Under the pieces are notes generated by a model that saw nothing but the letters and a program-made list of their open reading frames with translations, had not been told where the DNA came from and did no database searches. A stretch of DNA of 64,000 bases. Origin: Euphorbia lathyris. Lineage: Eukaryota > Streptophyta > Magnoliopsida > Malpighiales > Euphorbiaceae. Position numbers and translations under genes: made by a program. This document shows, in pieces, positions 1 through 64,000 of this stretch. The stretch spans positions 90,343,501 to 90,407,500 of the forward strand of contig NC_088915.1 of the NCBI RefSeq assembly GCF_963576675.1, given 5' to 3'. The number at the start of each line of letters is the position of its first letter. Positions within the stretch are counted from its first letter, which is position 1.

Positions 1-125
1 ATGTTTTACAATTGGACAAGTTTGAGGGGTTATACTTTACAATTGGACAAGTTTGAGGGGTAAGTTGTTACAATTGAAAGTTGAGGGGTGAAGTTGCAAC
101 ATTTGGATAAGTTCAAGGGATTATT
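1..125. repeat. Short direct repeats at window start
   Basis: Three imperfect units of roughly 35-40 bp are seen, each built on an ACAATTGGACAAGTTTGAGGGG-like core. The first two units are nearly identical and the third has diverged. They look like the end of a MITE whose remainder lies outside the window. No gene is visible in them. Confidence 0.5.
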
Positions 126-901
126 TGTGTATTAGGCCTTTATAATAAATGTTTTTGTTTTAATCTTTCACAAAATTCAACTCATATATGTGAATATTGT
201 GAACCTTTATCATGTTTGTCTACAACCAAAACAATGATAAGGTTGCTCATTTATTATCATGTCAACCCCATACACGGTTGACATGCAATTTTATTTTTTT
301 TTATTTTTTTATTTTTTTTAAATTAAACTTTTATTATTATTATTTGATTTTATGGACAATAATCATGAATTTGAACACTCCCATTGCTATCGCAAAGCCT
401 CATACGAACGACGTCGTTGAAGACAGCAGCCATCCCTTTAAACCTCATTCTCAATTTTGGGAGAAAATGATTGAAGTGATTTTGGAAGAATGGGAATGGA
501 ATGAGAGTATTATGTCGAAATTATGTGTAATAGTAATTAATAATAATAAATATAAATCGTTTTTTTTGGAAAAGAAATACAGTATAAACCAGTTTTTATT
601 CATTAATTAATATTTCTAACAATTGAAATCCATGCTCATTTCCGAGTCCAGGTTCTACTCAAATTGAAATTTGGTAACGTTAGTTAACTCTTAATTAACC
701 AAATCTTGGTCACCAAGTTTGGGAAACTTGGTGTAAGGACCAAACTTTAAAAATTCGAGGATTTCGAATGCAGATTTTTAGAAAACCAAAACGATTTATA
801 TTTTACAAAAAATTCCACTTTTTAAAACAATTTATATAATAAAACAGAGGGAGTAGATTATAAAGATATTTAAATTATGTAAGCATAATTTACGTTTTTC
901 T
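126..901. other. AT-rich stretch without recognisable gene
   Basis: No recognisable gene is present. An open frame at 212-610 on the plus strand starts in a T-rich tract and resembles no family I know. Its middle (about 361-510) is less AT-rich than its surroundings and could be a very old coding relic, but nothing supports calling it a gene. Confidence 0.4.
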
Positions 902-1444
902 CTCACTTACAGGACCGGTCCTGGGAGTTGATTTCTGCGGCAGTGGCCCAGGGCCCATCATCTTAGGGGCCCAAATTTGTTTTAAAAAATGAGTTTTTTT
1001 TTTTCTAATTTCAACCAATATTAATATAAAATGCAGGGTGACACTAAAGATTCCAAATTTCAACCAATATTAATATAAATCACCAATATTTAGGGATAAT
1101 TACTAATCTAACCCAATCAAGAACCTCAATTTACATATCTATCCCACATTGCTTCCATTTTACCTAATTAGACATTTAAACCCATTTTGGACTGCATTAC
1201 CCTTATTTGTCGTTTGAACGTTCATTTCCTACTTCCCGCTGCTTCCACTTCGACTTCCTCACCTGACATTTCCCATTCAACTTCATTGTGGTTCATCTTC
1301 TTTAGTTTCAGTGTGTTTCAACTGCATTTTACGTTTTAAATTCATCACTATATATAATCTGGTCCGTTCTTCTCTGCATTTTCATTTTTATTTTCATCTC
1401 CTACCTCGGCTCGGGCCCGTTTTCATCTACTGCACGCGGAGGTT

Positions 1445-1504
1445 ATGGCGAGAAAACGGAAGGCGGCGGCGGCAAACGAAGAGGAAGGACGGACGAAACA
1501 TAAG
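1445..1504 (+). CDS. Possible captured first exon inside the MULE
   Basis: On the strand opposite to the transposase, an ATG opens a short basic peptide (MARKRKAAAANEEEG... ending TKHK). It runs directly into a good splice donor, AAG|GTAAGC, at 1505. A TATA-like ACTATATATAAT lies about 100 bp upstream near 1347, with a pyrimidine-rich leader between. The local sequence is clearly GC-richer than the rest of the element. MULEs often pick up 5' ends of host genes between TIR and transposase, and this has that look. No second exon was found before the transposase 3' end, so it is at best a fragment. The family is unknown. Confidence 0.35.
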
Positions 1505-1554
1505 GTAAGCATGCATCATCTTCTTCCCTGTTGTTTCCGCCATTAATGAAGATT

Positions 1555-1690
1555 AAATGCGCTCGAATGTGCTCGAATGCGATCATATTTTAACTGTATG
1601 TAAATATGGTCGCATTTGTTACCTAAATGCGCTCAAATGCGCTCATATTAACTGTATGTAAACTTGAGCGCATTTGTTACCTAAATGATT
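1555..1690. repeat. Subterminal AAATGCG minisatellite, left side of MULE
   Basis: Repeated AAATGCGCTC(A/G)AATGCGCTC units alternate with a TAACTGTATGTAAA spacer and inverted copies (GAGCGCATTTG). The same AAATGCG core is repeated at 4480-4690 inside the other end. Short clustered subterminal motifs at both ends of a DNA transposon are often transposase binding sites; that role is inferred here. Confidence 0.6.
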
Positions 1691-1781
1691 GCACAATGTT
1701 AAGGACAAATGATTGCCAAATATACTCATAAAGTCTTAAAACAAGCACAATGTTAAGGACAAATGATATTAATCAACTCGA

Positions 1782-4428
1782 TCATAAATGCTTCGAGGTA
1801 GTAGTGTTAGAACAACTCGCTGAACTTGAGATTACACTAGGAAGCCGTGTAGTGTTTGGAAGCATGGATGGACAATTCAAACGATTATGACCGATGCTCC
1901 CGCATCTGCTACACCTTGTGTGAATTATATCTTCACCCACGGATGGCCTTCTTTTCTGACCTTTTGGTCGACCAGCAGACCCCCCCTCCTTCTTAGGAGG
2001 AAGCACCTTCATAGGATTCTCGTTCACTTTCCATTCCGATTGGTGACCAAGTGGATATATCGACTCACCCCATGCCAACTTAAGTGACTCGTTGGTGTAG
2101 TAACGATGCACCCACCTATAGGCGTTATCCATCCTATGTTTGGAAGCAACTTTGCATACGTGTTCACATGGAAATTGGGCTAGTTGCCATTTCCTACACG
2201 TACATGTTCCTGCATTTAAATCAACAAGTCCCCCCTTTACCCGATCACCGATTTGATAGGTGTGATTATCCACAGGGAAATACGAACAACGTATTGTTGC
2301 GTCTACACGCTTTATCATCTTTTTTTCCGGTAACTTGGCCAAATACCCCACACGTTCTTCTGCAGAAACATATTAATCTCATAAATAGTTATGTATTATA
2401 TATAAAATAAAAAAAGACACGTTTATAACCTGCTGCTGTACGTCTCTCGTAAAACCATTTCTGTAATGTCATGCGTATGAACTCAACCAACATTGTGATT
2501 GGTAGACGTCTAGCCTCCACCATTAACGTGTTGAATGATTCTGCAACATTCGTGGTGATAATTTTATACCGACGACCACAGAAGAATGCACGTGACCATT
2601 TCTCTTTTCCAGCTTGCAGTAAATAGTCGGCAGCACCGGAATGTAGTAAACAAAGTGTCATAAAGTTTTCCTCAAAATCAGATACCCGATAGGATTTTGC
2701 ACATTTCCAAAATGCCTCATCTATCTTACGAATTCCATGAAATTTGGCCTTCACATTTTGTTGCAGATGACGAGCGCATGCCCCATGTACAACATTAGGA
2801 AAAACTAGATTAACTGCATGTATAATGCTCTGATTTCGATCTGATATAATGGCTAGATCTTCAACATCGTGCAGACACTCTTTCAATTTATTCATAAACC
2901 AAAGCCACGATTCATTACTTTCTTTCGGGCCAACTCCAAATGCAATAGGAAAGATCATTTTGTTCCCATCAATGGCAACTGCAATGTATAATATGCCGGG
3001 ATATTTACCTTTTAGAAAAGTTCCATCGACGGCTATGACAGGTCGAATATATTGTTTAAAACCTCTCAATGAAGCACCCATAGCCATAAAGAAAAATCTA
3101 AATTGATCATCATCATCTGTCTCGATATGTGTCACGGTTCTCAGATTTGTACTCTTCAACATCTCACAGTAGTCCGGTAACAACATGAACGATTCCTCCG
3201 GCGAACCACTCTGCGCTTCCAATGCCCAGTGTCTTGCTCTCCAAGCTTGCATATAAGAGAGATTAACAGAAAAATCTCGTTCAAAGTCGAAAACAATATC
3301 CTTTGGTCGATGCACCCGATTTTCCAAATCAAACCTATTTCGGAGTAGTATCCCTGCAACACGTTTCCCCGCTTGCCTATGGTGCAGACATATCTGATCT
3401 CTCCCACAAGTGTGCGTGTCCATACCATCCATTCTTGAAATCCTGAACAAATTGGAACCTGGAATGACGATCCCTCTAGCCCTCCATTTACATTTGTCCA
3501 CATCGTTACATTTCACCTCAAACAAAGACTTTTTTTATTTGTAAACCTTCCATTCAAACGAATTTTCAATTGCATATTTTCCAAGTGAATCTTGCAATTC
3601 AACTTTGTTTGAAAATATATCATTGACCCTCAAAGTAGTCCCTCCGTTTGATTGCTTAGGTGCAATCATATTCATTGGCGCATCACATGGCTTTGGACAC
3701 CATCGAAATGGATCAGTCATCCTTTTCATTCTATCTTCATCACCATCCTCATATGGGATACGTTGGATGCATTCAGATTGCTTAGCTGTTTCATGAACAC
3801 TTTTAACAGGAATTTCATTCTGAGTGATATCTTCATTCTCCACATTGTCACCATTATCGTAACAATAATCATTATCATAATGCTCATCATAATGATCATG
3901 ATTATCATTATTCAGATAATCATCATTATTGTAGTTCTGATAATCGATACCATTTCCACCATCGTTGTCATCCTTACCATGTATAGGAGCATCAAGTTCG
4001 ACGGTGGGACCATTACTTACTGCTTCCGTTGGTTTGCTTTGACCAACATGTCCATCCTTATTGTTAGGTCGCAATGATGAAGCTTGTATTGTTCGCATGT
4101 TTAGAGTAACGTACAATGGAATCAAATCGGTCGGATTCATTCGGCAATACTCTATGAATCCCATGACATCTCCATCGTCATCAATATGTGCTATCCCACC
4201 GCGCAGTTGATTTGGACCATATGTCGCCTGCATGGACATTTGGAGATCATACGAGGTTGAATCAACACGAAGTGCACCATAAACTTTCTCTTTCAACTTT
4301 TACAAGTCAATCTGTGTTGGCAAAACCAACAACTTCGCTTTACCACCGACGTATGTCATCACAGTTCCCTCTTTGGTCCACAGTCCGTCCCAAGATAAAA
4401 AACACGTACACCTCTCTTTGGTTGACAT
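1782..4428 (-). pseudogene. mudrA-like: mudrA-like MULE transposase, broken by two stop codons
   Basis: This is a Mutator-family transposase, the nuclear enzyme that cuts and reinserts the surrounding element. Reading leftwards from an ATG at 4428, an N-terminal region with a long Asp/Asn-rich stretch (3830-3990) is followed by a MuDR-type DNA-binding segment. The DDE catalytic domain is next (IAVDGTFLKGKYPG near 3040, then SDRNQSII and VHGACARHLQQN). A SWIM zinc finger follows (CTCRKWQLAQFPCEHVCKV, about 2140-2200), then a CCHC knuckle (CSRCGSIGHNRLNC, about 1900-1940). A 70-bp intron fits at 2360-2429 with GT and AG borders that join the frame. Two in-frame TAA codons interrupt it, at 3535-3537 and near 4304. 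Apart from these the frame is long and well conserved, so inactivation looks recent. Confidence 0.85.
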
Positions 4429-4479
4429 ACTTCTACATTTAGTAAAATTGACACGTAATCAAAACATAATAAAGCCAAT

Positions 4480-4690
4480 TCATATGTAAATGCGACTCAA
4501 ATGCGACATGTTACACCAAAATGTGGCTCAAATGCGACATGCTACACCAAAATGCGACTCAAATGCGACATGCTACACCAAAATGCGACATGCTACATCA
4601 AATGCGACCGCAAATGCGACAGGGCTCTGAATGCGACAAGGTATATGTGAAACCTTGTCGCATTTGATTCTCTGTGTCGCATTTGAGCAC
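4480..4690. repeat. Subterminal AAATGCGAC minisatellite, right side of MULE
   Basis: About ten copies of an AAATGCGAC(T/A) core occur in tandem, for example CTCAAATGCGACATGCTACA, ending in inverted copies (GTCGCATTTG). This lies between the transposase start and the right TIR, so it could act as upstream regulatory DNA, as transposase binding sites, or both. The left-end partner is at 1555-1690. Confidence 0.65.
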
Positions 4691-5784
4691 CAGAATACGA
4701 CACATCGAGCGACAATGGCGGAATCAAAAAATTTCAAGATTCAAGCAAATGCATTCGAATACCAATTGTGTATTTCTAGTAATGTGTATGAAAAAATGAA
4801 GAAATGATACTTACATGAACTTGAATGGGTATGGATGTGCTTAGATCTTGGGTTGAGTTGATGAATTTTGCTGTGAGAATGTGAAAGTAAATGAAAGGGA
4901 AAGAGGAGATGGTTGTTATATGATAATAAGGGTAGTTTTATCCAAAATAGGTTTAAATGTCTAATTAGGTAAAATGGAAGTAAGGTGGGTTAGATATGTA
5001 AATTGAGGTTCTTGATTGGGTTAGATTAGTAATTATCCCCAATATTTATTGCTAAAAACTCAAATTTCGACCCATATTCGAGCAATTGTTTCAATTTTGA
5101 CATTATGCTTTAATTTGAACCATTGGACCATTTATTATGAAGGCTTTTTGTATAAAAAAAATCATAATTATTTATAAAATTATAACTAAAATATAAGAAA
5201 ATTTACACAGAAATTCATCTTAAATTGGGACCATTTATAAATTTTGGTCTAAATGTTTTAAATTAAGGTATAAAATCATATTTTGTTTCTTTAATACGGC
5301 TTCATGTTTAATAAGAAAATTAATTGTCAAAATTTAAGGTTTGTTAGTTTATGTTCTATTAATATAGTTTGGTTGGTTAGTGTTATGATATCATTTATGT
5401 TCTAGTTTGTGTTGTGATTTTGTTAGTGTATGATTAATTTTTCGAAGAGAATTGAGCGTTGTGGTAGCTAATTAACGGTTAAGTGGTTAAAATTTAAGAA
5501 TGTATAGCTTTAACCGTTTAGAGCAATTTCGGTTTTGTTAGTCCCTCTTTGGATTGTATTCTTAACTTTTTGTTCTTATTCTTTGTGTTTTAAATAAAAT
5601 TCAAAATTAGATGTATTGAAAGATTCGTTAGGATGTACCAACCTAGTTGGAATATTCGGCTATTTCTTTTTCATCTAACTTCTAACTTGTAATAAAAAAA
5701 ATTAAATTAATATATATATGAAGGACCCAAATTTATGATTTTGCCCCGGACCTCTAATAGATCAGGAACGGCCCTGCTCACTTA

Positions 5785-6441
5785 TATAACTAAACATTGT
5801 CAGAGCTGTTAGGTTATTTTATTTATGTAAGGATAAATAAACGTTTATTTCTCTCAAATGAATTCTTCTTTTCTTCTTTTATTTCACTGTTTCATGTATT
5901 CTTTAACAATTCAATGCAGTTTCGATAATATGCTCAATTCCAAGTTACCCATCGAACCATATTAACATAATAGGAAAATTGTAGGTTGTACTGTATAATG
6001 GACTCATATTTTCAATTCGCGTTTAAATAATTTTTACACATTTTAGTAAAATTATATTTTAACCAGTTATTTAGTAGTAGTAGTATTTTACTAAAAAAGT
6101 GTTATTCACATGCCTCTCTGATGATCTTAAAAGCCAGCTTCGGTTAACAAAGTATTATCCACATGCGTTCAATTTTTTTTTTTTTTAATAGTTCGAAACA
6201 ATTTTTAATATGTATAATGTGGTTATAGAAAAACTGTAACAATCTTATTTCGAACTGTATAAGATGTAATTTCAAACACGGATGAATAACGCTTTTTAAC
6301 TGAAGTGATTTGACAAGCTATATAAAAAATAAATAGTCAAGGGCTTAAAATCAATGACTCAATTCACAAAAAAAAAAAAAAAACAATCAAATTAGGGAGC
6401 TCAACATGCTTTTTTGCCTTTTTTTTTCACCCTTGACTCAT
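5785..6441. other. AT-rich intergenic DNA
   Basis: No gene or clear repeat boundary is seen. It contains poly-A and poly-T runs only. Confidence 0.5.
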
Positions 6442-6981
6442 GGGTAAATTACACCCATGGTAACTGAACTTTACTAATTTTTATCGTACAATCATTAAAC
6501 TTTAAAACATAACATAAAAGTTACCCAATCTAACGCTTTTTAACATTATTGTCATCAAACTTTATTTAACGCCTCAAAATGATTGTTGACGATTTCAAAA
6601 TAAAAATGTTTAAAAATTAAAATTGTTTAGAATGCCATTTATCATAAAATCCTACGTATTTTATTTTCCAAAATCACAAGTTTCTCTCTCTAAAAATTCA
6701 CTTTTTCGCACCTAACCAAACAATATCTAAATAACCTAAAAATGAAAATTTTGAAGAATTAGAGTTTCTTAAAATATCATCAATTCTTGTAATTTTGTAT
6801 TTTGAGGTCATCAAAGGTAATTGTAAAACATTAATTGAAGTTTAGTGTCCATAATATTAGAAATTGTAAAAGTTAAGTTGTTTTTATATTACGTTCTAAA
6901 GTTTAATAGCCATAACTTCTAAAGTTTACTAGCCATAACATGAAATTTGTAAAATTCAGTGGCTATGGGTGTAATTTACCC
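6442..6981. mobile_element. MITE, GGGTAAATTACACC family (540 bp)
   Basis: Inverted ends GGGTAAATTACACCCATGG and its complement close a 540-bp AT-rich element. Relatives occur at 62342-63111 and, as internal fragments, near 20263-20580 and 25480-25740. No convincing TSD was found. The ends resemble those of the MULE-type element at 33448, so it is probably a non-autonomous MULE derivative. Confidence 0.65.
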
Positions 6982-7008
6982 TTTATTTTTTTTATTTTTT
7001 TCGGATAA

Positions 7009-7856
7009 GATATCAAAATAGGTCTATGCTTTTTGGGAAGTAGGATTTACGTACAAAATAGCACCAATATAGGTTTAACGTTTAAAAAGGTATCAATAGG
7101 CTTTGGTAACGGAACGTGGCACATCATTCATATTAATTCGTTAAATTCTGATTTCTCTCTCCATACAATTGACATAACTTAACGGATTAATATGAATGAT
7201 GTGTCACATTCCGTTATCAATGCCTAGATGTGTATCCTTTTTTAAACGTTGAGCCTATAATTGTGTTATTTTATACGTGAAGCCTAAATTAATGCGTTAA
7301 TGTGCAAAAATACCCTTAACATTTTGGATCAAGAGCAATTTTACCTCTAACGTCTAAAATGTTACAATTTTACCCCTAAGCTTTGTAGCCAAGAGCAATT
7401 TTATCCCTAACGTTGATAATTTGGATCAATTTCAGACACTATTATAAAATACAGATATTTTTGTTCCTTATTTTGCACCAAGTGCATATCAATTCGTTCT
7501 AAAAAAGGATTTCATGTTTTTTATAATTTAATAATAGAATTGGATATTAATATTTATAAATTCGGTGAATTTTTTGAATTTTTTTATCTAATTCGTACGA
7601 AAGACAATATATTTTTTATTTTCTTTCACATCCCAACATATGTTTGTGATTTGTTACTGATAAAATGACGCACATGTGAAGTGTAGAGGTCAAGATTCAT
7701 GACCGAGCAGGTAGTTTGATGAATTATTTCTTAAACTGAACCAAATTATTAACGTTATGGGTAAAATTGCTTCCGACACAAAACGTTAGAGGTATTTTTA
7801 CACCTTATCCCTAAATTAATACTTCCCAAAAAATTATACACCTATTTTGGTAATTT
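7009..7856. mobile_element. MITE interrupted by a second MITE
   Basis: The left end (ATCAAAATAGGTCTATGCTTTTTGGGAAGTA) matches the inverse of the right end (TACTTCCCAAAAAATTATACACCTATTTTGG). Between them an internal palindrome, AACGGAACGTGGCAC / GTGTCACATTCCGTT, spans 7113-7214. A relative without the insertion lies at 16086-16365. The element at 7294-7811 interrupts it. Confidence 0.65.
7294..7811. mobile_element. Nested MULE-type MITE, 9-bp TSD
   Basis: This 518-bp element has ends of the GGGTTAAGGTGTAAAAATACC type and is flanked by a perfect 9-bp TSD, TAAATTAAT, at 7285-7293 and 7812-7820. The 9-bp TSD points to Mutator-type mobilisation. Relatives are at 28980-29200, 31220-36573 (split), 46611-47150 and 55784-56205, so this is one of the commonest families in the window. 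Confidence 0.8.
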
Positions 7857-9419
7857 ATTATTATTATTATTTTTATTTTTGTGAGAAAGTAATTTACCCC
7901 CTTAATTCATTAACTATTGATAGATAACCAAACAAGGAAACACATAAGGGTTAGTTCTATAAAAATGGGTGAGATCTCCAAATAGAGAGTGTTATCTCAT
8001 TTTTTTTTTTAGTTTAAGAGCCATCCATCAAAGCGATTAAGAGCTGAGGTTTCCGCGGCAGCCGCATACGATTGATCAGTTTATTGCTCTCATCAATTTG
8101 CTGCATCTAATCGGTGATTACAATTTATATATTGTTGTTCTTCAATTTTTTTAAAGTTGTTTATTCACTGATCCAATGGAAACCGTTGTTGATTCACTGA
8201 TCTATTTCCCTTTAGATAACTCTCAATCATGAGAAATCAATTTAGTTTTGGGAATTTTTGTTGTTCTTCAATTTCCAGTGGAAAGCGATCTTGATTCACT
8301 GATCTGTTTCCTTTGGATCATTCGCAATCATGACTTGGAAAGTAAAAGCATTAGTCATGCTTGTAGATGATCATAGGGAAACATTTTATTGAATTAAAGT
8401 TTCTGATTTAGTTTTTATTATTATTTAGGAATTTTTTTTAGTGGATTCCGATTTAGTTTTGGGATTTTTCAAAATCCAAAATCAAATCATATTCAGAACC
8501 TATTTAGATTGCTAAGTTTATTTTCTTTGTTTATTTTGATGCAATGGAAAACTATCCTGATTCAGTGATCATAGGGAAACATTATAGTCAATTAAGTTTT
8601 CTGATTTACTTTTGGTCATGATTTGGGAATTTTTTTAGGGAATTAAGGTTTCAAGTTTAGCTTTTGAGACTTTTCAAAATCCAAAATCAGATGTATTCTG
8701 AACATATGTATACAGATGTTTTGGATTGCTGATTTTATTAGAAAGACTAGATTTTACGTTTTAACGAATTACAAATTTTACATTTTAACGAATTATGATC
8801 ATAATCATCAATTTACTTCGGATCGATTTAGTCAAAATCATGTTGGGATAATAATTTGCTATTTAGAATCAAATTAGTCCAAAATTGCATGTTTATAATA
8901 TGATTATAATTATTTGATACGTGTTAATGGTGTGTGAGATGGGAAAACTTTTATCTCCACAATTGCTGGGTTGAATTTAGTTTTTAGGTTTAGGATTTGG
9001 GTCTTACCCATCCATCAAAGCTAATATAAAAATTTAAAAATCTATAAATTGGTTGATTTTTAATATAACTGAGTTGAATTACAGTTTCGTTGTGGTTCAG
9101 TTTGGATTGTCAATTTAGTGAAAAAAGTAAATTTTTACGAATTAAGAGTTAAAATTATGAATTAATATGATCTAAAGGAAATACTTTAGTGAATTAAGTT
9201 TTCAGATTTACTTTTGATCAATTGGGATTGGTTTTGAAATTAGAAAAACTAAATTTTAAGTTTTAACGTATTAATAATTAATTTAGCCATTGAATATTGA
9301 AGTTGTCTCACATGATCAATTTAGGAGTGAATTAAATACGTGTGCAATCTCTAGTTGTTTTATATTTTGGTGTATAATTTTTGTTTTATAATTACATTCA
9401 GGAATTATCACCGATTAAC
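7857..9419. other. Non-coding stretch with degenerate internal repeats
   Basis: No gene is supported. Phrases such as GATTCACTGATC(T/C), CAATCATGA and TTTTGGGA(A/T)TTTTTGTTGTTC recur every 100-150 bp between 8150 and 8700, so the stretch is a decayed tandem duplication. A less AT-rich part at 8030-8110 (GGTTTCCGCGGCAGCC) resembles a gene leader, but no exon follows. Confidence 0.35.
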
Positions 9420-10250
9420 ATGAATCTAACAGGTCACATTAATAACTTTTAACTCAGCCTTTTATAAAAAGTGAGGCACACCAACCTTTTATTTTCATCA
9501 TTATTTACTCTCTTTTCTATTTTTTTCAATCATCTCCGCCTCTCTCAAATCATTTTATTAACTCATTTATTCTAAATTCTTCTTTGATTCCTCCCATCAA
9601 CAACCCCAGTTCAACACCATTAATTCTCTATTAATTTTGATCAGTTTTCTTATTTAAGACAAATTACAGAGGAGATAATTTGTTTTTGCCTTTCTCTCCA
9701 TATTTCAGTATGGAATAATTTAAGGAGTAAATTTAGATTTCGATTAAATTTAGGGTCAGATTTCACAATTAAACTAGTGGATGACATAACCATTTGAATG
9801 ATTACAAAAAAAACATAACAATCTTGTATTAGAATCTTTCGCTATTCCAAATTTTCCGCACAAGGGAGCGACTTTGACATGTGATCTTTAAAAGCACCAT
9901 ATTTTACGGGGTAATTTTAGCTTCTCTAAATTTAATCGAAATCAAAGTTTAGCGCTCAAATTATTCTATGATGAGATTTGGAGAGACACCATAACAAATT
10001 ATCTACTTTTTAATTTGTTTTTAATAAGGAAACTGACTAACATTAATGGAGGATTTGTGACATTGAATTGAGCATGCTGATTGTAGGAATTAAAAAAGAA
10101 ATAAGAATTTGATGAATTGATAAAATGATTTGAGATAGAGAAAAGATGTTTAACATACAATAATGATGAAAATATAAGGTTGAAAAAATGGATTGTGTCC
10201 CACTTTTTTCAAGGATGAATTAAAAATTACTCATGTTACAGATTGTCTCG
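9420..10250. mobile_element. Fold-back element about 0.8 kb
   Basis: Left parts (TTTTATTTTCATCATTATT near 9489; GATTTCGATTAAATTTAG near 9737) recur inverted on the right (AATAATGATGAAAATATAAG near 10160; CTAAATTTAATCGAAATC near 9937). The two halves thus form imperfect arms of about 400 bp around 9840. No coding capacity and no clear TSD were found. Confidence 0.55.
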
Positions 10251-10292
10251 TGTTGACAGGTCATAATTTTCGATTGTACGGTCACACAAAAA

Positions 10293-11149
10293 GTGTAATT
10301 AATTTATTAGTCCCTATATTTTGACAAAACACACTGTTTAGTCCCTGTATTTTCAAAAACATATGATAAAGTCCCTAACCTTTTTCACGATGAACTGTTT
10401 AGTCTCTAACGTTTTTCTTGGTGAACTGTTTAGTCCCTGTCGTTAGACTCTCATGAAGATTTTGTTAGTCAATTTAGATTTGCGTTCTTCTTTTCCTTTC
10501 CTTTAAACTCTAATGCATCTGAAATCAACTTTCAGTGTTCTTCTTTTTTATTTTCTTCTTAATCGTTCAAATTCGTAAGCATTGAGTCTTTTTTTTGGGT
10601 AATTAATTTATTAGTCCCTATATTTTGACAAAACACACTGTTTAGTCCCTGTATTTTCATAAACACATGGTAAGGTCCCTAACCTTTTTTTCAATGAACT
10701 GTTTAGTCCTTCCTTCTATTTGTTAGATTTTTTTACCGTTTATGACTTCGGAAATGACTAAATTACCTTTTACTATTTACCTTCAAACTTTAGAAGAAAA
10801 AATCCAATTTAAAAGAAGAAGCTATTTGTATGGAGAACAAGAAAAAAAAAAAGATCCAATGCTTACGAATTTGAACGATTAAGAAGAAAATAAAAAAGAA
10901 GAACACTGAAAGTTGATTTCAGATGCATTAGAGTTTAAAGGAAAGGAAAAGAAGAACGCAAATCTAAATTGACTAACAAAATCTTCATGAGAGTCTAACG
11001 ACAGGGACTAAACAGTTCACCAAGAAAAACGTTAGGGACTAAACAGTTCATCGTGAAAAAGGTTAGGGACTTTATCATGTGTTTTTGAAAATATAGGGAC
11101 TAAACAGTATGTTTTGTCAAAATATAGGGACTAATAAATTAATTACCCT
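10293..11149. mobile_element. TAGTCCCTATATTTTG MITE: one full copy plus an inverted half copy
   Basis: The full copy spans 10597-11149 (553 bp), with inverted ends GGGTAATTAATTTATTAGTC and its complement. The preceding 10293-10596 is an inverted copy of its right half, so three terminal repeats are present. The same family occurs at 14736-15542 and 54544-55090. Confidence 0.75.
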
Positions 11150-11482
11150 AAAAAATTTAAGGAAGTGTCAAAAAATAGTAGCATTATAAACTTAATGTTT
11201 GTAAAATAGTACCAATTTAATTCTCACTAATGGAACATGACATGCCATCCGTTAGGTTCTGCCAACTTAACGTCACGTCCTGATTTTAACATGCCATGTT
11301 CAATAAGGTACCAAAATAGCCCTAAGGTTTATGAGAATCTTAATTTAGATTCCACGTACAAAATAGCACCAATTTAAGCTTAACTTTTACAAAACTGCAC
11401 CAATGTAATCTCAATCTAATGAGTTTTCAGCATGAACTTTTGTGCTCCAACCTGCTCATCCGCTGTATGAGTTGATACGAAG
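11150..11482. other. MITE relic
   Basis: Fragments resemble the 7009/16086 MITE family (TAGCACCAATTTAAG-type text and an internal AACGT/ACGTT palindrome near 11270). No gene is seen. Confidence 0.4.
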
Positions 11483-11876
11483 AAGCTATCTGACCTCTCA
11501 CATCAATATTTAGAATTGGGTGTGGATTTTGGAGATTTTTGAACCAGATCGAATATCTGAAAAAAGATATAGAATTGGATTGAACCGTTGACTTTTTCTC
11601 TATGACTGAACCGAATTGTACCATTGGCTTAATTAGGTACAATTATGAACATTTTCAAATTCTTAATATTATTGAGTACATATGTTGGAGATTCTAGAGT
11701 CGAGCCGAAAATCTAGAAGAAAATATGCAAAATCGGATTGAATCGTTGATTTTTTTGTTTAGACCCAAACCAAATTGTACCATTGACTTAATTAGATACA
11801 ATTATGGAGATTTTAAAATTCATAATATTAAGGTGTTGGAGATTCTGGAACCAGGTCGAATATCTGGCACAATCGG
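11483..11876 (-). repeat. About 2.5 units of the 150-bp tandem repeat, reverse orientation
   Basis: Units contain GGAGATTCT(G/A)GA(A/G)CC, CAAATTGTACCATTGACTTAATTAG and TTAATATT, matching the array at 20870-21975 in reverse complement. The outer edge near 11483-11540 also matches the edge of that array next to the DRM pseudogene (ATTGATGTGAGAGGTCAGA in the other orientation). Its inner edge is joined to the left arm of the palindromic element at 11877. Confidence 0.65.
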
Positions 11877-13416
11877 GTTTTGACAAGCAAAATTAACTTT
11901 AGGCTCAATTCTGTCATGCTAAAAAGCTCATCTATATCTAGGATTAGAGATGATAATTATTTGGTTCGTATTGTGTCAATTTCGGAGTAATGTTAAAATA
12001 AGTCAATTGTAATCCAATTTAAAAAATTTAGAATCAAAATTGTGGTAATCTAATCACGATTAATATCGATTTCATATCGTGCTTTAACTATAACAAATGA
12101 ATTTTTTAAAGATCAATTTTGGAGAAAAATTTGAGTTTTGATTGTAGGAGTTGATTGGGGTTGATTGAGAGTTGATTGACATTTGGAATGGAGATTTGAG
12201 GTCCCAATTATAGCTAAAATCTTCAACCTTCATGCAAATATGACTAAATTTAATATGATTAAGCTTACCATAAAAATTGTATGGCTATATTAAATATATT
12301 TGACCTAACATAAAGATTGAGTTGAAAATCACATATTGGGAGGCTAATATTCAAAATAAATTACTAATTACTAATATTCAAAATTAACAACTTTCTATCT
12401 CTATATAAGGACTCGAGCTTTCTTGTTAGGTTTCATATCTTCTCCATCTGCATTTTATAGACATTTCTTTTTTGCAATTCGTTCAAGCAAACTATATAGT
12501 AGCTCCATAGATACTGAAATGATTGATGCATATATGATTGATGTGGATATGGTTGAAGTTGACATGGATGACACTGTTATGATTGACATCGCCATGGATG
12601 ACACTGTTATGATTGATATCGCCATGGATGACACTGTTATGATTAATATCGCCATGGATTATCAATCATAACAGTGTCATCCATAACAGTGTCATCCATG
12701 GCGATGTCAATCATAACAGTGTCATCCATGTCAGCTTCAACCATATCCACATCAATCATATATGCATCAATCATTTCAGTATCTATGGAGCTACTATATA
12801 GTTTTCTTGAATGAATTGCAAAAAAGAGATGTCTATGAAATGCAGACGGAGAAGATATGAAACCTAACAAGAAAGCTCTAGTCCTTATATAGAGATAGAA
12901 AGTTGTTAATTTTGAATATAGTAATTAGTAATTTATTTTGAATATTACCCTCCCAATATGTCATTTTCAACTCAATCTTTATGTTAGGCCAAATATATTT
13001 AATATAGCCATACAATTTTTATGGTAAGCTTAATCATATTTAATTTAGTCATATTTGCATGAAAGTTGAAGATTTTAGCTATAATTGGGACCTCAAATCT
13101 TCATTCCAAATATCAAACAACTCCCAATCAACCCCAATCAACTCCTACAACCAAAACTCAATTTTTTTCTCCCAAATTGATCTTTAAAAAATTCATTTAT
13201 TATAATTAAAGCACGATATGAAATCGTTATTAATCATGATTAGATTACCACGATTTTGATTCTAAAATATATAAATTGGGTTAGGATTGACTTATTTTAA
13301 CATTACTCCGAAATTGACACAATACGAACCAAATAATTATCATCTCTAATCCTAGATATAGATGAGCTTTTTAGCATGACAGAATTGGGCCTAAAGTTAA
13401 TTTTGCTTGTCAAAAC
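11877..13416. mobile_element. Long palindromic element, copy 1 (arms about 770 bp)
   Basis: The sequence from GTTTTGACAAGC at 11877 is mirrored as an inverted copy ending GTCAAAAC at 13416, with almost no loop (centre near 12646). Each arm carries a TATA-like CTATATAAGG (12401-12410; inverted at 12883-12892) pointing to the centre. Towards the centre, each arm then has a short open frame ending in 30-bp tandem repeats that read MDDTVMIDIA. The two arms thus encode the same Met/Asp/Ile-rich repeat peptide in convergent orientation. Copy 2 is at 40677-42465. No transposase or known family is recognised; this may be a fold-back transposon. Confidence 0.7.
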
Positions 13417-14664
13417 CCGGTTGATTGGATGCAGAACTAAACTATATTTAATTAGATAAAATTGTCTATGTAGGGTGGCAATAGGAAGACGATTATCTGA
13501 AAACCACAGGTATCCGAACTGATGGGGACGGGGAATATCTAAAATAAGTGGGAATGGGAACGTGATATATTTTTTCCCTGAAACCTAAATGAAGATGGGG
13601 ATGAAGATTATTATTTTTTATTTTTGTTAATTTTTATGTTGTAAATTTTATTTGTTTAATTATAGTTAACTTTAGTTAAATTTTTATTTTGTTTAATTTA
13701 GTTTAATTAAATTTTTATTTTGTTAATTTTAGTTAGGATTGAGCAGGCTCCACCAGTTAGGACTGATCTGGAGCAGATTATGGAGGAATGGAACCAAGCG
13801 AATTGACTTGTTGTAATTTTTTAATATTTAGAATTCTTTAATTTGGTATATCTAAAATTCTATTTAATTTGGTTTTCCTAATTAGAACATGAATTAAAAA
13901 CTTCGTCTTAAATGAATTCTACTAAGAACATGATTATAATTTTAAACGTATATAAGCAATGATTGTTTGCTTATTTATTTTGCATTGAGAGTTTTGGAGC
14001 TTGCACTTTTGCGATATACATACATTTGAGAGAAAATAAAATATTATTATCAAATTTAACATTTATATTAAATTTAATGCGTTAAATTTTTCAAAAAATG
14101 TTAAGGTATGTATATCGAGATTGTTAAGGTATGTATATTATTATTAAATGTTAAGGTATGTATATACATACCTTAACATTTAATAATAATATACATACCT
14201 TAACAATCTCGATATACATACCTTAACATTTTTTGAAAAATTTAACGCATTCCTTCCGAGTTCGTTTCGTTCAATTAGCCTCCTAAACTTGCGCAAAATG
14301 TAATCAATTGATCCATCGGTTGCAAAATAGTAAATTAAATACGAAAAATGTATTGCACGCGTCTTAAAAAAAGCAAAACGACCAAGATCAGGAGTGTACG
14401 ACTTTAATATTAGCGAAGATAAGTTTTATAGTTGAACAAGTAATAACTTCATTTTTACTCTATTTTTGAATTATGTAATAACATTCTAAGATGCGTGCAA
14501 TACATCTTCCGCATTTAACTTATAGTTTTTACAAACAAAGGATCAATTGATTATATTTTGCGCAAGTTCAGGGTACTAACTAGACATTTTATGCAAGTTC
14601 AGGGGGCTATCAATACACTTTGAAAGTTCAGAGGGCAAATGAACATGATTTTGACTAAATTGAT
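13417..14664. repeat. Block shared with 42366-43524
   Basis: Starting from the palindromic element, this stretch is near-identical to 42366-43524. It includes a GGATGGGGACGGG-like tract, a short less AT-rich piece (CAGGCTCCACCAGTTAGGAC, about 13745-13790) and a MITE relic ending TTTGAAAGTTCAGAGGGC. Together with the palindrome it forms a duplicated block of about 2.7 kb. The match ends at TTTTGACTAAATTGAT in both copies. Confidence 0.75.
14076..14251. repeat. Perfect 176-bp palindrome
   Basis: The sequence is a perfect inverted repeat centred between 14163 and 14164. It includes three copies per side of TTAAGGTATGTATAT-type text. All mirrored positions I checked agree without gaps. The paralogous copy at about 43015-43085 has only the right half. 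Confidence 0.85.
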
Positions 14665-14735
14665 AAGTAAATTAGATAAGTGCGTACAACTTTTAATATG
14701 TTTCACACTTTGGTGTACAACCTTCATTTTTTTAA

Positions 14736-15542
14736 GGGTAATTAATTTATTAGTCCCTATATTTTGACAAAACACATTGTTTAGTCCCTGTATTTTCATA
14801 AACACATGGTAAGGTCCCTAACCTTTTTTTCAATGAACTCTTTAGTCCTTCCTTCTATTTGTTAGATTTTTTTTACCGTTTATGACTTCGGAAATGACTA
14901 AATTACCTTTTACTATTTACCTTCAAACTTTAGAAGAGAAAATCCAATTTAAAAGAAGAAGCTATTTGTATGGAGAACAAGAAAAAAAAAAGACCCAATG
15001 CTTACGAATTTGAACGATTAAGAAGAAAATAAAAAAGAAGAACACTGAAAGTTGATTTCAGATGCATTAGAGTTTAAAGGAAAGGAAAAGAAGAACGCAA
15101 ATCTAAATTGACTAACAAAATCTTCATGAGAGTCTAACGACAGGGACTAAACAGTTCACCAAGAAAAACGTTAGGGACTAAACAGTTCATCGTGAAAAAG
15201 GTTAGGGATTTTATCATGTGTTTTTGAAAATACAGGGACTAAACAGTGTGTTTTGTCAAAATATAGGGACTAATAAATTAATTACCCTTTTTTTTTCTTG
15301 TTCTCCATACAAATAGCTTCTTCTTTTAAATTGGATTTTCTCTTCTAAAGTTTGAAGGTAAATAGTAAAAGGTAATTTAGTCATTTCCGAAGTCATAAAC
15401 GGTAAAAAAAATCTAACAAATAGAAGGAAGGACTAAACAGTTCATTGAAAAAAAGGTTAGGGACCTTACCATGTGTTTATGAAAATACAGGGACTAAACA
15501 GTGTGTTTTGTCAAAATATAGAGACTAATAAATTAATTACCC
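14736..15542. mobile_element. TAGTCCCTATATTTTG MITE: full copy plus inverted half copy
   Basis: The full copy spans 14736-15287 (552 bp). It is followed at 15288-15542 by an inverted copy of its left half, ending in a third terminal repeat. At the sister locus 10293-11149 the extra half lies on the other side and copies the other half. Confidence 0.75.
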
Positions 15543-16880
15543 AATTTTGGAATTAGGAAGTTAATTTTCACATTAATGTATTGTACATTGTTTTTTTTTT
15601 TCAATTAATGTTGGCTTAATACATCATGTGCTTCTTAATTTGTTTAAAAAGTTTGATTGACTCATTGAACTTTCAAAATATCTTGATAGTCCTATCAATT
15701 TGCATAAAATATTCAGTTAGCCTCCTGAACTTGCATAAATATAATCAATTAATCACTTGTTCGTAAAAAAAAAAATTTAAATTATATGCGGAAGATGTGT
15801 TACGCGTGTTAGAGGTGTTCAACGTCCGGTTCGATCTAAAAACTAAACCGAATACTCAATAAAATAAAGACCGAACCTAACAGAATAATATTAACAAACC
15901 GACTGTTATCGGTTTAAACACATACTAAACCCTTAAACTAAATGTAAATTAATAGATATACTTTTATAAAGTTTAAACTAATTAATTTAACATAAAGTAT
16001 TTATTTTATAGTTAATGATATAATAGATTATAAGATAAGTATAAAATTTGGTTTTCAAAAAAAATCTATAATTTTTTTGTTGGAGAAGTATCAATTTAAG
16101 TTCATATACAAAATATTATTAATATAGATTTAACGTTTAAAAAAGAGTACTAATTTAGGCATCGATAACGGAACGTGACACGTCATTCATATTACTCTGC
16201 TAAGTTTTGATTTCTCTTTCCACGTGCAATTGATAGAACTTAACGAAGTAATATAAATGACATGTCACGTTCCATTATCGAGTCCTAAATTGGTTCCCTT
16301 TTTCAAACGTTAACCAATATTAGTATTATTTTATACGTGGAACCTAAATTGCTATCTTCTCTAAAACCACAGACATATTTGAGTATTCTATCCCTAAAAT
16401 TTAACTATTTAGATTACAATACAATACATACAGATGCATAAAATTCAATGGAATAAAATTTTAAAATCTAATAAGTTTTCCAACATCAGTTTCCATTATC
16501 CAATCATAGAACTAATAAATTGAAAACTGAAAATGTTTAAATTAAAATTATTGAAAATTTATAAATAATAAATCTAATTTATCTTTAGTTCGGTCGGTTC
16601 GATTAATTCGGTAATTTTTTCATAGAAACCAAACCGACCGATATTACCGATATATTTTACAAACGAAGATTGAAACCGAACCAAATAAACTGAAAAACCG
16701 GAATTTATCAATTCGGTCGGTTATTTTAGTCTGGTTCAGTTTTTTAACACTCATATCACGTGTATTATAATGTTATTACATAATTCACATAATAAATTAA
16801 AAACAGACTGACTCGTTTTGCTAAAAACGATGAACGTTAGTTTGACACTATAAAAATGACCGTTAACGATCTTTTTTTAA
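15543..16880. other. MITE relics, no gene
   Basis: A MITE at 16086-16365 belongs to the 7009 family and carries the AACGGAACGTGACACG / CATGTCACGTTCC palindrome. Another relic at about 15600-15780 has TTGAACTTTCAAAATATCTTGATAG text related to 14590-14640. Between about 15800 and 16750 there are inverted AACCGAAC(C)/GGTTCGGT-type segments, probably the ends of another TIR element. Nothing coding is seen. Confidence 0.45.
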
Positions 16881-16883
16881 GTG

Positions 16884-19800
16884 AAAGCGGCCTAGGAAGC
16901 AGCCCGAAGCAAGCGATCCCAACTAGGTTGGCACCCCTTGACAACAAGCGAACCCCTAGCCAATATTATTAAGAAGAAGAAAAGAATTACAGATGAATGA
17001 AAGAATGAAGAAACCCCTAGGTGAAATGGTAAGCCGTTCGACCACTTAAATTACAAAAATAGGACGTTGTGCTGAAGACCGGGATTGTTTCCCACCATTC
17101 AGTTCCGGAAGCCGTTCTGCCAAAATTAGCCAAATCGTTTGCCACCTGGTTCCCTTCCCTATAAACATGAGAGACCACAAAACTCATTTGATCCAAATAA
17201 GATAGGCACTCCAACCAAGCCTGTCTGATACGCCAAGGGACTGACATCTTACGCGATCTAAAAATCCCTACTACGTACGTGGAGTCACTTTCGAGCCAAA
17301 GTCTAAGCCACCCCCTATCAAAAGCAGTTTTGACCGTGAAAATCGCAGCTCTTAACTCAGCCACAAATGCAAGATCTGCAGCCATCGGGAAGGCGAAAGC
17401 CGACACAAAGAGACCGTGGTGGTCCCTGAAGATGCCCCCGCAACCCGTAGACTCGCCAATCACCGAAGCATCGGTATTCACCTTTAACCAATCCTCAGTT
17501 GGGGGCTGCCATTTGACCGGGATTATACGAGGCGCCAATGACGGCCTTCGCGTTATATCTAACTCGGAGAGGATGCGACACTCTATGACAGAATTCCAGA
17601 CATTCCCAATTCCCAGCCGAGCTGCATCCTTTACCGCTAACCAAACCCGTCTCAGAGTCCCAGAAACACACGGTTTAACATCATTGAAAGTAAGATCGTT
17701 GCGAGCAAGCCAAATGGACTAGATCGTGTTTACCACCGCCGCTCCCCAAAGAGGGTTAATCTGAGAGCTGAATCGTTGTTGTGCAGCAGCCCCTGGCAAT
17801 TCCAAAATCGTCAAATGCAGGTTCAGATCACGACCAAATAGGGAGGCCACCCCATGCCATATTGCTCTTGAGAAGGGGCATTCGATAAACAGGTGCTCTG
17901 AAGTTTCATATGCTGCAAAGCAGAAACAGCAGTGCGAGGTAATATAAAGACCCCTCGATCTCAGCCTATCGTGCGAAGGAAGGTAGCCAAGTGCTGCTCT
18001 CCAGCAGACAAAAGAATGGGACGGAAGAATAGCCGGGGACCATATAAAACGGCACCAGATGGGTTCGATCTGTGCGTCCAAAAGCCATCTGTAAAACTTC
18101 CTGACAGTGAACTGACCATCCACCGCCGGCTCCCAGACACATCTATCATGCGTATCCCTCCCGCGCCGAACTGCACGAATCCGAATCTCAGTTTCCTCTG
18201 ATACAGGAAGGCTCCGCCAATCCTCACCATCCATAAAATGCTCAACGTTGAGAAGTTTCAAGTCACTGCTGACAGATTCCATATCTGCAGAAACCGACGG
18301 TTTTATCCAACCCCCAAACCAGAAATTTAAATGAGAATGTTTACCGATCCACCATAAGCAGTTTTCAGCCAAGTCCCCGTAGATCCTTTTCACCGAGCTC
18401 CAGATGGAAGAGTTGGTAATCCAGTTCTGTGGTCTCCCAGCAGAGTCCAGAAAACGAGCACGAAGAAGGTTGAAGCAAAGGGAGTCCCCCTGCATTATAC
18501 CCCAAGCTGCTTTCCCCAGTAGCGCAGCATTTAAAATGCCTAAGTCTTTGATACCCAAGTCCCCCTCCTTGAAAGGCCTGCAACATAACCGCCAAGGAAC
18601 CGTTACAAGTTTCCGATTGACCGTAGAACCAATCCATATGAAGTTTCTCATACTCTTTTGCATATGACTGAGCAGCGAGTGGAGCCATTTATAAAGGATA
18701 AAGCTATGGATAAATGAGCCAGTTATAATAGAGTTGACAAGAGCCAAGCGACCGGCGAAAGACAGGCTATCTCCTTTCCATTTAGTGAAATTGGCGAGCA
18801 CCTTATCCATAAGACCCCTAAGCAGAGTCGAAGTGGGGCTACCAGTAAACAGCGGAATACCAAGATATCGAAGAGGGAAGGTTCCGATCCCAATTCCAAT
18901 CCTATCTGCTAATCTGCTTGCGCGGTGAGCTGCAACGGAGGAACTGACGAAAAGATCCGATTTCTGCCAATTTATGTGTTGTCCTGAAATTGAACCATAC
19001 AAGTCAAACGCATTCCCCAGGGAAGTAATATTATTAATAGAAGCCGCTCCAAACAGCAGCAAATCGTCCGCGTAGAGCAGGTGAGTTGGGAAGGACACAC
19101 TGCCAGAGTACTGCATCGGACGTAGCTTGCCCTCTCGCACAAGGTTCGACAGATACCGGCTGAGAAAGTCTTCAGCAATGCCAAACAGGATTGGAGAGAG
19201 GGGGTCTCCCTGCCACACCCCACGTGAACAGCTAAAGAACTTACAATTTGCATCTCCCGTTAAAACCGAGATCCGCGAAGATGTTAGTAAGTTGAGGATC
19301 CACTGTCTAAATTTATCCGAAAACCCAAAAGCATCAAGCACCAACATTAAGAAACCCCAGTTGAGAGTGTCAAAAGCCTTCCTAATGTCAATTTTCATGC
19401 ACATATTACCTCCAAAGCATCTCTTCTTTAGCAAGTTCACCCCTTCCGAAGCAATTGCAGCACATTGATGTATACTTCTGCCTGGGATAAAACCAAACTG
19501 ATTCTCAGAAACAATATTAGTCGAAATGCTGGCTAGACGTTCCGCCAGAATCTTATCAATCAACTTGTACCCAAAGTTGCTCATGGCAATTGGCCGGTAT
19601 CGATCAATTTTCATAGCACTTTGTGTCTTAGGAATTAAAACCATATTGCTAGAGTTCAGACCTGGGAACATCACACCCGTCTGAAAGAAATCTTCAACCA
19701 TATTGCAGACATCCTGACCCACAATGTCCCAGTAAGTCTGAAAAAAGGAACCCGTGTAACCATCCGGCCCGGGAGCACTGCTCTTGTCCATCCCGAAAAC

Positions 19801-20262
19801 AACCTCCCTAATTTCTTTCCTATCCGGACAACGAATAAGACTCTCGTTAAGCTGTCACCACCTTGATAATTTCATATACCTTATCAAAACTACGACCCGC
19901 TGTATGATCCTCTTTGAAGAGGTCCCCATAGTACTCAGAAATGTGTGAAGAAATTATCTCCTTGTCCGTGACCAGCTCACCGCCGATTTCCATGACTGAT
20001 ATGCCATCAGTCGCACGTTTAACCGCCGCCATTCGATGAAAGAAGGAGTTGTTGCGGTCCCCCTCTTTCAACCATCTAACTCTACTTTTCTCTTTCAGAT
20101 AGATTTCTTTCCTCAGAAGAGCGGTGTCCAGCGCAGTATGGGCCACAAGTTCTCGATGATGAAGAGTCGGCGAGAATTCCTGTTCTGCTAAATCTGTCTG
20201 AACCTGAGCTAAGGAGGTTTCAGCCTTAGCAATCCCCTCATCCAACAGCCCAAAGACCTCAA
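16884..20262 (-). mobile_element. L1-type LINE, 5' truncated
   Basis: On the minus strand the element runs from about 20262 to a short A-tract (T7 on the plus strand at about 16871-16877). It contains the C-terminal two-thirds of a plant LINE ORF2 and a 3' UTR of about 130 bp. It is much richer in GC than its surroundings. It is inserted in a relic of the GGGTAAATTACACC MITE family: text such as CCGTTAACGA on one side continues as CCTCAAAATTGAAAAAT on the other. ORF1 and the endonuclease are missing. Confidence 0.85.
17017..20262 (-). pseudogene. LINE ORF2: reverse transcriptase, zf-RVT and RNase H
   Basis: This is the replication protein of a plant L1-like retrotransposon. In order: a linker region (19847-20245, with KEKSRVRWLKEGDRNNSFFHR); the reverse transcriptase (about 18700-19800) with SSAPGPDGY, the F(G)FIPGRSIH block, WQGDPLSP and the catalytic YADD; a zf-RVT zinc-binding domain (about 17850-18030, WRAALGYLPSHDRL and an SEHLFIECPFSRAIW end); and a C-terminal RNase H (17017-17538, VNTDAS, AELRAAIF, ESDS, YREGNQVANDLA). 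Breaks: a frameshift near 19855 and one in-frame TAG at 17719-17721, where the family normally has Trp. With its 5' end also missing, the copy cannot be active. The reading frame is otherwise long, so insertion is not ancient. Confidence 0.85.
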
Positions 20263-20869
20263 AATTGAAAAATGGAAATTTTAAGAATTAAAATTGTTTA
20301 GTAGTACATTTACTATGAAACCAAATTTTTTATTTTCCAAAATCATCATTTTCGGAGCTTGCTCTCTTTAAACATTCACTTTCTTCCTCCTCACCAAACA
20401 ACACATAAATGACTTTAAAATTGAAAAATTAAAGTTGTTTAGAATATCATCAACTCTTTGAATTTTTTAATTTTAATTTTGAGATCCTTGTTTTTAGTAA
20501 AACGAAAAACCTCAATCATCTCCCTGTCGCACACGAAAATCTCAGCACCACTTTGGACAATTATTATGATAAATAACAGTTTAAAAAAAAATTTGCACAT
20601 TGTTTTTTTTTTAATTTACCCTAAATGGATTAAATGAATAAATTGAAAAGTTAATTTCAGTAAACTATTCTTCATTATGAATAAACATATATAAAAAATG
20701 AACCCGTATGTTTCTCCACCTGACGCCATGGTAAAAAAAAAAAAAACTAAAGTTAACCGGATGAAATAGTGAAAATAGCATTAAGTGTAGAATATCACAA
20801 TTAATCCTTGAATTGCAGAAACTCTGCACAAGCATATACAAAGGAGGTGATTAATGGATAATGGTTAGT
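20263..20869. other. MITE interior relic
   Basis: The text resembles the inside of the 6442-6981 MITE (ACCAAACAACA.ATAAATGACTTTAAAATTGAA). It is the other half of the relic that received the LINE. No gene is seen. Confidence 0.45.
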
Positions 20870-21975
20870 ATGGTTCGGTACAATTGGGAAATTTGAAAAT
20901 TTCTAGAATTGTATTTAATAAAGTCAACAGTACAATTCGGTTCGGTCTCTAAGAAAAAGTCAACAGTTGAATCCGGTTCTGGATCTTTTTTCTTCTTCAG
21001 ACATTCTGTCTGATTTCAGAATCTCCAACATATTTACTCAGCAATACATGAATTTAAAAATCTCCAGAATAGTACCTAATTAACTCAATGGTACAATTCG
21101 GTTTGATCCTAAAAAAAGTCAACGATTCAATCCGGTTTTGGATATTTTTTCTGGTTCGAGAATCTCCAACATATTTACTCAGTAATAGTAAGAATTTGAA
21201 AATCTCCATAATTATGCCTAATTAAGCCAACAGTACAATTCGGTTTGATCCTAGAGAAAAAGTCAACAGTTCAATCCGGTTCTGTATCTTTTTTTTTCCC
21301 GGATATTTGGCCTAGTTCAAGAATCTCCAACATATTTACTAAGTAATATTAGGAATTAGAAAATCTCGAAAATTGTACATAATTAAGTCAAAGGTACAAT
21401 TCGGTTCGACCATAGAAAAAAGTAAACAGTTCAATCCGGTTTTGGATCTTTTCTTTCGGATATTCAGCATGGTTCCACAATCTCCAACATATTTACTCTG
21501 TAATATTAAGAATTTGAAAATCTCTAAAATTGTACCTAATTAAGTCAACTGTACAATTTGGTTCGAGTCAACTGTTCAATCCGATTGTTTTTTTCCAGAT
21601 ATTTCGGTCTAGTTCAAGAATATCCAACACGTTTATTCCTTGAGTTTAGGAATTTGAAAATCCCCATAATTGTATCTAATTAAGTCATGTACAATTCAGT
21701 TCGGGTCTAAAGAAAAAAATCAATGATTCAATCCGATTTTGGATCTTTTCTACGGATATTCGGCTCGGTTCTAGAATCTCCAACATATTTACTTAGTAAT
21801 ATTAAGAATTTGAAAATGTTCATAATTTTACCTAATTAAGTCTATTGTACAATTCGGTTCAGTCCTACAGAAAAAGTCAATGGTTCAATCCAATTCTGTA
21901 TCTTTTTTTCAGATATTCATGTCCAAGATCCACACCCAGTTCTAAATATTGATGTGAGAGGTCAGAGACCTTCTT
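20870..21975 (+). repeat. Tandem array of about 140-160 bp units
   Basis: At least seven diverged units are present. The anchor AATCTCCAACATATTTACT(C/T)(A/T) recurs near 21021, 21162, 21322, 21480, 21620 (variant) and 21776. Each unit also has a TACAATTCGGTT(C/T)(G/A) block and a TCAATCCG(G/A)TT block. The array ends at ATTGATGTGAGAGGTCAGA and abuts the left arm of the DRM inverted repeat. A short inverted cluster of the same units is at 11483-11876. No coding potential is seen. Confidence 0.75.
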
Positions 21976-22085
21976 ATCTGAGCTCTCTTCTCATTCTCTT
22001 TCTGACGATCTTCTATAACAGCAAAATTCAAAAAACGCAACAGGCGATTTTCTCTGAGCTCTCATTTCTGTTTTATCCAATTACA

Positions 22086-23084
22086 ATGGCAGTTTCTGGA
22101 GACACAGGAGGAGGAGGAGGAGGACTTAAAGGCTTGCTTACGTCTATAGAACTAGAGAGATATATTCACAATCTTCCTATTCATGGCAAGTTTCCCATTT
22201 TTCCAAGTCCTCCACTGACCATACATGAAGCACTACCAATGACAAAGAAATGGTGGCCTTCATGGGACACGAGAACGAAATTAAATTGCCTGAAAACAGT
22301 TAGTCGGAGCGCGAAATTGACGGACAAAATTGGTGAAACTGTTGGGGGTTATGAAGGGGAACCTCCTTTGAGTGTCCAGAAATCTGTTCTTGAGCAGTGC
22401 AGAAAATACAACCTCCTACGGATTGGAAAGAAAAAAGTTGCACAGCTTCAGCCTCATGAGATAGAACTCATTCTTGGTTTTCCTCAAAACCACACAAGAG
22501 GGGGTGGCATGAATCGGACTGATAGATACAAATGGCTTTCCAACTCATTTCAGGTAAGATTTATGCATTTGCAAATAGGTTTTTATTGTTTAAGGCTTTG
22601 CTAAACCGTCTAAAGGTGTCATTTACCCATAGCATTCCACTTGTTCTCCAATCTAATATATGGTTTTTAAATTGATAATTTTTTCAGATTGCTACAGTTG
22701 CATACCATTTATCAGTACTGAAAGGCTTGTTTCCAGAAGGTACGAATGTGTTGTTGTCTCTATTCTCAAGAATAGGAGGGGCAAAAGTTGCTCTTCACCG
22801 TCTGGATATTAAACTGAATAATGTAGTGTCAGTGGAGAAGTTGGAAGCCAACAGAAACATAGTGAAGTCCTAGTGGGAAGAAACCAAGCAGTAAATTAGA
22901 GGAATTTATTCAATTATTTGGAGGATTCGATCTGATAATCGGTGGAAGTCCATATAACAATCTTTCTGGTAGCAATCGAGTTACTCGTACTGGTTTAGAG
23001 GGAGAACAATCTTCACTTTTCTACGACTATTGGCGAATTTTGGATACTGTGAAACATATTATGACAAAAAATGCAAATAATTGA
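22086..23084 (+). pseudogene. DRM2-like: DRM-type DNA methyltransferase pseudogene (left arm)
   Basis: The parent is a plant domains-rearranged methyltransferase, the nuclear de novo cytosine methyltransferase of RNA-directed DNA methylation. This copy keeps only the catalytic part: a short new N-terminus (MAVSGDT plus a Gly run), then the family blocks TIHEALPMTKKWWPSWDTRT, RKYNLLRIGKKKVA and NHTRGGGMNRTDRYK. An intron follows (22554-22687, CAG|GTAAGA ... TTTCAG). The next exon holds motif I (LFSRIGGAKVALHRL, usually LFSGIGG) and the region around the catalytic Pro-Cys. Damage: the N-terminal UBA domains are absent; a Trp is now TAG near 22872; about 45 bp is lost after it; and the catalytic Cys is Tyr (GGSPYNNL). 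It ends at its normal-looking stop. The arm cannot make active enzyme. Confidence 0.85.
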
Positions 23085-23300
23085 ATTATTGTTTTTGTTT
23101 TACAGGCATTCATCAGAATTAGTTTGTTGAGATGATTAAAAATAATTTCAATACTATATCTTTATCCAGCATTAGAAAGAATGATCTCTAAAATGAAACT
23201 TGGAGCATTAATATGAATCAAATTTTGCTTATTTAAATAAGTGTTTGTACACTTCCAATCATTTAATTCTGATGAATGTCTGTAAAACAAAAACAATAAT

Positions 23301-24346
23301 TCAATTATTTGCATTTTTTGTCTTCATAATATGCTTCACAGTATCCAAAATTCGCCAATAGTCATAGAAAGTTGAAGATTGTTGTCCCTCTAAACCAGGA
23401 CGAGTAACTCGATTGCTGCTTGAAAGATTGTTACATGGACTTCCACCGATTATCAGATCGAATCCTCCAAATAATTGAATAAATTCCTCTAATTTAGCTT
23501 CTCATAAATTTTGGACATCTTCTAAATGTATCAAATTCCCAGTCTGCTTGGTTTCTTCCCACCAGGACTTCACTATGTTTCTGTTGGCTTCCAACTTCTC
23601 CACTGACACTACATTATTCAGTTTAATACCCACACGGTGAAGAGCAACTTCTGCCCCTCATATTCCTGAGAATAGAGACAACACATTCATGCCTTCTGGA
23701 AACAAGCCTTTCAGTACTGATAGATGGTATGCAACTGTATCAATCTGAAAAAACTATCAATTTAAAAACCATATATTAGATTGGAGAACAAGTGGAATGC
23801 TAGGGGTAAATGACACCCTTAGACGGTTTAGCAAAGCCTTAAATAATAAAAACCTATTTGAAAATGCATAAATCTTACCTGAAATGAGTTGGCAAGTGAT
23901 TTGTATCTAACAATCCGATTCATGCCACCCCCTCTTGTGTGGTTTTGAGGAAAACCAAGAATGAGTTCTATCTCATCAGGCTGAAGCTGTGCAACTTTGT
24001 TCTTTCCAATCCATAGGAGGTTGTATTTTCTGCACTGCTCAAGAACAGATTTCTAGACACTCAAAGGAGGTTCCCCTTCATAACCCCCAACAGTTTCACC
24101 AATTTTGTCCGTCAATTTCGCGCTCCGGATAACTATTTTCAGGTAATTTAATTTCGTTCTCGTGTCCCATGAAGGCCACCATTTCTTTGTCATTGGTAGT
24201 GCTTCATGTATGGTTAGTGGAGGACTTGGAAAAATGGGAAACCTGCCATGAATAGAAAGATTGTGAATATATCTCTCTAGTTCTATAGCTGTAAGCAAGC
24301 CTTAAAGTCCTCATCCTCCTCCTCCTCCTCCTCGAGAAACTACCAT
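23301..24346 (-). pseudogene. DRM2-like: DRM-type DNA methyltransferase pseudogene (right arm)
   Basis: This is the inverted partner of the plus-strand copy at 22086-23084, with the same exon-intron-exon plan. It retains features the other arm has lost: SWWEETKQ with both Trp codons, the segment NLIHLEDVQ that is deleted there, and the catalytic Pro-Cys (GGSPCNNL). It has its own lesions: stops and frameshift in the Gly-rich start, a TAG replacing Gln in SVQKS (near 24053), and another stop after DVQNL. UBA domains are also absent. A TATA-like TATATATAA lies about 145 bp upstream of the ATG. Since neither arm is a simple copy of the other's damaged state, both have decayed after the duplication. 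Confidence 0.8.
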
Positions 24347-24484
24347 TGTAATTGGACAAAACAGAAATGAGAGCTCAGAGAATATCGCCGGAAAGAGAAT
24401 GAGAAGAGAGCTCAGATCAAAAGGTCGTTCCTCTGAATTTTGAATTTTGCTGTTACAGAAAATCGCAAAAAAGAGAATGAGAAG

Positions 24485-24500
24485 AGAGTTTATATATAGG
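24485..24500 (-). promoter_or_regulatory. TATA-like box upstream of the right DRM arm
   Basis: CCTATATATAAACTC reads on the minus strand about 145 bp before the ATG of the right-arm pseudogene. It is followed by a duplicated pyrimidine-rich leader (TCTCTTCTCATTCTCTTT, twice). A transcript starting here would cross the right arm, the spacer and the antisense of the left arm. Its activity is unproven. Confidence 0.4.
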
Positions 24501-26010
24501 TGAAGGAAAGAAGGGAGAGCGAGAGAATTTATTCAAAGGGGTATTTTTGAATTGGGTAAATTACAATATTAACCTTGTAACTTCAATTCTTAAATTAGGA
24601 AAATTAACATATTTACCCTGTTTGAATTAGGAAATTAACATATTTAAAAATTATTTACATCTTTTGAAAAACAATATTTACATGAGTCAAACCAAAAAAT
24701 CATCAGTTTCCATATTTAAAAATTATTTACATCTTTAAAAAAAATATTTCCATATTTAAACGAAGTCAAACTAAAAAATCATCATTTTCAATATATTTTA
24801 AGGACTATATTTATAAATTAAAAGTTTATGATATATTTTTTTAAAGTTAGAATTTATAAATTGTAATGTAAAATTAATAAATTAAGGTATAATATACATT
24901 ATTTATTTTGTAATATATAATAAATAATGATATATTTAGAATTAAATTTTATGATATTATGTAATTATAATTTTTATAAATAATGTGAGTTTCATGCAAT
25001 CAATTTAAAGAATTATTGGTAAATGTTCGGAAATCAAATTTTATATAAACATTAATGGTTTAATATATTATTCGTGTTCCTAACTTGTCCCTGTAGCCCC
25101 TCAATTTTCATAAAATAATTCTGTTACCATAACGATTTAACAGTTTAAAAATCTGTTTTAATCACCATAAATGATAGCCAAGAAGACCAAATTGTCAAAT
25201 AGAGCTAAATCATTAAAGACCATTTTGATTTAATGATAAACATAAAGGGATAAGGTGAAATATCTAATGTATAAAATGTTACAATTTTACCCAAATGTTA
25301 GCAAGTTGGGTCAATTTCACACATCATAAAACACAGATATTGTGTTCCTCTTATTCTGCACCAATTGCATAACCATTTTTTCTATAAAAAAAAAAATCAT
25401 ATTTCTTGTTATTTAATTAGTAATAGAATTGAAGATTAATATTTTTTGTTCATTTTGAAGTCATTTCGGTGTTGTTTGGTTAGGATAAAGTGAATTTTGG
25501 GTGAGAGAAATATTCAGAAATGGTGATTTTGAAAATAAAAAATGGGTTTCATAGTAAATGTTGTTCTAATTTTAATTATTTAATGTTTCTATTTTGAGAT
25601 CGTCAACAATGATTTTAAGGTGTTAGTTAAAGTTTAATGATCATAATATTAAAAATGTAGTATTGACTGGTTTTTATATTACGTTTTGAAGTTTAGTGTT
25701 AATACCGTGAAAATGAGTAAATTTATTGGTCATTGGTGTAACTCACACATGAATTAAGGATAAAAAAAAAGGCAAACAACATCTTGAAGTCCCTTATTTG
25801 AATTTTTTTATTCATTAAAACACTAATTTTTTATTTAGATACATTAAGTTTGTGTTTTTTTTTTGTAATATTAAGTTACTGTTTGTCAAATTAATTCAAT
25901 AAAAAAATGTTATTTATTTCCTCTGTATTTGGAATTTATAACTCGAAATAAGGTTTTTACAAATTTTCTATAACCACATTACACATATTAAAGTCTGTTT
26001 TTCGGAACTG
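24501..26010. other. AT-rich DNA with MITE relics
   Basis: No gene is present. A relic of the 7294 family lies at about 25245-25390 (ATGTTACAATTTTACCC, TTGGGTCAATTTCA). A relic of the 6442 family lies at 25480-25750, ending GGTCATTGGTGTAACTCAC. The remainder (24560-25040) is simple A/T-rich sequence. Confidence 0.45.
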
Positions 26011-26274
26011 GTGCAGGAAGTACGAGACAGACACGTTGGGTCCAGCCTGGTGTGGGAGCTGTCAAATGCAACAGCTATGCTGCTGTTTTTTCAGGAAGAC
26101 AGCGCCTGCGGTACTAGGGCACTGTTGCGGAGTTTAGATGGATCCTTCATGGCCTGTCGGAGCACTTTATTACTGTATATTGCTGAGGTTTGCGTCATTG
26201 AAGCACTAGCACTCTGTTTCTTTTTCTACTCCCGACTGGTTGCAGGAGACTCTTTATCATTATTCGTTTATTGA
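26011..26274 (+). pseudogene. Decayed RNase H-like (RVT_3) fragment
   Basis: Translated in two frames, this island resembles the RNase H-like domain of plant retroelement-derived proteins. One frame gives W.QPGVGAVKCNSYAAVF, matching the usual start with Tyr for Asp. Another gives LRSLDGSFMACRSTLL, IEALAL and DSLSLFVY, matching the middle. Frameshifts and stops make it non-functional. It has higher GC than its flanks. It could be a 5'-truncated LINE tail or a stand-alone RNase H-like gene relic. Confidence 0.55.
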
Positions 26275-26725
26275 TTAATTGAATTCATTCATTTCCAAAA
26301 AGAAAAAGAAAAATATGAACACATCTAAATAACACTATGTTAGCCGAATCTTATATTTGAAGCTGACCTTTATGGTAATCAGGAGTTTAATGTGACGTAA
26401 AATAATAAGAAAAGATTAGGTGCTTAATGCATAAAAAAAAATAAAAATTAAGAGTCTTAAGATGCTTTTTTTTTAAGTACCTTTTAAATTGACCGATAAT
26501 TCATTTTAGTCTAAAATTGAAGTTTATGTATCAATTCAGTTATAAAGTTGGAAATATTTGATATATATGTTTTAAGTATTAAAAAATATATATTTAAACA
26601 AATTTATTAAGTAATGAAAAATTCAAAACGAATTTGATACCTAAAATTTATGGATTATATATGTGAATTACAGACATCAGTTCAAACATTTAATTAGGTA
26701 ATTGCACGTCCAAATCTATGGGTTA
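26275..26725. other. AT-rich, nothing recognised
   Basis: No gene or repeat boundary is seen. Confidence 0.4.
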
Positions 26726-27282
26726 AATGCATCATTGGTCACTGAATTTATATGGTTGTCTCAAAATAGTCACCCAACTTCAATTTGTCTCAATAAAATC
26801 ACTTAATTTTGACTTTTATCTCAATTAGGTCACTCCGTCGATTTTAGTAGTTAAAAAACATCGGAATGATGACATAAGTGATACGTCAATATGAGACAAC
26901 TCATATTTCTAACCGAAATGGCACATGATATTCATATATGTGTCATCTGGCTATCACGTGTCAATTATTTTTATGAAAAAAAACTAAAATTTAGTTTTTT
27001 TCATAAAAATACCCGACATGTACCCTATCATATTTCGTTTAAGAATATGTCCAAACTTCCAAAATGGACCAATGTTCTCTAAAGGCTACCAGTGTAGAAC
27101 AATATGTAATCTTGGAGATTCCTACTTCTTTCATATCCAAATGGAGGCAAGAAGGATACTCCCATTTTCACCTTGGGGCAGTACGTATTATTTTGACGTA
27201 TCACTTATGTCATTAATTTGATTTTTTTAACCACTAAAATCGACGGAGTGACCTAATTGAGACAAAACTCAATTAGTTTAAA

Positions 27283-28511
27283 GGGAAAAGTACAAAAATA
27301 AACCTTGTGGTTTGTCCCATTTTCGAACTGCACCCATGTGGTTTAAAAGTTTGCAAAGTGGTACCATGTATTTCATTCCGTTAGCAAACATAGGCATTTC
27401 TATCTAACGGTGTTAAAAATGCTGAGGGGGCAGTCAAAGTCAAAAAGTCTGAAGGGTAATTTTGTCATTTCAAATACTTTATATTTTAAAATTTTAAAAA
27501 ATCCTCCAATTCCAAATTGACACCTCATACTCCTCTTCTTCTTCTTCTTCACTGTCGTCTTCTTCCTCGCTCCACAAACCCAATCTATCTCGCCGATTGT
27601 TTAAGGAACAAGAGGAATCCGAATTTCACGGTTCTATCCTTGTGGGACTCGCGAATGCAAGTAGCTGCCGATCTAGCTGACGGACTTGATTATGTTCACA
27701 ACAAAACAGGTTTGTATTTAACTCTTGTCCACAACCATATCAAGAGCAGTAGTATTATCATTACAGAGCCAGATCTCAGCGCCAAATTATGTCATTTTGG
27801 CACAGCACAATTATGTGGGGAAGCTCCTGAGAATGAGGTCGGAGAGAAGAAGAAGAAGAAGAAGAAGAGCGTGTTGAATGAAATCAGAGAAATAAGCGAG
27901 GAAGACGGAGACGAATTACAAGGTAAAGAAGATAGATCGAAAGAATTGAAGAGATCTAATAGCGGAAGTATGCAATTCGAAGGCGTGAGAGGCTATATGT
28001 CGCCGGAATTTCAAGCCAGTGGAATCCCTACGCAGAAATCAGACGTGTATGCTTTCGGTGTGGTTATATTAGAATTATTGTCTGGTGAGGAGCCATTCAA
28101 ATACAAATACAGTAAAAGCAGAGAAGATTTCACACGAACTTCATTAATAGCGACAGCAAAAGCGGTGATAGACGGTGGCGTTGTTGAGGATGGGGAAGGA
28201 AGAGAAGGACGAGATGGAAGGCTGAGGAGGTGGATAGATAGGAGCATGGTCGGAAAAGAGTAGGATCTCTGACCAGATTTCAGTCTCCTTAGCACCGAGA
28301 TGATGAGTTGGAAAAAGTATTTGAAATGACAAAATTATCTTTCAGACTTTTTGACTTTGACTGCCACCTCAGTATTTTTAATACCGTTAAATAAAAATGT
28401 CTATGTTTGCTAACGGAATGAAATACATGGTATCACTTTGCAAACTTTTAAACCACATGGGTGGAGTTCGAAAATAGGCAAAACCACAAGGTTTATTTTT
28501 GTACTTTTCCC
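27283..28511 (+). mobile_element. Pack-MULE carrying a kinase gene fragment
   Basis: Terminal inverted repeats of about 200 bp start GGGAAAAGTACAAAAATAAA. A perfect 9-bp TSD, TAGTTTAAA, is at 27274-27282 and 28512-28520. The 1229-bp element has no transposase. Nearly all sequence between the TIRs (about 27500-28300) is a GC-richer host gene fragment on the plus strand. Long TIRs, a 9-bp TSD and captured gene sequence together define a Pack-MULE. Confidence 0.85.
27517..28263 (+). pseudogene. Captured receptor-like pseudokinase fragment
   Basis: The open frame encodes the C-lobe of a plant receptor-like kinase. Kinship starts near 27575 (YLADCLRNKRNPNFTVLSLW), then SRMQVAADLADGLDYVHN, and a degenerate catalytic loop LVHNHIKSSSI where HRD would be, lacking the catalytic Asp. 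The DFG equivalent is CHFG. A charged Lys/Glu insert follows (27840-27960), then GVRGYMSPEFQASGIPTQKS and DVYAFGVVILELLSGEEPFK. It matches a pseudokinase family often labelled LysM-receptor-like; I am not sure of the subfamily. The N-lobe is missing and the end is cut in a Gly/Arg-rich tail (WIDRSMVGKE). The first ~20 residues come from the element. With TIR-borne transcription a 248-residue protein is possible, so it is either a dead fragment or a chimeric gene. Confidence 0.7.
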
Positions 28512-28520
28512 TAGTTTAAA

Positions 28521-28820
28521 TTTAACCATAATACCAGAAAATGTAAAGTTGAGTGACATTTATATTACGTTTTAAAATTTAGTGGTAATACGAGAGTGAA
28601 ACTGAGGAGGTGTCTACACCGCATAATCTTGTTTTACATTTGATTTTCTAAAGGGTTTTATTAATGTTTGATGTCTCTAGAGCCACTGAACACATGCATG
28701 ATTAAATCTCGGATCCATGCTCACCTCGCCAATGATAATTTGTATGATTTTAAACACTCATGACTTCTCTAATCATAAGAAGACTCTCAGTAACAAATCA
28801 CAAACATATGGCGGAATGTG

Positions 28821-28859
<39 letters not shown>

Positions 28860-29499
28860 TGATCACATGCATCTTAATGAGCATGTAGAATCACCGTTAG
28901 ATCTAGGCTTATAAGAATCCTAAGGTGGAGATTTAAATATTAATCTCAAATTCTATTATTGAATTACAAAAAACATGAAACCCTTTTTTTTGAACGAGTT
29001 GATATGTAATTGGTGTAAAATAAGGAATAAAAATATATGTGTTTTATAATAGTGTCTGAAATTTACCCAAATTATGAACGTTAGATGTAAAATTGCTTTT
29101 TGCTACAAATATTAGAAGTAAAATTGCATCATTTTAGACCTTAGATGTAAAATTACTCCTGACCCAAAACGCTATGGGTATTTTTACACCTTAACCCTAT
29201 TAAATATAAATAAATATATAACTACATATATATTATTTTCATTCTCTTTCCTCTTCTCTTGTTCAAACACTTTTTATATATTGCGGGTTTGTCAATTCTT
29301 GGGCTATGGGTGCTCACCTCGCCCAAGTTCTGTCTCGTCCCAATTTCTATAAAAAAAAAAATACATATACTATTTTCATACATTTATTGATAATCGAAAT
29401 AAAAAAGAAATATTTATGATTTTCAGTTTAAAAATATGAAAATATATACTAATTTTCTAGGATATTAATGGTTCAAAATTTTGTCCGAACTTCGTCAAT
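28521..29499. other. Intergenic DNA with MITE relic and (AT)n
   Basis: A perfect AT microsatellite lies at about 28823-28855. A relic of the 7294 MITE family occupies about 28970-29200 (TTGGTGTAAAATAAGGAATAAAAAT ... GGGTATTTTTACACCTTAACCC). The rest is AT-rich without gene signals. Confidence 0.5.
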
Positions 29500-30416
29500 A
29501 AATCTATCAAAATTTTGTCAACTACGTCAATAAATCCATTCTTTCTTCATCTCTTTTGTCGGAATCTAACATTGAAGAATCACAAAATTAGTGCTCTGAT
29601 TCTGAAAACAACAACAATTTGCAGAACCTGCTTAGAAATGAAGACGAAGATGATGAACTCAGGAGGATAATTCAAGTTGCTTGTGAGATGATAGATGAAA
29701 AATCCTTAGAACAAGGCTTTAATAAACGCACATTGATGTCTCATTTACGCCACCACGGCTTTGATGTTGGTTAGTTTCTTTCTTCCTCATAATTCTAAGA
29801 ATTCCATATACCTTGGTATTTGACACCGGAGTAGTCTCAAATGTATCAATTTGTGAGGGTGAATTTGTATGCATACATTATTATGTTTGAGGCTCATATT
29901 ATACATATTCATGTTACACATCTTTGGAAATCGTGGTTGGCAAAATTCGGGAAGAATCCGCCAGGAGAATACGAATATATAGATGTGAATATTAATGAGA
30001 ATTGCTTTATTATTGAAATTAATTTAGCAACTCAATTCGAAATAGCTCGTCCTACAACAGCTTACATAACATTACTCAATCATTTTCCTAAAATATTTGT
30101 TGGAAAGCCTGAAAAGTTGAAGCAAATAGTCAGATTAATGTGTAGTGAAGTAAGATTGTCGATGAAACAAATGAAATTGCATGTGCCGTCGTGGATGAAA
30201 AACGGATACATGGAGGCCAAGTGGTTTGTTCCTTATAAACGCACAATCAATGAAATATCAGTTAAAGTTAAAGCATTTTTTGATGCTGGAAAACGTTGGA
30301 TTGGGATAGAGGCTTTCCATGTTAAGGGTTATAATTGTCGACGTGACTATTTGGTTGCTAAAGTTGGTTATTTGACAGCTGAACTTAATGGCGACGAAAC
30401 GGATCTTAAATTATAG
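29500..30416 (+). pseudogene. DUF506 (PDDEXK-like) family gene, two exons, probably broken
   Basis: This encodes a member of the plant DUF506 family (PDDEXK-like nuclease fold, role largely unknown). Exon 1 (about 29500-29769) is acidic (NEDEDDELRR) and ends TLMSHLRHHGFDVG before a donor GTTAGT at 29770. Exon 2 (about 29885-30416) carries the family core: GEYEYIDVNINENCFIIEI, QFEIARPTTAY, FPKIFVGKPEKLKQIVRLMC, LHVPSWMKNGYMEAKW and PYKRT. Exon 2 is fully open. In exon 1 an in-frame TAG near 29588 follows ESNIEESQN, and no convincing start codon precedes it, so I call it a pseudogene. If translation starts downstream, a shorter protein is conceivable. The acceptor before exon 2 is uncertain; TTTGAG at 29885-29890 is the best fit. 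Confidence 0.7.
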
Positions 30417-30902
30417 ATAAATATTTATTAAATTGGTAGATATTTCCTTTGGATTTTGGATTTTGGATCCTTGGCTATTTTTTTTTTTTTAATACTTGTC
30501 AGTTTTAGTTTTATGTGTATTTTGATATTCGATTCGGTTTTACCAAGAAAATATACACAAACTGAACCGCACCGAATTAAAAATATTCTACATTTTATAT
30601 ATATATATATATGAGCATCAGTTTTAGCAGCGGCAGGTGGACTACTACACATATCTACTAAACAAAACCGCCGAGCAACTTCGTTAAATGTAACATCGAG
30701 GGAGCACTATTCCCGGTAGAGGCGTCGAGTGGTATAAGTGATGTACTTAGGAGCTCGGATGGTGCCGGAGACCTGTAAAATAACATTTTCTATTAACGAG
30801 CAAGGAATACAAATGGTATGGTTGGCTTGATAAAATTTTAAAATTGCTTTTCACTATAGAAGGGTGGAAAACACAAAGTTCGCCACCCAATTAGAAATCT
30901 AG
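30417..30902. other. Intergenic; a GC-richer island at 30620-30780
   Basis: 30620-30780 is noticeably less AT-rich (CAGCGGCAGG, CGGTAGAGGCGTCGAG) and reads as a possible exon on the minus strand after an acceptor TTTTACAG near 30775. I recognise no family. A short (TA)n lies near 30597-30611. Confidence 0.3.
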
Positions 30903-31139
30903 CTACAATAAAACCTCTATATAGGAATACTCAATATAGGAATAACCTCTATTTTGTTATAAAAAAACTCAGTCCCAACTTGGTAATAACCTCTATTACC
31001 AACCTCTATTTTGTTATAAAAAAACTCAGTCCGAACTTGGTAATAACCTCTATTACCAAACTCTATTTAGTAATAACCTCCCAATTGTTATACAAATAGT
31101 CCGTCCCAAATGTATTCCTTTATAGAGCTTTTACTGTAA
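30903..31139. mobile_element. MITE with CTACAATAAAACCTCTATATA ends and internal tandem copy
   Basis: The inverted ends (CTACAATAAAACCTCTATAT / its near complement TATAGAGCTTTTACTGTA) resemble a widespread plant MITE terminus. Inside, about 60 bp (ACCTCTATTTTGTTATAAAA AAACTCAGTCC...) is repeated in tandem at about 30952-31065. No TSD was found. Confidence 0.55.
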
Positions 31140-33447
31140 CAGACTTTGATTCCTAATCATAATCTCACATTTTTTCAGCAACCGATCAACGATTAAAAAA
31201 AGCTAGAAACTAAACACGAGGTATAAGGTGCAATTTTACTTCTAATGTTCGCAGCTAAGAGCAATTTTACTAATAATGTTGATAAGTTGGGTCGATTTCA
31301 GACATTATTATAAAATACATATATTTCGTTTTTTACTCTCCACCAATCTATAGATTCCCTGAGGTAAATGTACTTAACCTCCCTTTCCGTCATTATGACC
31401 ATTGTCCTATCCTGGTAAAGTCGGTTAAAGGCATTAGGCTTAAAGGAAACAGACCTTTCAGGTATCTTGTTGCTTGGGATTCTCATCCTGAGTTTAAGAA
31501 CTTTGTCAAAGATAATTAGCTTCCTCACTCTGATGTTCTCCGTGCTGCTGAGGGGTTCAGGAGGAATGTGGAAGGGTGGAATAAAAACATCTTTGGCCAC
31601 ATTATCAGAAGGAAGAACAATCTGTTGAGAAGGATGGAAGGCACTCAACGTTGTTTGGAGATCCGTCCACAATCTTAACTGTCATCTCAGATCCCTTCAA
31701 AACGAGTTGGAGGCTGTTCTTAGACAGGAAGAGCTTCTTTGGTTCCAGAAATCTTGGAAGGCTTGGATTAAGGATGGGGATCGGAATACCAGGTTCTTCC
31801 ACCTTTCTACGATTATCAGGAGACAGAGAAACATGATCGATGCAATTAAAGATTCCAATGGTGTTTGGATTTTTGAGGAAGAAGATATCCGGCGGGCTAC
31901 CCTCGAGTTCTACAAAGACCTCTTTAAAGAGGATGTAGTGGACTTAATGGGTGCCCACTCTGGGATTTCCTTTCCTAGATTAGGGGAGGAAGTTATTAAG
32001 GAAGCTTTCCAGCCTGTTGACCTGAAAGAAATCGATCGGGCTTTCTCTAGTATCGGCTCCACTAAGGCTCCGGGGATCGATGGTATTCCTGCTAGTTTCT
32101 ATCAGAAACACTGGGACGTTGTGAAAGAGGGTATTTACAACTTTGTGTTAGGTGTTTTTGGTGGTTCCACTAATATTAGGCTGGTTAATAAGACCCTCCT
32201 AGTTCTGATCCCGAAAGTTGATAAGCCTTCCTCATTTCTTCAGATGAGGCCTATCAGTCTTTACAATGTGCTTTATAAAGCTATCACTAAGATTGTGGCT
32301 AATAGAATCTGGCGTATCCTCCCGGATATTATTAGCCAGAATCAAGGGAGTTTTGTTCCAGGCAGGCAAATGATGGATAATGTCGTTATTGCCCAGGAGA
32401 TGGTCCATTCCATGAAGATAAAGAAAGGTAGGAAATGGATTGTGGCTCTCAAGCTGGACTTAGAGAAAGCCTATGATCGATTGAACTTGAGCTTTCTTCT
32501 GGATAGTCTGCTCAAAGCTGGTATCCCTGAAAACTGGAGGAAGTTAATTGAGAACTGCATTTCTTCTCCTACTTTCCAGGTTATGATTAATGGAGATATG
32601 TCAGATGAGTTTTCCCCCTCCAGGGGAATTCGCCAAGGTGATCCGATGAGTCCCTTCCTGTTTGTTATTGCTATGGAAAGATTGTCTCACCTGATCCAGG
32701 AGGCGGTTAGCAAGGGTCTACTCCACCCCGTTTCCATCAATAAACATTGCCCTCCTATCACCCACTTATTCTTTGCTGATGATGTGATGCTTTTCGCTGA
32801 AGGATCAGAGGATCAAATTAGTATGGTGATGGATATCCTTAATTGCTTCTGTATCGCGTCTGGCCAGAAGATTAATATCCAGAAGTCTCGGATGCTTTGC
32901 TCTAAAAACATGAATATTAGCTTGAGCATAAGACTTAGCAATCTCTCCGTATTCCCCTTACTCAGTCCTTGGGTAAGTATCTTGGGGTTCCTCTTCTTAG
33001 TGACAGAGTCTCTAAAGCTTCTTTTAAAGATACTCTGCATAAAGCCAACGGTTTGTGTGCTAGTTGGAAAGCCAATTCCCTTTCGCTTGCCGATCGACTT
33101 ACCTTAATCCAGTCTGTCAATTATGCGGCTCCAAACCATATTACGCAAGTCTGTAGGCTCCCTGAGCCGGTTCTCAAAGATCTTGATAAAATCAACCGGC
33201 GTTTCCTTTGGGGAGATTCTGGGAGTGGGAGGAAGGTTCACCTGGTTCCTTGGAAGGAGGTCTGCCAACCGAAGAGCAAGGGGGGCCTTGGCATCAGGCA
33301 AGCAAGAGATAACAACAAGGTCCTCTTGATGAAGCTTCTCTGGAGAATGTGGCAATGTCATTCCTCTCTTTGGGTTCGTCTTCTCTGTGGTAAGTATCGG
33401 AAAGATAAAGTTTTTGGTGGCCCTAAGGAGAAAGTTGTCAATTGTTC

Positions 33448-34873
33448 GGGTAAATTACATCAATAGTACCTGAAATTTGTCATAGTTCACACTTTGGTAC
33501 ATGAATTACATTTTATTTCAAAAATATACCTCAAGTAAGGGTGATTGGACAATTTAATACTTTTAACCGATCATTGACTAGTCAACGCGAATTTGACCAT
33601 TTTCAATTAATGCGCTGGACCCACCATACATCTAAATAACCTAAAAAGACTAACTTACCCTTTAATAATTCCAAACTATTATGCATCTCTCTTTCTATCC
33701 ATCTGATTTCTCTCTCTCTAATTTTATTTCTCTTTCTTCTCTATTCTAATCGAACTGAAAAAAGGACATCATCTTCGTGACCCTTCCGCTCCCCTTTCAT
33801 CTTCTTCCTCACCGGTCTTCCACAAGGAAGAACCCTAACCATGGTGTTGCCGCAATCGGTGCATTCAGACCTCTCTCATGTCTCTGTTTCGAGTGATAAT
33901 CTCTAGTTTGTTATTTGGGCAAGTCCGAAACCTTTAAGGGGTAAATGTTCACCATTGGCTTTCTCAAGGCCACCAAAGGACCGATCTATACATGCATGGC
34001 GTTTTGCCAAGATAAATCATCTTCCTTCGTTTTTTTCTTTTTTATCTTCTTTTTCCTGGGATTTGTCCTTACATGATATCAACTGGAAGGAGATGTTGTA
34101 CTGTACACATACAAACAATTGTCTCATATTATTGAGATTAAATAAAACAAAAGGGTTTTTTTTTATATTTAATTATTTGATTCCTATATCTGATTCCTGT
34201 AAGACAAAATTTTCAAGCTTAAATTGTGTGATGGACATCTTTTCTATATTCGATTTAGTTTTTTTTTTAACTAATATTCGATTTAGTTAGGATTTATTTT
34301 TTTGTTTAAAAGAATTGAATTAAATTGAAATTGAGTTTTGTTTTAAATATAAGAAAATAAAAATATTGGAGTCTTTGCTTAGAGGGAAGTTGAACTGAAT
34401 ATGTATATCCAAAGACAAAAATTATAGTAGAGAAAAAAATTACAGGGAGAAGCAGAAGAGAGAGAAATCAGAGACAGAGACAAAAAAAAAAATTAGAGAG
34501 AGAAATAGAAGAGAGAGAAACAGAAGATAGAGAATGGACGAAATTATTCTAGAAAGAATAATAGAAATGGAAACTTAGGGATGGGAGAATGGACGAAATT
34601 ATTCTAGAAAGAATAATAGAAATGGAAACTTAGGGATGGAAGGAGGGTAAAATTGTACTTACAATTGATATAAGTCCACATTTAAATTAAAAATTTGGTC
34701 AAACCATGACACATCATTTATCATCAGTTTTAATGGTTAACCTACTGTAGCAGGTCATAAATATTATATTGTCCAGTCATATAAAGTTTGAGTATATTTT
34801 TGAGACAAAATGTAATTTAGTTACCAAAGTGTGAATTAGGGTATAATTCAGGTACTATTGATGTAATTTACTC
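33448..34873. mobile_element. MULE-type non-autonomous element inside the LINE
   Basis: Ends GGGTAAATTACATCAATAGT and the near complement ACTATTGATGTAATTTACTC close a 1426-bp insert. It is flanked by a perfect 10-bp TSD, TCAATTGTTC, at 33438-33447 and 34874-34883. A 9-11 bp TSD fits Mutator-type insertion. Removing the insert and one TSD copy restores the LINE reading frame (VNCSFLWKG). Internally there is a purine-rich direct repeat at about 34523-34640 (GAATGGACGAAATTATTCTAGAAAG, twice). A less AT-rich stretch at 33770-33900 could be captured host sequence, but I recognise nothing in it. Confidence 0.8.
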
Positions 34874-35019
34874 TCAATTGTTCCTTCCTCTGGAAAGGGC
34901 TCAACGCTGTGTTTGCGGAGTTCTGTATTGGAGTTGGCTTGGAGGTTGGAAATGGTCAGTCCATCAGTTTCTGGTATGATACTTGGATTGGTGACAAGTT
35001 GCTTATAGAAGTGTGTATT

Positions 35020-35044
35020 CCCCCCCCCCCCCCCCCCCCCCCCC
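35020..35044 (+). repeat. Poly-C run of 25 bases
   Basis: Twenty-five uninterrupted C residues occur within the LINE, at a place where the frame reads a proline-containing segment (CIPP...PSYTRCWKI). Poly-C of this length is rare in AT-rich plant DNA. It may be a slippage expansion of a CCC-rich codon run or a sequencing artefact. Confidence 0.8.
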
Positions 35045-36573
35045 TCCTAGTTACACCCGTTGCTGGAAAATTGCCGATGTGGTAAACTCTGAAGGTGACT
35101 GGATCTGGTCTAAATTTGATTCTTTCTTTACCCTGGATACTCTCCTGAAAATAAGAGGAATCAAAATTAGTAATCAAGAGGAAGATAAGGACAAGCACTG
35201 CTGGGCCATGACCGACAATGGCGCTTATTCTTGTAAATCGGCCTATGAAGCCTTTTTTTCCTAACAGGGATGAGCCTTCCTTAGAAATCTGAAAGTCTAT
35301 CTGGGCCCTTAAAATCCCTTACCGTATTAGGAGTTTCCTGTGGCTTGGAGTCAAGAACAGGTTGCTCACTAACGCGGATAAACACAGAAGGCACTTGGCG
35401 GAATCAGGAGTTTGCAGTAGATGCAGTGGCCATGTTGAAACCTTGTGTCATGCTGTTAGGGACTGCCCCAAGAGTAGAGAGGTTTGGAGTAAGGTTCTTC
35501 CTACCCACCTTCTCCCTTCCTTTATGATTCATTCTGAGGTTGACTGATTCTTGGAGGGAGCTAGTGGGAAGTTATTAGCCGATATGGATCACGGTGACAT
35601 TTTTTTCGCTATTATTTGTCACCAAATTTGGAAATGGAGGAATGAAGAGTTATTTGCTGAGAAGACTATCCTTATCCCCGACTTACTTGATTACTTCTCG
35701 AAAAAGCTCTCTGTTACTTTAACAAGCTTTGAAGGGGAGCCCCTTGTTAGCCCTTCCCGGGATAAAGTGGTCCATTTAGTTGGTTGGAGTAAACCTAAAG
35801 AAGGGGTTGTGAAGCTTAATACGGATGGCTCCTGCCTTAGCAATGGCAGAATTGCTGCTGGAGGAGTTCTTCGGGATGCTGGTGGCGCTTGGCTGGCTGG
35901 GTTTACCCACAACTTGGGGATGGGCTCCTCCTTTTCTGCGGAGCTCTGGGGTATTCTGTCAGGCATTAAACTAGCCATTCGCATGGATATTAAGAGGCTT
36001 TCGGTGGAGTCTGACAATTTGGTGGCAATAAACAGGATTTCTGACTGCCAGGCTTTTTGTCTTAGTAGCCAAAATCTTACCAAGGCTATTTTGAGGCTTC
36101 ATCCTGCCTTTGAGGCTTTTAGTTTCTCCCATATTTACAGGGAGCAAAACCGCATGACGGACCGCTTGGCAGCTGCTGGGCATGGGGGGATGTTAGGTGT
36201 TTCTACCCTTTCTGTTCCTCGTTCTTTTCTTTTGTCCACTCTTCTTGAGGATAGGGTTGGGGTCAGCCTTCCTAGACTGATCCCGGGTTAGGTTTTTGTT
36301 TGTTTGTTTCTTTTCCTTTCCTACCAAAAAAAAATTGATTTTAAAAAAATATTTCATATATCTTTTATGATTTAATAATAAAATTAGAGACTAATATTTA
36401 TACATTTATCGAAATATTTGAATTTTTTTTATCCAATTCTTAGAAAAGACTATATTTTTTAAAATTTTTAAAATACAAACACTGACAAGACAGTTTGATT
36501 AATAATTTCTTAAATTCACCCAACTTATGAATGTTATATGTAAAAAACGTCAAAGGCATTTTTACAACTTATC

Positions 36574-37260
36574 CATAAGTACTAATTTGACTATCTTGGG
36601 AGCTGCTCGGGACGGCATCACTATCATCATCAATCATACTTCCACCGTCCAAGATTTTTACTCGCATTACTTGTCATATTTTTCTCACTCTAAGACATTG
36701 ATGCAATTTGAATACCATAAGGATTATAGCTAATCCATTATTCTTCTTACTTATTTGTAGATTGGATGACGAGTATCATGTCTTAGATTGAGAAAAATAT
36801 AGCTAATACACTTTTCTTCTCTTTAATTAATATAAATAGTTCGTAAAAACTCATCAAATTTCGTAGCAAGCTCTTTGATTAGCTTAATTAATTCTGATTA
36901 ATTTGGTAGTATTAACATAGTCAAAGAAGAATATCGGGGAATCAATTATCACCATTAACGTGGTTTTAAGGCTTTGTGGCATTGGAACTGATCAAACAAT
37001 ATTTATGCAAGAATTGTATCATTAAGAATTAAGAACTAGAAATAAATTAGTGGAAGAACGAATTCCTTACTTAGCTTTAGCGAGAGACACAAACATAAGT
37101 GGAACGGTGACTAGTGATCAACGTCGGAGACTCGAATAGATGGACGGATTGGAGAAGGATGACCAACCATTTTAGGGATTTGAGATGTGGGAGAAATTCA
37201 GATTTAGTTTCGGTTCAAAGAACATTTGAGAAATTCAGATTTAGTTTCGGTTCAAAGTAT
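36574..37260. other. Intergenic DNA with a 30-bp tandem duplication
   Basis: GAGAAATTCAGATTTAGTTTCGGTTCAAAG occurs twice, at about 37192 and 37228, separated by a few bases. Inverted text around 36660-36790 (CTTGTCATATTTTTCTCA... / GACGAGTATCATGTCTTAGATTGAGAAAAATA) suggests a small TIR element. No gene is seen. Confidence 0.4.
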
Positions 37261-37269
37261 CGTCCTCTA

Positions 37270-38249
37270 TTCGTCTACTCAACCCTACTAAGTGATATAA
37301 CCGAACACTTAGATTTTCTCTACCACTGAGCACTAAAACTGAGTACTCAGCTTCACTCTCTCAACCTTTACAATTGATACAAGATTGCTCTTTCTAAACG
37401 AAGAACACTTTAGATGAATACAAATTCACTCTAGACTTTTACACAAAGATTGGATTTGGGTGTAAGAACTTGCTTTTTCTACTTAGACAGTTTCTCTTTT
37501 GGATTTTCACTCTTATGAAGATTTTCTATTCTGTTTGTACTTGCTTTTTCTTTTGTAATTCAGCCTAGGATCCAAGTGATGGACTTGTCCTTTTATAGCA
37601 GTTCTGAAGCTCCAAATGATTTGAATTCGGACATATCCGTTGAATTCAAACGGTCTTATTGCATCATTCAATTGGTCAGCATTCAGAACAGCATGCCAAT
37701 CCTGTCGTCTGAATTTAGCAGGCGTCAGGCTTGCCAGTTTCGTCTTCTTGCACCATGTTTGTCTTCAAGCGCCAGGTTTGTCTTCTTGCTAAATGCCAGG
37801 TGATCCATGCGTCTCGAAAAGGTCCTTGGTCACATTTTCGAGGCTTCTGAATTGGTGCAGACCTTTGTCGGATTTTGTCTTTTAGTTAACGGATCATTGG
37901 TGATGTCCTGACGAACTACTCAGCATGACTTAATTGACATTGTCTTCGATCTTTATCACAGGCAGAGTAACATTCTACTCAGCTTCTTCGGTCAGCTTCA
38001 TCTTTAAGCATTTGTTCTGAAGAAGACTTTTCTTCTATGATGCTTAGTTGTGTTCTACTCAGCTTCTGTGGCTCATGCTGACTTCGTTATGTCTTACTTT
38101 TTATTCCTGTTTTTACTTATTAATATAGTCAACATTGAACAATCAAATTAGTACAATTAAACCAAAGCACTTAAATTTAATTATCTTAATCATAGGATTA
38201 ACTTAAATAATTTTGTCAAATCAAAATCATTTGGAAAAGTGTTTCAACA
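37270..38249 (-). mobile_element. Probable solo LTR of a retrotransposon
   Basis: On the minus strand the sequence starts TGTTGAAACACTTTTCCAAA (38249 downwards), a typical plant LTR start. It continues for about 1 kb with repeated GCTGAGTAG / CTACTCAGC phrases and no coding domain. The opposite end and a TSD were not found, so this is a solo or truncated LTR. The family (copia-like by its start) is a guess. Confidence 0.4.
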
Positions 38250-38296
38250 CATGTTGTAGGGAGATTGAGCAAATTATGATGCATAGTTCAAAATGG

Positions 38297-39423
38297 AAAG
38301 TACTACACAAAAAAGATCAGATACAACAAATTAAGTCAAAATAATAGAATTCAGCAATTGGAGTAATAAAAAATGAACACGGAAATTCATTTTTGCAGAT
38401 ATAAATAGTCAACCTCATGACCAATGACCCCCAAAATTGCAGCATAATCTGCATTAGAAGCGGTTTCTGGAGATGCCAGAACGAGCTTAGAATTGAAAAT
38501 CTGTTCACAAGCAATCCCAATACAAATTCAATAAAACAAAAGTTGATAATTCAATATTAATGAGGATAAACCAAGTGCAAGTGCTTGAACAACTAAGTAA
38601 AAAACCAATTAAAACCTTGCAAGTGCTTGAACATTTAAGTGTCAGTGCGATTTTTCATACAATTCTGAAGATACTATGTACCACTTTAATCGCATATAAA
38701 CTGAACATGATTTAATCTCGTAAAGCCAAATCTAGGCCACCTACTCAACCATTCAAAACTCATGTGAAAAATGTTTCGAAGGCTAAAGAGCTGGGTACAG
38801 TAATTATTCCCTTTGTGAATAAACCATGAATGTTAAACATGTGAATTCAATTCCAATTTCTTAATTTTCATTTCGGAGTAAATTAAAACTAAAGTGAAGT
38901 GTCAGACCTAAGATTAAAGTGAAGTAAATAAGATGAGTTGATAACCTTAACTTCTGGACTCAAGTCCAGATCTGAACTAAGAAAACTCTTCTCAACGGAT
39001 TCTCCCTCTTCACAATCTTGTCCCTCACTTCACCACCTCTAAGTTTTGATTTGTTAATTGGATTTGATTTCTCAGATGAAAGTAATCGAGATGGCTATTT
39101 CATGATATTGAAAAAGAAATCGACTTGATTAGGTTACTGAAGAACAAGAGAAATTGAAGAATAACATTTCCCAAAATCGATGATTGATCGAGATGGTCGG
39201 GAATCCATGCTCCATATGGATGAGAAGAAGAGTATGGAGGTACTTGTGAGAAGAGTTTTAGGTATCGATGGCTGGAATCGATTTTTTTTTAATTTAAGAT
39301 AATTTTTTCTAAATTCAGGCCATGAATCAAAATTATACATTATGGGCTTTTCAGTTGTCAGCCTATGAAACACTTTATAAAATTGTCACTACAAAAGTGT
39401 TGGTCCCATTTTTTTTGTAGTGT
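38297..39423 (-). mobile_element. Possible CACTA-like element carrying host gene pieces
   Basis: The right end reads CACTACAAAAAAAATGGGAC on the minus strand, close to a CACTA terminus, and forms a small hairpin with CACTACAAAAGTG at 39388. The left end TACTACACAAAAAAGATC at 38297 is only similar, and no 3-bp TSD was confirmed. Inside lie an aminopeptidase exon (38414-38500) and another leader-plus-ATG-like stretch near 39130-39215. Treat the boundaries as tentative. Confidence 0.3.
38414..38500 (-). pseudogene. Single exon of an M1 (puromycin-sensitive type) aminopeptidase
   Basis: This 87-bp phase-0 exon encodes 29 residues: [20 protein letters not shown] followed by AILGVIGHE. It matches the M1-family zinc aminopeptidase segment just before and into the HEXXH zinc site, where the next exon would supply the FH and the rest. 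It is bordered by good splice sites (GAACAG| and |GTTGAC). No neighbouring exons were found, so it is an isolated exon, probably captured by a transposon or left from a duplication. It has no stop and no frameshift, which suggests recent origin. Confidence 0.7.
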
Positions 39424-39878
39424 GTCTACTATTCACAATAAATTTTACCGTACTCCCAAAGTAATATACTCCATTAATGAAAATATCACTACATAAGAAA
39501 TGATTGATGCATTGAAAAAAGTGTATGCATATGGCATTAATTGATTCGTCGTATGTATTACATCCGAATATATTTCGCAGTCAATTTAGTGATATAGGCA
39601 TTAGTTTTACTGAATATATACTTATTAAGTTATTGCATAGAATTATTATTCTATGCTATATAGTTTTTTTTTTTTAGAAATTCTTAGCTATATAGTTTTA
39701 ATGGTTTAGAATTGGAACTCAATAGATAAGATGAGACTTTTATATAAAATGGATAAGTCCAATTTAATCTTAATATTTTTGGTGAAGTATAAATATAGTA
39801 TAATTTAATTCTAATATTTTGGTGAAATATAAATATAATATAATATTAGTAAAATGTATAAAACGTGAACCTAAAACT
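39424..39878. other. AT-rich DNA with a 40-bp tandem repeat
   Basis: TAATATTTTGGTGAA(G/A)TATAAATATA(G/A)TATAAT occurs about 2.5 times between 39760 and 39850. A CACTACATAAGAAATG near 39487 resembles a CACTA end without a partner. No gene is seen. Confidence 0.4.
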
Positions 39879-40676
39879 GTCGCCAAAGCACTTGGTAATT
39901 TTATTGCGTCCTATGTGTCTGCTGACCCGAAAAACACCTAGTCAAATGTGCAAAGCTTCCTGAGAATTAAAGTTTGCATTGATATCAGAAAACCAATACA
40001 GAAAGAAAAGAAGGTAAGGAAGGCTGGGGGAGAATGGATGCTCTGTACTTTCAGGTACGAAAAAATCCCAACATTTTGCTTAATTTGTGGTCTGATTGGT
40101 CACCTGGACAGGCACTGCGATATGGTAATCAGATTATGGGCAGGCATTCCTAAGAGCACCGGTTCGAAAACAGAATCTGTTAGGAGGTGAAAAGTGGCTC
40201 AGAGAAGAAACAGTAGTAGGCAGCTCATCGAATACAAATGCTCAAGGGGACAGAACCATGGCATTGTCAGAAATCAGGCCTACGGTCCCTCATAGGCAAA
40301 ATCTGCATCACTTTGCCAAAAACTTCGGAACTAGTATCTTCGATTCAGGTACGACTGGTACAGAGGCGAAGGAAAATATCCCACCTGACCAAGGATTGGA
40401 GTTTACTGATGACATGAAAAGGAGAAGGGGGGGAAGCGATGGTGAATTGTGTCAAGTAGACCGGAAAAGCACCTCAGAACATGCAAGTGGACAGTGTGAC
40501 GCCTACAGCTGAGGGAATTAACTTGAATTCAACCTCTTCTTCAACTCAGGCAAAGGGGCAGCTTTACAAACATGCACGACTGAAACAACAATTAAGGCGA
40601 ACCAAGAGGTTCTCCCACCATCATGATCATCCTCAACTGGAACTGCCAAGGGCTGGGCAACACCAAGGCATTTCCT
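39879..40676 (+). pseudogene. LINE fragment: ORF1 C-terminal half and first codons of ORF2
   Basis: The plus strand reads the DUF4283/zf-CCHC_4 nucleic-acid-binding part of a plant LINE ORF1: VAKALGNFIASYVSADPKNT, a TAG, then RIKVCIDIRKP, GGEWMLCTFRYEKIPTFCLI and a zinc knuckle CLICGLIGHLDRHC. A frameshifted low-complexity C-terminal part follows (40258-40620). ORF2 then starts at 40623 with MIILNWNCQGLGN, the beginning of the apurinic-type endonuclease. The element stops at about 40676, where the palindromic element begins; no continuation was found on the far side. The nonsense codon, frameshifts and loss of ORF2 make it dead. Confidence 0.75.
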
Positions 40677-42465
40677 ATTCCCCGTCCCTATCAGTTCGGA
40701 TACCCGTGGTTTTCAGATAATCGTCTTCCTGTTGCCACCCTATATAGACAATTGTACCTAATTAAATATAGTTTAGTTCTGCATCCAATCAACCGAGTTT
40801 TGACAAGCAAAATTAACTTTAGGCCCAATTCTGTCATGCTAAAAAGCTCATCTATATCTAGGATTAGAGATGATAATTATTTGGTTCGTATTGTGTCAAT
40901 TTCGGAGTAATGTTAAAATAAGCCAATCCTAACCCAATTTAAAAAATTTAGAATCAAAATCGTGGTAATCTAATCACGATTAATATCGATTTCATATCGT
41001 GCTTTAACTATAACAAATTAATTTTTTAAAGATCAATTTGGGAGAAAAATTTGAGTTTTGATTGTAGGAGTTGATTGGGAGTTGATTATAGCTAAAATCT
41101 TCAACCTTCATGCAAATATGACTAAATTAAATATGATTAAGCTTACCATAAAAATTGTATGGTTATATTAAATATATTTGGCCTAACATAAAGAATGAGT
41201 TGAAAATGACATATTGGGAGGGTAATATTCAAAATAAATTAATAATTACTAATATTCAAAATTAACAACTTTCTATCTCTATATAAGGACTAGAGCTTTC
41301 TTGTTAGATTTTATATATTCTCCGTCTGCATTTGATAGACATCTCTTTTTTGCAATTCATTCAAGAAAACTATATAGTAGCTCAATGGATACTGAAATGA
41401 TTGATACATATATGATTGATGTGGATATGGTTGAAGCTGACATGGATGACACTGTTATGATTGACATCGCCATGGATGACACTGTCATGATTGATATCGC
41501 CATGGATGACACTTTTATGATTGATATCGCCATCCATAACAGTGTCATCCATGGCGATATCAATCATAATAGTGTCATCTATAACAGTGTCATCCATGGC
41601 GATATCAATCATAACAGTGTCATCCATGGCGATGTCAATCATAACAGTGTCATCCATGCCAGCTTCAACCATATCCACATCAATCATATATGTATCAATC
41701 ATTTCAGTATCCATGGAGCTACTATATAGTTTTCTTGAATGAATTGCAAAAAAGAGATGTCTATGAAATGCAGACGGGGAATATATAAAATCTAACAAGA
41801 AAGCTCTAGTCCTTATATAGAGATAGAAAGTTGTTAATTTTGAATATTAGTAATTATTAATTTATTTTGAATATTACCCTCCCAATATGTCATTTTCAAC
41901 TCATTCTTTATGTTAGGCCAAATATATTTAATATAGCCATACAATTTTTATGGTAAGCTTAATCATATTTAATTTAGTCATATTTGCATGAAGGTCGAAG
42001 ATTTTAGCTATAATTGGGACCTCAAATCTCCATTCCAAATGTCAATCAACTCCCAATCAACCCCAATCAACTCCTACAACCAAAACTCAATTTTTTTCTC
42101 CCAAATTGATCTTTAAAAAATTCATTTCTTATAATTAAAGCATGATATGAAATCTATATTAATCGTGATTAGATTACCACGATTTTGATTCTAAAATTTT
42201 TAAATTGGGTTAGGATTGGCTTATTTTAACATTACTCTGAAATTGACACAATACGAACCAAATAATTATCATCTCTAATCCTAGATATAGATGAGCTTTT
42301 TAGCATGACAGAATTGGGCCTAAAGTTAATTTTGCTTGTCAAAACCTGGTTGATTGGATGCAGAACTAAACTATATTTAATTAGGTAAAATTGTCTATGT
42401 AGGGTGGCAACAGGAAGACGATTATCTGAAAACCACGGGTATCCGAACGGATGGGGACGGGAAAT
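40677..42465. mobile_element. Long palindromic element, copy 2 (arms about 860 bp)
   Basis: The left arm begins near 40677 (CCCCGTCCCTATCAGTTCGG) and the right arm ends near 42465 with its inverse. The arms are longer than in copy 1 at 11877-13416, whose left arm is cut at GTTTTGACAAGC and joined to the 150-bp repeat. TATA-like boxes face inwards at about 41280 and 41815. The central 30-bp repeats (ATGGATGACACTGTTATGAT core) number about three on the left and four to five on the right. The two arms again read the same Met/Asp/Ile repeat peptide convergently. Confidence 0.7.
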
Positions 42466-43524
42466 ATCTAAAATAAGTGGGAATGGGAACGTGATATATT
42501 TTTTCCCAGAATCCTAAATGAAGATGGGGATGAAAATTATTATTTTTTATTTTTGTTAATTTTTATGTTGTAAATTTTATTTGTTTAATTATAGTTAATT
42601 TTAGTTAAATTTTTATTTTGTTTAATTTATTTTAATTAAATTTTTATTTTGTTAATTTTAGCTAGGATTGAGCAGGCTCCACCAGTTAGGACTGATCTGG
42701 AGCAGATTATGGAGGAATGGAACCAGACAAATTGATTTGTTGTAATTTTTTAATATTTAGAATTCTTTAATTTGCTATATCTAATATTCTATTTAATTTG
42801 GTTTTCCTAATTAGAACATGAATTAAAAACTTCGTCTTAAATGAATCCTACTAAAAACATGATTATAATTTTAAACGTATAAATAATGGTTGTTTGCTTA
42901 TTTATTTTGCATTGAGAGTTTTGGAACTTGCACTCTTGCGATATACATACGTTTGAGAGAAAATAAAATATTATTATCAAATTTAACATTTATATTAAAT
43001 TTAATGCACTCTTGTGATAATAATATACATACCTTAACAATCTCGATATACATACCTTAACATTTTTTGAAAAATTTAACGCATTCCTTCCGAGTTCGTT
43101 TCATTCAATTAGCCTCCTAAATTTGCGCAAAATATAATCAATTGATCCATCGGTTGCAAAAAAAGATAAATTAAATACGGAAAATGTATTGCACATGTCT
43201 TAAAAAAAGAAAAACGACCAAGATCAGGAGTGTACGACTTTAATATTAGCAAAGATAAGTTTTATAGTTGAACAAGTAATAACTTCATTTTTACTCTATT
43301 TTTGAATTATGTAATAACATTCTAAGATGCATGCAATACATCTTCCGCATTTAACTTATAGTTTTTTACAAACAAATGATCAATTGATTATATTTTACGC
43401 AAGTTCAGTGTACTAACTAAACATTTTATGCAAGTTCAGGGGGCTATCAATACACTTTGAAAGTTCAGAGGGCAAATGATGTATTAAGCCATTAATACGT
43501 GAACATGATTTTGACTAAATTGAT
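42466..43524. repeat. Block shared with 13500-14664
   Basis: This is near-identical to the downstream flank of palindromic element copy 1. It has indels: it lacks the left half of the 176-bp palindrome (14076-14163) but contains about 20 bp (ATGTATTAAGCCATTAATAC) missing at 14640. No gene is seen. Confidence 0.75.
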
Positions 43525-43530
43525 GCTTAT

Positions 43531-43585
43531 GGTAATAAATAACCAGTTTTAAGACAAGGTGTCTTAAAATTAGTTATTTATTACC
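43531..43585. repeat. Hairpin, 27-bp arms
   Basis: GGTAATAAATAACCAGTTTTAAG is mirrored by CTTAAAATTAGTTATTTATTACC with one or two mismatches and almost no loop. A related hairpin is at 43745-43821. Confidence 0.65.
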
Positions 43586-43744
43586 TTATCTTGGTTTAAT
43601 TAGTTTATTAAATATTTTATTTGTGATGCTGACTTTGAAGCAGTAAGAAATATATATATATTTGTCATTAGGAAGTTATAAAATATTTACTAAACTCGTT
43701 AAATCAAGATAGGCTTTTTGTAGGAGGTTCTAGTGTCCTGGATA

Positions 43745-43821
43745 CTCAAGGTAATAGACAATGAGTTTTAAGATATTGTATAAAACATCATACCTTAAAA
43801 CTCGTTGTATATTACCTTGAG
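43745..43821. repeat. Second hairpin related to the one at 43531
   Basis: CTCAAGGTAATAGACAATGAG is mirrored by CTCGTTGTATATTACCTTGAG, and both stems share a GGTAATA...AGTTTTAAGA core with the first hairpin. The surrounding 43600-43930 is itself imperfectly inverted (TTAAATCAAGATAGG / ATCTTAGTTTAATGAG), so both may be inner parts of one TIR element. Confidence 0.55.
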
Positions 43822-43931
43822 CATCCAAAACAGTGAAACCTTCCACAAAAAGATTATCTTAGTTTAATGAGCTTGATAAATATTCTATAAATTCCTTACT
43901 GCCAAATGTATATCTTTCTTTTGGATTCAAA

Positions 43932-45239
43932 TTCTGAACATCACAAGCATTCCTATTAAATATTTTAGGCGTCTTTACATTAAATTTATAGGATATTAAA
44001 ATTCTCAACAATTCCCTTAACTTGTTTAAAATATCTTAATAACCCTAAATTTATTTAAAATGTGATCAATTAATTATTTCTTGTCAAAGAAGTAAACTTC
44101 ATTCAAAAAGTACGTTCGCATAATAGATTAAAACATTTTTAAAAGAAAATTCTTAGTTTCAAGTGTAAAAATTGACATCCCTAGAAATAGAATCACATAC
44201 ATCAATCATTACCATTTAACTGTTTCAAAGCACGTAAAACATACATTCCGTATATAATAGAATAATCTTAAGTTAAGGAGCCAATACATTTTAAACTAAT
44301 CAAATGAGTTGATGAACAAATTCAAAGACACATAATGACTCAATTGTAAATCTAATTTGATCTTTAATCTTTTTTTTTTTTTTTTTGGGTTATAAAAGGT
44401 TAGACAATGTTACATCTATACACTTCCAAATTTTAACACAAGCCACAAATCTTAATTAAGATTTCAACGATTAGATAATAAAAGCTTAAATCACGCAAGT
44501 AAAAATTTAACTCTTTACCACTCAGACTAAAATTTAACGAAATAGATAATAAAAACTCAAACTGCACAAGTAAAAATTATCCTCTTTACCACTCGGACTA
44601 AATTTTAACAGAATAGATAATAAAAATTCTAGAACAATTAATCTTTTGAATTCTGAAAAATCGCAAAACTAAATCTTGACCGTTGTTTCACTCAAATGTT
44701 TTCCGCTTTGATCATCATAGTCACATATTAGACTCCTACCGGAAAAAATAGCAGGACACAAAGATGACAGTAAAAAGAGTTAATTTAGGAGAAAGGATTC
44801 TATAAAATGGCTAAATAAATCTTCTCGCCGTTCTCATCATCGTTATCATAAATAATAATTTGAAAGATTTCCGGCGGTTGGAAATTTAAAAATTCAGACT
44901 CAATATGTGTCTTTTACTCTAGGATTTACACATTGGCTGCTCTAAAATCAGAAATGATTTGAAATATGTTATAATTTTTGTAAATCGTTTAGTTACCTAA
45001 TCTGAAATCTGACTCTGGAATAAAAGTTAAAAATTCAAAAAACAGCAGAATGAATTATAGTCACCAACAAGACACAGAGTAGGGAAAAAAGAAGGCAGAA
45101 TGCCTAGAAGATGACCGTCGAAACACGTAACTGAAAGAATCTGATAAAATGGCTAAATAAATCTTTATTCTATTTCTATCTTCTCAGCAACAAAATCAAA
45201 AAATAAAAGAATATAAGAAGATCGGTAAGCAGATAAGTC
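43932..45239. other. AT-rich DNA with MITE relic and a 70-bp tandem repeat
   Basis: A MITE relic lies at about 43985-44110. Between 44420 and 44640 a unit of about 70 bp (AGATAATAAAA(G/A)CTNAAA...CTCTTTACCACTC) repeats two to three times. From 44820 to 45180 the phrase AAAATGGCTAAATAAATCTT occurs twice, anticipating the minisatellite that follows. No gene is seen. Confidence 0.4.
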
Positions 45240-46340
45240 GACGGCAGATCCAAAATAGATCTGAAACAACAACCGGCCAGTAAAATTCTCTGAAATCTAT
45301 ATATCTAGAGCCGCTTTGGCAACAAGATGAAGGCAACTAAGTTTAATGACTCCTCTTGGTACATATAGCTATCAAATCGAAACCATGAATATGATGCCTA
45401 AGACTGAATATAGAAATTGAACCACCTTAGGCGGCGGCAAAGACCTCTATATCAACGACAGATCCAAAATGGATCCGAAACACAACCAACTAGTAAACTT
45501 ATCTTCGTATATCTAGCTGTAGAATCAACACCATAAATATGATCCCTAAGACAGAAAATAGAAATTGAATCACTATATGCTGCCGTGTAGGCCTCTATAT
45601 CGACGACAGATCCAAAATGGATCTGAAATACAACCAAATAGTAAACTTATCTTGGTACATGTAGTTGTAGAATCAACACCATAAATATGATCCCTAAGAC
45701 AGAAAATAGAAATTGAACCACCGTATGCGGCCGTAAACCTCTATATCAGAGGCAGATCCAAAATGCATCTGAAACACAACCGACTAGTAAACTTATCTTG
45801 GTACATGTAGCTGCAGAATCAAGACCATATATATGAGCCCTAAGACGGAAAATAGAAATTGAACCACCATATGCGGCGGCATAGACCTCTATACTGACGA
45901 CAGATCCAAAATTGATCTGAAACACAACCAAATTGTAAAATTATCTTGGTACATGTAGCTAAAGATTCAACACCATAAATATGATCCCTAAGACTGAAAA
46001 TAGAAATTGAACAACCGTATGCAACGAGCAAAGATCTCTATATCGAGGTCTGAAACACAACCAACACCATAAATATGATCACTGCTACTGAAAATAGAAA
46101 TTGAACAACCGTATGCGGCCGCGTAAACCTCTATATCTACTACAGATCAAAATGGATCTGAAACACAACCAAACTTATCTGAATGGATGTAGCTATAGCT
46201 GCTTTGGCAATAAGATGAAGGCAACCAAGTTTAATGCCTTCTCTCTGTAAATGTAGCTATGGAATCAACACTATAAATATGATCCTTAAGACAGAAAATA
46301 AAAAGATTCAACCACCATATACGGCGGCGGAGACCACTAA
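45240..46340. repeat. Minisatellite of about 148 bp with longer edge units
   Basis: The anchor CAGATCCAAAATGGATC recurs at 45247, 45461, 45609, 45755, 45903 and 46145. The inner period is 146-148 bp, and the outer gaps are 214 and 242 bp. The first and last units share about 66 bp (GC(C/T)GCTTTGGCAA(C/T)AAGATGAAGG...) that inner units lack. The 242 gap includes one truncated unit. Minus-strand open frames of about 60 codons arise simply because 148-bp units keep frame for a while; they are not genes. Confidence 0.75.
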
Positions 46341-46610
46341 ATCACATGACCTAGAAAATGAGGATCGACTCTCTGTTTTCAGCCTAATAATAGCTGGCTT
46401 TTATAGCATTGTAATCTTAGTCCATATTAAAGTTGGGCTTTGTTTGGAAATCTCAGCCCATTTCTTTTTTCTTATACGCATGGATGTGTTTCCTTTTTAA
46501 CAAATGGTTAATGAACTATGGCAAAAAGCATTCTCAGTCCCTAATGTTACTTTTGATTTATTAAACTCTTGATCATTATTAATCATTTATTTTTGGCTTA
46601 ATACATTTTT
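46341..46610. other. Short unassigned stretch
   Basis: No gene is supported. The text around 46360-46490 is less AT-rich and includes GACTCTCTGTTTTCAG, an acceptor-like site, without a recognisable exon after it. Confidence 0.3.
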
Positions 46611-47150
46611 GGGATAATGTACAAAAATATCAGTAACATTTATATGCAGGAGCAGTTTTATCTTTAACGTCTAAAATTGTGCAATTTTATCCTAACGTTG
46701 ATAGCTAAGAGCAATTTTACTCCTTAAAATTGAGACATTATTATAACACACATATATTTTGTTATTCTGCACCAATTGTATACAGTTCGTTGAAAAAAAG
46801 ATTTGATCTTTTCTATGATTTAATAATAGAATTGAAGATTAAAATTTATAAATTCGGTGAAATATTTTGAATTTTTTATCCAACTCGTACAATAGCAGTA
46901 TATTTTTTAATTTATTTTTTAAAAAATTAACGTTTAATCATATGTTTATGATCTGTTACTAACGAATGATAAAATGACTCACATGTGAAGTTTAGATGAC
47001 AAGATTAATGACCGAAAAGGCATTTTGATGAATTATTTCTCAAATTGACTCAACTTGATAATGTTGGGGGTAAAATTGTTGTTGACTGCAAAAGTTAAAG
47101 GTAAATTTGCACCATTTTAAACGATAAGGGTATTTTTGCACATTATCCCT
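46611..47150. mobile_element. MITE, 7294 family
   Basis: Ends GGGATAATGTACAAAAATATC and GGGTATTTTTGCACATTATCCC are inverted. The interior has the usual CTAACGTCTAAAATTGTGCAATTTTA and TTTATGATTTAATAATAGAATT-type blocks. It is about 540 bp. Confidence 0.7.
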
Positions 47151-47639
47151 ACATTTTTAATCATGTATACTTCGGGAAAAAAAAGTGACATTCTGAAATG
47201 TACTTATTAGACCTCTAAACTTTCTTAAACTTATATATTATTTGTTTAAAGCATGGTTCTCAAAATCAGACATGTCAAAGAACCGGAAAAGACAATGGGT
47301 CAATGGTTAGAGGTTTAACCGGAGTCTAACCGGAGTTCAACTGGTGTTTAAGGACAAGGCGAAGACATAAGGGGCCAGGCCTCTTCGGCCGCTAGAACCA
47401 CTCCTATTATGGATGGTTTCATCCTTCGGTCATTTGAACTGTCTCTATTATGGATGGTTTTGACTCCTTGTTTTTTTATAAATTGAGGTTCGGAGTGGTT
47501 AATTAACTCATTGAGCTTATATTTAATTACAAAATCTAATTTGATTAATATATGATAGGCAATAAATTTTCCTGAGTATATATATATATATGAACTAGAG
47601 AAAGCTTTAACGGAAAAATAATAATAATGTCTAAGAATT

Positions 47640-48062
47640 AGAGCATCCACAATGGTTGGGTAATAACCACTGTGACTTAAGAAGAATAAGTAACAAGGTT
47701 TAGTAACAGTCCATCAGAAGAAAAGAGTTTTTTAAAATTTTGTGGAATAAAAATAAAATTATTAATTATAAATAGATGTCAAAACTGTAATTTGCTGCGT
47801 ATTGAATAACATATTTACCAACTCTAGCAACATAAAAAAAGCAACCACAAATGGCTCTATAAGCGCCAGATATGGAGCGTGTAATCCACGCGCCAAATCT
47901 AGCGCCTATAGAGCCATGTGTGGCTGCCACACCTTGTGTTTTTGGATTTTTGGGATATTATATTTCTTTGTTACTACAATCTGTAACGAAAAAAATATAA
48001 TTATAATTGTTGTACTGGTTTGTTATAACAAAAAAAAAAATCCTCTCATTAGAGTTGGTCTT
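47640..48062. mobile_element. MITE with an internal hairpin
   Basis: It starts AGAGCATCCACAATGGTTGG, a terminus typical of many plant MITEs, and ends with TTAGAGTTGGTCTTA, roughly the inverse. A strong hairpin lies inside at 47851-47917. Confidence 0.5.
47851..47917 (+). repeat. Strong imperfect hairpin, about 30-bp stem
   Basis: ATGGCTCTATAAGCGCCAGA is opposed by TCTAGCGCCTATAGAGCCAT, with a few mismatches and a short loop around TAATC. It is GC-richer than its surroundings. It could fold as an RNA, but it sits within a MITE, a common source of such stems. Confidence 0.5.
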
Positions 48063-48419
48063 ATACATCTATCGTCTTAGCAAAGCTCAATTCAACTGCC
48101 AATGTGATTATGCTTACATTTTAAGTGCGATTTAGTTCATAAAATAGATTAGGAATAGAGCAGATATTCCTTGAAAATTCTCATGAGAAATAATTATTCT
48201 GTAAAATAGAAAAGAAATTCTAAAATAAATAGAGAAATAGAAATTATTAATTATCATTTGATTCATTATTTTTTAATGAAATATATATTTCACAATTGAA
48301 GGAATATAGATTTATAATTTAAGTAGAATTATCTATTATCTATTCCATGTCTAATGTTGTTTTTACGAACTTAGCCTTTCATTTTCCATATGCGTTGTTT
48401 GAGTTAAAAAGACTAAATA

Positions 48420-48770
48420 CATTTTTACTATTTTTCTATTTTCCACGTATTGATTTCATTTTTCGCATTTTTACTGTATTTTTTTTTTTGTATTTTTCAT
48501 GTTATTTGCATTTTGACCGTTTTTCACATTTTTCCCTTTTCGCTTTTTTTACCGTTTTTCATATTCTCTATTTTCCGCACTTTTAGTGTTTTGAATATTT
48601 TTTATGTTTTTCATGTTTTTCCGTTTTTTATTTTTCACATTTTTTTATTGATTTTTTTTTTATCATTTTTCATGTTTTTATTGTTGTTACCTTTTTCATG
48701 TGTTTTTTTTCTTTTTCTCGCTTTTACCCTTTCTGTTTTGCAATTTTCATGGGTTTTTTTGTGAGTTTAT
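48420..48770 (+). repeat. T-rich low-complexity tract
   Basis: Irregular repeats of TTTTTCA(T/C) and TTTTTCCG(T)-type phrases fill about 350 bp. Open frames rich in Phe in this stretch are artefacts of composition. Confidence 0.7.
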
Positions 48771-49189
48771 TGCATTTTCTTAAATAATATATATTAAATA
48801 TTAGAATAAGTAATATTAATAATTAAAATTTTAAAATCAATACAAAATTATATTCGAGGGTTGTCTTTTAAACTACAAAACTAATTATTTTATATTGCAG
48901 GAGAATCCACCCTTTTGTGCTTGTTTCTCTCTACCTTTAGTGAAGTTGAAAAGTAATTTCCATATATATATATTTGCGACTTTGTAATAGTTAAACTGCA
49001 ATTCTTTTTATTGTTTAAAACTTCAAATAAATTGATCATTGATCAATCTTTACATATCAGTATCATAAAGGGTTTTCAAGTAATTAAACATCAAAATAAG
49101 AAAGACAAATGAAAAAAATTGGTTATGTGTATTTTGATAACAAGATAGTAAGTAGCTGAGTACGTTTGAGTTGAATTAATAAATGAGAT

Positions 49190-49325
49190 CAATGATCAAT
49201 AAGTTGGGAAGATGATCAGTTGATCGATAATGGCGTCAACTGCACTAACCATCTTACTCGGAGAAGAGTAGACATCTTTAGTCATGAAGAAAATATGAGA
49301 GTCTTTGCAACTTCTTGGTATCAAA
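49190..49325 (-). repeat. Partial tandem copy of the diterpene synthase last exon
   Basis: About 135 bp downstream of the stop codon repeats the tail of exon 10: GATCGATAATGGCGTCAACTGCACT, GACCATCTT-like and CTCGGAGAAGAGTAG occur in both 49215-49275 and 49360-49415. The copies have diverged. The downstream copy is a remnant in what would be 3' UTR or 3' flank. Confidence 0.75.
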
Positions 49326-49337
49326 TGAGATCACTGA

Positions 49338-52300
49338 TCAATAAGTCGGGAAAATAATTGGTTGATCGATAATGGCGTCAACTGCACTGACCATCTTGCT
49401 CGGAGAAGAGTAGGCATCATCAGTCATGTAGAAAAGATGCAATACTTTGCTCATTGTCCAAAACAAGTCTTTACAACTTCTTGGTATCAAACTATCCTTT
49501 TTATCTATTACCATTCTCAGCAACTCTCTTCTATGACTCTCTATAAGTCTCGATACATGTACTTGTGCCTCTTCTTCAGTCGTCGATCCTCGACTAAGTG
49601 CTACTTGTAATGACACACTGTTTAGTTTTCCTTGTGCGCCTTCTCTCTGCACATCCACAATAAACACATTGTTAGATTTTTATTGGTTAAGTCTTGTGAA
49701 CTGAGATTATAATAGAATTTCTTTGTTTTACGTATTTTAATGGATACTTGATCATTTGTGAGTATCTCAATCATATAAGAATATAATTGTAATATAATGT
49801 AAATACAAAGGGTATTTTAGTCTTTATTTTGTTAAGAATTTGTTGTACATATGTTAGGTAGTTAGACAATTTTAGGTTGGGATACCATTGACCGATCCAA
49901 AAGATTTTTGTCATGCTTATTTACTTGACTAATGGCAGACTGGATATCACGTATTCAGTGAATGCTTTGAGTTAATTTTTGGCAAAACCTACTAACGTTC
50001 ACTTATAAGCAGCCATAAGGGTTTTATTGTATATCAAATGACATCCAGGTAAAGGATTATTATACTATTCCAAATCTGAATTGGCTTTAAAAGCTTTCTC
50101 AGATGCTGATTGGGCAACATATGTTGATAGTATAAGGTTTATTACTAGTTTTTGTGTCTTTTTAGGATAATAACTAGTGTCATGGAAAATCAAGAAACAA
50201 GAGCAACACTTTCAAGATCTTCCATGGAAGTTGAGTACATGTCTATGGCTTCTTAAATTCAATGGCTCTTATACATCTGACAATCATTATCGATCAATCA
50301 TAGGCAACATATTCCTTTGTTATATGACAACAAATCGACCATTTATCTTACCAACAACTCTACATGTCATGAAAGGAGCAAACACATAAAGTTAGATTGT
50401 CATTTTATTAGAGAAAATTTCAAAGCATGACTAATTCATTCGCTAGAAGTCTCAATAACAAATCAGTTAGCTGATATTCTTACTAAAACTCTTCCAACAA
50501 AAACTTTTCAATAATTTATTAGCAATTTTGGAGTTTTAACTATATGTAGCCTGAAGGGAGGTAATAAGAATATAATCGTGACATAGTTTAAATGCAAAGG
50601 GTATTCTAATCTTTAGGCTATTATGGATCCATTGTATATATGTTAGGTATCTAGAAAATTTTAGATAACTTTTTCATCTTCTCTTTCTACATAAGTTCAG
50701 TGAACCAGGATTATAATAGAATTGATGATGATTTACATACCTTAACAGACACTTGATCATTTGTGAGTCTCCCGATCATACTCATGTGCATGAATAGGTT
50801 ATTGTATTCTTGAGTTTGTACAAATTTTTCCGACAACTGATGCCCCATGAAGTAAAGTGGGATTTGAACCACCGGTCCCAACGCGAACGAGACGTATCCG
50901 TTTGTTAAATATTCATACATGGTTGGAATTGTTTTGTTTTCTGCCCATTCTGCCTCCATCAACATACTCCTCAACAATGTGATCCACTGTTCATCAATGT
51001 TATTTGTTCAACATTTTAGCTCGTAGTAATATTTAATTTAAAAATAAAAATGACTTACAATATCAATTAAGTGACTTTTGACGCATCTCCCTTGTTGTAT
51101 TTGAGCTTTGGCTGCAGTTTCATTGATTGTGCCATAGATTGCATTGAAGAGTATTTCAACGTCTTTGGACTTGAATCCAACAGTTGAGTGATCGTCCCAT
51201 CTGCATATATAGTCAATATTTGTTTCAAAAGTTAAAAAAAAATTACGAACTAATTTATTAAAAGAGACAAAAACTACTAATCATATATTAAGGAATTTGA
51301 AACAATATGATGATTTCCAAATGTGTTTATTGCTTATAGCATATTATTTACATATGCAGAAATGAGATTTTCAAAATTAAAATTATTTAAATCATATTTC
51401 TGATAAATCATGTCATAAAAAAAAGATTAAATATATTAACTTTATTATCTATTAAACATGATTTACTTCAAGATATTGATTATAAGAATCTAATTAGTGA
51501 TTTTGATTCAAAAATGAAAGAAAAACTATTTTTACTTGATTTTCTATAATTAATCCTAAAAAATATTGTATTTTTCATTTATTGATTGAGCACTTTTCTA
51601 ATTATATATACCTCTCAACCAAATCTATTAGATTTAGTAGTTCTTCCATGGAACCAGCAAAGTCAAAGAAATCATCAACAACTGTGGTGAGAACTGAATT
51701 TTGAGCCCAGGCGGCTCGAGCGTCTGTCAGATGAGGTTGGAAAATATCAGAGGCAATGGCGAAATACGCATATCGAATCTTCTGTCTCGCAAATTTCAAA
51801 CTGTTTATCTCGTATTTTTTCACCCATCTGCATTTTCGATATAGAAAATAATAATATCAATAATCAAAATTATTTATTCTATGAGATTATTTACATTTTA
51901 TGCCAAATAAGAGATTAAAGATTAAGTACCCCTCTAACTGCTCAAGTTCTTTTTGATGTATGGCTTGAACAAAATTGAAATCTTTAGATGAATATGCCAC
52001 AAGATCTTTGTTATCAATGCCCAAAAACCTACAAAACAACAAGGTTTAGTATGTTGTTTTAACTATTTGAATTCAAGCTCTGGCGGAGTATTATTTCACG
52101 CTGATTGTCCGGTTAAAAATAATGTTCGTAATAGTGCTCCGTAAACTAGGGTGAAATCGGACAAAGATTATATGATTTTAAATTTACAAAGAAGTCGGAT
52201 AAAGATTATTTGACTTCTTCACATAACATGTAACCAGAGCAATAATTCTCGGGTTACAGTTTTGTCCGACTTCGTTGTTGGAAGTCGTTCCAAAAGCAGC

Positions 52301-55300
52301 ACGATTCTCTGTGCTTCTTTTGCTGGGACAAAACCGTAACTTGAGCATTATTGTTCGAGTTACGTACGATGTGAAAAAGTCGGACAATCTTTATCTAATT
52401 TATTTGCAATTTTAGAATCGAATATCTTTATTCGATTTTACCCTAATTTACAAAGCACTATTACAAGCATTATTTCTATCTGGACAATCAACGTGAATTA
52501 ATGCTCTAATGAAGCATCATTGAGCGCATTTATTCTAACTATTTAATAATAATCTATTAATGGAAAAATCAAATTTAACCTATAAGATGCTTTATGGGGT
52601 TGATTATTATCAATGTTGTAATTGTCAATGTAGTTTTTGCTCTCAATTCGTTCCAAGCTTGCATACGGATGTTTGAGGGCATAATCCACCTGAAATGGAA
52701 ACAGACACAAGGAATGTTATTTTTAAAATACAATGTTCATAAAATAGCATTCAAACGAAAATAGACATGGACAGAAAACAAACACGGACACAAACATGAA
52801 ACGAGGAACGCTATTAATGAGAAGTTTTGTAATTACCTCTGCTTGGAGACTCGGTTCTTGAATTGACCCGTTTGACAATGCCTGGTGAAGATGAGAAGCT
52901 GTCCATTGTTGAATTCTATCAAGAATATGTTCAATTTGGAAGATTGAAGTCTGTGAAGCTTTGTATAACTCAAGAATAGACTTGGTGTCGTTATTGTACG
53001 AATGCAACAAATGTTCTTTGCTGTCATAATCACTTAATACATCTACAGGAGTTTTAAAAAATAAAATAAATCATTCAAGCCATATTATATTCGAATAAAT
53101 GCTCAGAATAATGCTTCGTTAGAGCATTATTTCACGTTGATTGTGCTATTAGAAACAATGCTCATGATAATGTTCTGTAAACTAGTGTGAAATCGGATAA
53201 ATATTATCCAATTTACAAAATTGCAAAGAAGTCAAACAAAAATTGTCCAACTTTTCATATCTTACTTAACCCGATCAATAGTGCTCGTGCTACTGTTTTG
53301 TGCGATATCTAACAAGTAAGTCGGACAAAGAAGTCTGACTTCTTGTTGCCCGGTTAAACACAATTGCACATGTCGTTCTTTGCTAATTATGGCAAAGTCG
53401 GACGGTTTTCATCTGATTTCATAATTGTAAAGAAATTGACCGAAAATTTTCTGATTTCTTCACCACCTACATAACTCGAGCAACAAAGCTTGGGTCACGT
53501 TTTTGTCGTTCTTTCCACAAGGAAATCGGACAATCTTTGTTTGATTTCTCATTACTACGGAAAAAGATTGTCCAACTTCCTTATTGGAAGTCATTTCAAA
53601 AGCAGCATGGTTCTCTATGTTGCTTTTAGGTGGGAGTTCTTCCCACAAGGAGGTCGGACAATCTTTGTTCGACTCCCTTGGAAGTCGAATAAAGAATGTT
53701 TGACTTCCTTGTGGGAAGAACGATAAAAACGTGACCCGAGCATTGTTACTCGGGTTATGTAGGTGGTGAAGAAATTGGACGATTTTCGTTCAATTTCTTT
53801 ACAATTCAGAAATCGGATGAAAATCGTCCGACTTCGTTGTGATTAGCGGAGCACTACACATGAAATTATGTTTAACCGAACAACTAAAATAGCATTTATT
53901 CCATATATTCCACATGAAATAGAAAAGAAATTTCTTAAATCTCGTAGAGTTTTAAAAAATAAACCTGAAGAAACTTGATAACCATTTAGTCGAAGGAGAC
54001 GAAAAGTCATGGCACAACATGCAGTATTCAAAAATATTTCGTCACTTCCCTGAATCCAAGACCTGTTCATCAAAACACAATATAAATGAGAAATTAGATT
54101 CCAAATGCTCTGTATGAAAAAATAATTGTGCATGTTATTTTGAAAAATTCTATTAACATTCCAACGTGCTTAAAATGTGGTGATTCTTTGAAAAGTACTT
54201 ATCAGTTTTCTGAATTTCTTAATTTTATCAAAAAATTTATTTACACGGCCACGTTGATTTTAAGAGGTTAATAGATTATTTTAAATAAATTTATAGAATA
54301 AATTAAATATTTTAAAAATATAGGACCAATTGACTTTTTTGAATAAATATAGGAGTTAAGGATATATTAAGCCTACATAATGAAATTATGCTTAATACAC
54401 CTTTGTAATTGTCTACAAGTAGTGAGACAAAACAAAAGTCAACTTCCTGTTTACTTTGAAATTCTTTTTGTTAACCGTCAAATTGCAAAAATAACCAATT
54501 AACCTTTGAAACATATTTGTTAGTCGCTTGAAGTTTTTGTTAAGAGTAATTAATTTATTAGTTTTTATATTTTGATAAAACACACTGTTTAGTCCCTGTA
54601 TTTTTAAAAACACATAGTAAGGTCTCTAACCTTTTTCTCAGTGAACTGTTTAGTCCTTCTATCTGTTTGTTAGATTTTTTACCGTTTATGACTTCGGAAA
54701 TGACTAAATTACCCTTTACTATTTACCTTCAAACTTTTAAAGAGGAAATCCAATTTAGAAGAATAAGCTATTTGTATGGAGAACAAGAAAAAGAAAAGAC
54801 CTGCTTACGAATTTGAACGATTAAGAAGTAAATTAAGAAGAAGAACACTCAAAATTGATTTCAGATGCATTAGAGTTTAAAGGAAAGGAAAAGAAGAACG
54901 CAAATCCAAATTGACTAACAAAATCTTCATGAGAGTCTAACGGCAGAGATTAAACAGTTCACCGAGAAAAACATTAGTGATTAAACAGTTTATCGAGAAA
55001 AATGTTAGAAACTTTATCATGTGTTTTTTAAAATACAGAAACTAAACAGTGTGTTTTGTCAAAATATAGAGACTAATAAATTAACTACCCTTTTATTAAA
55101 GAGGTTTATTGTCTCCTAAACTTCTTTAAAGTGTATAAATTTCAATTTTTCTAAAATTTCTCATTACCTGACCATATAGATATGAATTTTAAGCGATTAA
55201 TAGGTCACTTTAATAAAAGTATAAGGGAACAATTAATTTTTTAGACAAATATAAAGGACTAGAAATGTATTAAGCCATGAAATTAAGATGATATATTTAC

Positions 55301-57883
55301 CTATATACATCATCTAAAACGGTGTCGCTTTCTTCCTTGAAGTGCCTATCAATTCCAAGTTTTTTCAAGTTGTCAAGCATAGACACCCGACTGTAGATAT
55401 CCATTGGATACAGGGATGGAACTGAAAAGAAACAAAAAAAATGAAAAAAAATCAACAAAGACGTAAAGTTGTACATAGTAAATAAATAAACCTTACGTGT
55501 ATGCTTGTGATTTTTATGTAATCAGAAGACGTTTGAGATTTAGTGGCGAATCCAGAATTTAAAAGAGGGTAAAATTCTACGTAAAAAAATTTTAGACAAA
55601 AAATGTAAAATTATTCAATTTTTTATGACAAAAAATATAAAATTGTTCAATTTTTGGTGACAAAAAATGTAAAATCGTTCAATTGTTATGCATTATTTTC
55701 ATGATTTTTCTTTATAAAAAACGTAAATTATAATGTTTCCGACTCGTAATCATCCATTTCCGGGATTCTCGGGTTGTTACGCATCAAATATCCCTAACGT
55801 TTTGGTTCAGGTGCAATTTTAACCTTAACATCTAAAATGGTGCAATTTTACCCCTAACGTTTGTAGCCAAAAGCAATTTTATCCCTAACGTTGATAAATT
55901 GGATCAATTTCAGACACTATTATAAAATACAGTCATTTTTTCTTTATTTTGCACTAATTGCATATCAATTTTGTAATTTTGCACCAATTTTACCCCTAAC
56001 GTTGATAAATTGGATAAATTTCAGACATTATTATTCACGACCGAGAAGACAGTTTGATGAATTATTTCTCAAATTGACCCAATTTATCAACGTTAGGGTA
56101 AAATTGCATTTGGCTTCCAACATTAGGGATAAAATTGTACCATTTTAGACGTTAGGGATAAAATTGCTCCTGATCCAAAACATTAGGGATATTTTTGCAT
56201 TTTAATCCTTATTTTTGGACTAAATTTTTTTATTTTTTTTAATTGGGGTGGGGGGAGGGGGTGGAATGCCCCTTTGACCCCCTTTCATTTCTGAAGTTGT
56301 TAACGGTCATTTTTACGGTATCAATCTAAAAAATGCTCATTTTTAACAAAACAATTATCGTAGTTATCTTTTGGTCGTTAACAAAAAACCTTAAGCATAC
56401 ATTTAATAATTCGTGTAATCACATGTTTTGTTTAAGGATTATAGCCATATTTGGATATTGTGGTACCTAAAATCTTATCTTTTTACCTCTATGATATCAT
56501 TTGCTAACATTTGCCCGTAAGATATTCCTATATGTGACATTTAACCAATTTTTTTTACGAAAAATTAACTGATTTGTTAATTTTTACCACATGATATAAA
56601 TTTTGACACGTGACATGTATACATGACAAATGTTTTTTTTTTCTTCATATAGACTTAATACGTGGATAATTAAGGAATCAATTTTTTTCTTATTTATCCG
56701 CATATTAAAAATAAGAAAAAAAGTTTTTAGTAAGGAATCAATTGTTTTTAGTACTTTAAAAAGTTTACCCATTTCTGCATTGAAAATAAATCACGTGCTG
56801 TATCGAAAAAATAAAAGGAAAATGGAAAATTAATTGAGAAATACGTGGGATCTCTATGGAGTCGTATCAGAACACTAACGGGATCCTCACGGGGCAGGAA
56901 TATCTATCCCGTTCATGTCCCCTTTCCACTAGCGGCCGCCAAAACAATCCCCATTCCAATTGGGGATTCCACGTTCTTGTCGGGACAAATCCCGACAGGG
57001 ACGGGAATCCCTGTCCCGTTTAAATAAGTAAAGACCATTGAAAAAAATATCGCGTACCTGCAGAATCGAATTTTTCGACTAACGAATTCAAGTAATCGAA
57101 GCATTTTTCATCACGAAGCTGAAGAAAAGCAGCAGCAGTAGTAGAAGGTGAATTAAAAAGAGAACCATTACTTCTCTGATACTTAATAATCTCATTCCAA
57201 TGATGTTCATAAGATCCTCCAATCAATCCTTCCGCAACACAAGCAACGTCTTTTAAATTGTTCGATTGTATCTTCAAATCTCGTTCGCGACACATTTTGC
57301 GAACCAAACACGAATCCATAGGGATATTTAACCCCAAATTAACTCCGGCGTACTCAACCATACCAGCAAACACGATATCAAACCCGAACGGAGAATTCTG
57401 ATGGTGATCAGCGACAGCCCAGAGGTTATTAGCGATGAAATCTAGACCTTTATCGACGAGTTGTGGAGCCGTACTCCAAGTTTTAAGAGCAAGGATTGCA
57501 GCTAATGTTGAAGTAAGTGACTCTTTGATTAGTAACGGATGCGTTGGATTAAACGCCCATGATCCGTCCGGATGTTGATTCTCTAAAAGCCAGTTTAGAG
57601 ATTTCGGGAATTGAGGAACAACGTCGTTTGTTTTCGACGGTATCATTGCGACCCAGGCCGTGTCGTATGATGAAATTGGTAGCGGTAGCGGGAGTTCCAC
57701 GTTTAACGCCTCTTTCAATCGTGTTGTGATTGGGTTTTTTTCTGCTATAGATATAGTGTTTGGTTTATTGTACTGCCGAGCAGACAGGCCCGTGCTGCTG
57801 CGGCTGCCGCTAACCGACAGGCCCGGGCTGCTGCTGCTGCATTCTTTGGCGATATTGGGAGGGGTTGAGCAGGACAGCAACAT
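49338..57883 (-). CDS. KSL: ent-Kaurene-synthase-like class I diterpene synthase, 10 exons
   Basis: Class I diterpene synthases of the TPS-e/KS type ionise copalyl-type diphosphates in plastids; the KS member makes ent-kaurene for gibberellins. Exons, all with GT-AG borders: 57883-57058, 55421-55301, 54062-53965, 53042-52837, 52689-52580, 52028-51930, 51837-51612, 51200-51060, 50986-50741, 49646-49338. They total 2382 nt and encode 793 residues with no internal stop, close to the usual KS length. The Ser-rich first ~45 residues fit a plastid transit peptide. [18 protein letters not shown] and [15 protein letters not shown] mark the N-terminal domains, which lack a DXDD motif. DDFFD is at about 538-542 and NDQVSVKRE at 685-693 supplies the second metal site. 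Val at about 648 (SFALGPVVQ) replaces the Ile usual in KS. Exon 1 is unusually long, suggesting lost 5' introns. Product unknown. Confidence 0.9.
49694..49775 (-). repeat. Extra copy of the exon 9 tail within intron 9
   Basis: About 82 bp matches the exon 9 end plus the start of its intron (50698-50780): GATTATAATAGAATT and ACTTGATCATTTGTGAGT are in both. On the minus strand it still reads [10 protein letters not shown], which includes the metal-binding NDxxS core. A copia remnant lies between the two copies. It has lost the exon's donor context, so it is probably not spliced in. Confidence 0.7.
49776..50664 (+). mobile_element. Copia-type retrotransposon remnant in intron 9
   Basis: A decayed Ty1/copia RNase H region reads on the plus strand, antisense to the host gene: [20 protein letters not shown], then DADWATY, FCVFLG, and in another frame SWKIKKQEQ and [13 protein letters not shown] polypurine-like CTGAAGGGAGGTAATAAG at about 50551-50568 follows. 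It is flanked by two similar ~100-bp sequences (49776-49875 and 50565-50664) that look like short or partial LTRs. Stops and frameshifts are frequent; integrase, protease and gag are missing. Confidence 0.7.
51201..51611 (-). other. Intron 7 of the diterpene synthase gene
   Basis: This is AT-rich intron sequence between exons 7 and 8. No mobile element boundary is recognised. Confidence 0.7.
52086..52510. mobile_element. MITE in intron 5, GTCGGACAA family, copy 1
   Basis: The left end (TTATTTCACGCTGATTGTCCGG, TAATAGTGCTCCGTAAACTAGGGTGAAATCGG) is mirrored by the right (CGATTTTACCCTAATTTACAAAGCACTATTAC, CAATCAACGTGAATTAATGC). It contains GTCGGA(C/T)AAAGATTAT segments that can pair with each other. 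A larger relative is in intron 3 at 53119-53882. Confidence 0.6.
53119..53882. mobile_element. MITE in intron 3, GTCGGACAA family, copy 2 with long stem
   Basis: It shares TTATTTCACGTTGATTGTG and GTGAAATCGGATAAA with the intron 5 copy. About 170 bp around 53395-53560 (GTCGGACGGTTTTCATCTGA, CACCACCTACATAACTCGAG, AACGACAAAAACGTGACC-type) is mirrored at 53680-53850. An intronic RNA containing it would fold into a long stem-loop. Confidence 0.6.
54544..55090. mobile_element. TAGTCCCTATATTTTG MITE in intron 2
   Basis: This is a full-length 547-bp member of the family at 10597-11149 and 14736-15287, more diverged, with ends GAGTAATTAATTTATTAG and CTAATAAATTAACTACCC. It sits within intron 2 of the diterpene synthase gene. 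Confidence 0.75.
55784..56205. mobile_element. MITE in intron 1, 7294 family, rearranged
   Basis: The left end ATCAAATATCCCTAACGTTTTGG and the right end CCAAAACATTAGGGATATTTTTGC are inverted. The blocks TTGATAAATTGGATCAATTTCAGACA and TTACCCCTAACG occur twice inside (55884 and 55996), so part of the element was duplicated and the rest deleted. Confidence 0.6.
56206..57057. other. Remainder of intron 1, with a GC-rich island
   Basis: 56845-57020 is strikingly GC-rich for this region (ACGGGATCCTCACGGGGCAG, GACAGGGACGGGAATCC). Short inverted phrases such as CCCGTT/AACGGG and GGGGATTCC/GGAATCC occur. It resembles repetitive GGGGACGGG-type transposon ends seen also at 13515 and 42450, not an exon. 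Confidence 0.45.
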
Positions 57884-57971
57884 TTTTTTGGGGGGAATTT
57901 TGATTTGGGGGAAAGAAAGAGAGAGAAGATAAAAAAAACTTAGTGTTATGTAATTAATGGTGTGACATTAA

Positions 57972-58013
57972 TATATATATGGGCACTTCGTGTATATATA
58001 TATATATATATAT
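57972..58013 (-). promoter_or_regulatory. Putative promoter region of the diterpene synthase gene
   Basis: A TATA-like CCATATATATATTA lies about 90 bp upstream of the ATG at 57883, with a pyrimidine-rich leader (TCTTCTCTCTCTTTCTTTC) between. A (TA)n microsatellite at about 57991-58013 makes the exact TATA position ambiguous. No other control element is recognised. Confidence 0.4.
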
Positions 58014-58230
58014 AGTATTAAAACTATATAATAAAAAAATGAAGTGTCATATGGCTGCTAAAGTTCAAGTCCGACTGACAGTCATGGCTGCCTGCGCATT
58101 TTATTAATATATTTAAAGAGGTTTGATGGGATGAAATTACGAGGAACTTTATTTTTTGTTTTTTAATATGAAAATGTCTAGATTCCTTGCATACGAAAAC
58201 AACTAAGTACAATAAAAAACGGAAAGGATA
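58014..58230. repeat. Upstream segment similar to 63150-63330
   Basis: TATATAATAAAAAAAT, TGGCTGCT(A/T)A, GACAGT(C/T)A(T/A)GGCTGCC, TTAATAT(A/T)TTTAAAGAG and TTTGAT(G/T)(G/T)(G/A) occur in the same order in both segments. This is a diverged direct duplication about 5.1 kb apart. It may mark a duplicated and mostly lost gene promoter or an unrecognised repeat. Confidence 0.55.
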
Positions 58231-58515
58231 TAAAATCTACAATAGAACGAAACGACTATAAAAAAACATAAATAGTCATTAAATGTATAAAACACATAAA
58301 AAAAACAATAACATGTGTACTTAATTGAAATTTAAAATTCACACAAAAACAATTGCAATCAAATCTTCATCATTTAGGCCCTTCTGAATATTCAGATCTG
58401 AGTCATTTATTTTGTTGCAATCACGTAGATATATTGATCCACGTATAAAATAAATCGCTTCCGCTTTTACTGAATAGCATAATAATAGAGAGCAGATACA
58501 ATTCAAATGAATACA

Positions 58516-59690
58516 GGAGTTTTTATATTAAGCACCGGGTCTTTCATGTCACTCGAAGGACCCTCAATTCACAGTTGGACACATGTATTCTGATCCCACG
58601 TAATAATTAAAATAGTGGGGCCCTCTTATAATATACGTAGGTCCATGTTACACGTGTCAAAATATGTATGGAAGGTCTTCCATTCGACATGGAAAACCGA
58701 GTGCTTCTAATAATTTGCCCGAATACAGAGATCCAATAAACTATATAAACATTGACTAAAAAGAAAATACAGTAAATGTAACCTGGTGAGAGGAGGATGA
58801 AGAAACTTCCTTCTTCCTCCTCAAAGTAGATCCACAAAAGAGATAAAAGCTTGAACACCTTCACAGAAAAACGTAACATAATTATCTAAATAATCACTCA
58901 ACTTCAATTAATGTTTTAATAAAATGATTGTTGACGACCTTAAAATCCAAAAAATCCAAAAATTGGTGATAATAATCACTCAAATTACCCCTAGTTATAT
59001 ACATAAAAAAATTTATCTTTTAATTTTAAATTTAATCTAATTAATTTTAATGAAGTTTTTGAACTACATATACACCGAAATTAATATACTTGAAAAAATA
59101 TATTATTAATTTTCTTAAATTGTAATTAATTTTTTCTTCATTTTTTTAATATAATATTTTTAAACGAACATTAAGGAATTTTATAATGATAGTCTTACTC
59201 CTATTTTAATAATTTTTGAAATATTTTTCATTCATTTTTTTAGTCAATAAATTTTACGTTATTAAATTAAAGTTCTATAAATATATAAAAATTAATAAAT
59301 CAATTAATTTATATTGGAGATTGTGATTAGGTAGGAAAAAAGAAAAAAATATAAAATAGAAAAAATAGATATTTTATTATTAAAACATAAAGTAAAGGGT
59401 AATTTTGGTATTTTAAAATTTATTTAATATAATTTGACCATTGACTCAAGCATAAGGACTAAGGAGTTCACAAAAACAAAAACTGAAGGACTATATAATT
59501 ATTTTTAAAAACATAGGGACTAAGTAGCGTATTAAGTAAAAGCACAAGCACCTTATAACTATTTACCTTATTATAAAAGACCATACTATTTTAATTATTA
59601 CATAGTGTCACAATACACGTATCCAAATGCAAATTGGGGATCCTCTGAGTTACATGGAAGACCCGGTGTTTAATATAAGAACTCCCTATT
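58516..59690. mobile_element. TIR element about 1.2 kb
   Basis: The left end GGAGTTTTTATATTAAGCACCGGGTC is mirrored by GACCCGGTGTTTAATATAAGAACTCC at the right. The inverted similarity extends about 70 bp (TTGGACACATGTATTC / CACGTATCCAAATG). The inside has no recognisable protein; 59000-59400 is simple A/T-rich sequence. No TSD was confirmed. Confidence 0.65.
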
Positions 59691-59719
59691 ATAAATAGTT
59701 TTGATGATTTCGAATCTCT

Positions 59720-60763
59720 GACCATCCCAAATCTTTATACGTTTATTTTTTAATTACTGTACTCGTCCTATTACCTTAACGAGTATAGTTTTTTCATCCC
59801 ATATCCGTCCCATTTAATTCACAAGTACCCTTACCCGTTAAGAATCAGTACATAAAACAAAAAATATTATAAATTTAATAAATCATTCATCTAAAATTTG
59901 AATAAATTGAACCTTAATCAATAAGAATAAAGTACTTTAATGGTATCACTCAATTGTTGAAGAACACAAGGTCGGGGTTTGAATATCACATCTTGCATCT
60001 AAAGGATAATAATATTATTTAATATATAAAATATTTATGACGGATAACAGGTTCCGGATACCTTAGGTGGTATTCTCATATCCATCACGGGTAATGGTTT
60101 TGATCTCATACCTGTTTCATACCCTTTTGTGCAGGGTACAGATAGTCCTATTAGGATCAGGTAGTGTCGAATACTAGGGATGGCAATAGGTAGGGTACCC
60201 GCGGGTAATGTCAATCCTAAACCCTTAACTTTTTATTTTTTAATTATTCGTACCCATCCCATTACCCTAACGGGTATGCTTTTTGCATCTCATACCCGTC
60301 CCATTTAATTCGCAGGTACCCGCGGGTACTCTTACCCGTTAAGAATCAATAAATAAAACAAAAAATATTATAAATTTAACGAAGTATAAATTTAATAAAT
60401 CATCTATTTAAAAATTGAACAAATTGAACATTAATTAATAAGAATAAATTAGCTCAGTGGTATCACTCAATGATTGAAAAACAAAAAGTTGAGGTTCAAA
60501 TCTCACGTCTTACATCTAAAAAACAATGATATTTATTAATATATAAAAAATTATGATGGGTAAATGGTACCCTGGGGGGTATTCCCATATCTGTCACATT
60601 ATCCTAACATGTAATAGTTTTGATCTCATACCCGTCTCATACCCTTTTATACAGGGTACGTGTAGTCTCATTAGGATCGGGTAGTGCCGGATACCCACAG
60701 GTACAGTACCTATTGCCATCCTTACCGAATACTCGTAAGTACAATACCTGTTGTCATCCCTAA
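59720..60763. mobile_element. Older hAT-type MITE, split by a younger relative
   Basis: The outer sequence resembles the inner element in the same order (CCCATCCCATTACC-like, CCCGTTAAGAATCA, TATAAATTTAA, GGGTA(A/C)CCT, ATTAGGATC(G/A)GGTAGTG). It ends GTTGTCATCCCTA at 60763. Its left end is eroded. Confidence 0.6.
60175..60724. mobile_element. hAT-type MITE nested in its relative
   Basis: Inverted ends TAGGGATGGCAATAGGTA and TAAGGATGGCAATAGGTA bound a 550-bp element. The 8-bp TSD is TCGAATAC (60167-60174) against CCGAATAC (60725-60732), one mismatch. This end type with 8-bp TSD is typical of hAT elements. Confidence 0.8.
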
Positions 60764-62031
60764 TCCAAACTACTCCTATTAGTATTATGAATAGTTTCAA
60801 ATCGTATTTTCAATAAATTAAGTTAGAGATGGTTAATTATGGTCTATTTGGTTCAGCTGCTAACCGATAGTTGTTAATTGATGTAGTGAGTTGTTTTCTG
60901 CTATTGTTATGGTATTGTTATTATTTTAATTATTATTAGTGTTTTGTAAAATAATAAAATGACCAAGATTCTAATATTAAAGAAGACAGGTTTTATACTT
61001 GAGCAAGTAAGAACTTCATTTTAATATATTTTATGAATTATGTAATAATATTCTAAGACACGTGCAATTCAACTTCTACATTTAACCTACTTTCATTTTG
61101 CAACCGAGTGATCAATTGATTACATTTTACGAAAGTTTAAAGGATTAACTGAATATTTTATATAAATTGAGGAGGCTATTAAAAGACTTTGAAAATTCGG
61201 AACGCAGTCAATTTTTTTTTTGATAAATTCAAGGGGGGCAAATGATGTATCAAGTCTTTATTAATTTTTTTTTATAAAAATAATAATTAATTAATACCAT
61301 GTGTTCTAATAAAACGGTACAATGTTCCTCTATATTTGACTTTTTGTTTTTTTAAGGTTGGATTTTTTGAAAAAACGTATATAAAAATTTTCAAAATGTG
61401 AAAAGAACCATTTAATTATTTGTTTTTCCTTTTTAAATTCAGCTTAATTTATTTCTTTTTTTTTAAATATACTTTATTTCTTTTTAATATATGACATTTT
61501 CGATTTTGACTCTCTGTTCTATTTTTCTCAGAATTTACGCACAATGCGTTTTATATTAAAGAGAAAGAAAATTTTCTACTCTATCCGGATGTGATTCGAA
61601 CCAATGACGTCCCTAGTCATAGGTATAGGTATGACCAGTGGCGAAGCCAGGATTTGAGACTTGGGGGACTAATTTTAGTTACGTAGTTTGTGGTAATTTT
61701 TTAAACTCCAGCCCGTCGGGGTTGGAAAATTTCTTTTAGCATCCAACATGATAAAACTGCTTCATTTTGCCCAAAGTGAAAAGCGTGAACATATTTAATT
61801 TTCTATATGTTCAATGTTGATTTCCTAAACTAAAACACCTAAATTTTTATAGTTTTTGTGTGTTGAATGTAAAAAAATTAAAACTTCTAAGCCTAAAAAA
61901 AGTAGAAATATTTAATGTTTCATAAATCTAACATTAATTTCTTAAAAATTACATTTGGAAAAAAAACTTTAAAAGAGTTGTAGGAAAAAAATCAATTAGG
62001 ATAAATAAAAGCGAAAAAATGAGACTGGAGA
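60764..62031. other. AT-rich DNA with MITE relics
   Basis: A relic of the MITE family seen at 14270-14640 lies at about 60960-61260. A repeat beginning AGTGGCGAAGCCAGGATTTGAG starts at 61637; a similar AGTGGCGAATCCAGAATTT occurs in intron 1 at 55542. No gene is seen. Confidence 0.4.
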
Positions 62032-62205
62032 GTGCAAATATCCCACATGTACAGGGAAGGAAACAGAGTCGCTGACCGTCTAGCTAGCCTAGCTGACCAA
62101 AATTTTCTTGGCTGTCATATTTTATCTAGATGTCCTCAGGCTGTTAATGATATAATTATCGATGACATAGCGAGCGTCTCTTTCCCAAGAGTATGTAATG
62201 TGTAA
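62032..62205 (+). pseudogene. LINE fragment: end of RNase H domain
   Basis: The open frame reads HMYREGNRVADRLASLADQN and on to a stop at 62203-62205, matching the C-terminus of a plant LINE ORF2 RNase H. It is followed by about 60 bp of 3' UTR ending in a TAATAATAAAATAAAT tail. The rest of the element is absent, which is typical of severe 5' truncation during target-primed reverse transcription. Confidence 0.75.
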
Positions 62206-62341
62206 TGGTGTTTTTAGACCGTTTTGGCCTCCTTTTTAATAATAAAATAAATAGAAAGTCAAATTACAAAAAAATGGTCTTTGTCGTTTCTATTTGTCAA
62301 GAAAATAGATTGTGGACAATTAGATAAGGTGTTTATGGGGT

Positions 62342-63111
62342 GGGTAAATTACACTAATGATCACTGAACTTTATACCATTAAATTAAAAGGCTGTTGCAT
62401 TTTCAACAATTTCTTAATTTGACGTTAAGTTGAAATTTGAGAATAGAGAGTTAAAAATCAGCTCCAAGAGCCTCCTCTTAATGGCTCCTCAAATCATTAA
62501 GGCGCGTTTTTTTTACTAAATTGAACTGAACTGAATTCTATATAATCTTTTAAAAATAGCAATAATTAAAATAAAAAATTTATAAAAATAATAATGATTC
62601 TAATAATAATAATGAAAAAATAATTATAATTATAATAAGTAATGATAAATTACTAAACTGAATTAAATGCTATTGAACTGAATTGAACTGATTAATACTG
62701 AAATTAAATAATAAAGAACATGGCCTAAAAGTCTCTCTATCTTTTATATTAATAGAGAACCCCTCTTCACTTCTTAGTGTCTCTTAATTTATTTTTTTTA
62801 CTAATACTTTATTATTGAGGAGTCTCTTTCATCTCTATATTGGTAAATATAACCATAATTAATAATTTTAATAATAAAATAATAAATAAAGAGTGAATAT
62901 GATGAGTATTCTCGGAGATGGTAAATGTCGTTGTAAACAACTTTAATTCTTATAATATTTTCATTTTGAGGTTGTTAACAGTAATTTTGAGGAGGTAATT
63001 AAAATTGAGTGGTCACCGGTGTTAAAAATTATAAAGTTTTTAAAAATTGAAGTTCTATTAACTATAATGTTAAAATTGGTAAAGTTCAGTGGTCATAGGT
63101 GTAATTTACCC
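62342..63111. mobile_element. MITE, GGGTAAATTACAC family, enlarged copy
   Basis: The ends GGGTAAATTACACTAATGATCACTGAAC and GTTCAGTGGTCATAGGTGTAATTTACCC are inverted. It is longer (770 bp) than the copy at 6442-6981; 62460-62930 seems to be another AT-rich insertion (AAGAGCCTCCTCTTAATGGCTCC start). Confidence 0.65.
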
Positions 63112-63334
63112 TACACAGTTATGGCCAGTAGCTTAAAATAATACACAGTATTGTTTCTATATAATAAAAAAATAAAATCTCAATTGGCTGCTTAGTTGAA
63201 GCGTGACAGTTAAGGCTGCCTTTGGCACTGTGCGGTGACGTTTCAAAGATTAAATAAAAAACAAATTTATATTAATATTTTAAAGAGATTTGATTTGATT
63301 TGTTGAAATTATAAATGGAATAAGCAATTAATAA

Positions 63335-64000
63335 ATTATCTTGCACTACCTCTACTATGAATGTGGTATGTTTGGCCATACCCTTGAGGGTTGTCCTAAG
63401 AGGAGGAAGGACGTGGAGGAGTTGGTGCAACCTATCATAGGCGAAGCTGAGAAGAGTCAAGGGGAAGTAAGGAGCTTTGGCCCATGGATGCTTGCCAAGA
63501 GGCCAGTGAGAAGGAAGCCACGGGTTAATGTTAATGCTAATCATTCACCAGATATCAGTACGAAGATGACTACTCTCCAGATTGCTCCTGAGATCAAGGT
63601 CAGACCCCCGGATATTAAGAAGGGGATTGAGACTCGAGTGGACTCAGCTTCGGGTTCCGGGTCAAGGTTCGGTGTTTTGTCTATGGAGGAAGATCAAGAC
63701 TCGGATCCTTCTGATAAGCAGATTGATTTAAGCATGCCTGGTCTGGAGTCGGTAGAGCATGCCTCTAGTCTGGGTAATTCTATTAATCCTCTCTTTGTCT
63801 CTAATGCTTCTGCTAAAGGCAAAGAGATTCCCCAGTCTATCCTGTCAGCTGGGAAGGGTTTGAGTAGGGAGGCGAGTACTCTACATCCTCCTGTTGATGC
63901 TCCTATTAGTAAGACTATAGGAGTGAGTAAGTTAAACATGAAGAATCCCAAAGGGAAACCTAAAAAGAACCTTCATGGTTTGAATTCTTTGGATAAAAGG
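63335..64000 (+). pseudogene. LINE ORF1 fragment, runs off window
   Basis: The frame is open from 63335 to the window end. It begins at the zinc knuckle of a plant LINE ORF1, YYECGMFGHTLEGCP, with the first Cys of the CX2CX4HX4C pattern replaced by Tyr. A polar Ser/Lys/Pro-rich C-terminal part follows (FGPWMLAKRPVRRKP, FGVLSMEEDQDSDP, then a Lys-rich end), as usual before ORF2. The N-terminal DUF4283 part is missing: AT-rich flank directly precedes 63335, so the copy is 5' truncated. ORF2 may follow outside the window. It is clearly GC-richer than its flank. Confidence 0.7.

Follow-up and report, generated by a model that had tools for sequence, protein, structure and literature searches.

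Two inverted copies of a short DRM-type gene

The window, by which we mean the whole 64,000-nt stretch of DNA that was analyzed, contains a DRM inverted repeat at 21967-24496, in which a DRM-type methyltransferase gene is present twice, with the copies arranged tail to tail. The locus and its immediate flanks comprise the following features.

20269-20473, plus strand: dispersed-repeat fragment in the left flank of the DRM pair, with a related copy at 6196-6803
20890-21966: tandem array with a unit length of about 157 bp, reaching to about 21918, followed by a tail that abuts the left arm
21967-23121, plus strand: left arm, a broken short DRM-type gene (ATG 22086, exon 1 22086-22553, intron 22554-22687, exon 2 from 22688)
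23122-23263: spacer separating the DRM arms, 142 bp
23264-24496, minus strand: right arm, the counterpart of the left-arm gene (ATG 24346, exon 1 24346-23879, exon 2 from 23744)
24489-24498, minus strand: TATATATAAA, a candidate TATA box following pyrimidine-rich sequence, on the outer margin of the right arm
25449-26000, minus strand: dispersed-repeat copy, inverted, in the right flank of the DRM pair

Self-BLAST places the inverted arms at 21967-23121 (plus) and 23264-24426 (minus), with an additional inverted pair of 59 bp at their outer ends (21975-22033/24438-24496, 86%). The left-right match scores 1589 bits, whereas 50 third-order Markov randomizations of the right arm reached no more than 31.9. 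In the alignment over 22043-23121, 54 of the 1076 columns differ, an identity of 95.0%, which bears out the long inverted duplication of a DRM-type gene proposed in an earlier note. The high identity claimed there stands, with 95.0% over 1076 columns in place of about 96% where compared, and the spacer is as short as described, measuring 142 rather than 144 bp. The arms also differ by indels: 47 bp are missing from the left arm and each arm has one 3-bp gap, while a 39-column gap corresponds to a repeat in the 5'UTR of the left arm. Because each arm has its own changes and indels, with derived residues in both, an assembly fold-back is an unlikely source of the pair.

Each arm holds a complete short gene, with a 5'UTR, an ATG, exon 1, a 134-bp intron at the same position, exon 2, and a stop codon. 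The arms had previously been taken for catalytic-domain pseudogenes; their DRM homology and broken state hold, but each is an entire short gene and not just a catalytic fragment. This anatomy, together with a promoter-like sequence at the right arm only, is what is new beyond that first reading. The 134-bp intron-like interruption is kept in both arms with splice-site borders, and the possibility of a processed, RNA-mediated copy was rejected on that account. When its stops are read as X, the right arm hits the tobacco DRM (NtDRM) chain 4onj with an E of 2.7e-130 and the Arabidopsis DRM2 (AtDRM2) chains with an E of about 1.6e-109. The alignment is colinear, query residues 23-297 falling on 79-353 of 4onj and residues 23-296 on the AtDRM2 chains, and the catalytic domain of the arms follows the rearranged motif order of the solved DRM chains. 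The left-arm exon-1 frame taken alone matched no Pfam family at 1e-3.

Neither arm has an open reading frame with the catalytic PCN. The right arm keeps PCN and has five in-frame stops; in the left arm exon 1 is open and is followed by a TAG and the 47-bp deletion, and PYN replaces PCN. The UBA domains, which lie in the N-terminal half of DRM, are absent from both arms. As only 25 codons lead from the ATG to YIHNL in both, the N-terminal half was lost before the duplication.

To place the duplicated gene among known DRMs, we compared protein identities. Each arm is 69% identical to NtDRM (right arm 186/268, left arm 175/254), and NtDRM is 70% identical to AtDRM2 (190/271). The inferred ancestor of the arms shares 74% of residues with NtDRM (196/266) and 64% with AtDRM2 (170/266), figures that lean upward, as sites differing between the arms were resolved towards DRM. 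At 31 of the 190 sites conserved between tobacco and Arabidopsis, change had already occurred before the duplication. Lone differences among NtDRM, AtDRM2, and the ancestor fall on AtDRM2 at 39 sites, on the ancestor at 31, and on NtDRM at 13, and with these counts the notion of an unusually divergent duplicated gene was withdrawn. The ancestor outpaced tobacco DRM in its rate of change but did not exceed Arabidopsis DRM2; although truncated, it lies within the range of functional DRMs from distant plants. Because of this position, both candidate sources fit, and the arms could descend from the regular DRM of the plant or else from a side copy.

Decay of the arms and their repeat-rich surroundings

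Both arms have drifted as pseudogenes, and at a similar pace. Between them Ks is 0.054 and Ka 0.048 (Ka/Ks 0.89, binomial p 0.85), from 9.5 synonymous and 29.5 nonsynonymous differences over 272 codons, and the 26 differing residues in the aligned core divide into 12 left-derived, 10 right-derived, and 4 ambiguous. Identity is 96.3% in the intron, 94.4% in exon 1 (95.6% without the GGA tract), and 94.9% in exon 2. The differences are spread as at random, the longest identical run being 81 bases (p 0.55), and with this placement recent gene conversion in part of the arms is unsupported. Given this Ka/Ks and an intron conserved to the same degree as the exons, neither coding nor pairing shows signs of selection in the arms. 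Since the N-terminal half was already missing and the arms drift neutrally, the locus bears no signature of a maintained regulator. Substitutions accumulate at about 7e-9 per site per year, and at that rate Ks gives an arm divergence of about 4 million years, a date that is only indicative.

The breakage of both arms, their similar pace of change, the identities of intron and exons, and the random placement of differences all speak for an inert relic, that is, an untranscribed inverted-duplicate pseudogene in a repeat-rich region with no small RNAs of consequence. We regard this explanation as quite possible. It also draws on the presence of two other long palindromes, which means that long inverted repeats are not rare in the window.

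These palindromes, at 11870-13423 and 40676-42466, are 93% and 91% self-complementary (BLAST) and about 92% alike over 2.2 kb, with a common right flank reaching to 14642 and 43479. They look like a foldback repeat family unrelated to DRM. A perfect 176-bp palindrome without a spacer lies at 14076-14251, and a related sequence at 43017-43085 matches one arm only; a recent template switch and an assembly artefact are both possible sources of it. The block of about 157-bp units abuts the DRM arm and the palindrome at 11870 in opposite orientations. Beside the left arm it is a separate repeat, since 21595-21975 recurs inverted and without DRM at 11480-11867 (83% over 398 columns).

The flanks bear in turn on whether the locus is transposable-element cargo, an element having captured a DRM gene in parallel to the CACTA elements that carry miR820 in rice. 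Copies of the dispersed repeat flank the locus in inverted orientation, 77% alike over 154 columns, and the window contains a MULE transposase at 1782-3534. However, the same repeat also sits at 6196-6803 without DRM (71% to the right-flank copy and 72% to the left), so the flanking copies fit independent insertions, and any terminal repeats, outer ends, and target-site duplication of the putative element would have to be read from one copy with an adjoining LINE. We consider capture by such an element highly improbable.

Several other features accompany the locus in the window. The MULE transposase occupies two minus-strand frames with MULE, Transposase_mut, and SWIM domains (Pfam), and the frame beside it at 3535-4299 matched no Pfam family. 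LINE reverse-transcriptase frames lie at 17017-19854 and 31629-33107, with RVT_1 in both and zf-RVT and RVT_3 in the first, which adjoins the left flank of the DRM locus. An exon frame at 57020-57967 is diterpene-synthase-like, its best PDB matches being labdadienyl and ent-copalyl diphosphate synthase; it matched no Pfam family and has a CpG observed/expected ratio of 1.18. The H/ACA snoRNA snoR109 is found at 45209-45313 (Rfam RF01206, 68.8 bits), adjoined by tandem units of about 148 bp at 45354-46044, with no second snoR109 match in 44900-46700. A kinase fragment is also present, and a tRNA scan returned no tRNA. The LINE and MULE genes, the diterpene-synthase-like exon, and the DRM homology are all in keeping with plant DNA. 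In comparison with viral contigs, three stretches matched a pattern, none of them a relative, and a 29-base stretch had no exact match.

Base composition gives a further, equivocal view of the arms. Their CpG observed/expected ratios are 0.48 and 0.39, against 0.77 for the window, and rank at 10% and 3.5% among 630 sliding windows. Such low values would fit past CG methylation, a fit that falls short of proof. CpG was not taken to prove methylation, as ratios of 0.40 or less occur in 20 of 595 windows of 1.1 kb outside the locus and CAG/CTG is not depleted in the arms (observed/expected 1.35 and 1.27, window 0.99).

One-sided promoter-like sequence and predicted hairpin

The minus strand at the right arm presents, in order, a pyrimidine-rich stretch, TATATATAAA at 24498-24489, the 5'UTR, and the ATG at 24346. 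This promoter-like sequence sits on the outer margin of the paired region, and the 59-bp pair extends into it. A promoter-like sequence beside the 5'UTR was found only at this arm. The left-side scan, which covered the left arm and the adjoining repeat block as far as 21900 (21900-23121, either strand), contained no TATAWAWA. The left arm loses its 5' end at about 21967, where it meets the tandem-repeat block, and the right-arm 5'UTR is fuller. TATAWAWA occurs 147 times across both strands of the window; the box alone is therefore weak and counts only with its context. A TATA-like box and a 5'UTR at the expected place in the right arm weigh against an inert relic, as does the status of transcribed inverted repeats of genes as known small-RNA sources, according to the portions of PMC12371187 and PMC3203196 that deal with such loci.

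Transcription starting at the right arm would cross both arms and form a hairpin. The spacer (23122-23263) has no AATAAA on either strand, and the next minus-strand AATAAA motifs past it, at 22910 and 22587, both lie within the left arm, so even early polyadenylation would leave a stem of roughly 210-530 bp. For a minus-strand RNA running from 24470 to 21967, the predicted minimum free energy is -1931 kcal/mol, compared with -591 to -605 kcal/mol for three mononucleotide shuffles. In the predicted fold, the right arm (23264-24426) has 1077 of its 1163 bases paired to the left arm, a near-continuous duplex in agreement with the previous suggestion that a transcript across the locus would be a long hairpin. 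The fold includes 16 helices of at least 21 bp, amounting to 875 bp with G-U pairs included, and one third of the left-arm 21-mers (372/1135) are exact in the right arm. Hairpin RNA from inverted repeats can enter Dicer-like processing without the help of an RNA-dependent RNA polymerase, and the RNA predicted here is a plausible Dicer-like substrate.

The reading that we favor, tentatively and a little short of calling it probable, is that of a young inverted-duplicate pseudogene that could give rise to hairpin siRNAs directed mainly at itself. The starting point would be a short DRM-derived gene, N-terminally truncated and equipped with a promoter of its own, that was duplicated in a tail-to-tail inversion; both copies would then have decayed as pseudogenes. 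In the left copy the promoter end may have given way to the tandem-repeat block, so that the right arm alone retains a recognizable promoter-like sequence, on its outer side. Minus-strand RNA would run through the right arm, the spacer, and the left arm before folding into the long hairpin, and the resulting siRNAs would mainly act on the locus itself and on near-identical copies of the truncated gene. We favor this sequence of events because the inverted arms are 95% identical and have a common gene anatomy and intron in a tail-to-tail layout like that of PAI1-PAI4; because of the predicted fold, the AATAAA-free spacer, and the promoter-like sequence and pyrimidine-rich 5'UTR at the right arm only; and because of the Ka/Ks and the low CpG of the arms relative to the window. 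Counted against it are the abundance of TATAWAWA, the limited share of exact 21-mers, the low CpG elsewhere in the window, and the undepleted CAG/CTG.

Alternatively, as the earlier note proposed, hairpin siRNAs may target the functional DRM gene in trans and thereby tune RNA-directed DNA methylation. The predicted DRM-derived duplex exceeds 1 kb, nine stretches of 7-11 residues keep every NtDRM residue in one or other arm, and the inferred ancestor is as near NtDRM as functional DRMs are to one another. There is also precedent, both in the repression of OsDRM2 by miR820, as portrayed in sections of PMC3459959, and in the inverted-duplicate small-RNA loci SULF and YUP, as presented in part of PMC12371187. 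On the other hand, protein identity of the arms to NtDRM is about 69%, and a sign of selection on pairing is missing from the arms. Control of a working DRM gene is possible, with rice as a precedent; as an account of this locus we judge it unlikely.

Comparison with known inverted-repeat systems

Among the top literature matches listed, none reports a long DRM-derived inverted repeat. In subject, the nearest precedent for the DRM pair, and one that the earlier note does not mention, appears to be miR820, which is carried in CACTA transposons of rice and represses OsDRM2 from a foldback that possibly derives from OsDRM2 itself, exon and intron sequence included, according to the relevant text of PMC3459959. 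The same text describes differences: miR820 has a short miRNA-type stem and belongs to a transposon family, and cleavage of OsDRM2 mRNA was shown. The DRM pair, in comparison, has a predicted 1.1-kb stem and is seen in one copy. Rfam gave no family match in 21900-24560 (E up to 1), and the comparison with miR820 is one of description.

The likeness raises the prospect that a DRM-derived hairpin keeping the plant's own DRM in check arose a second time, independently, as a young, long-hairpin counterpart of miR820, perhaps at a stage preceding a miRNA gene and operating as a pseudogene-siRNA feedback loop. We think this quite unlikely, even a shade more so than trans silencing as such. If the hairpin were expressed and reached DRM, derivatives of DRM would have come to repress it on at least two occasions, in rice with miR820 and in this lineage by way of a long inverted repeat. 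De novo methylation would then be under self-derived control as a recurring theme, and a possible miRNA precursor would have been caught at an early stage. If the locus acts only on itself, it would still offer a natural test, open to dating, of the decay of inverted-duplicate pseudogenes and of whether methylation is drawn to them.

In layout, the DRM pair resembles the Arabidopsis PAI1-PAI4 locus of the Ws strain, which in the account given in portions of PMC3203196 is likewise a tail-to-tail inverted repeat of two gene copies that transcription enters from one side, an entry that is predicted for the DRM pair. At that locus PAI1 is functional and is driven by a heterologous upstream promoter, as the same portions relate, whereas neither DRM copy is intact and the promoter-like sequence seems native to the gene. 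Maize Mu killer, an inverted gene duplication of about 1.3 kb for which a hairpin RNA was proposed, is similar in kind and differs in that its target is a transposase gene and its silencing was shown, as reported in passages of PMC3440606. Data in those passages favor short antisense transcripts over a hairpin, a caution for hairpin models.

Small-RNA loci have also emerged from incomplete or inverted gene duplication, with SULF in Antirrhinum and YUP in Mimulus as examples in the pertinent parts of PMC12371187; these differ from the DRM pair in having known target genes and, for SULF, in being under selection. More generally, about 39% of annotated Arabidopsis pseudogenes match at least one small RNA, by the figure given in an extract of PMC1820830.
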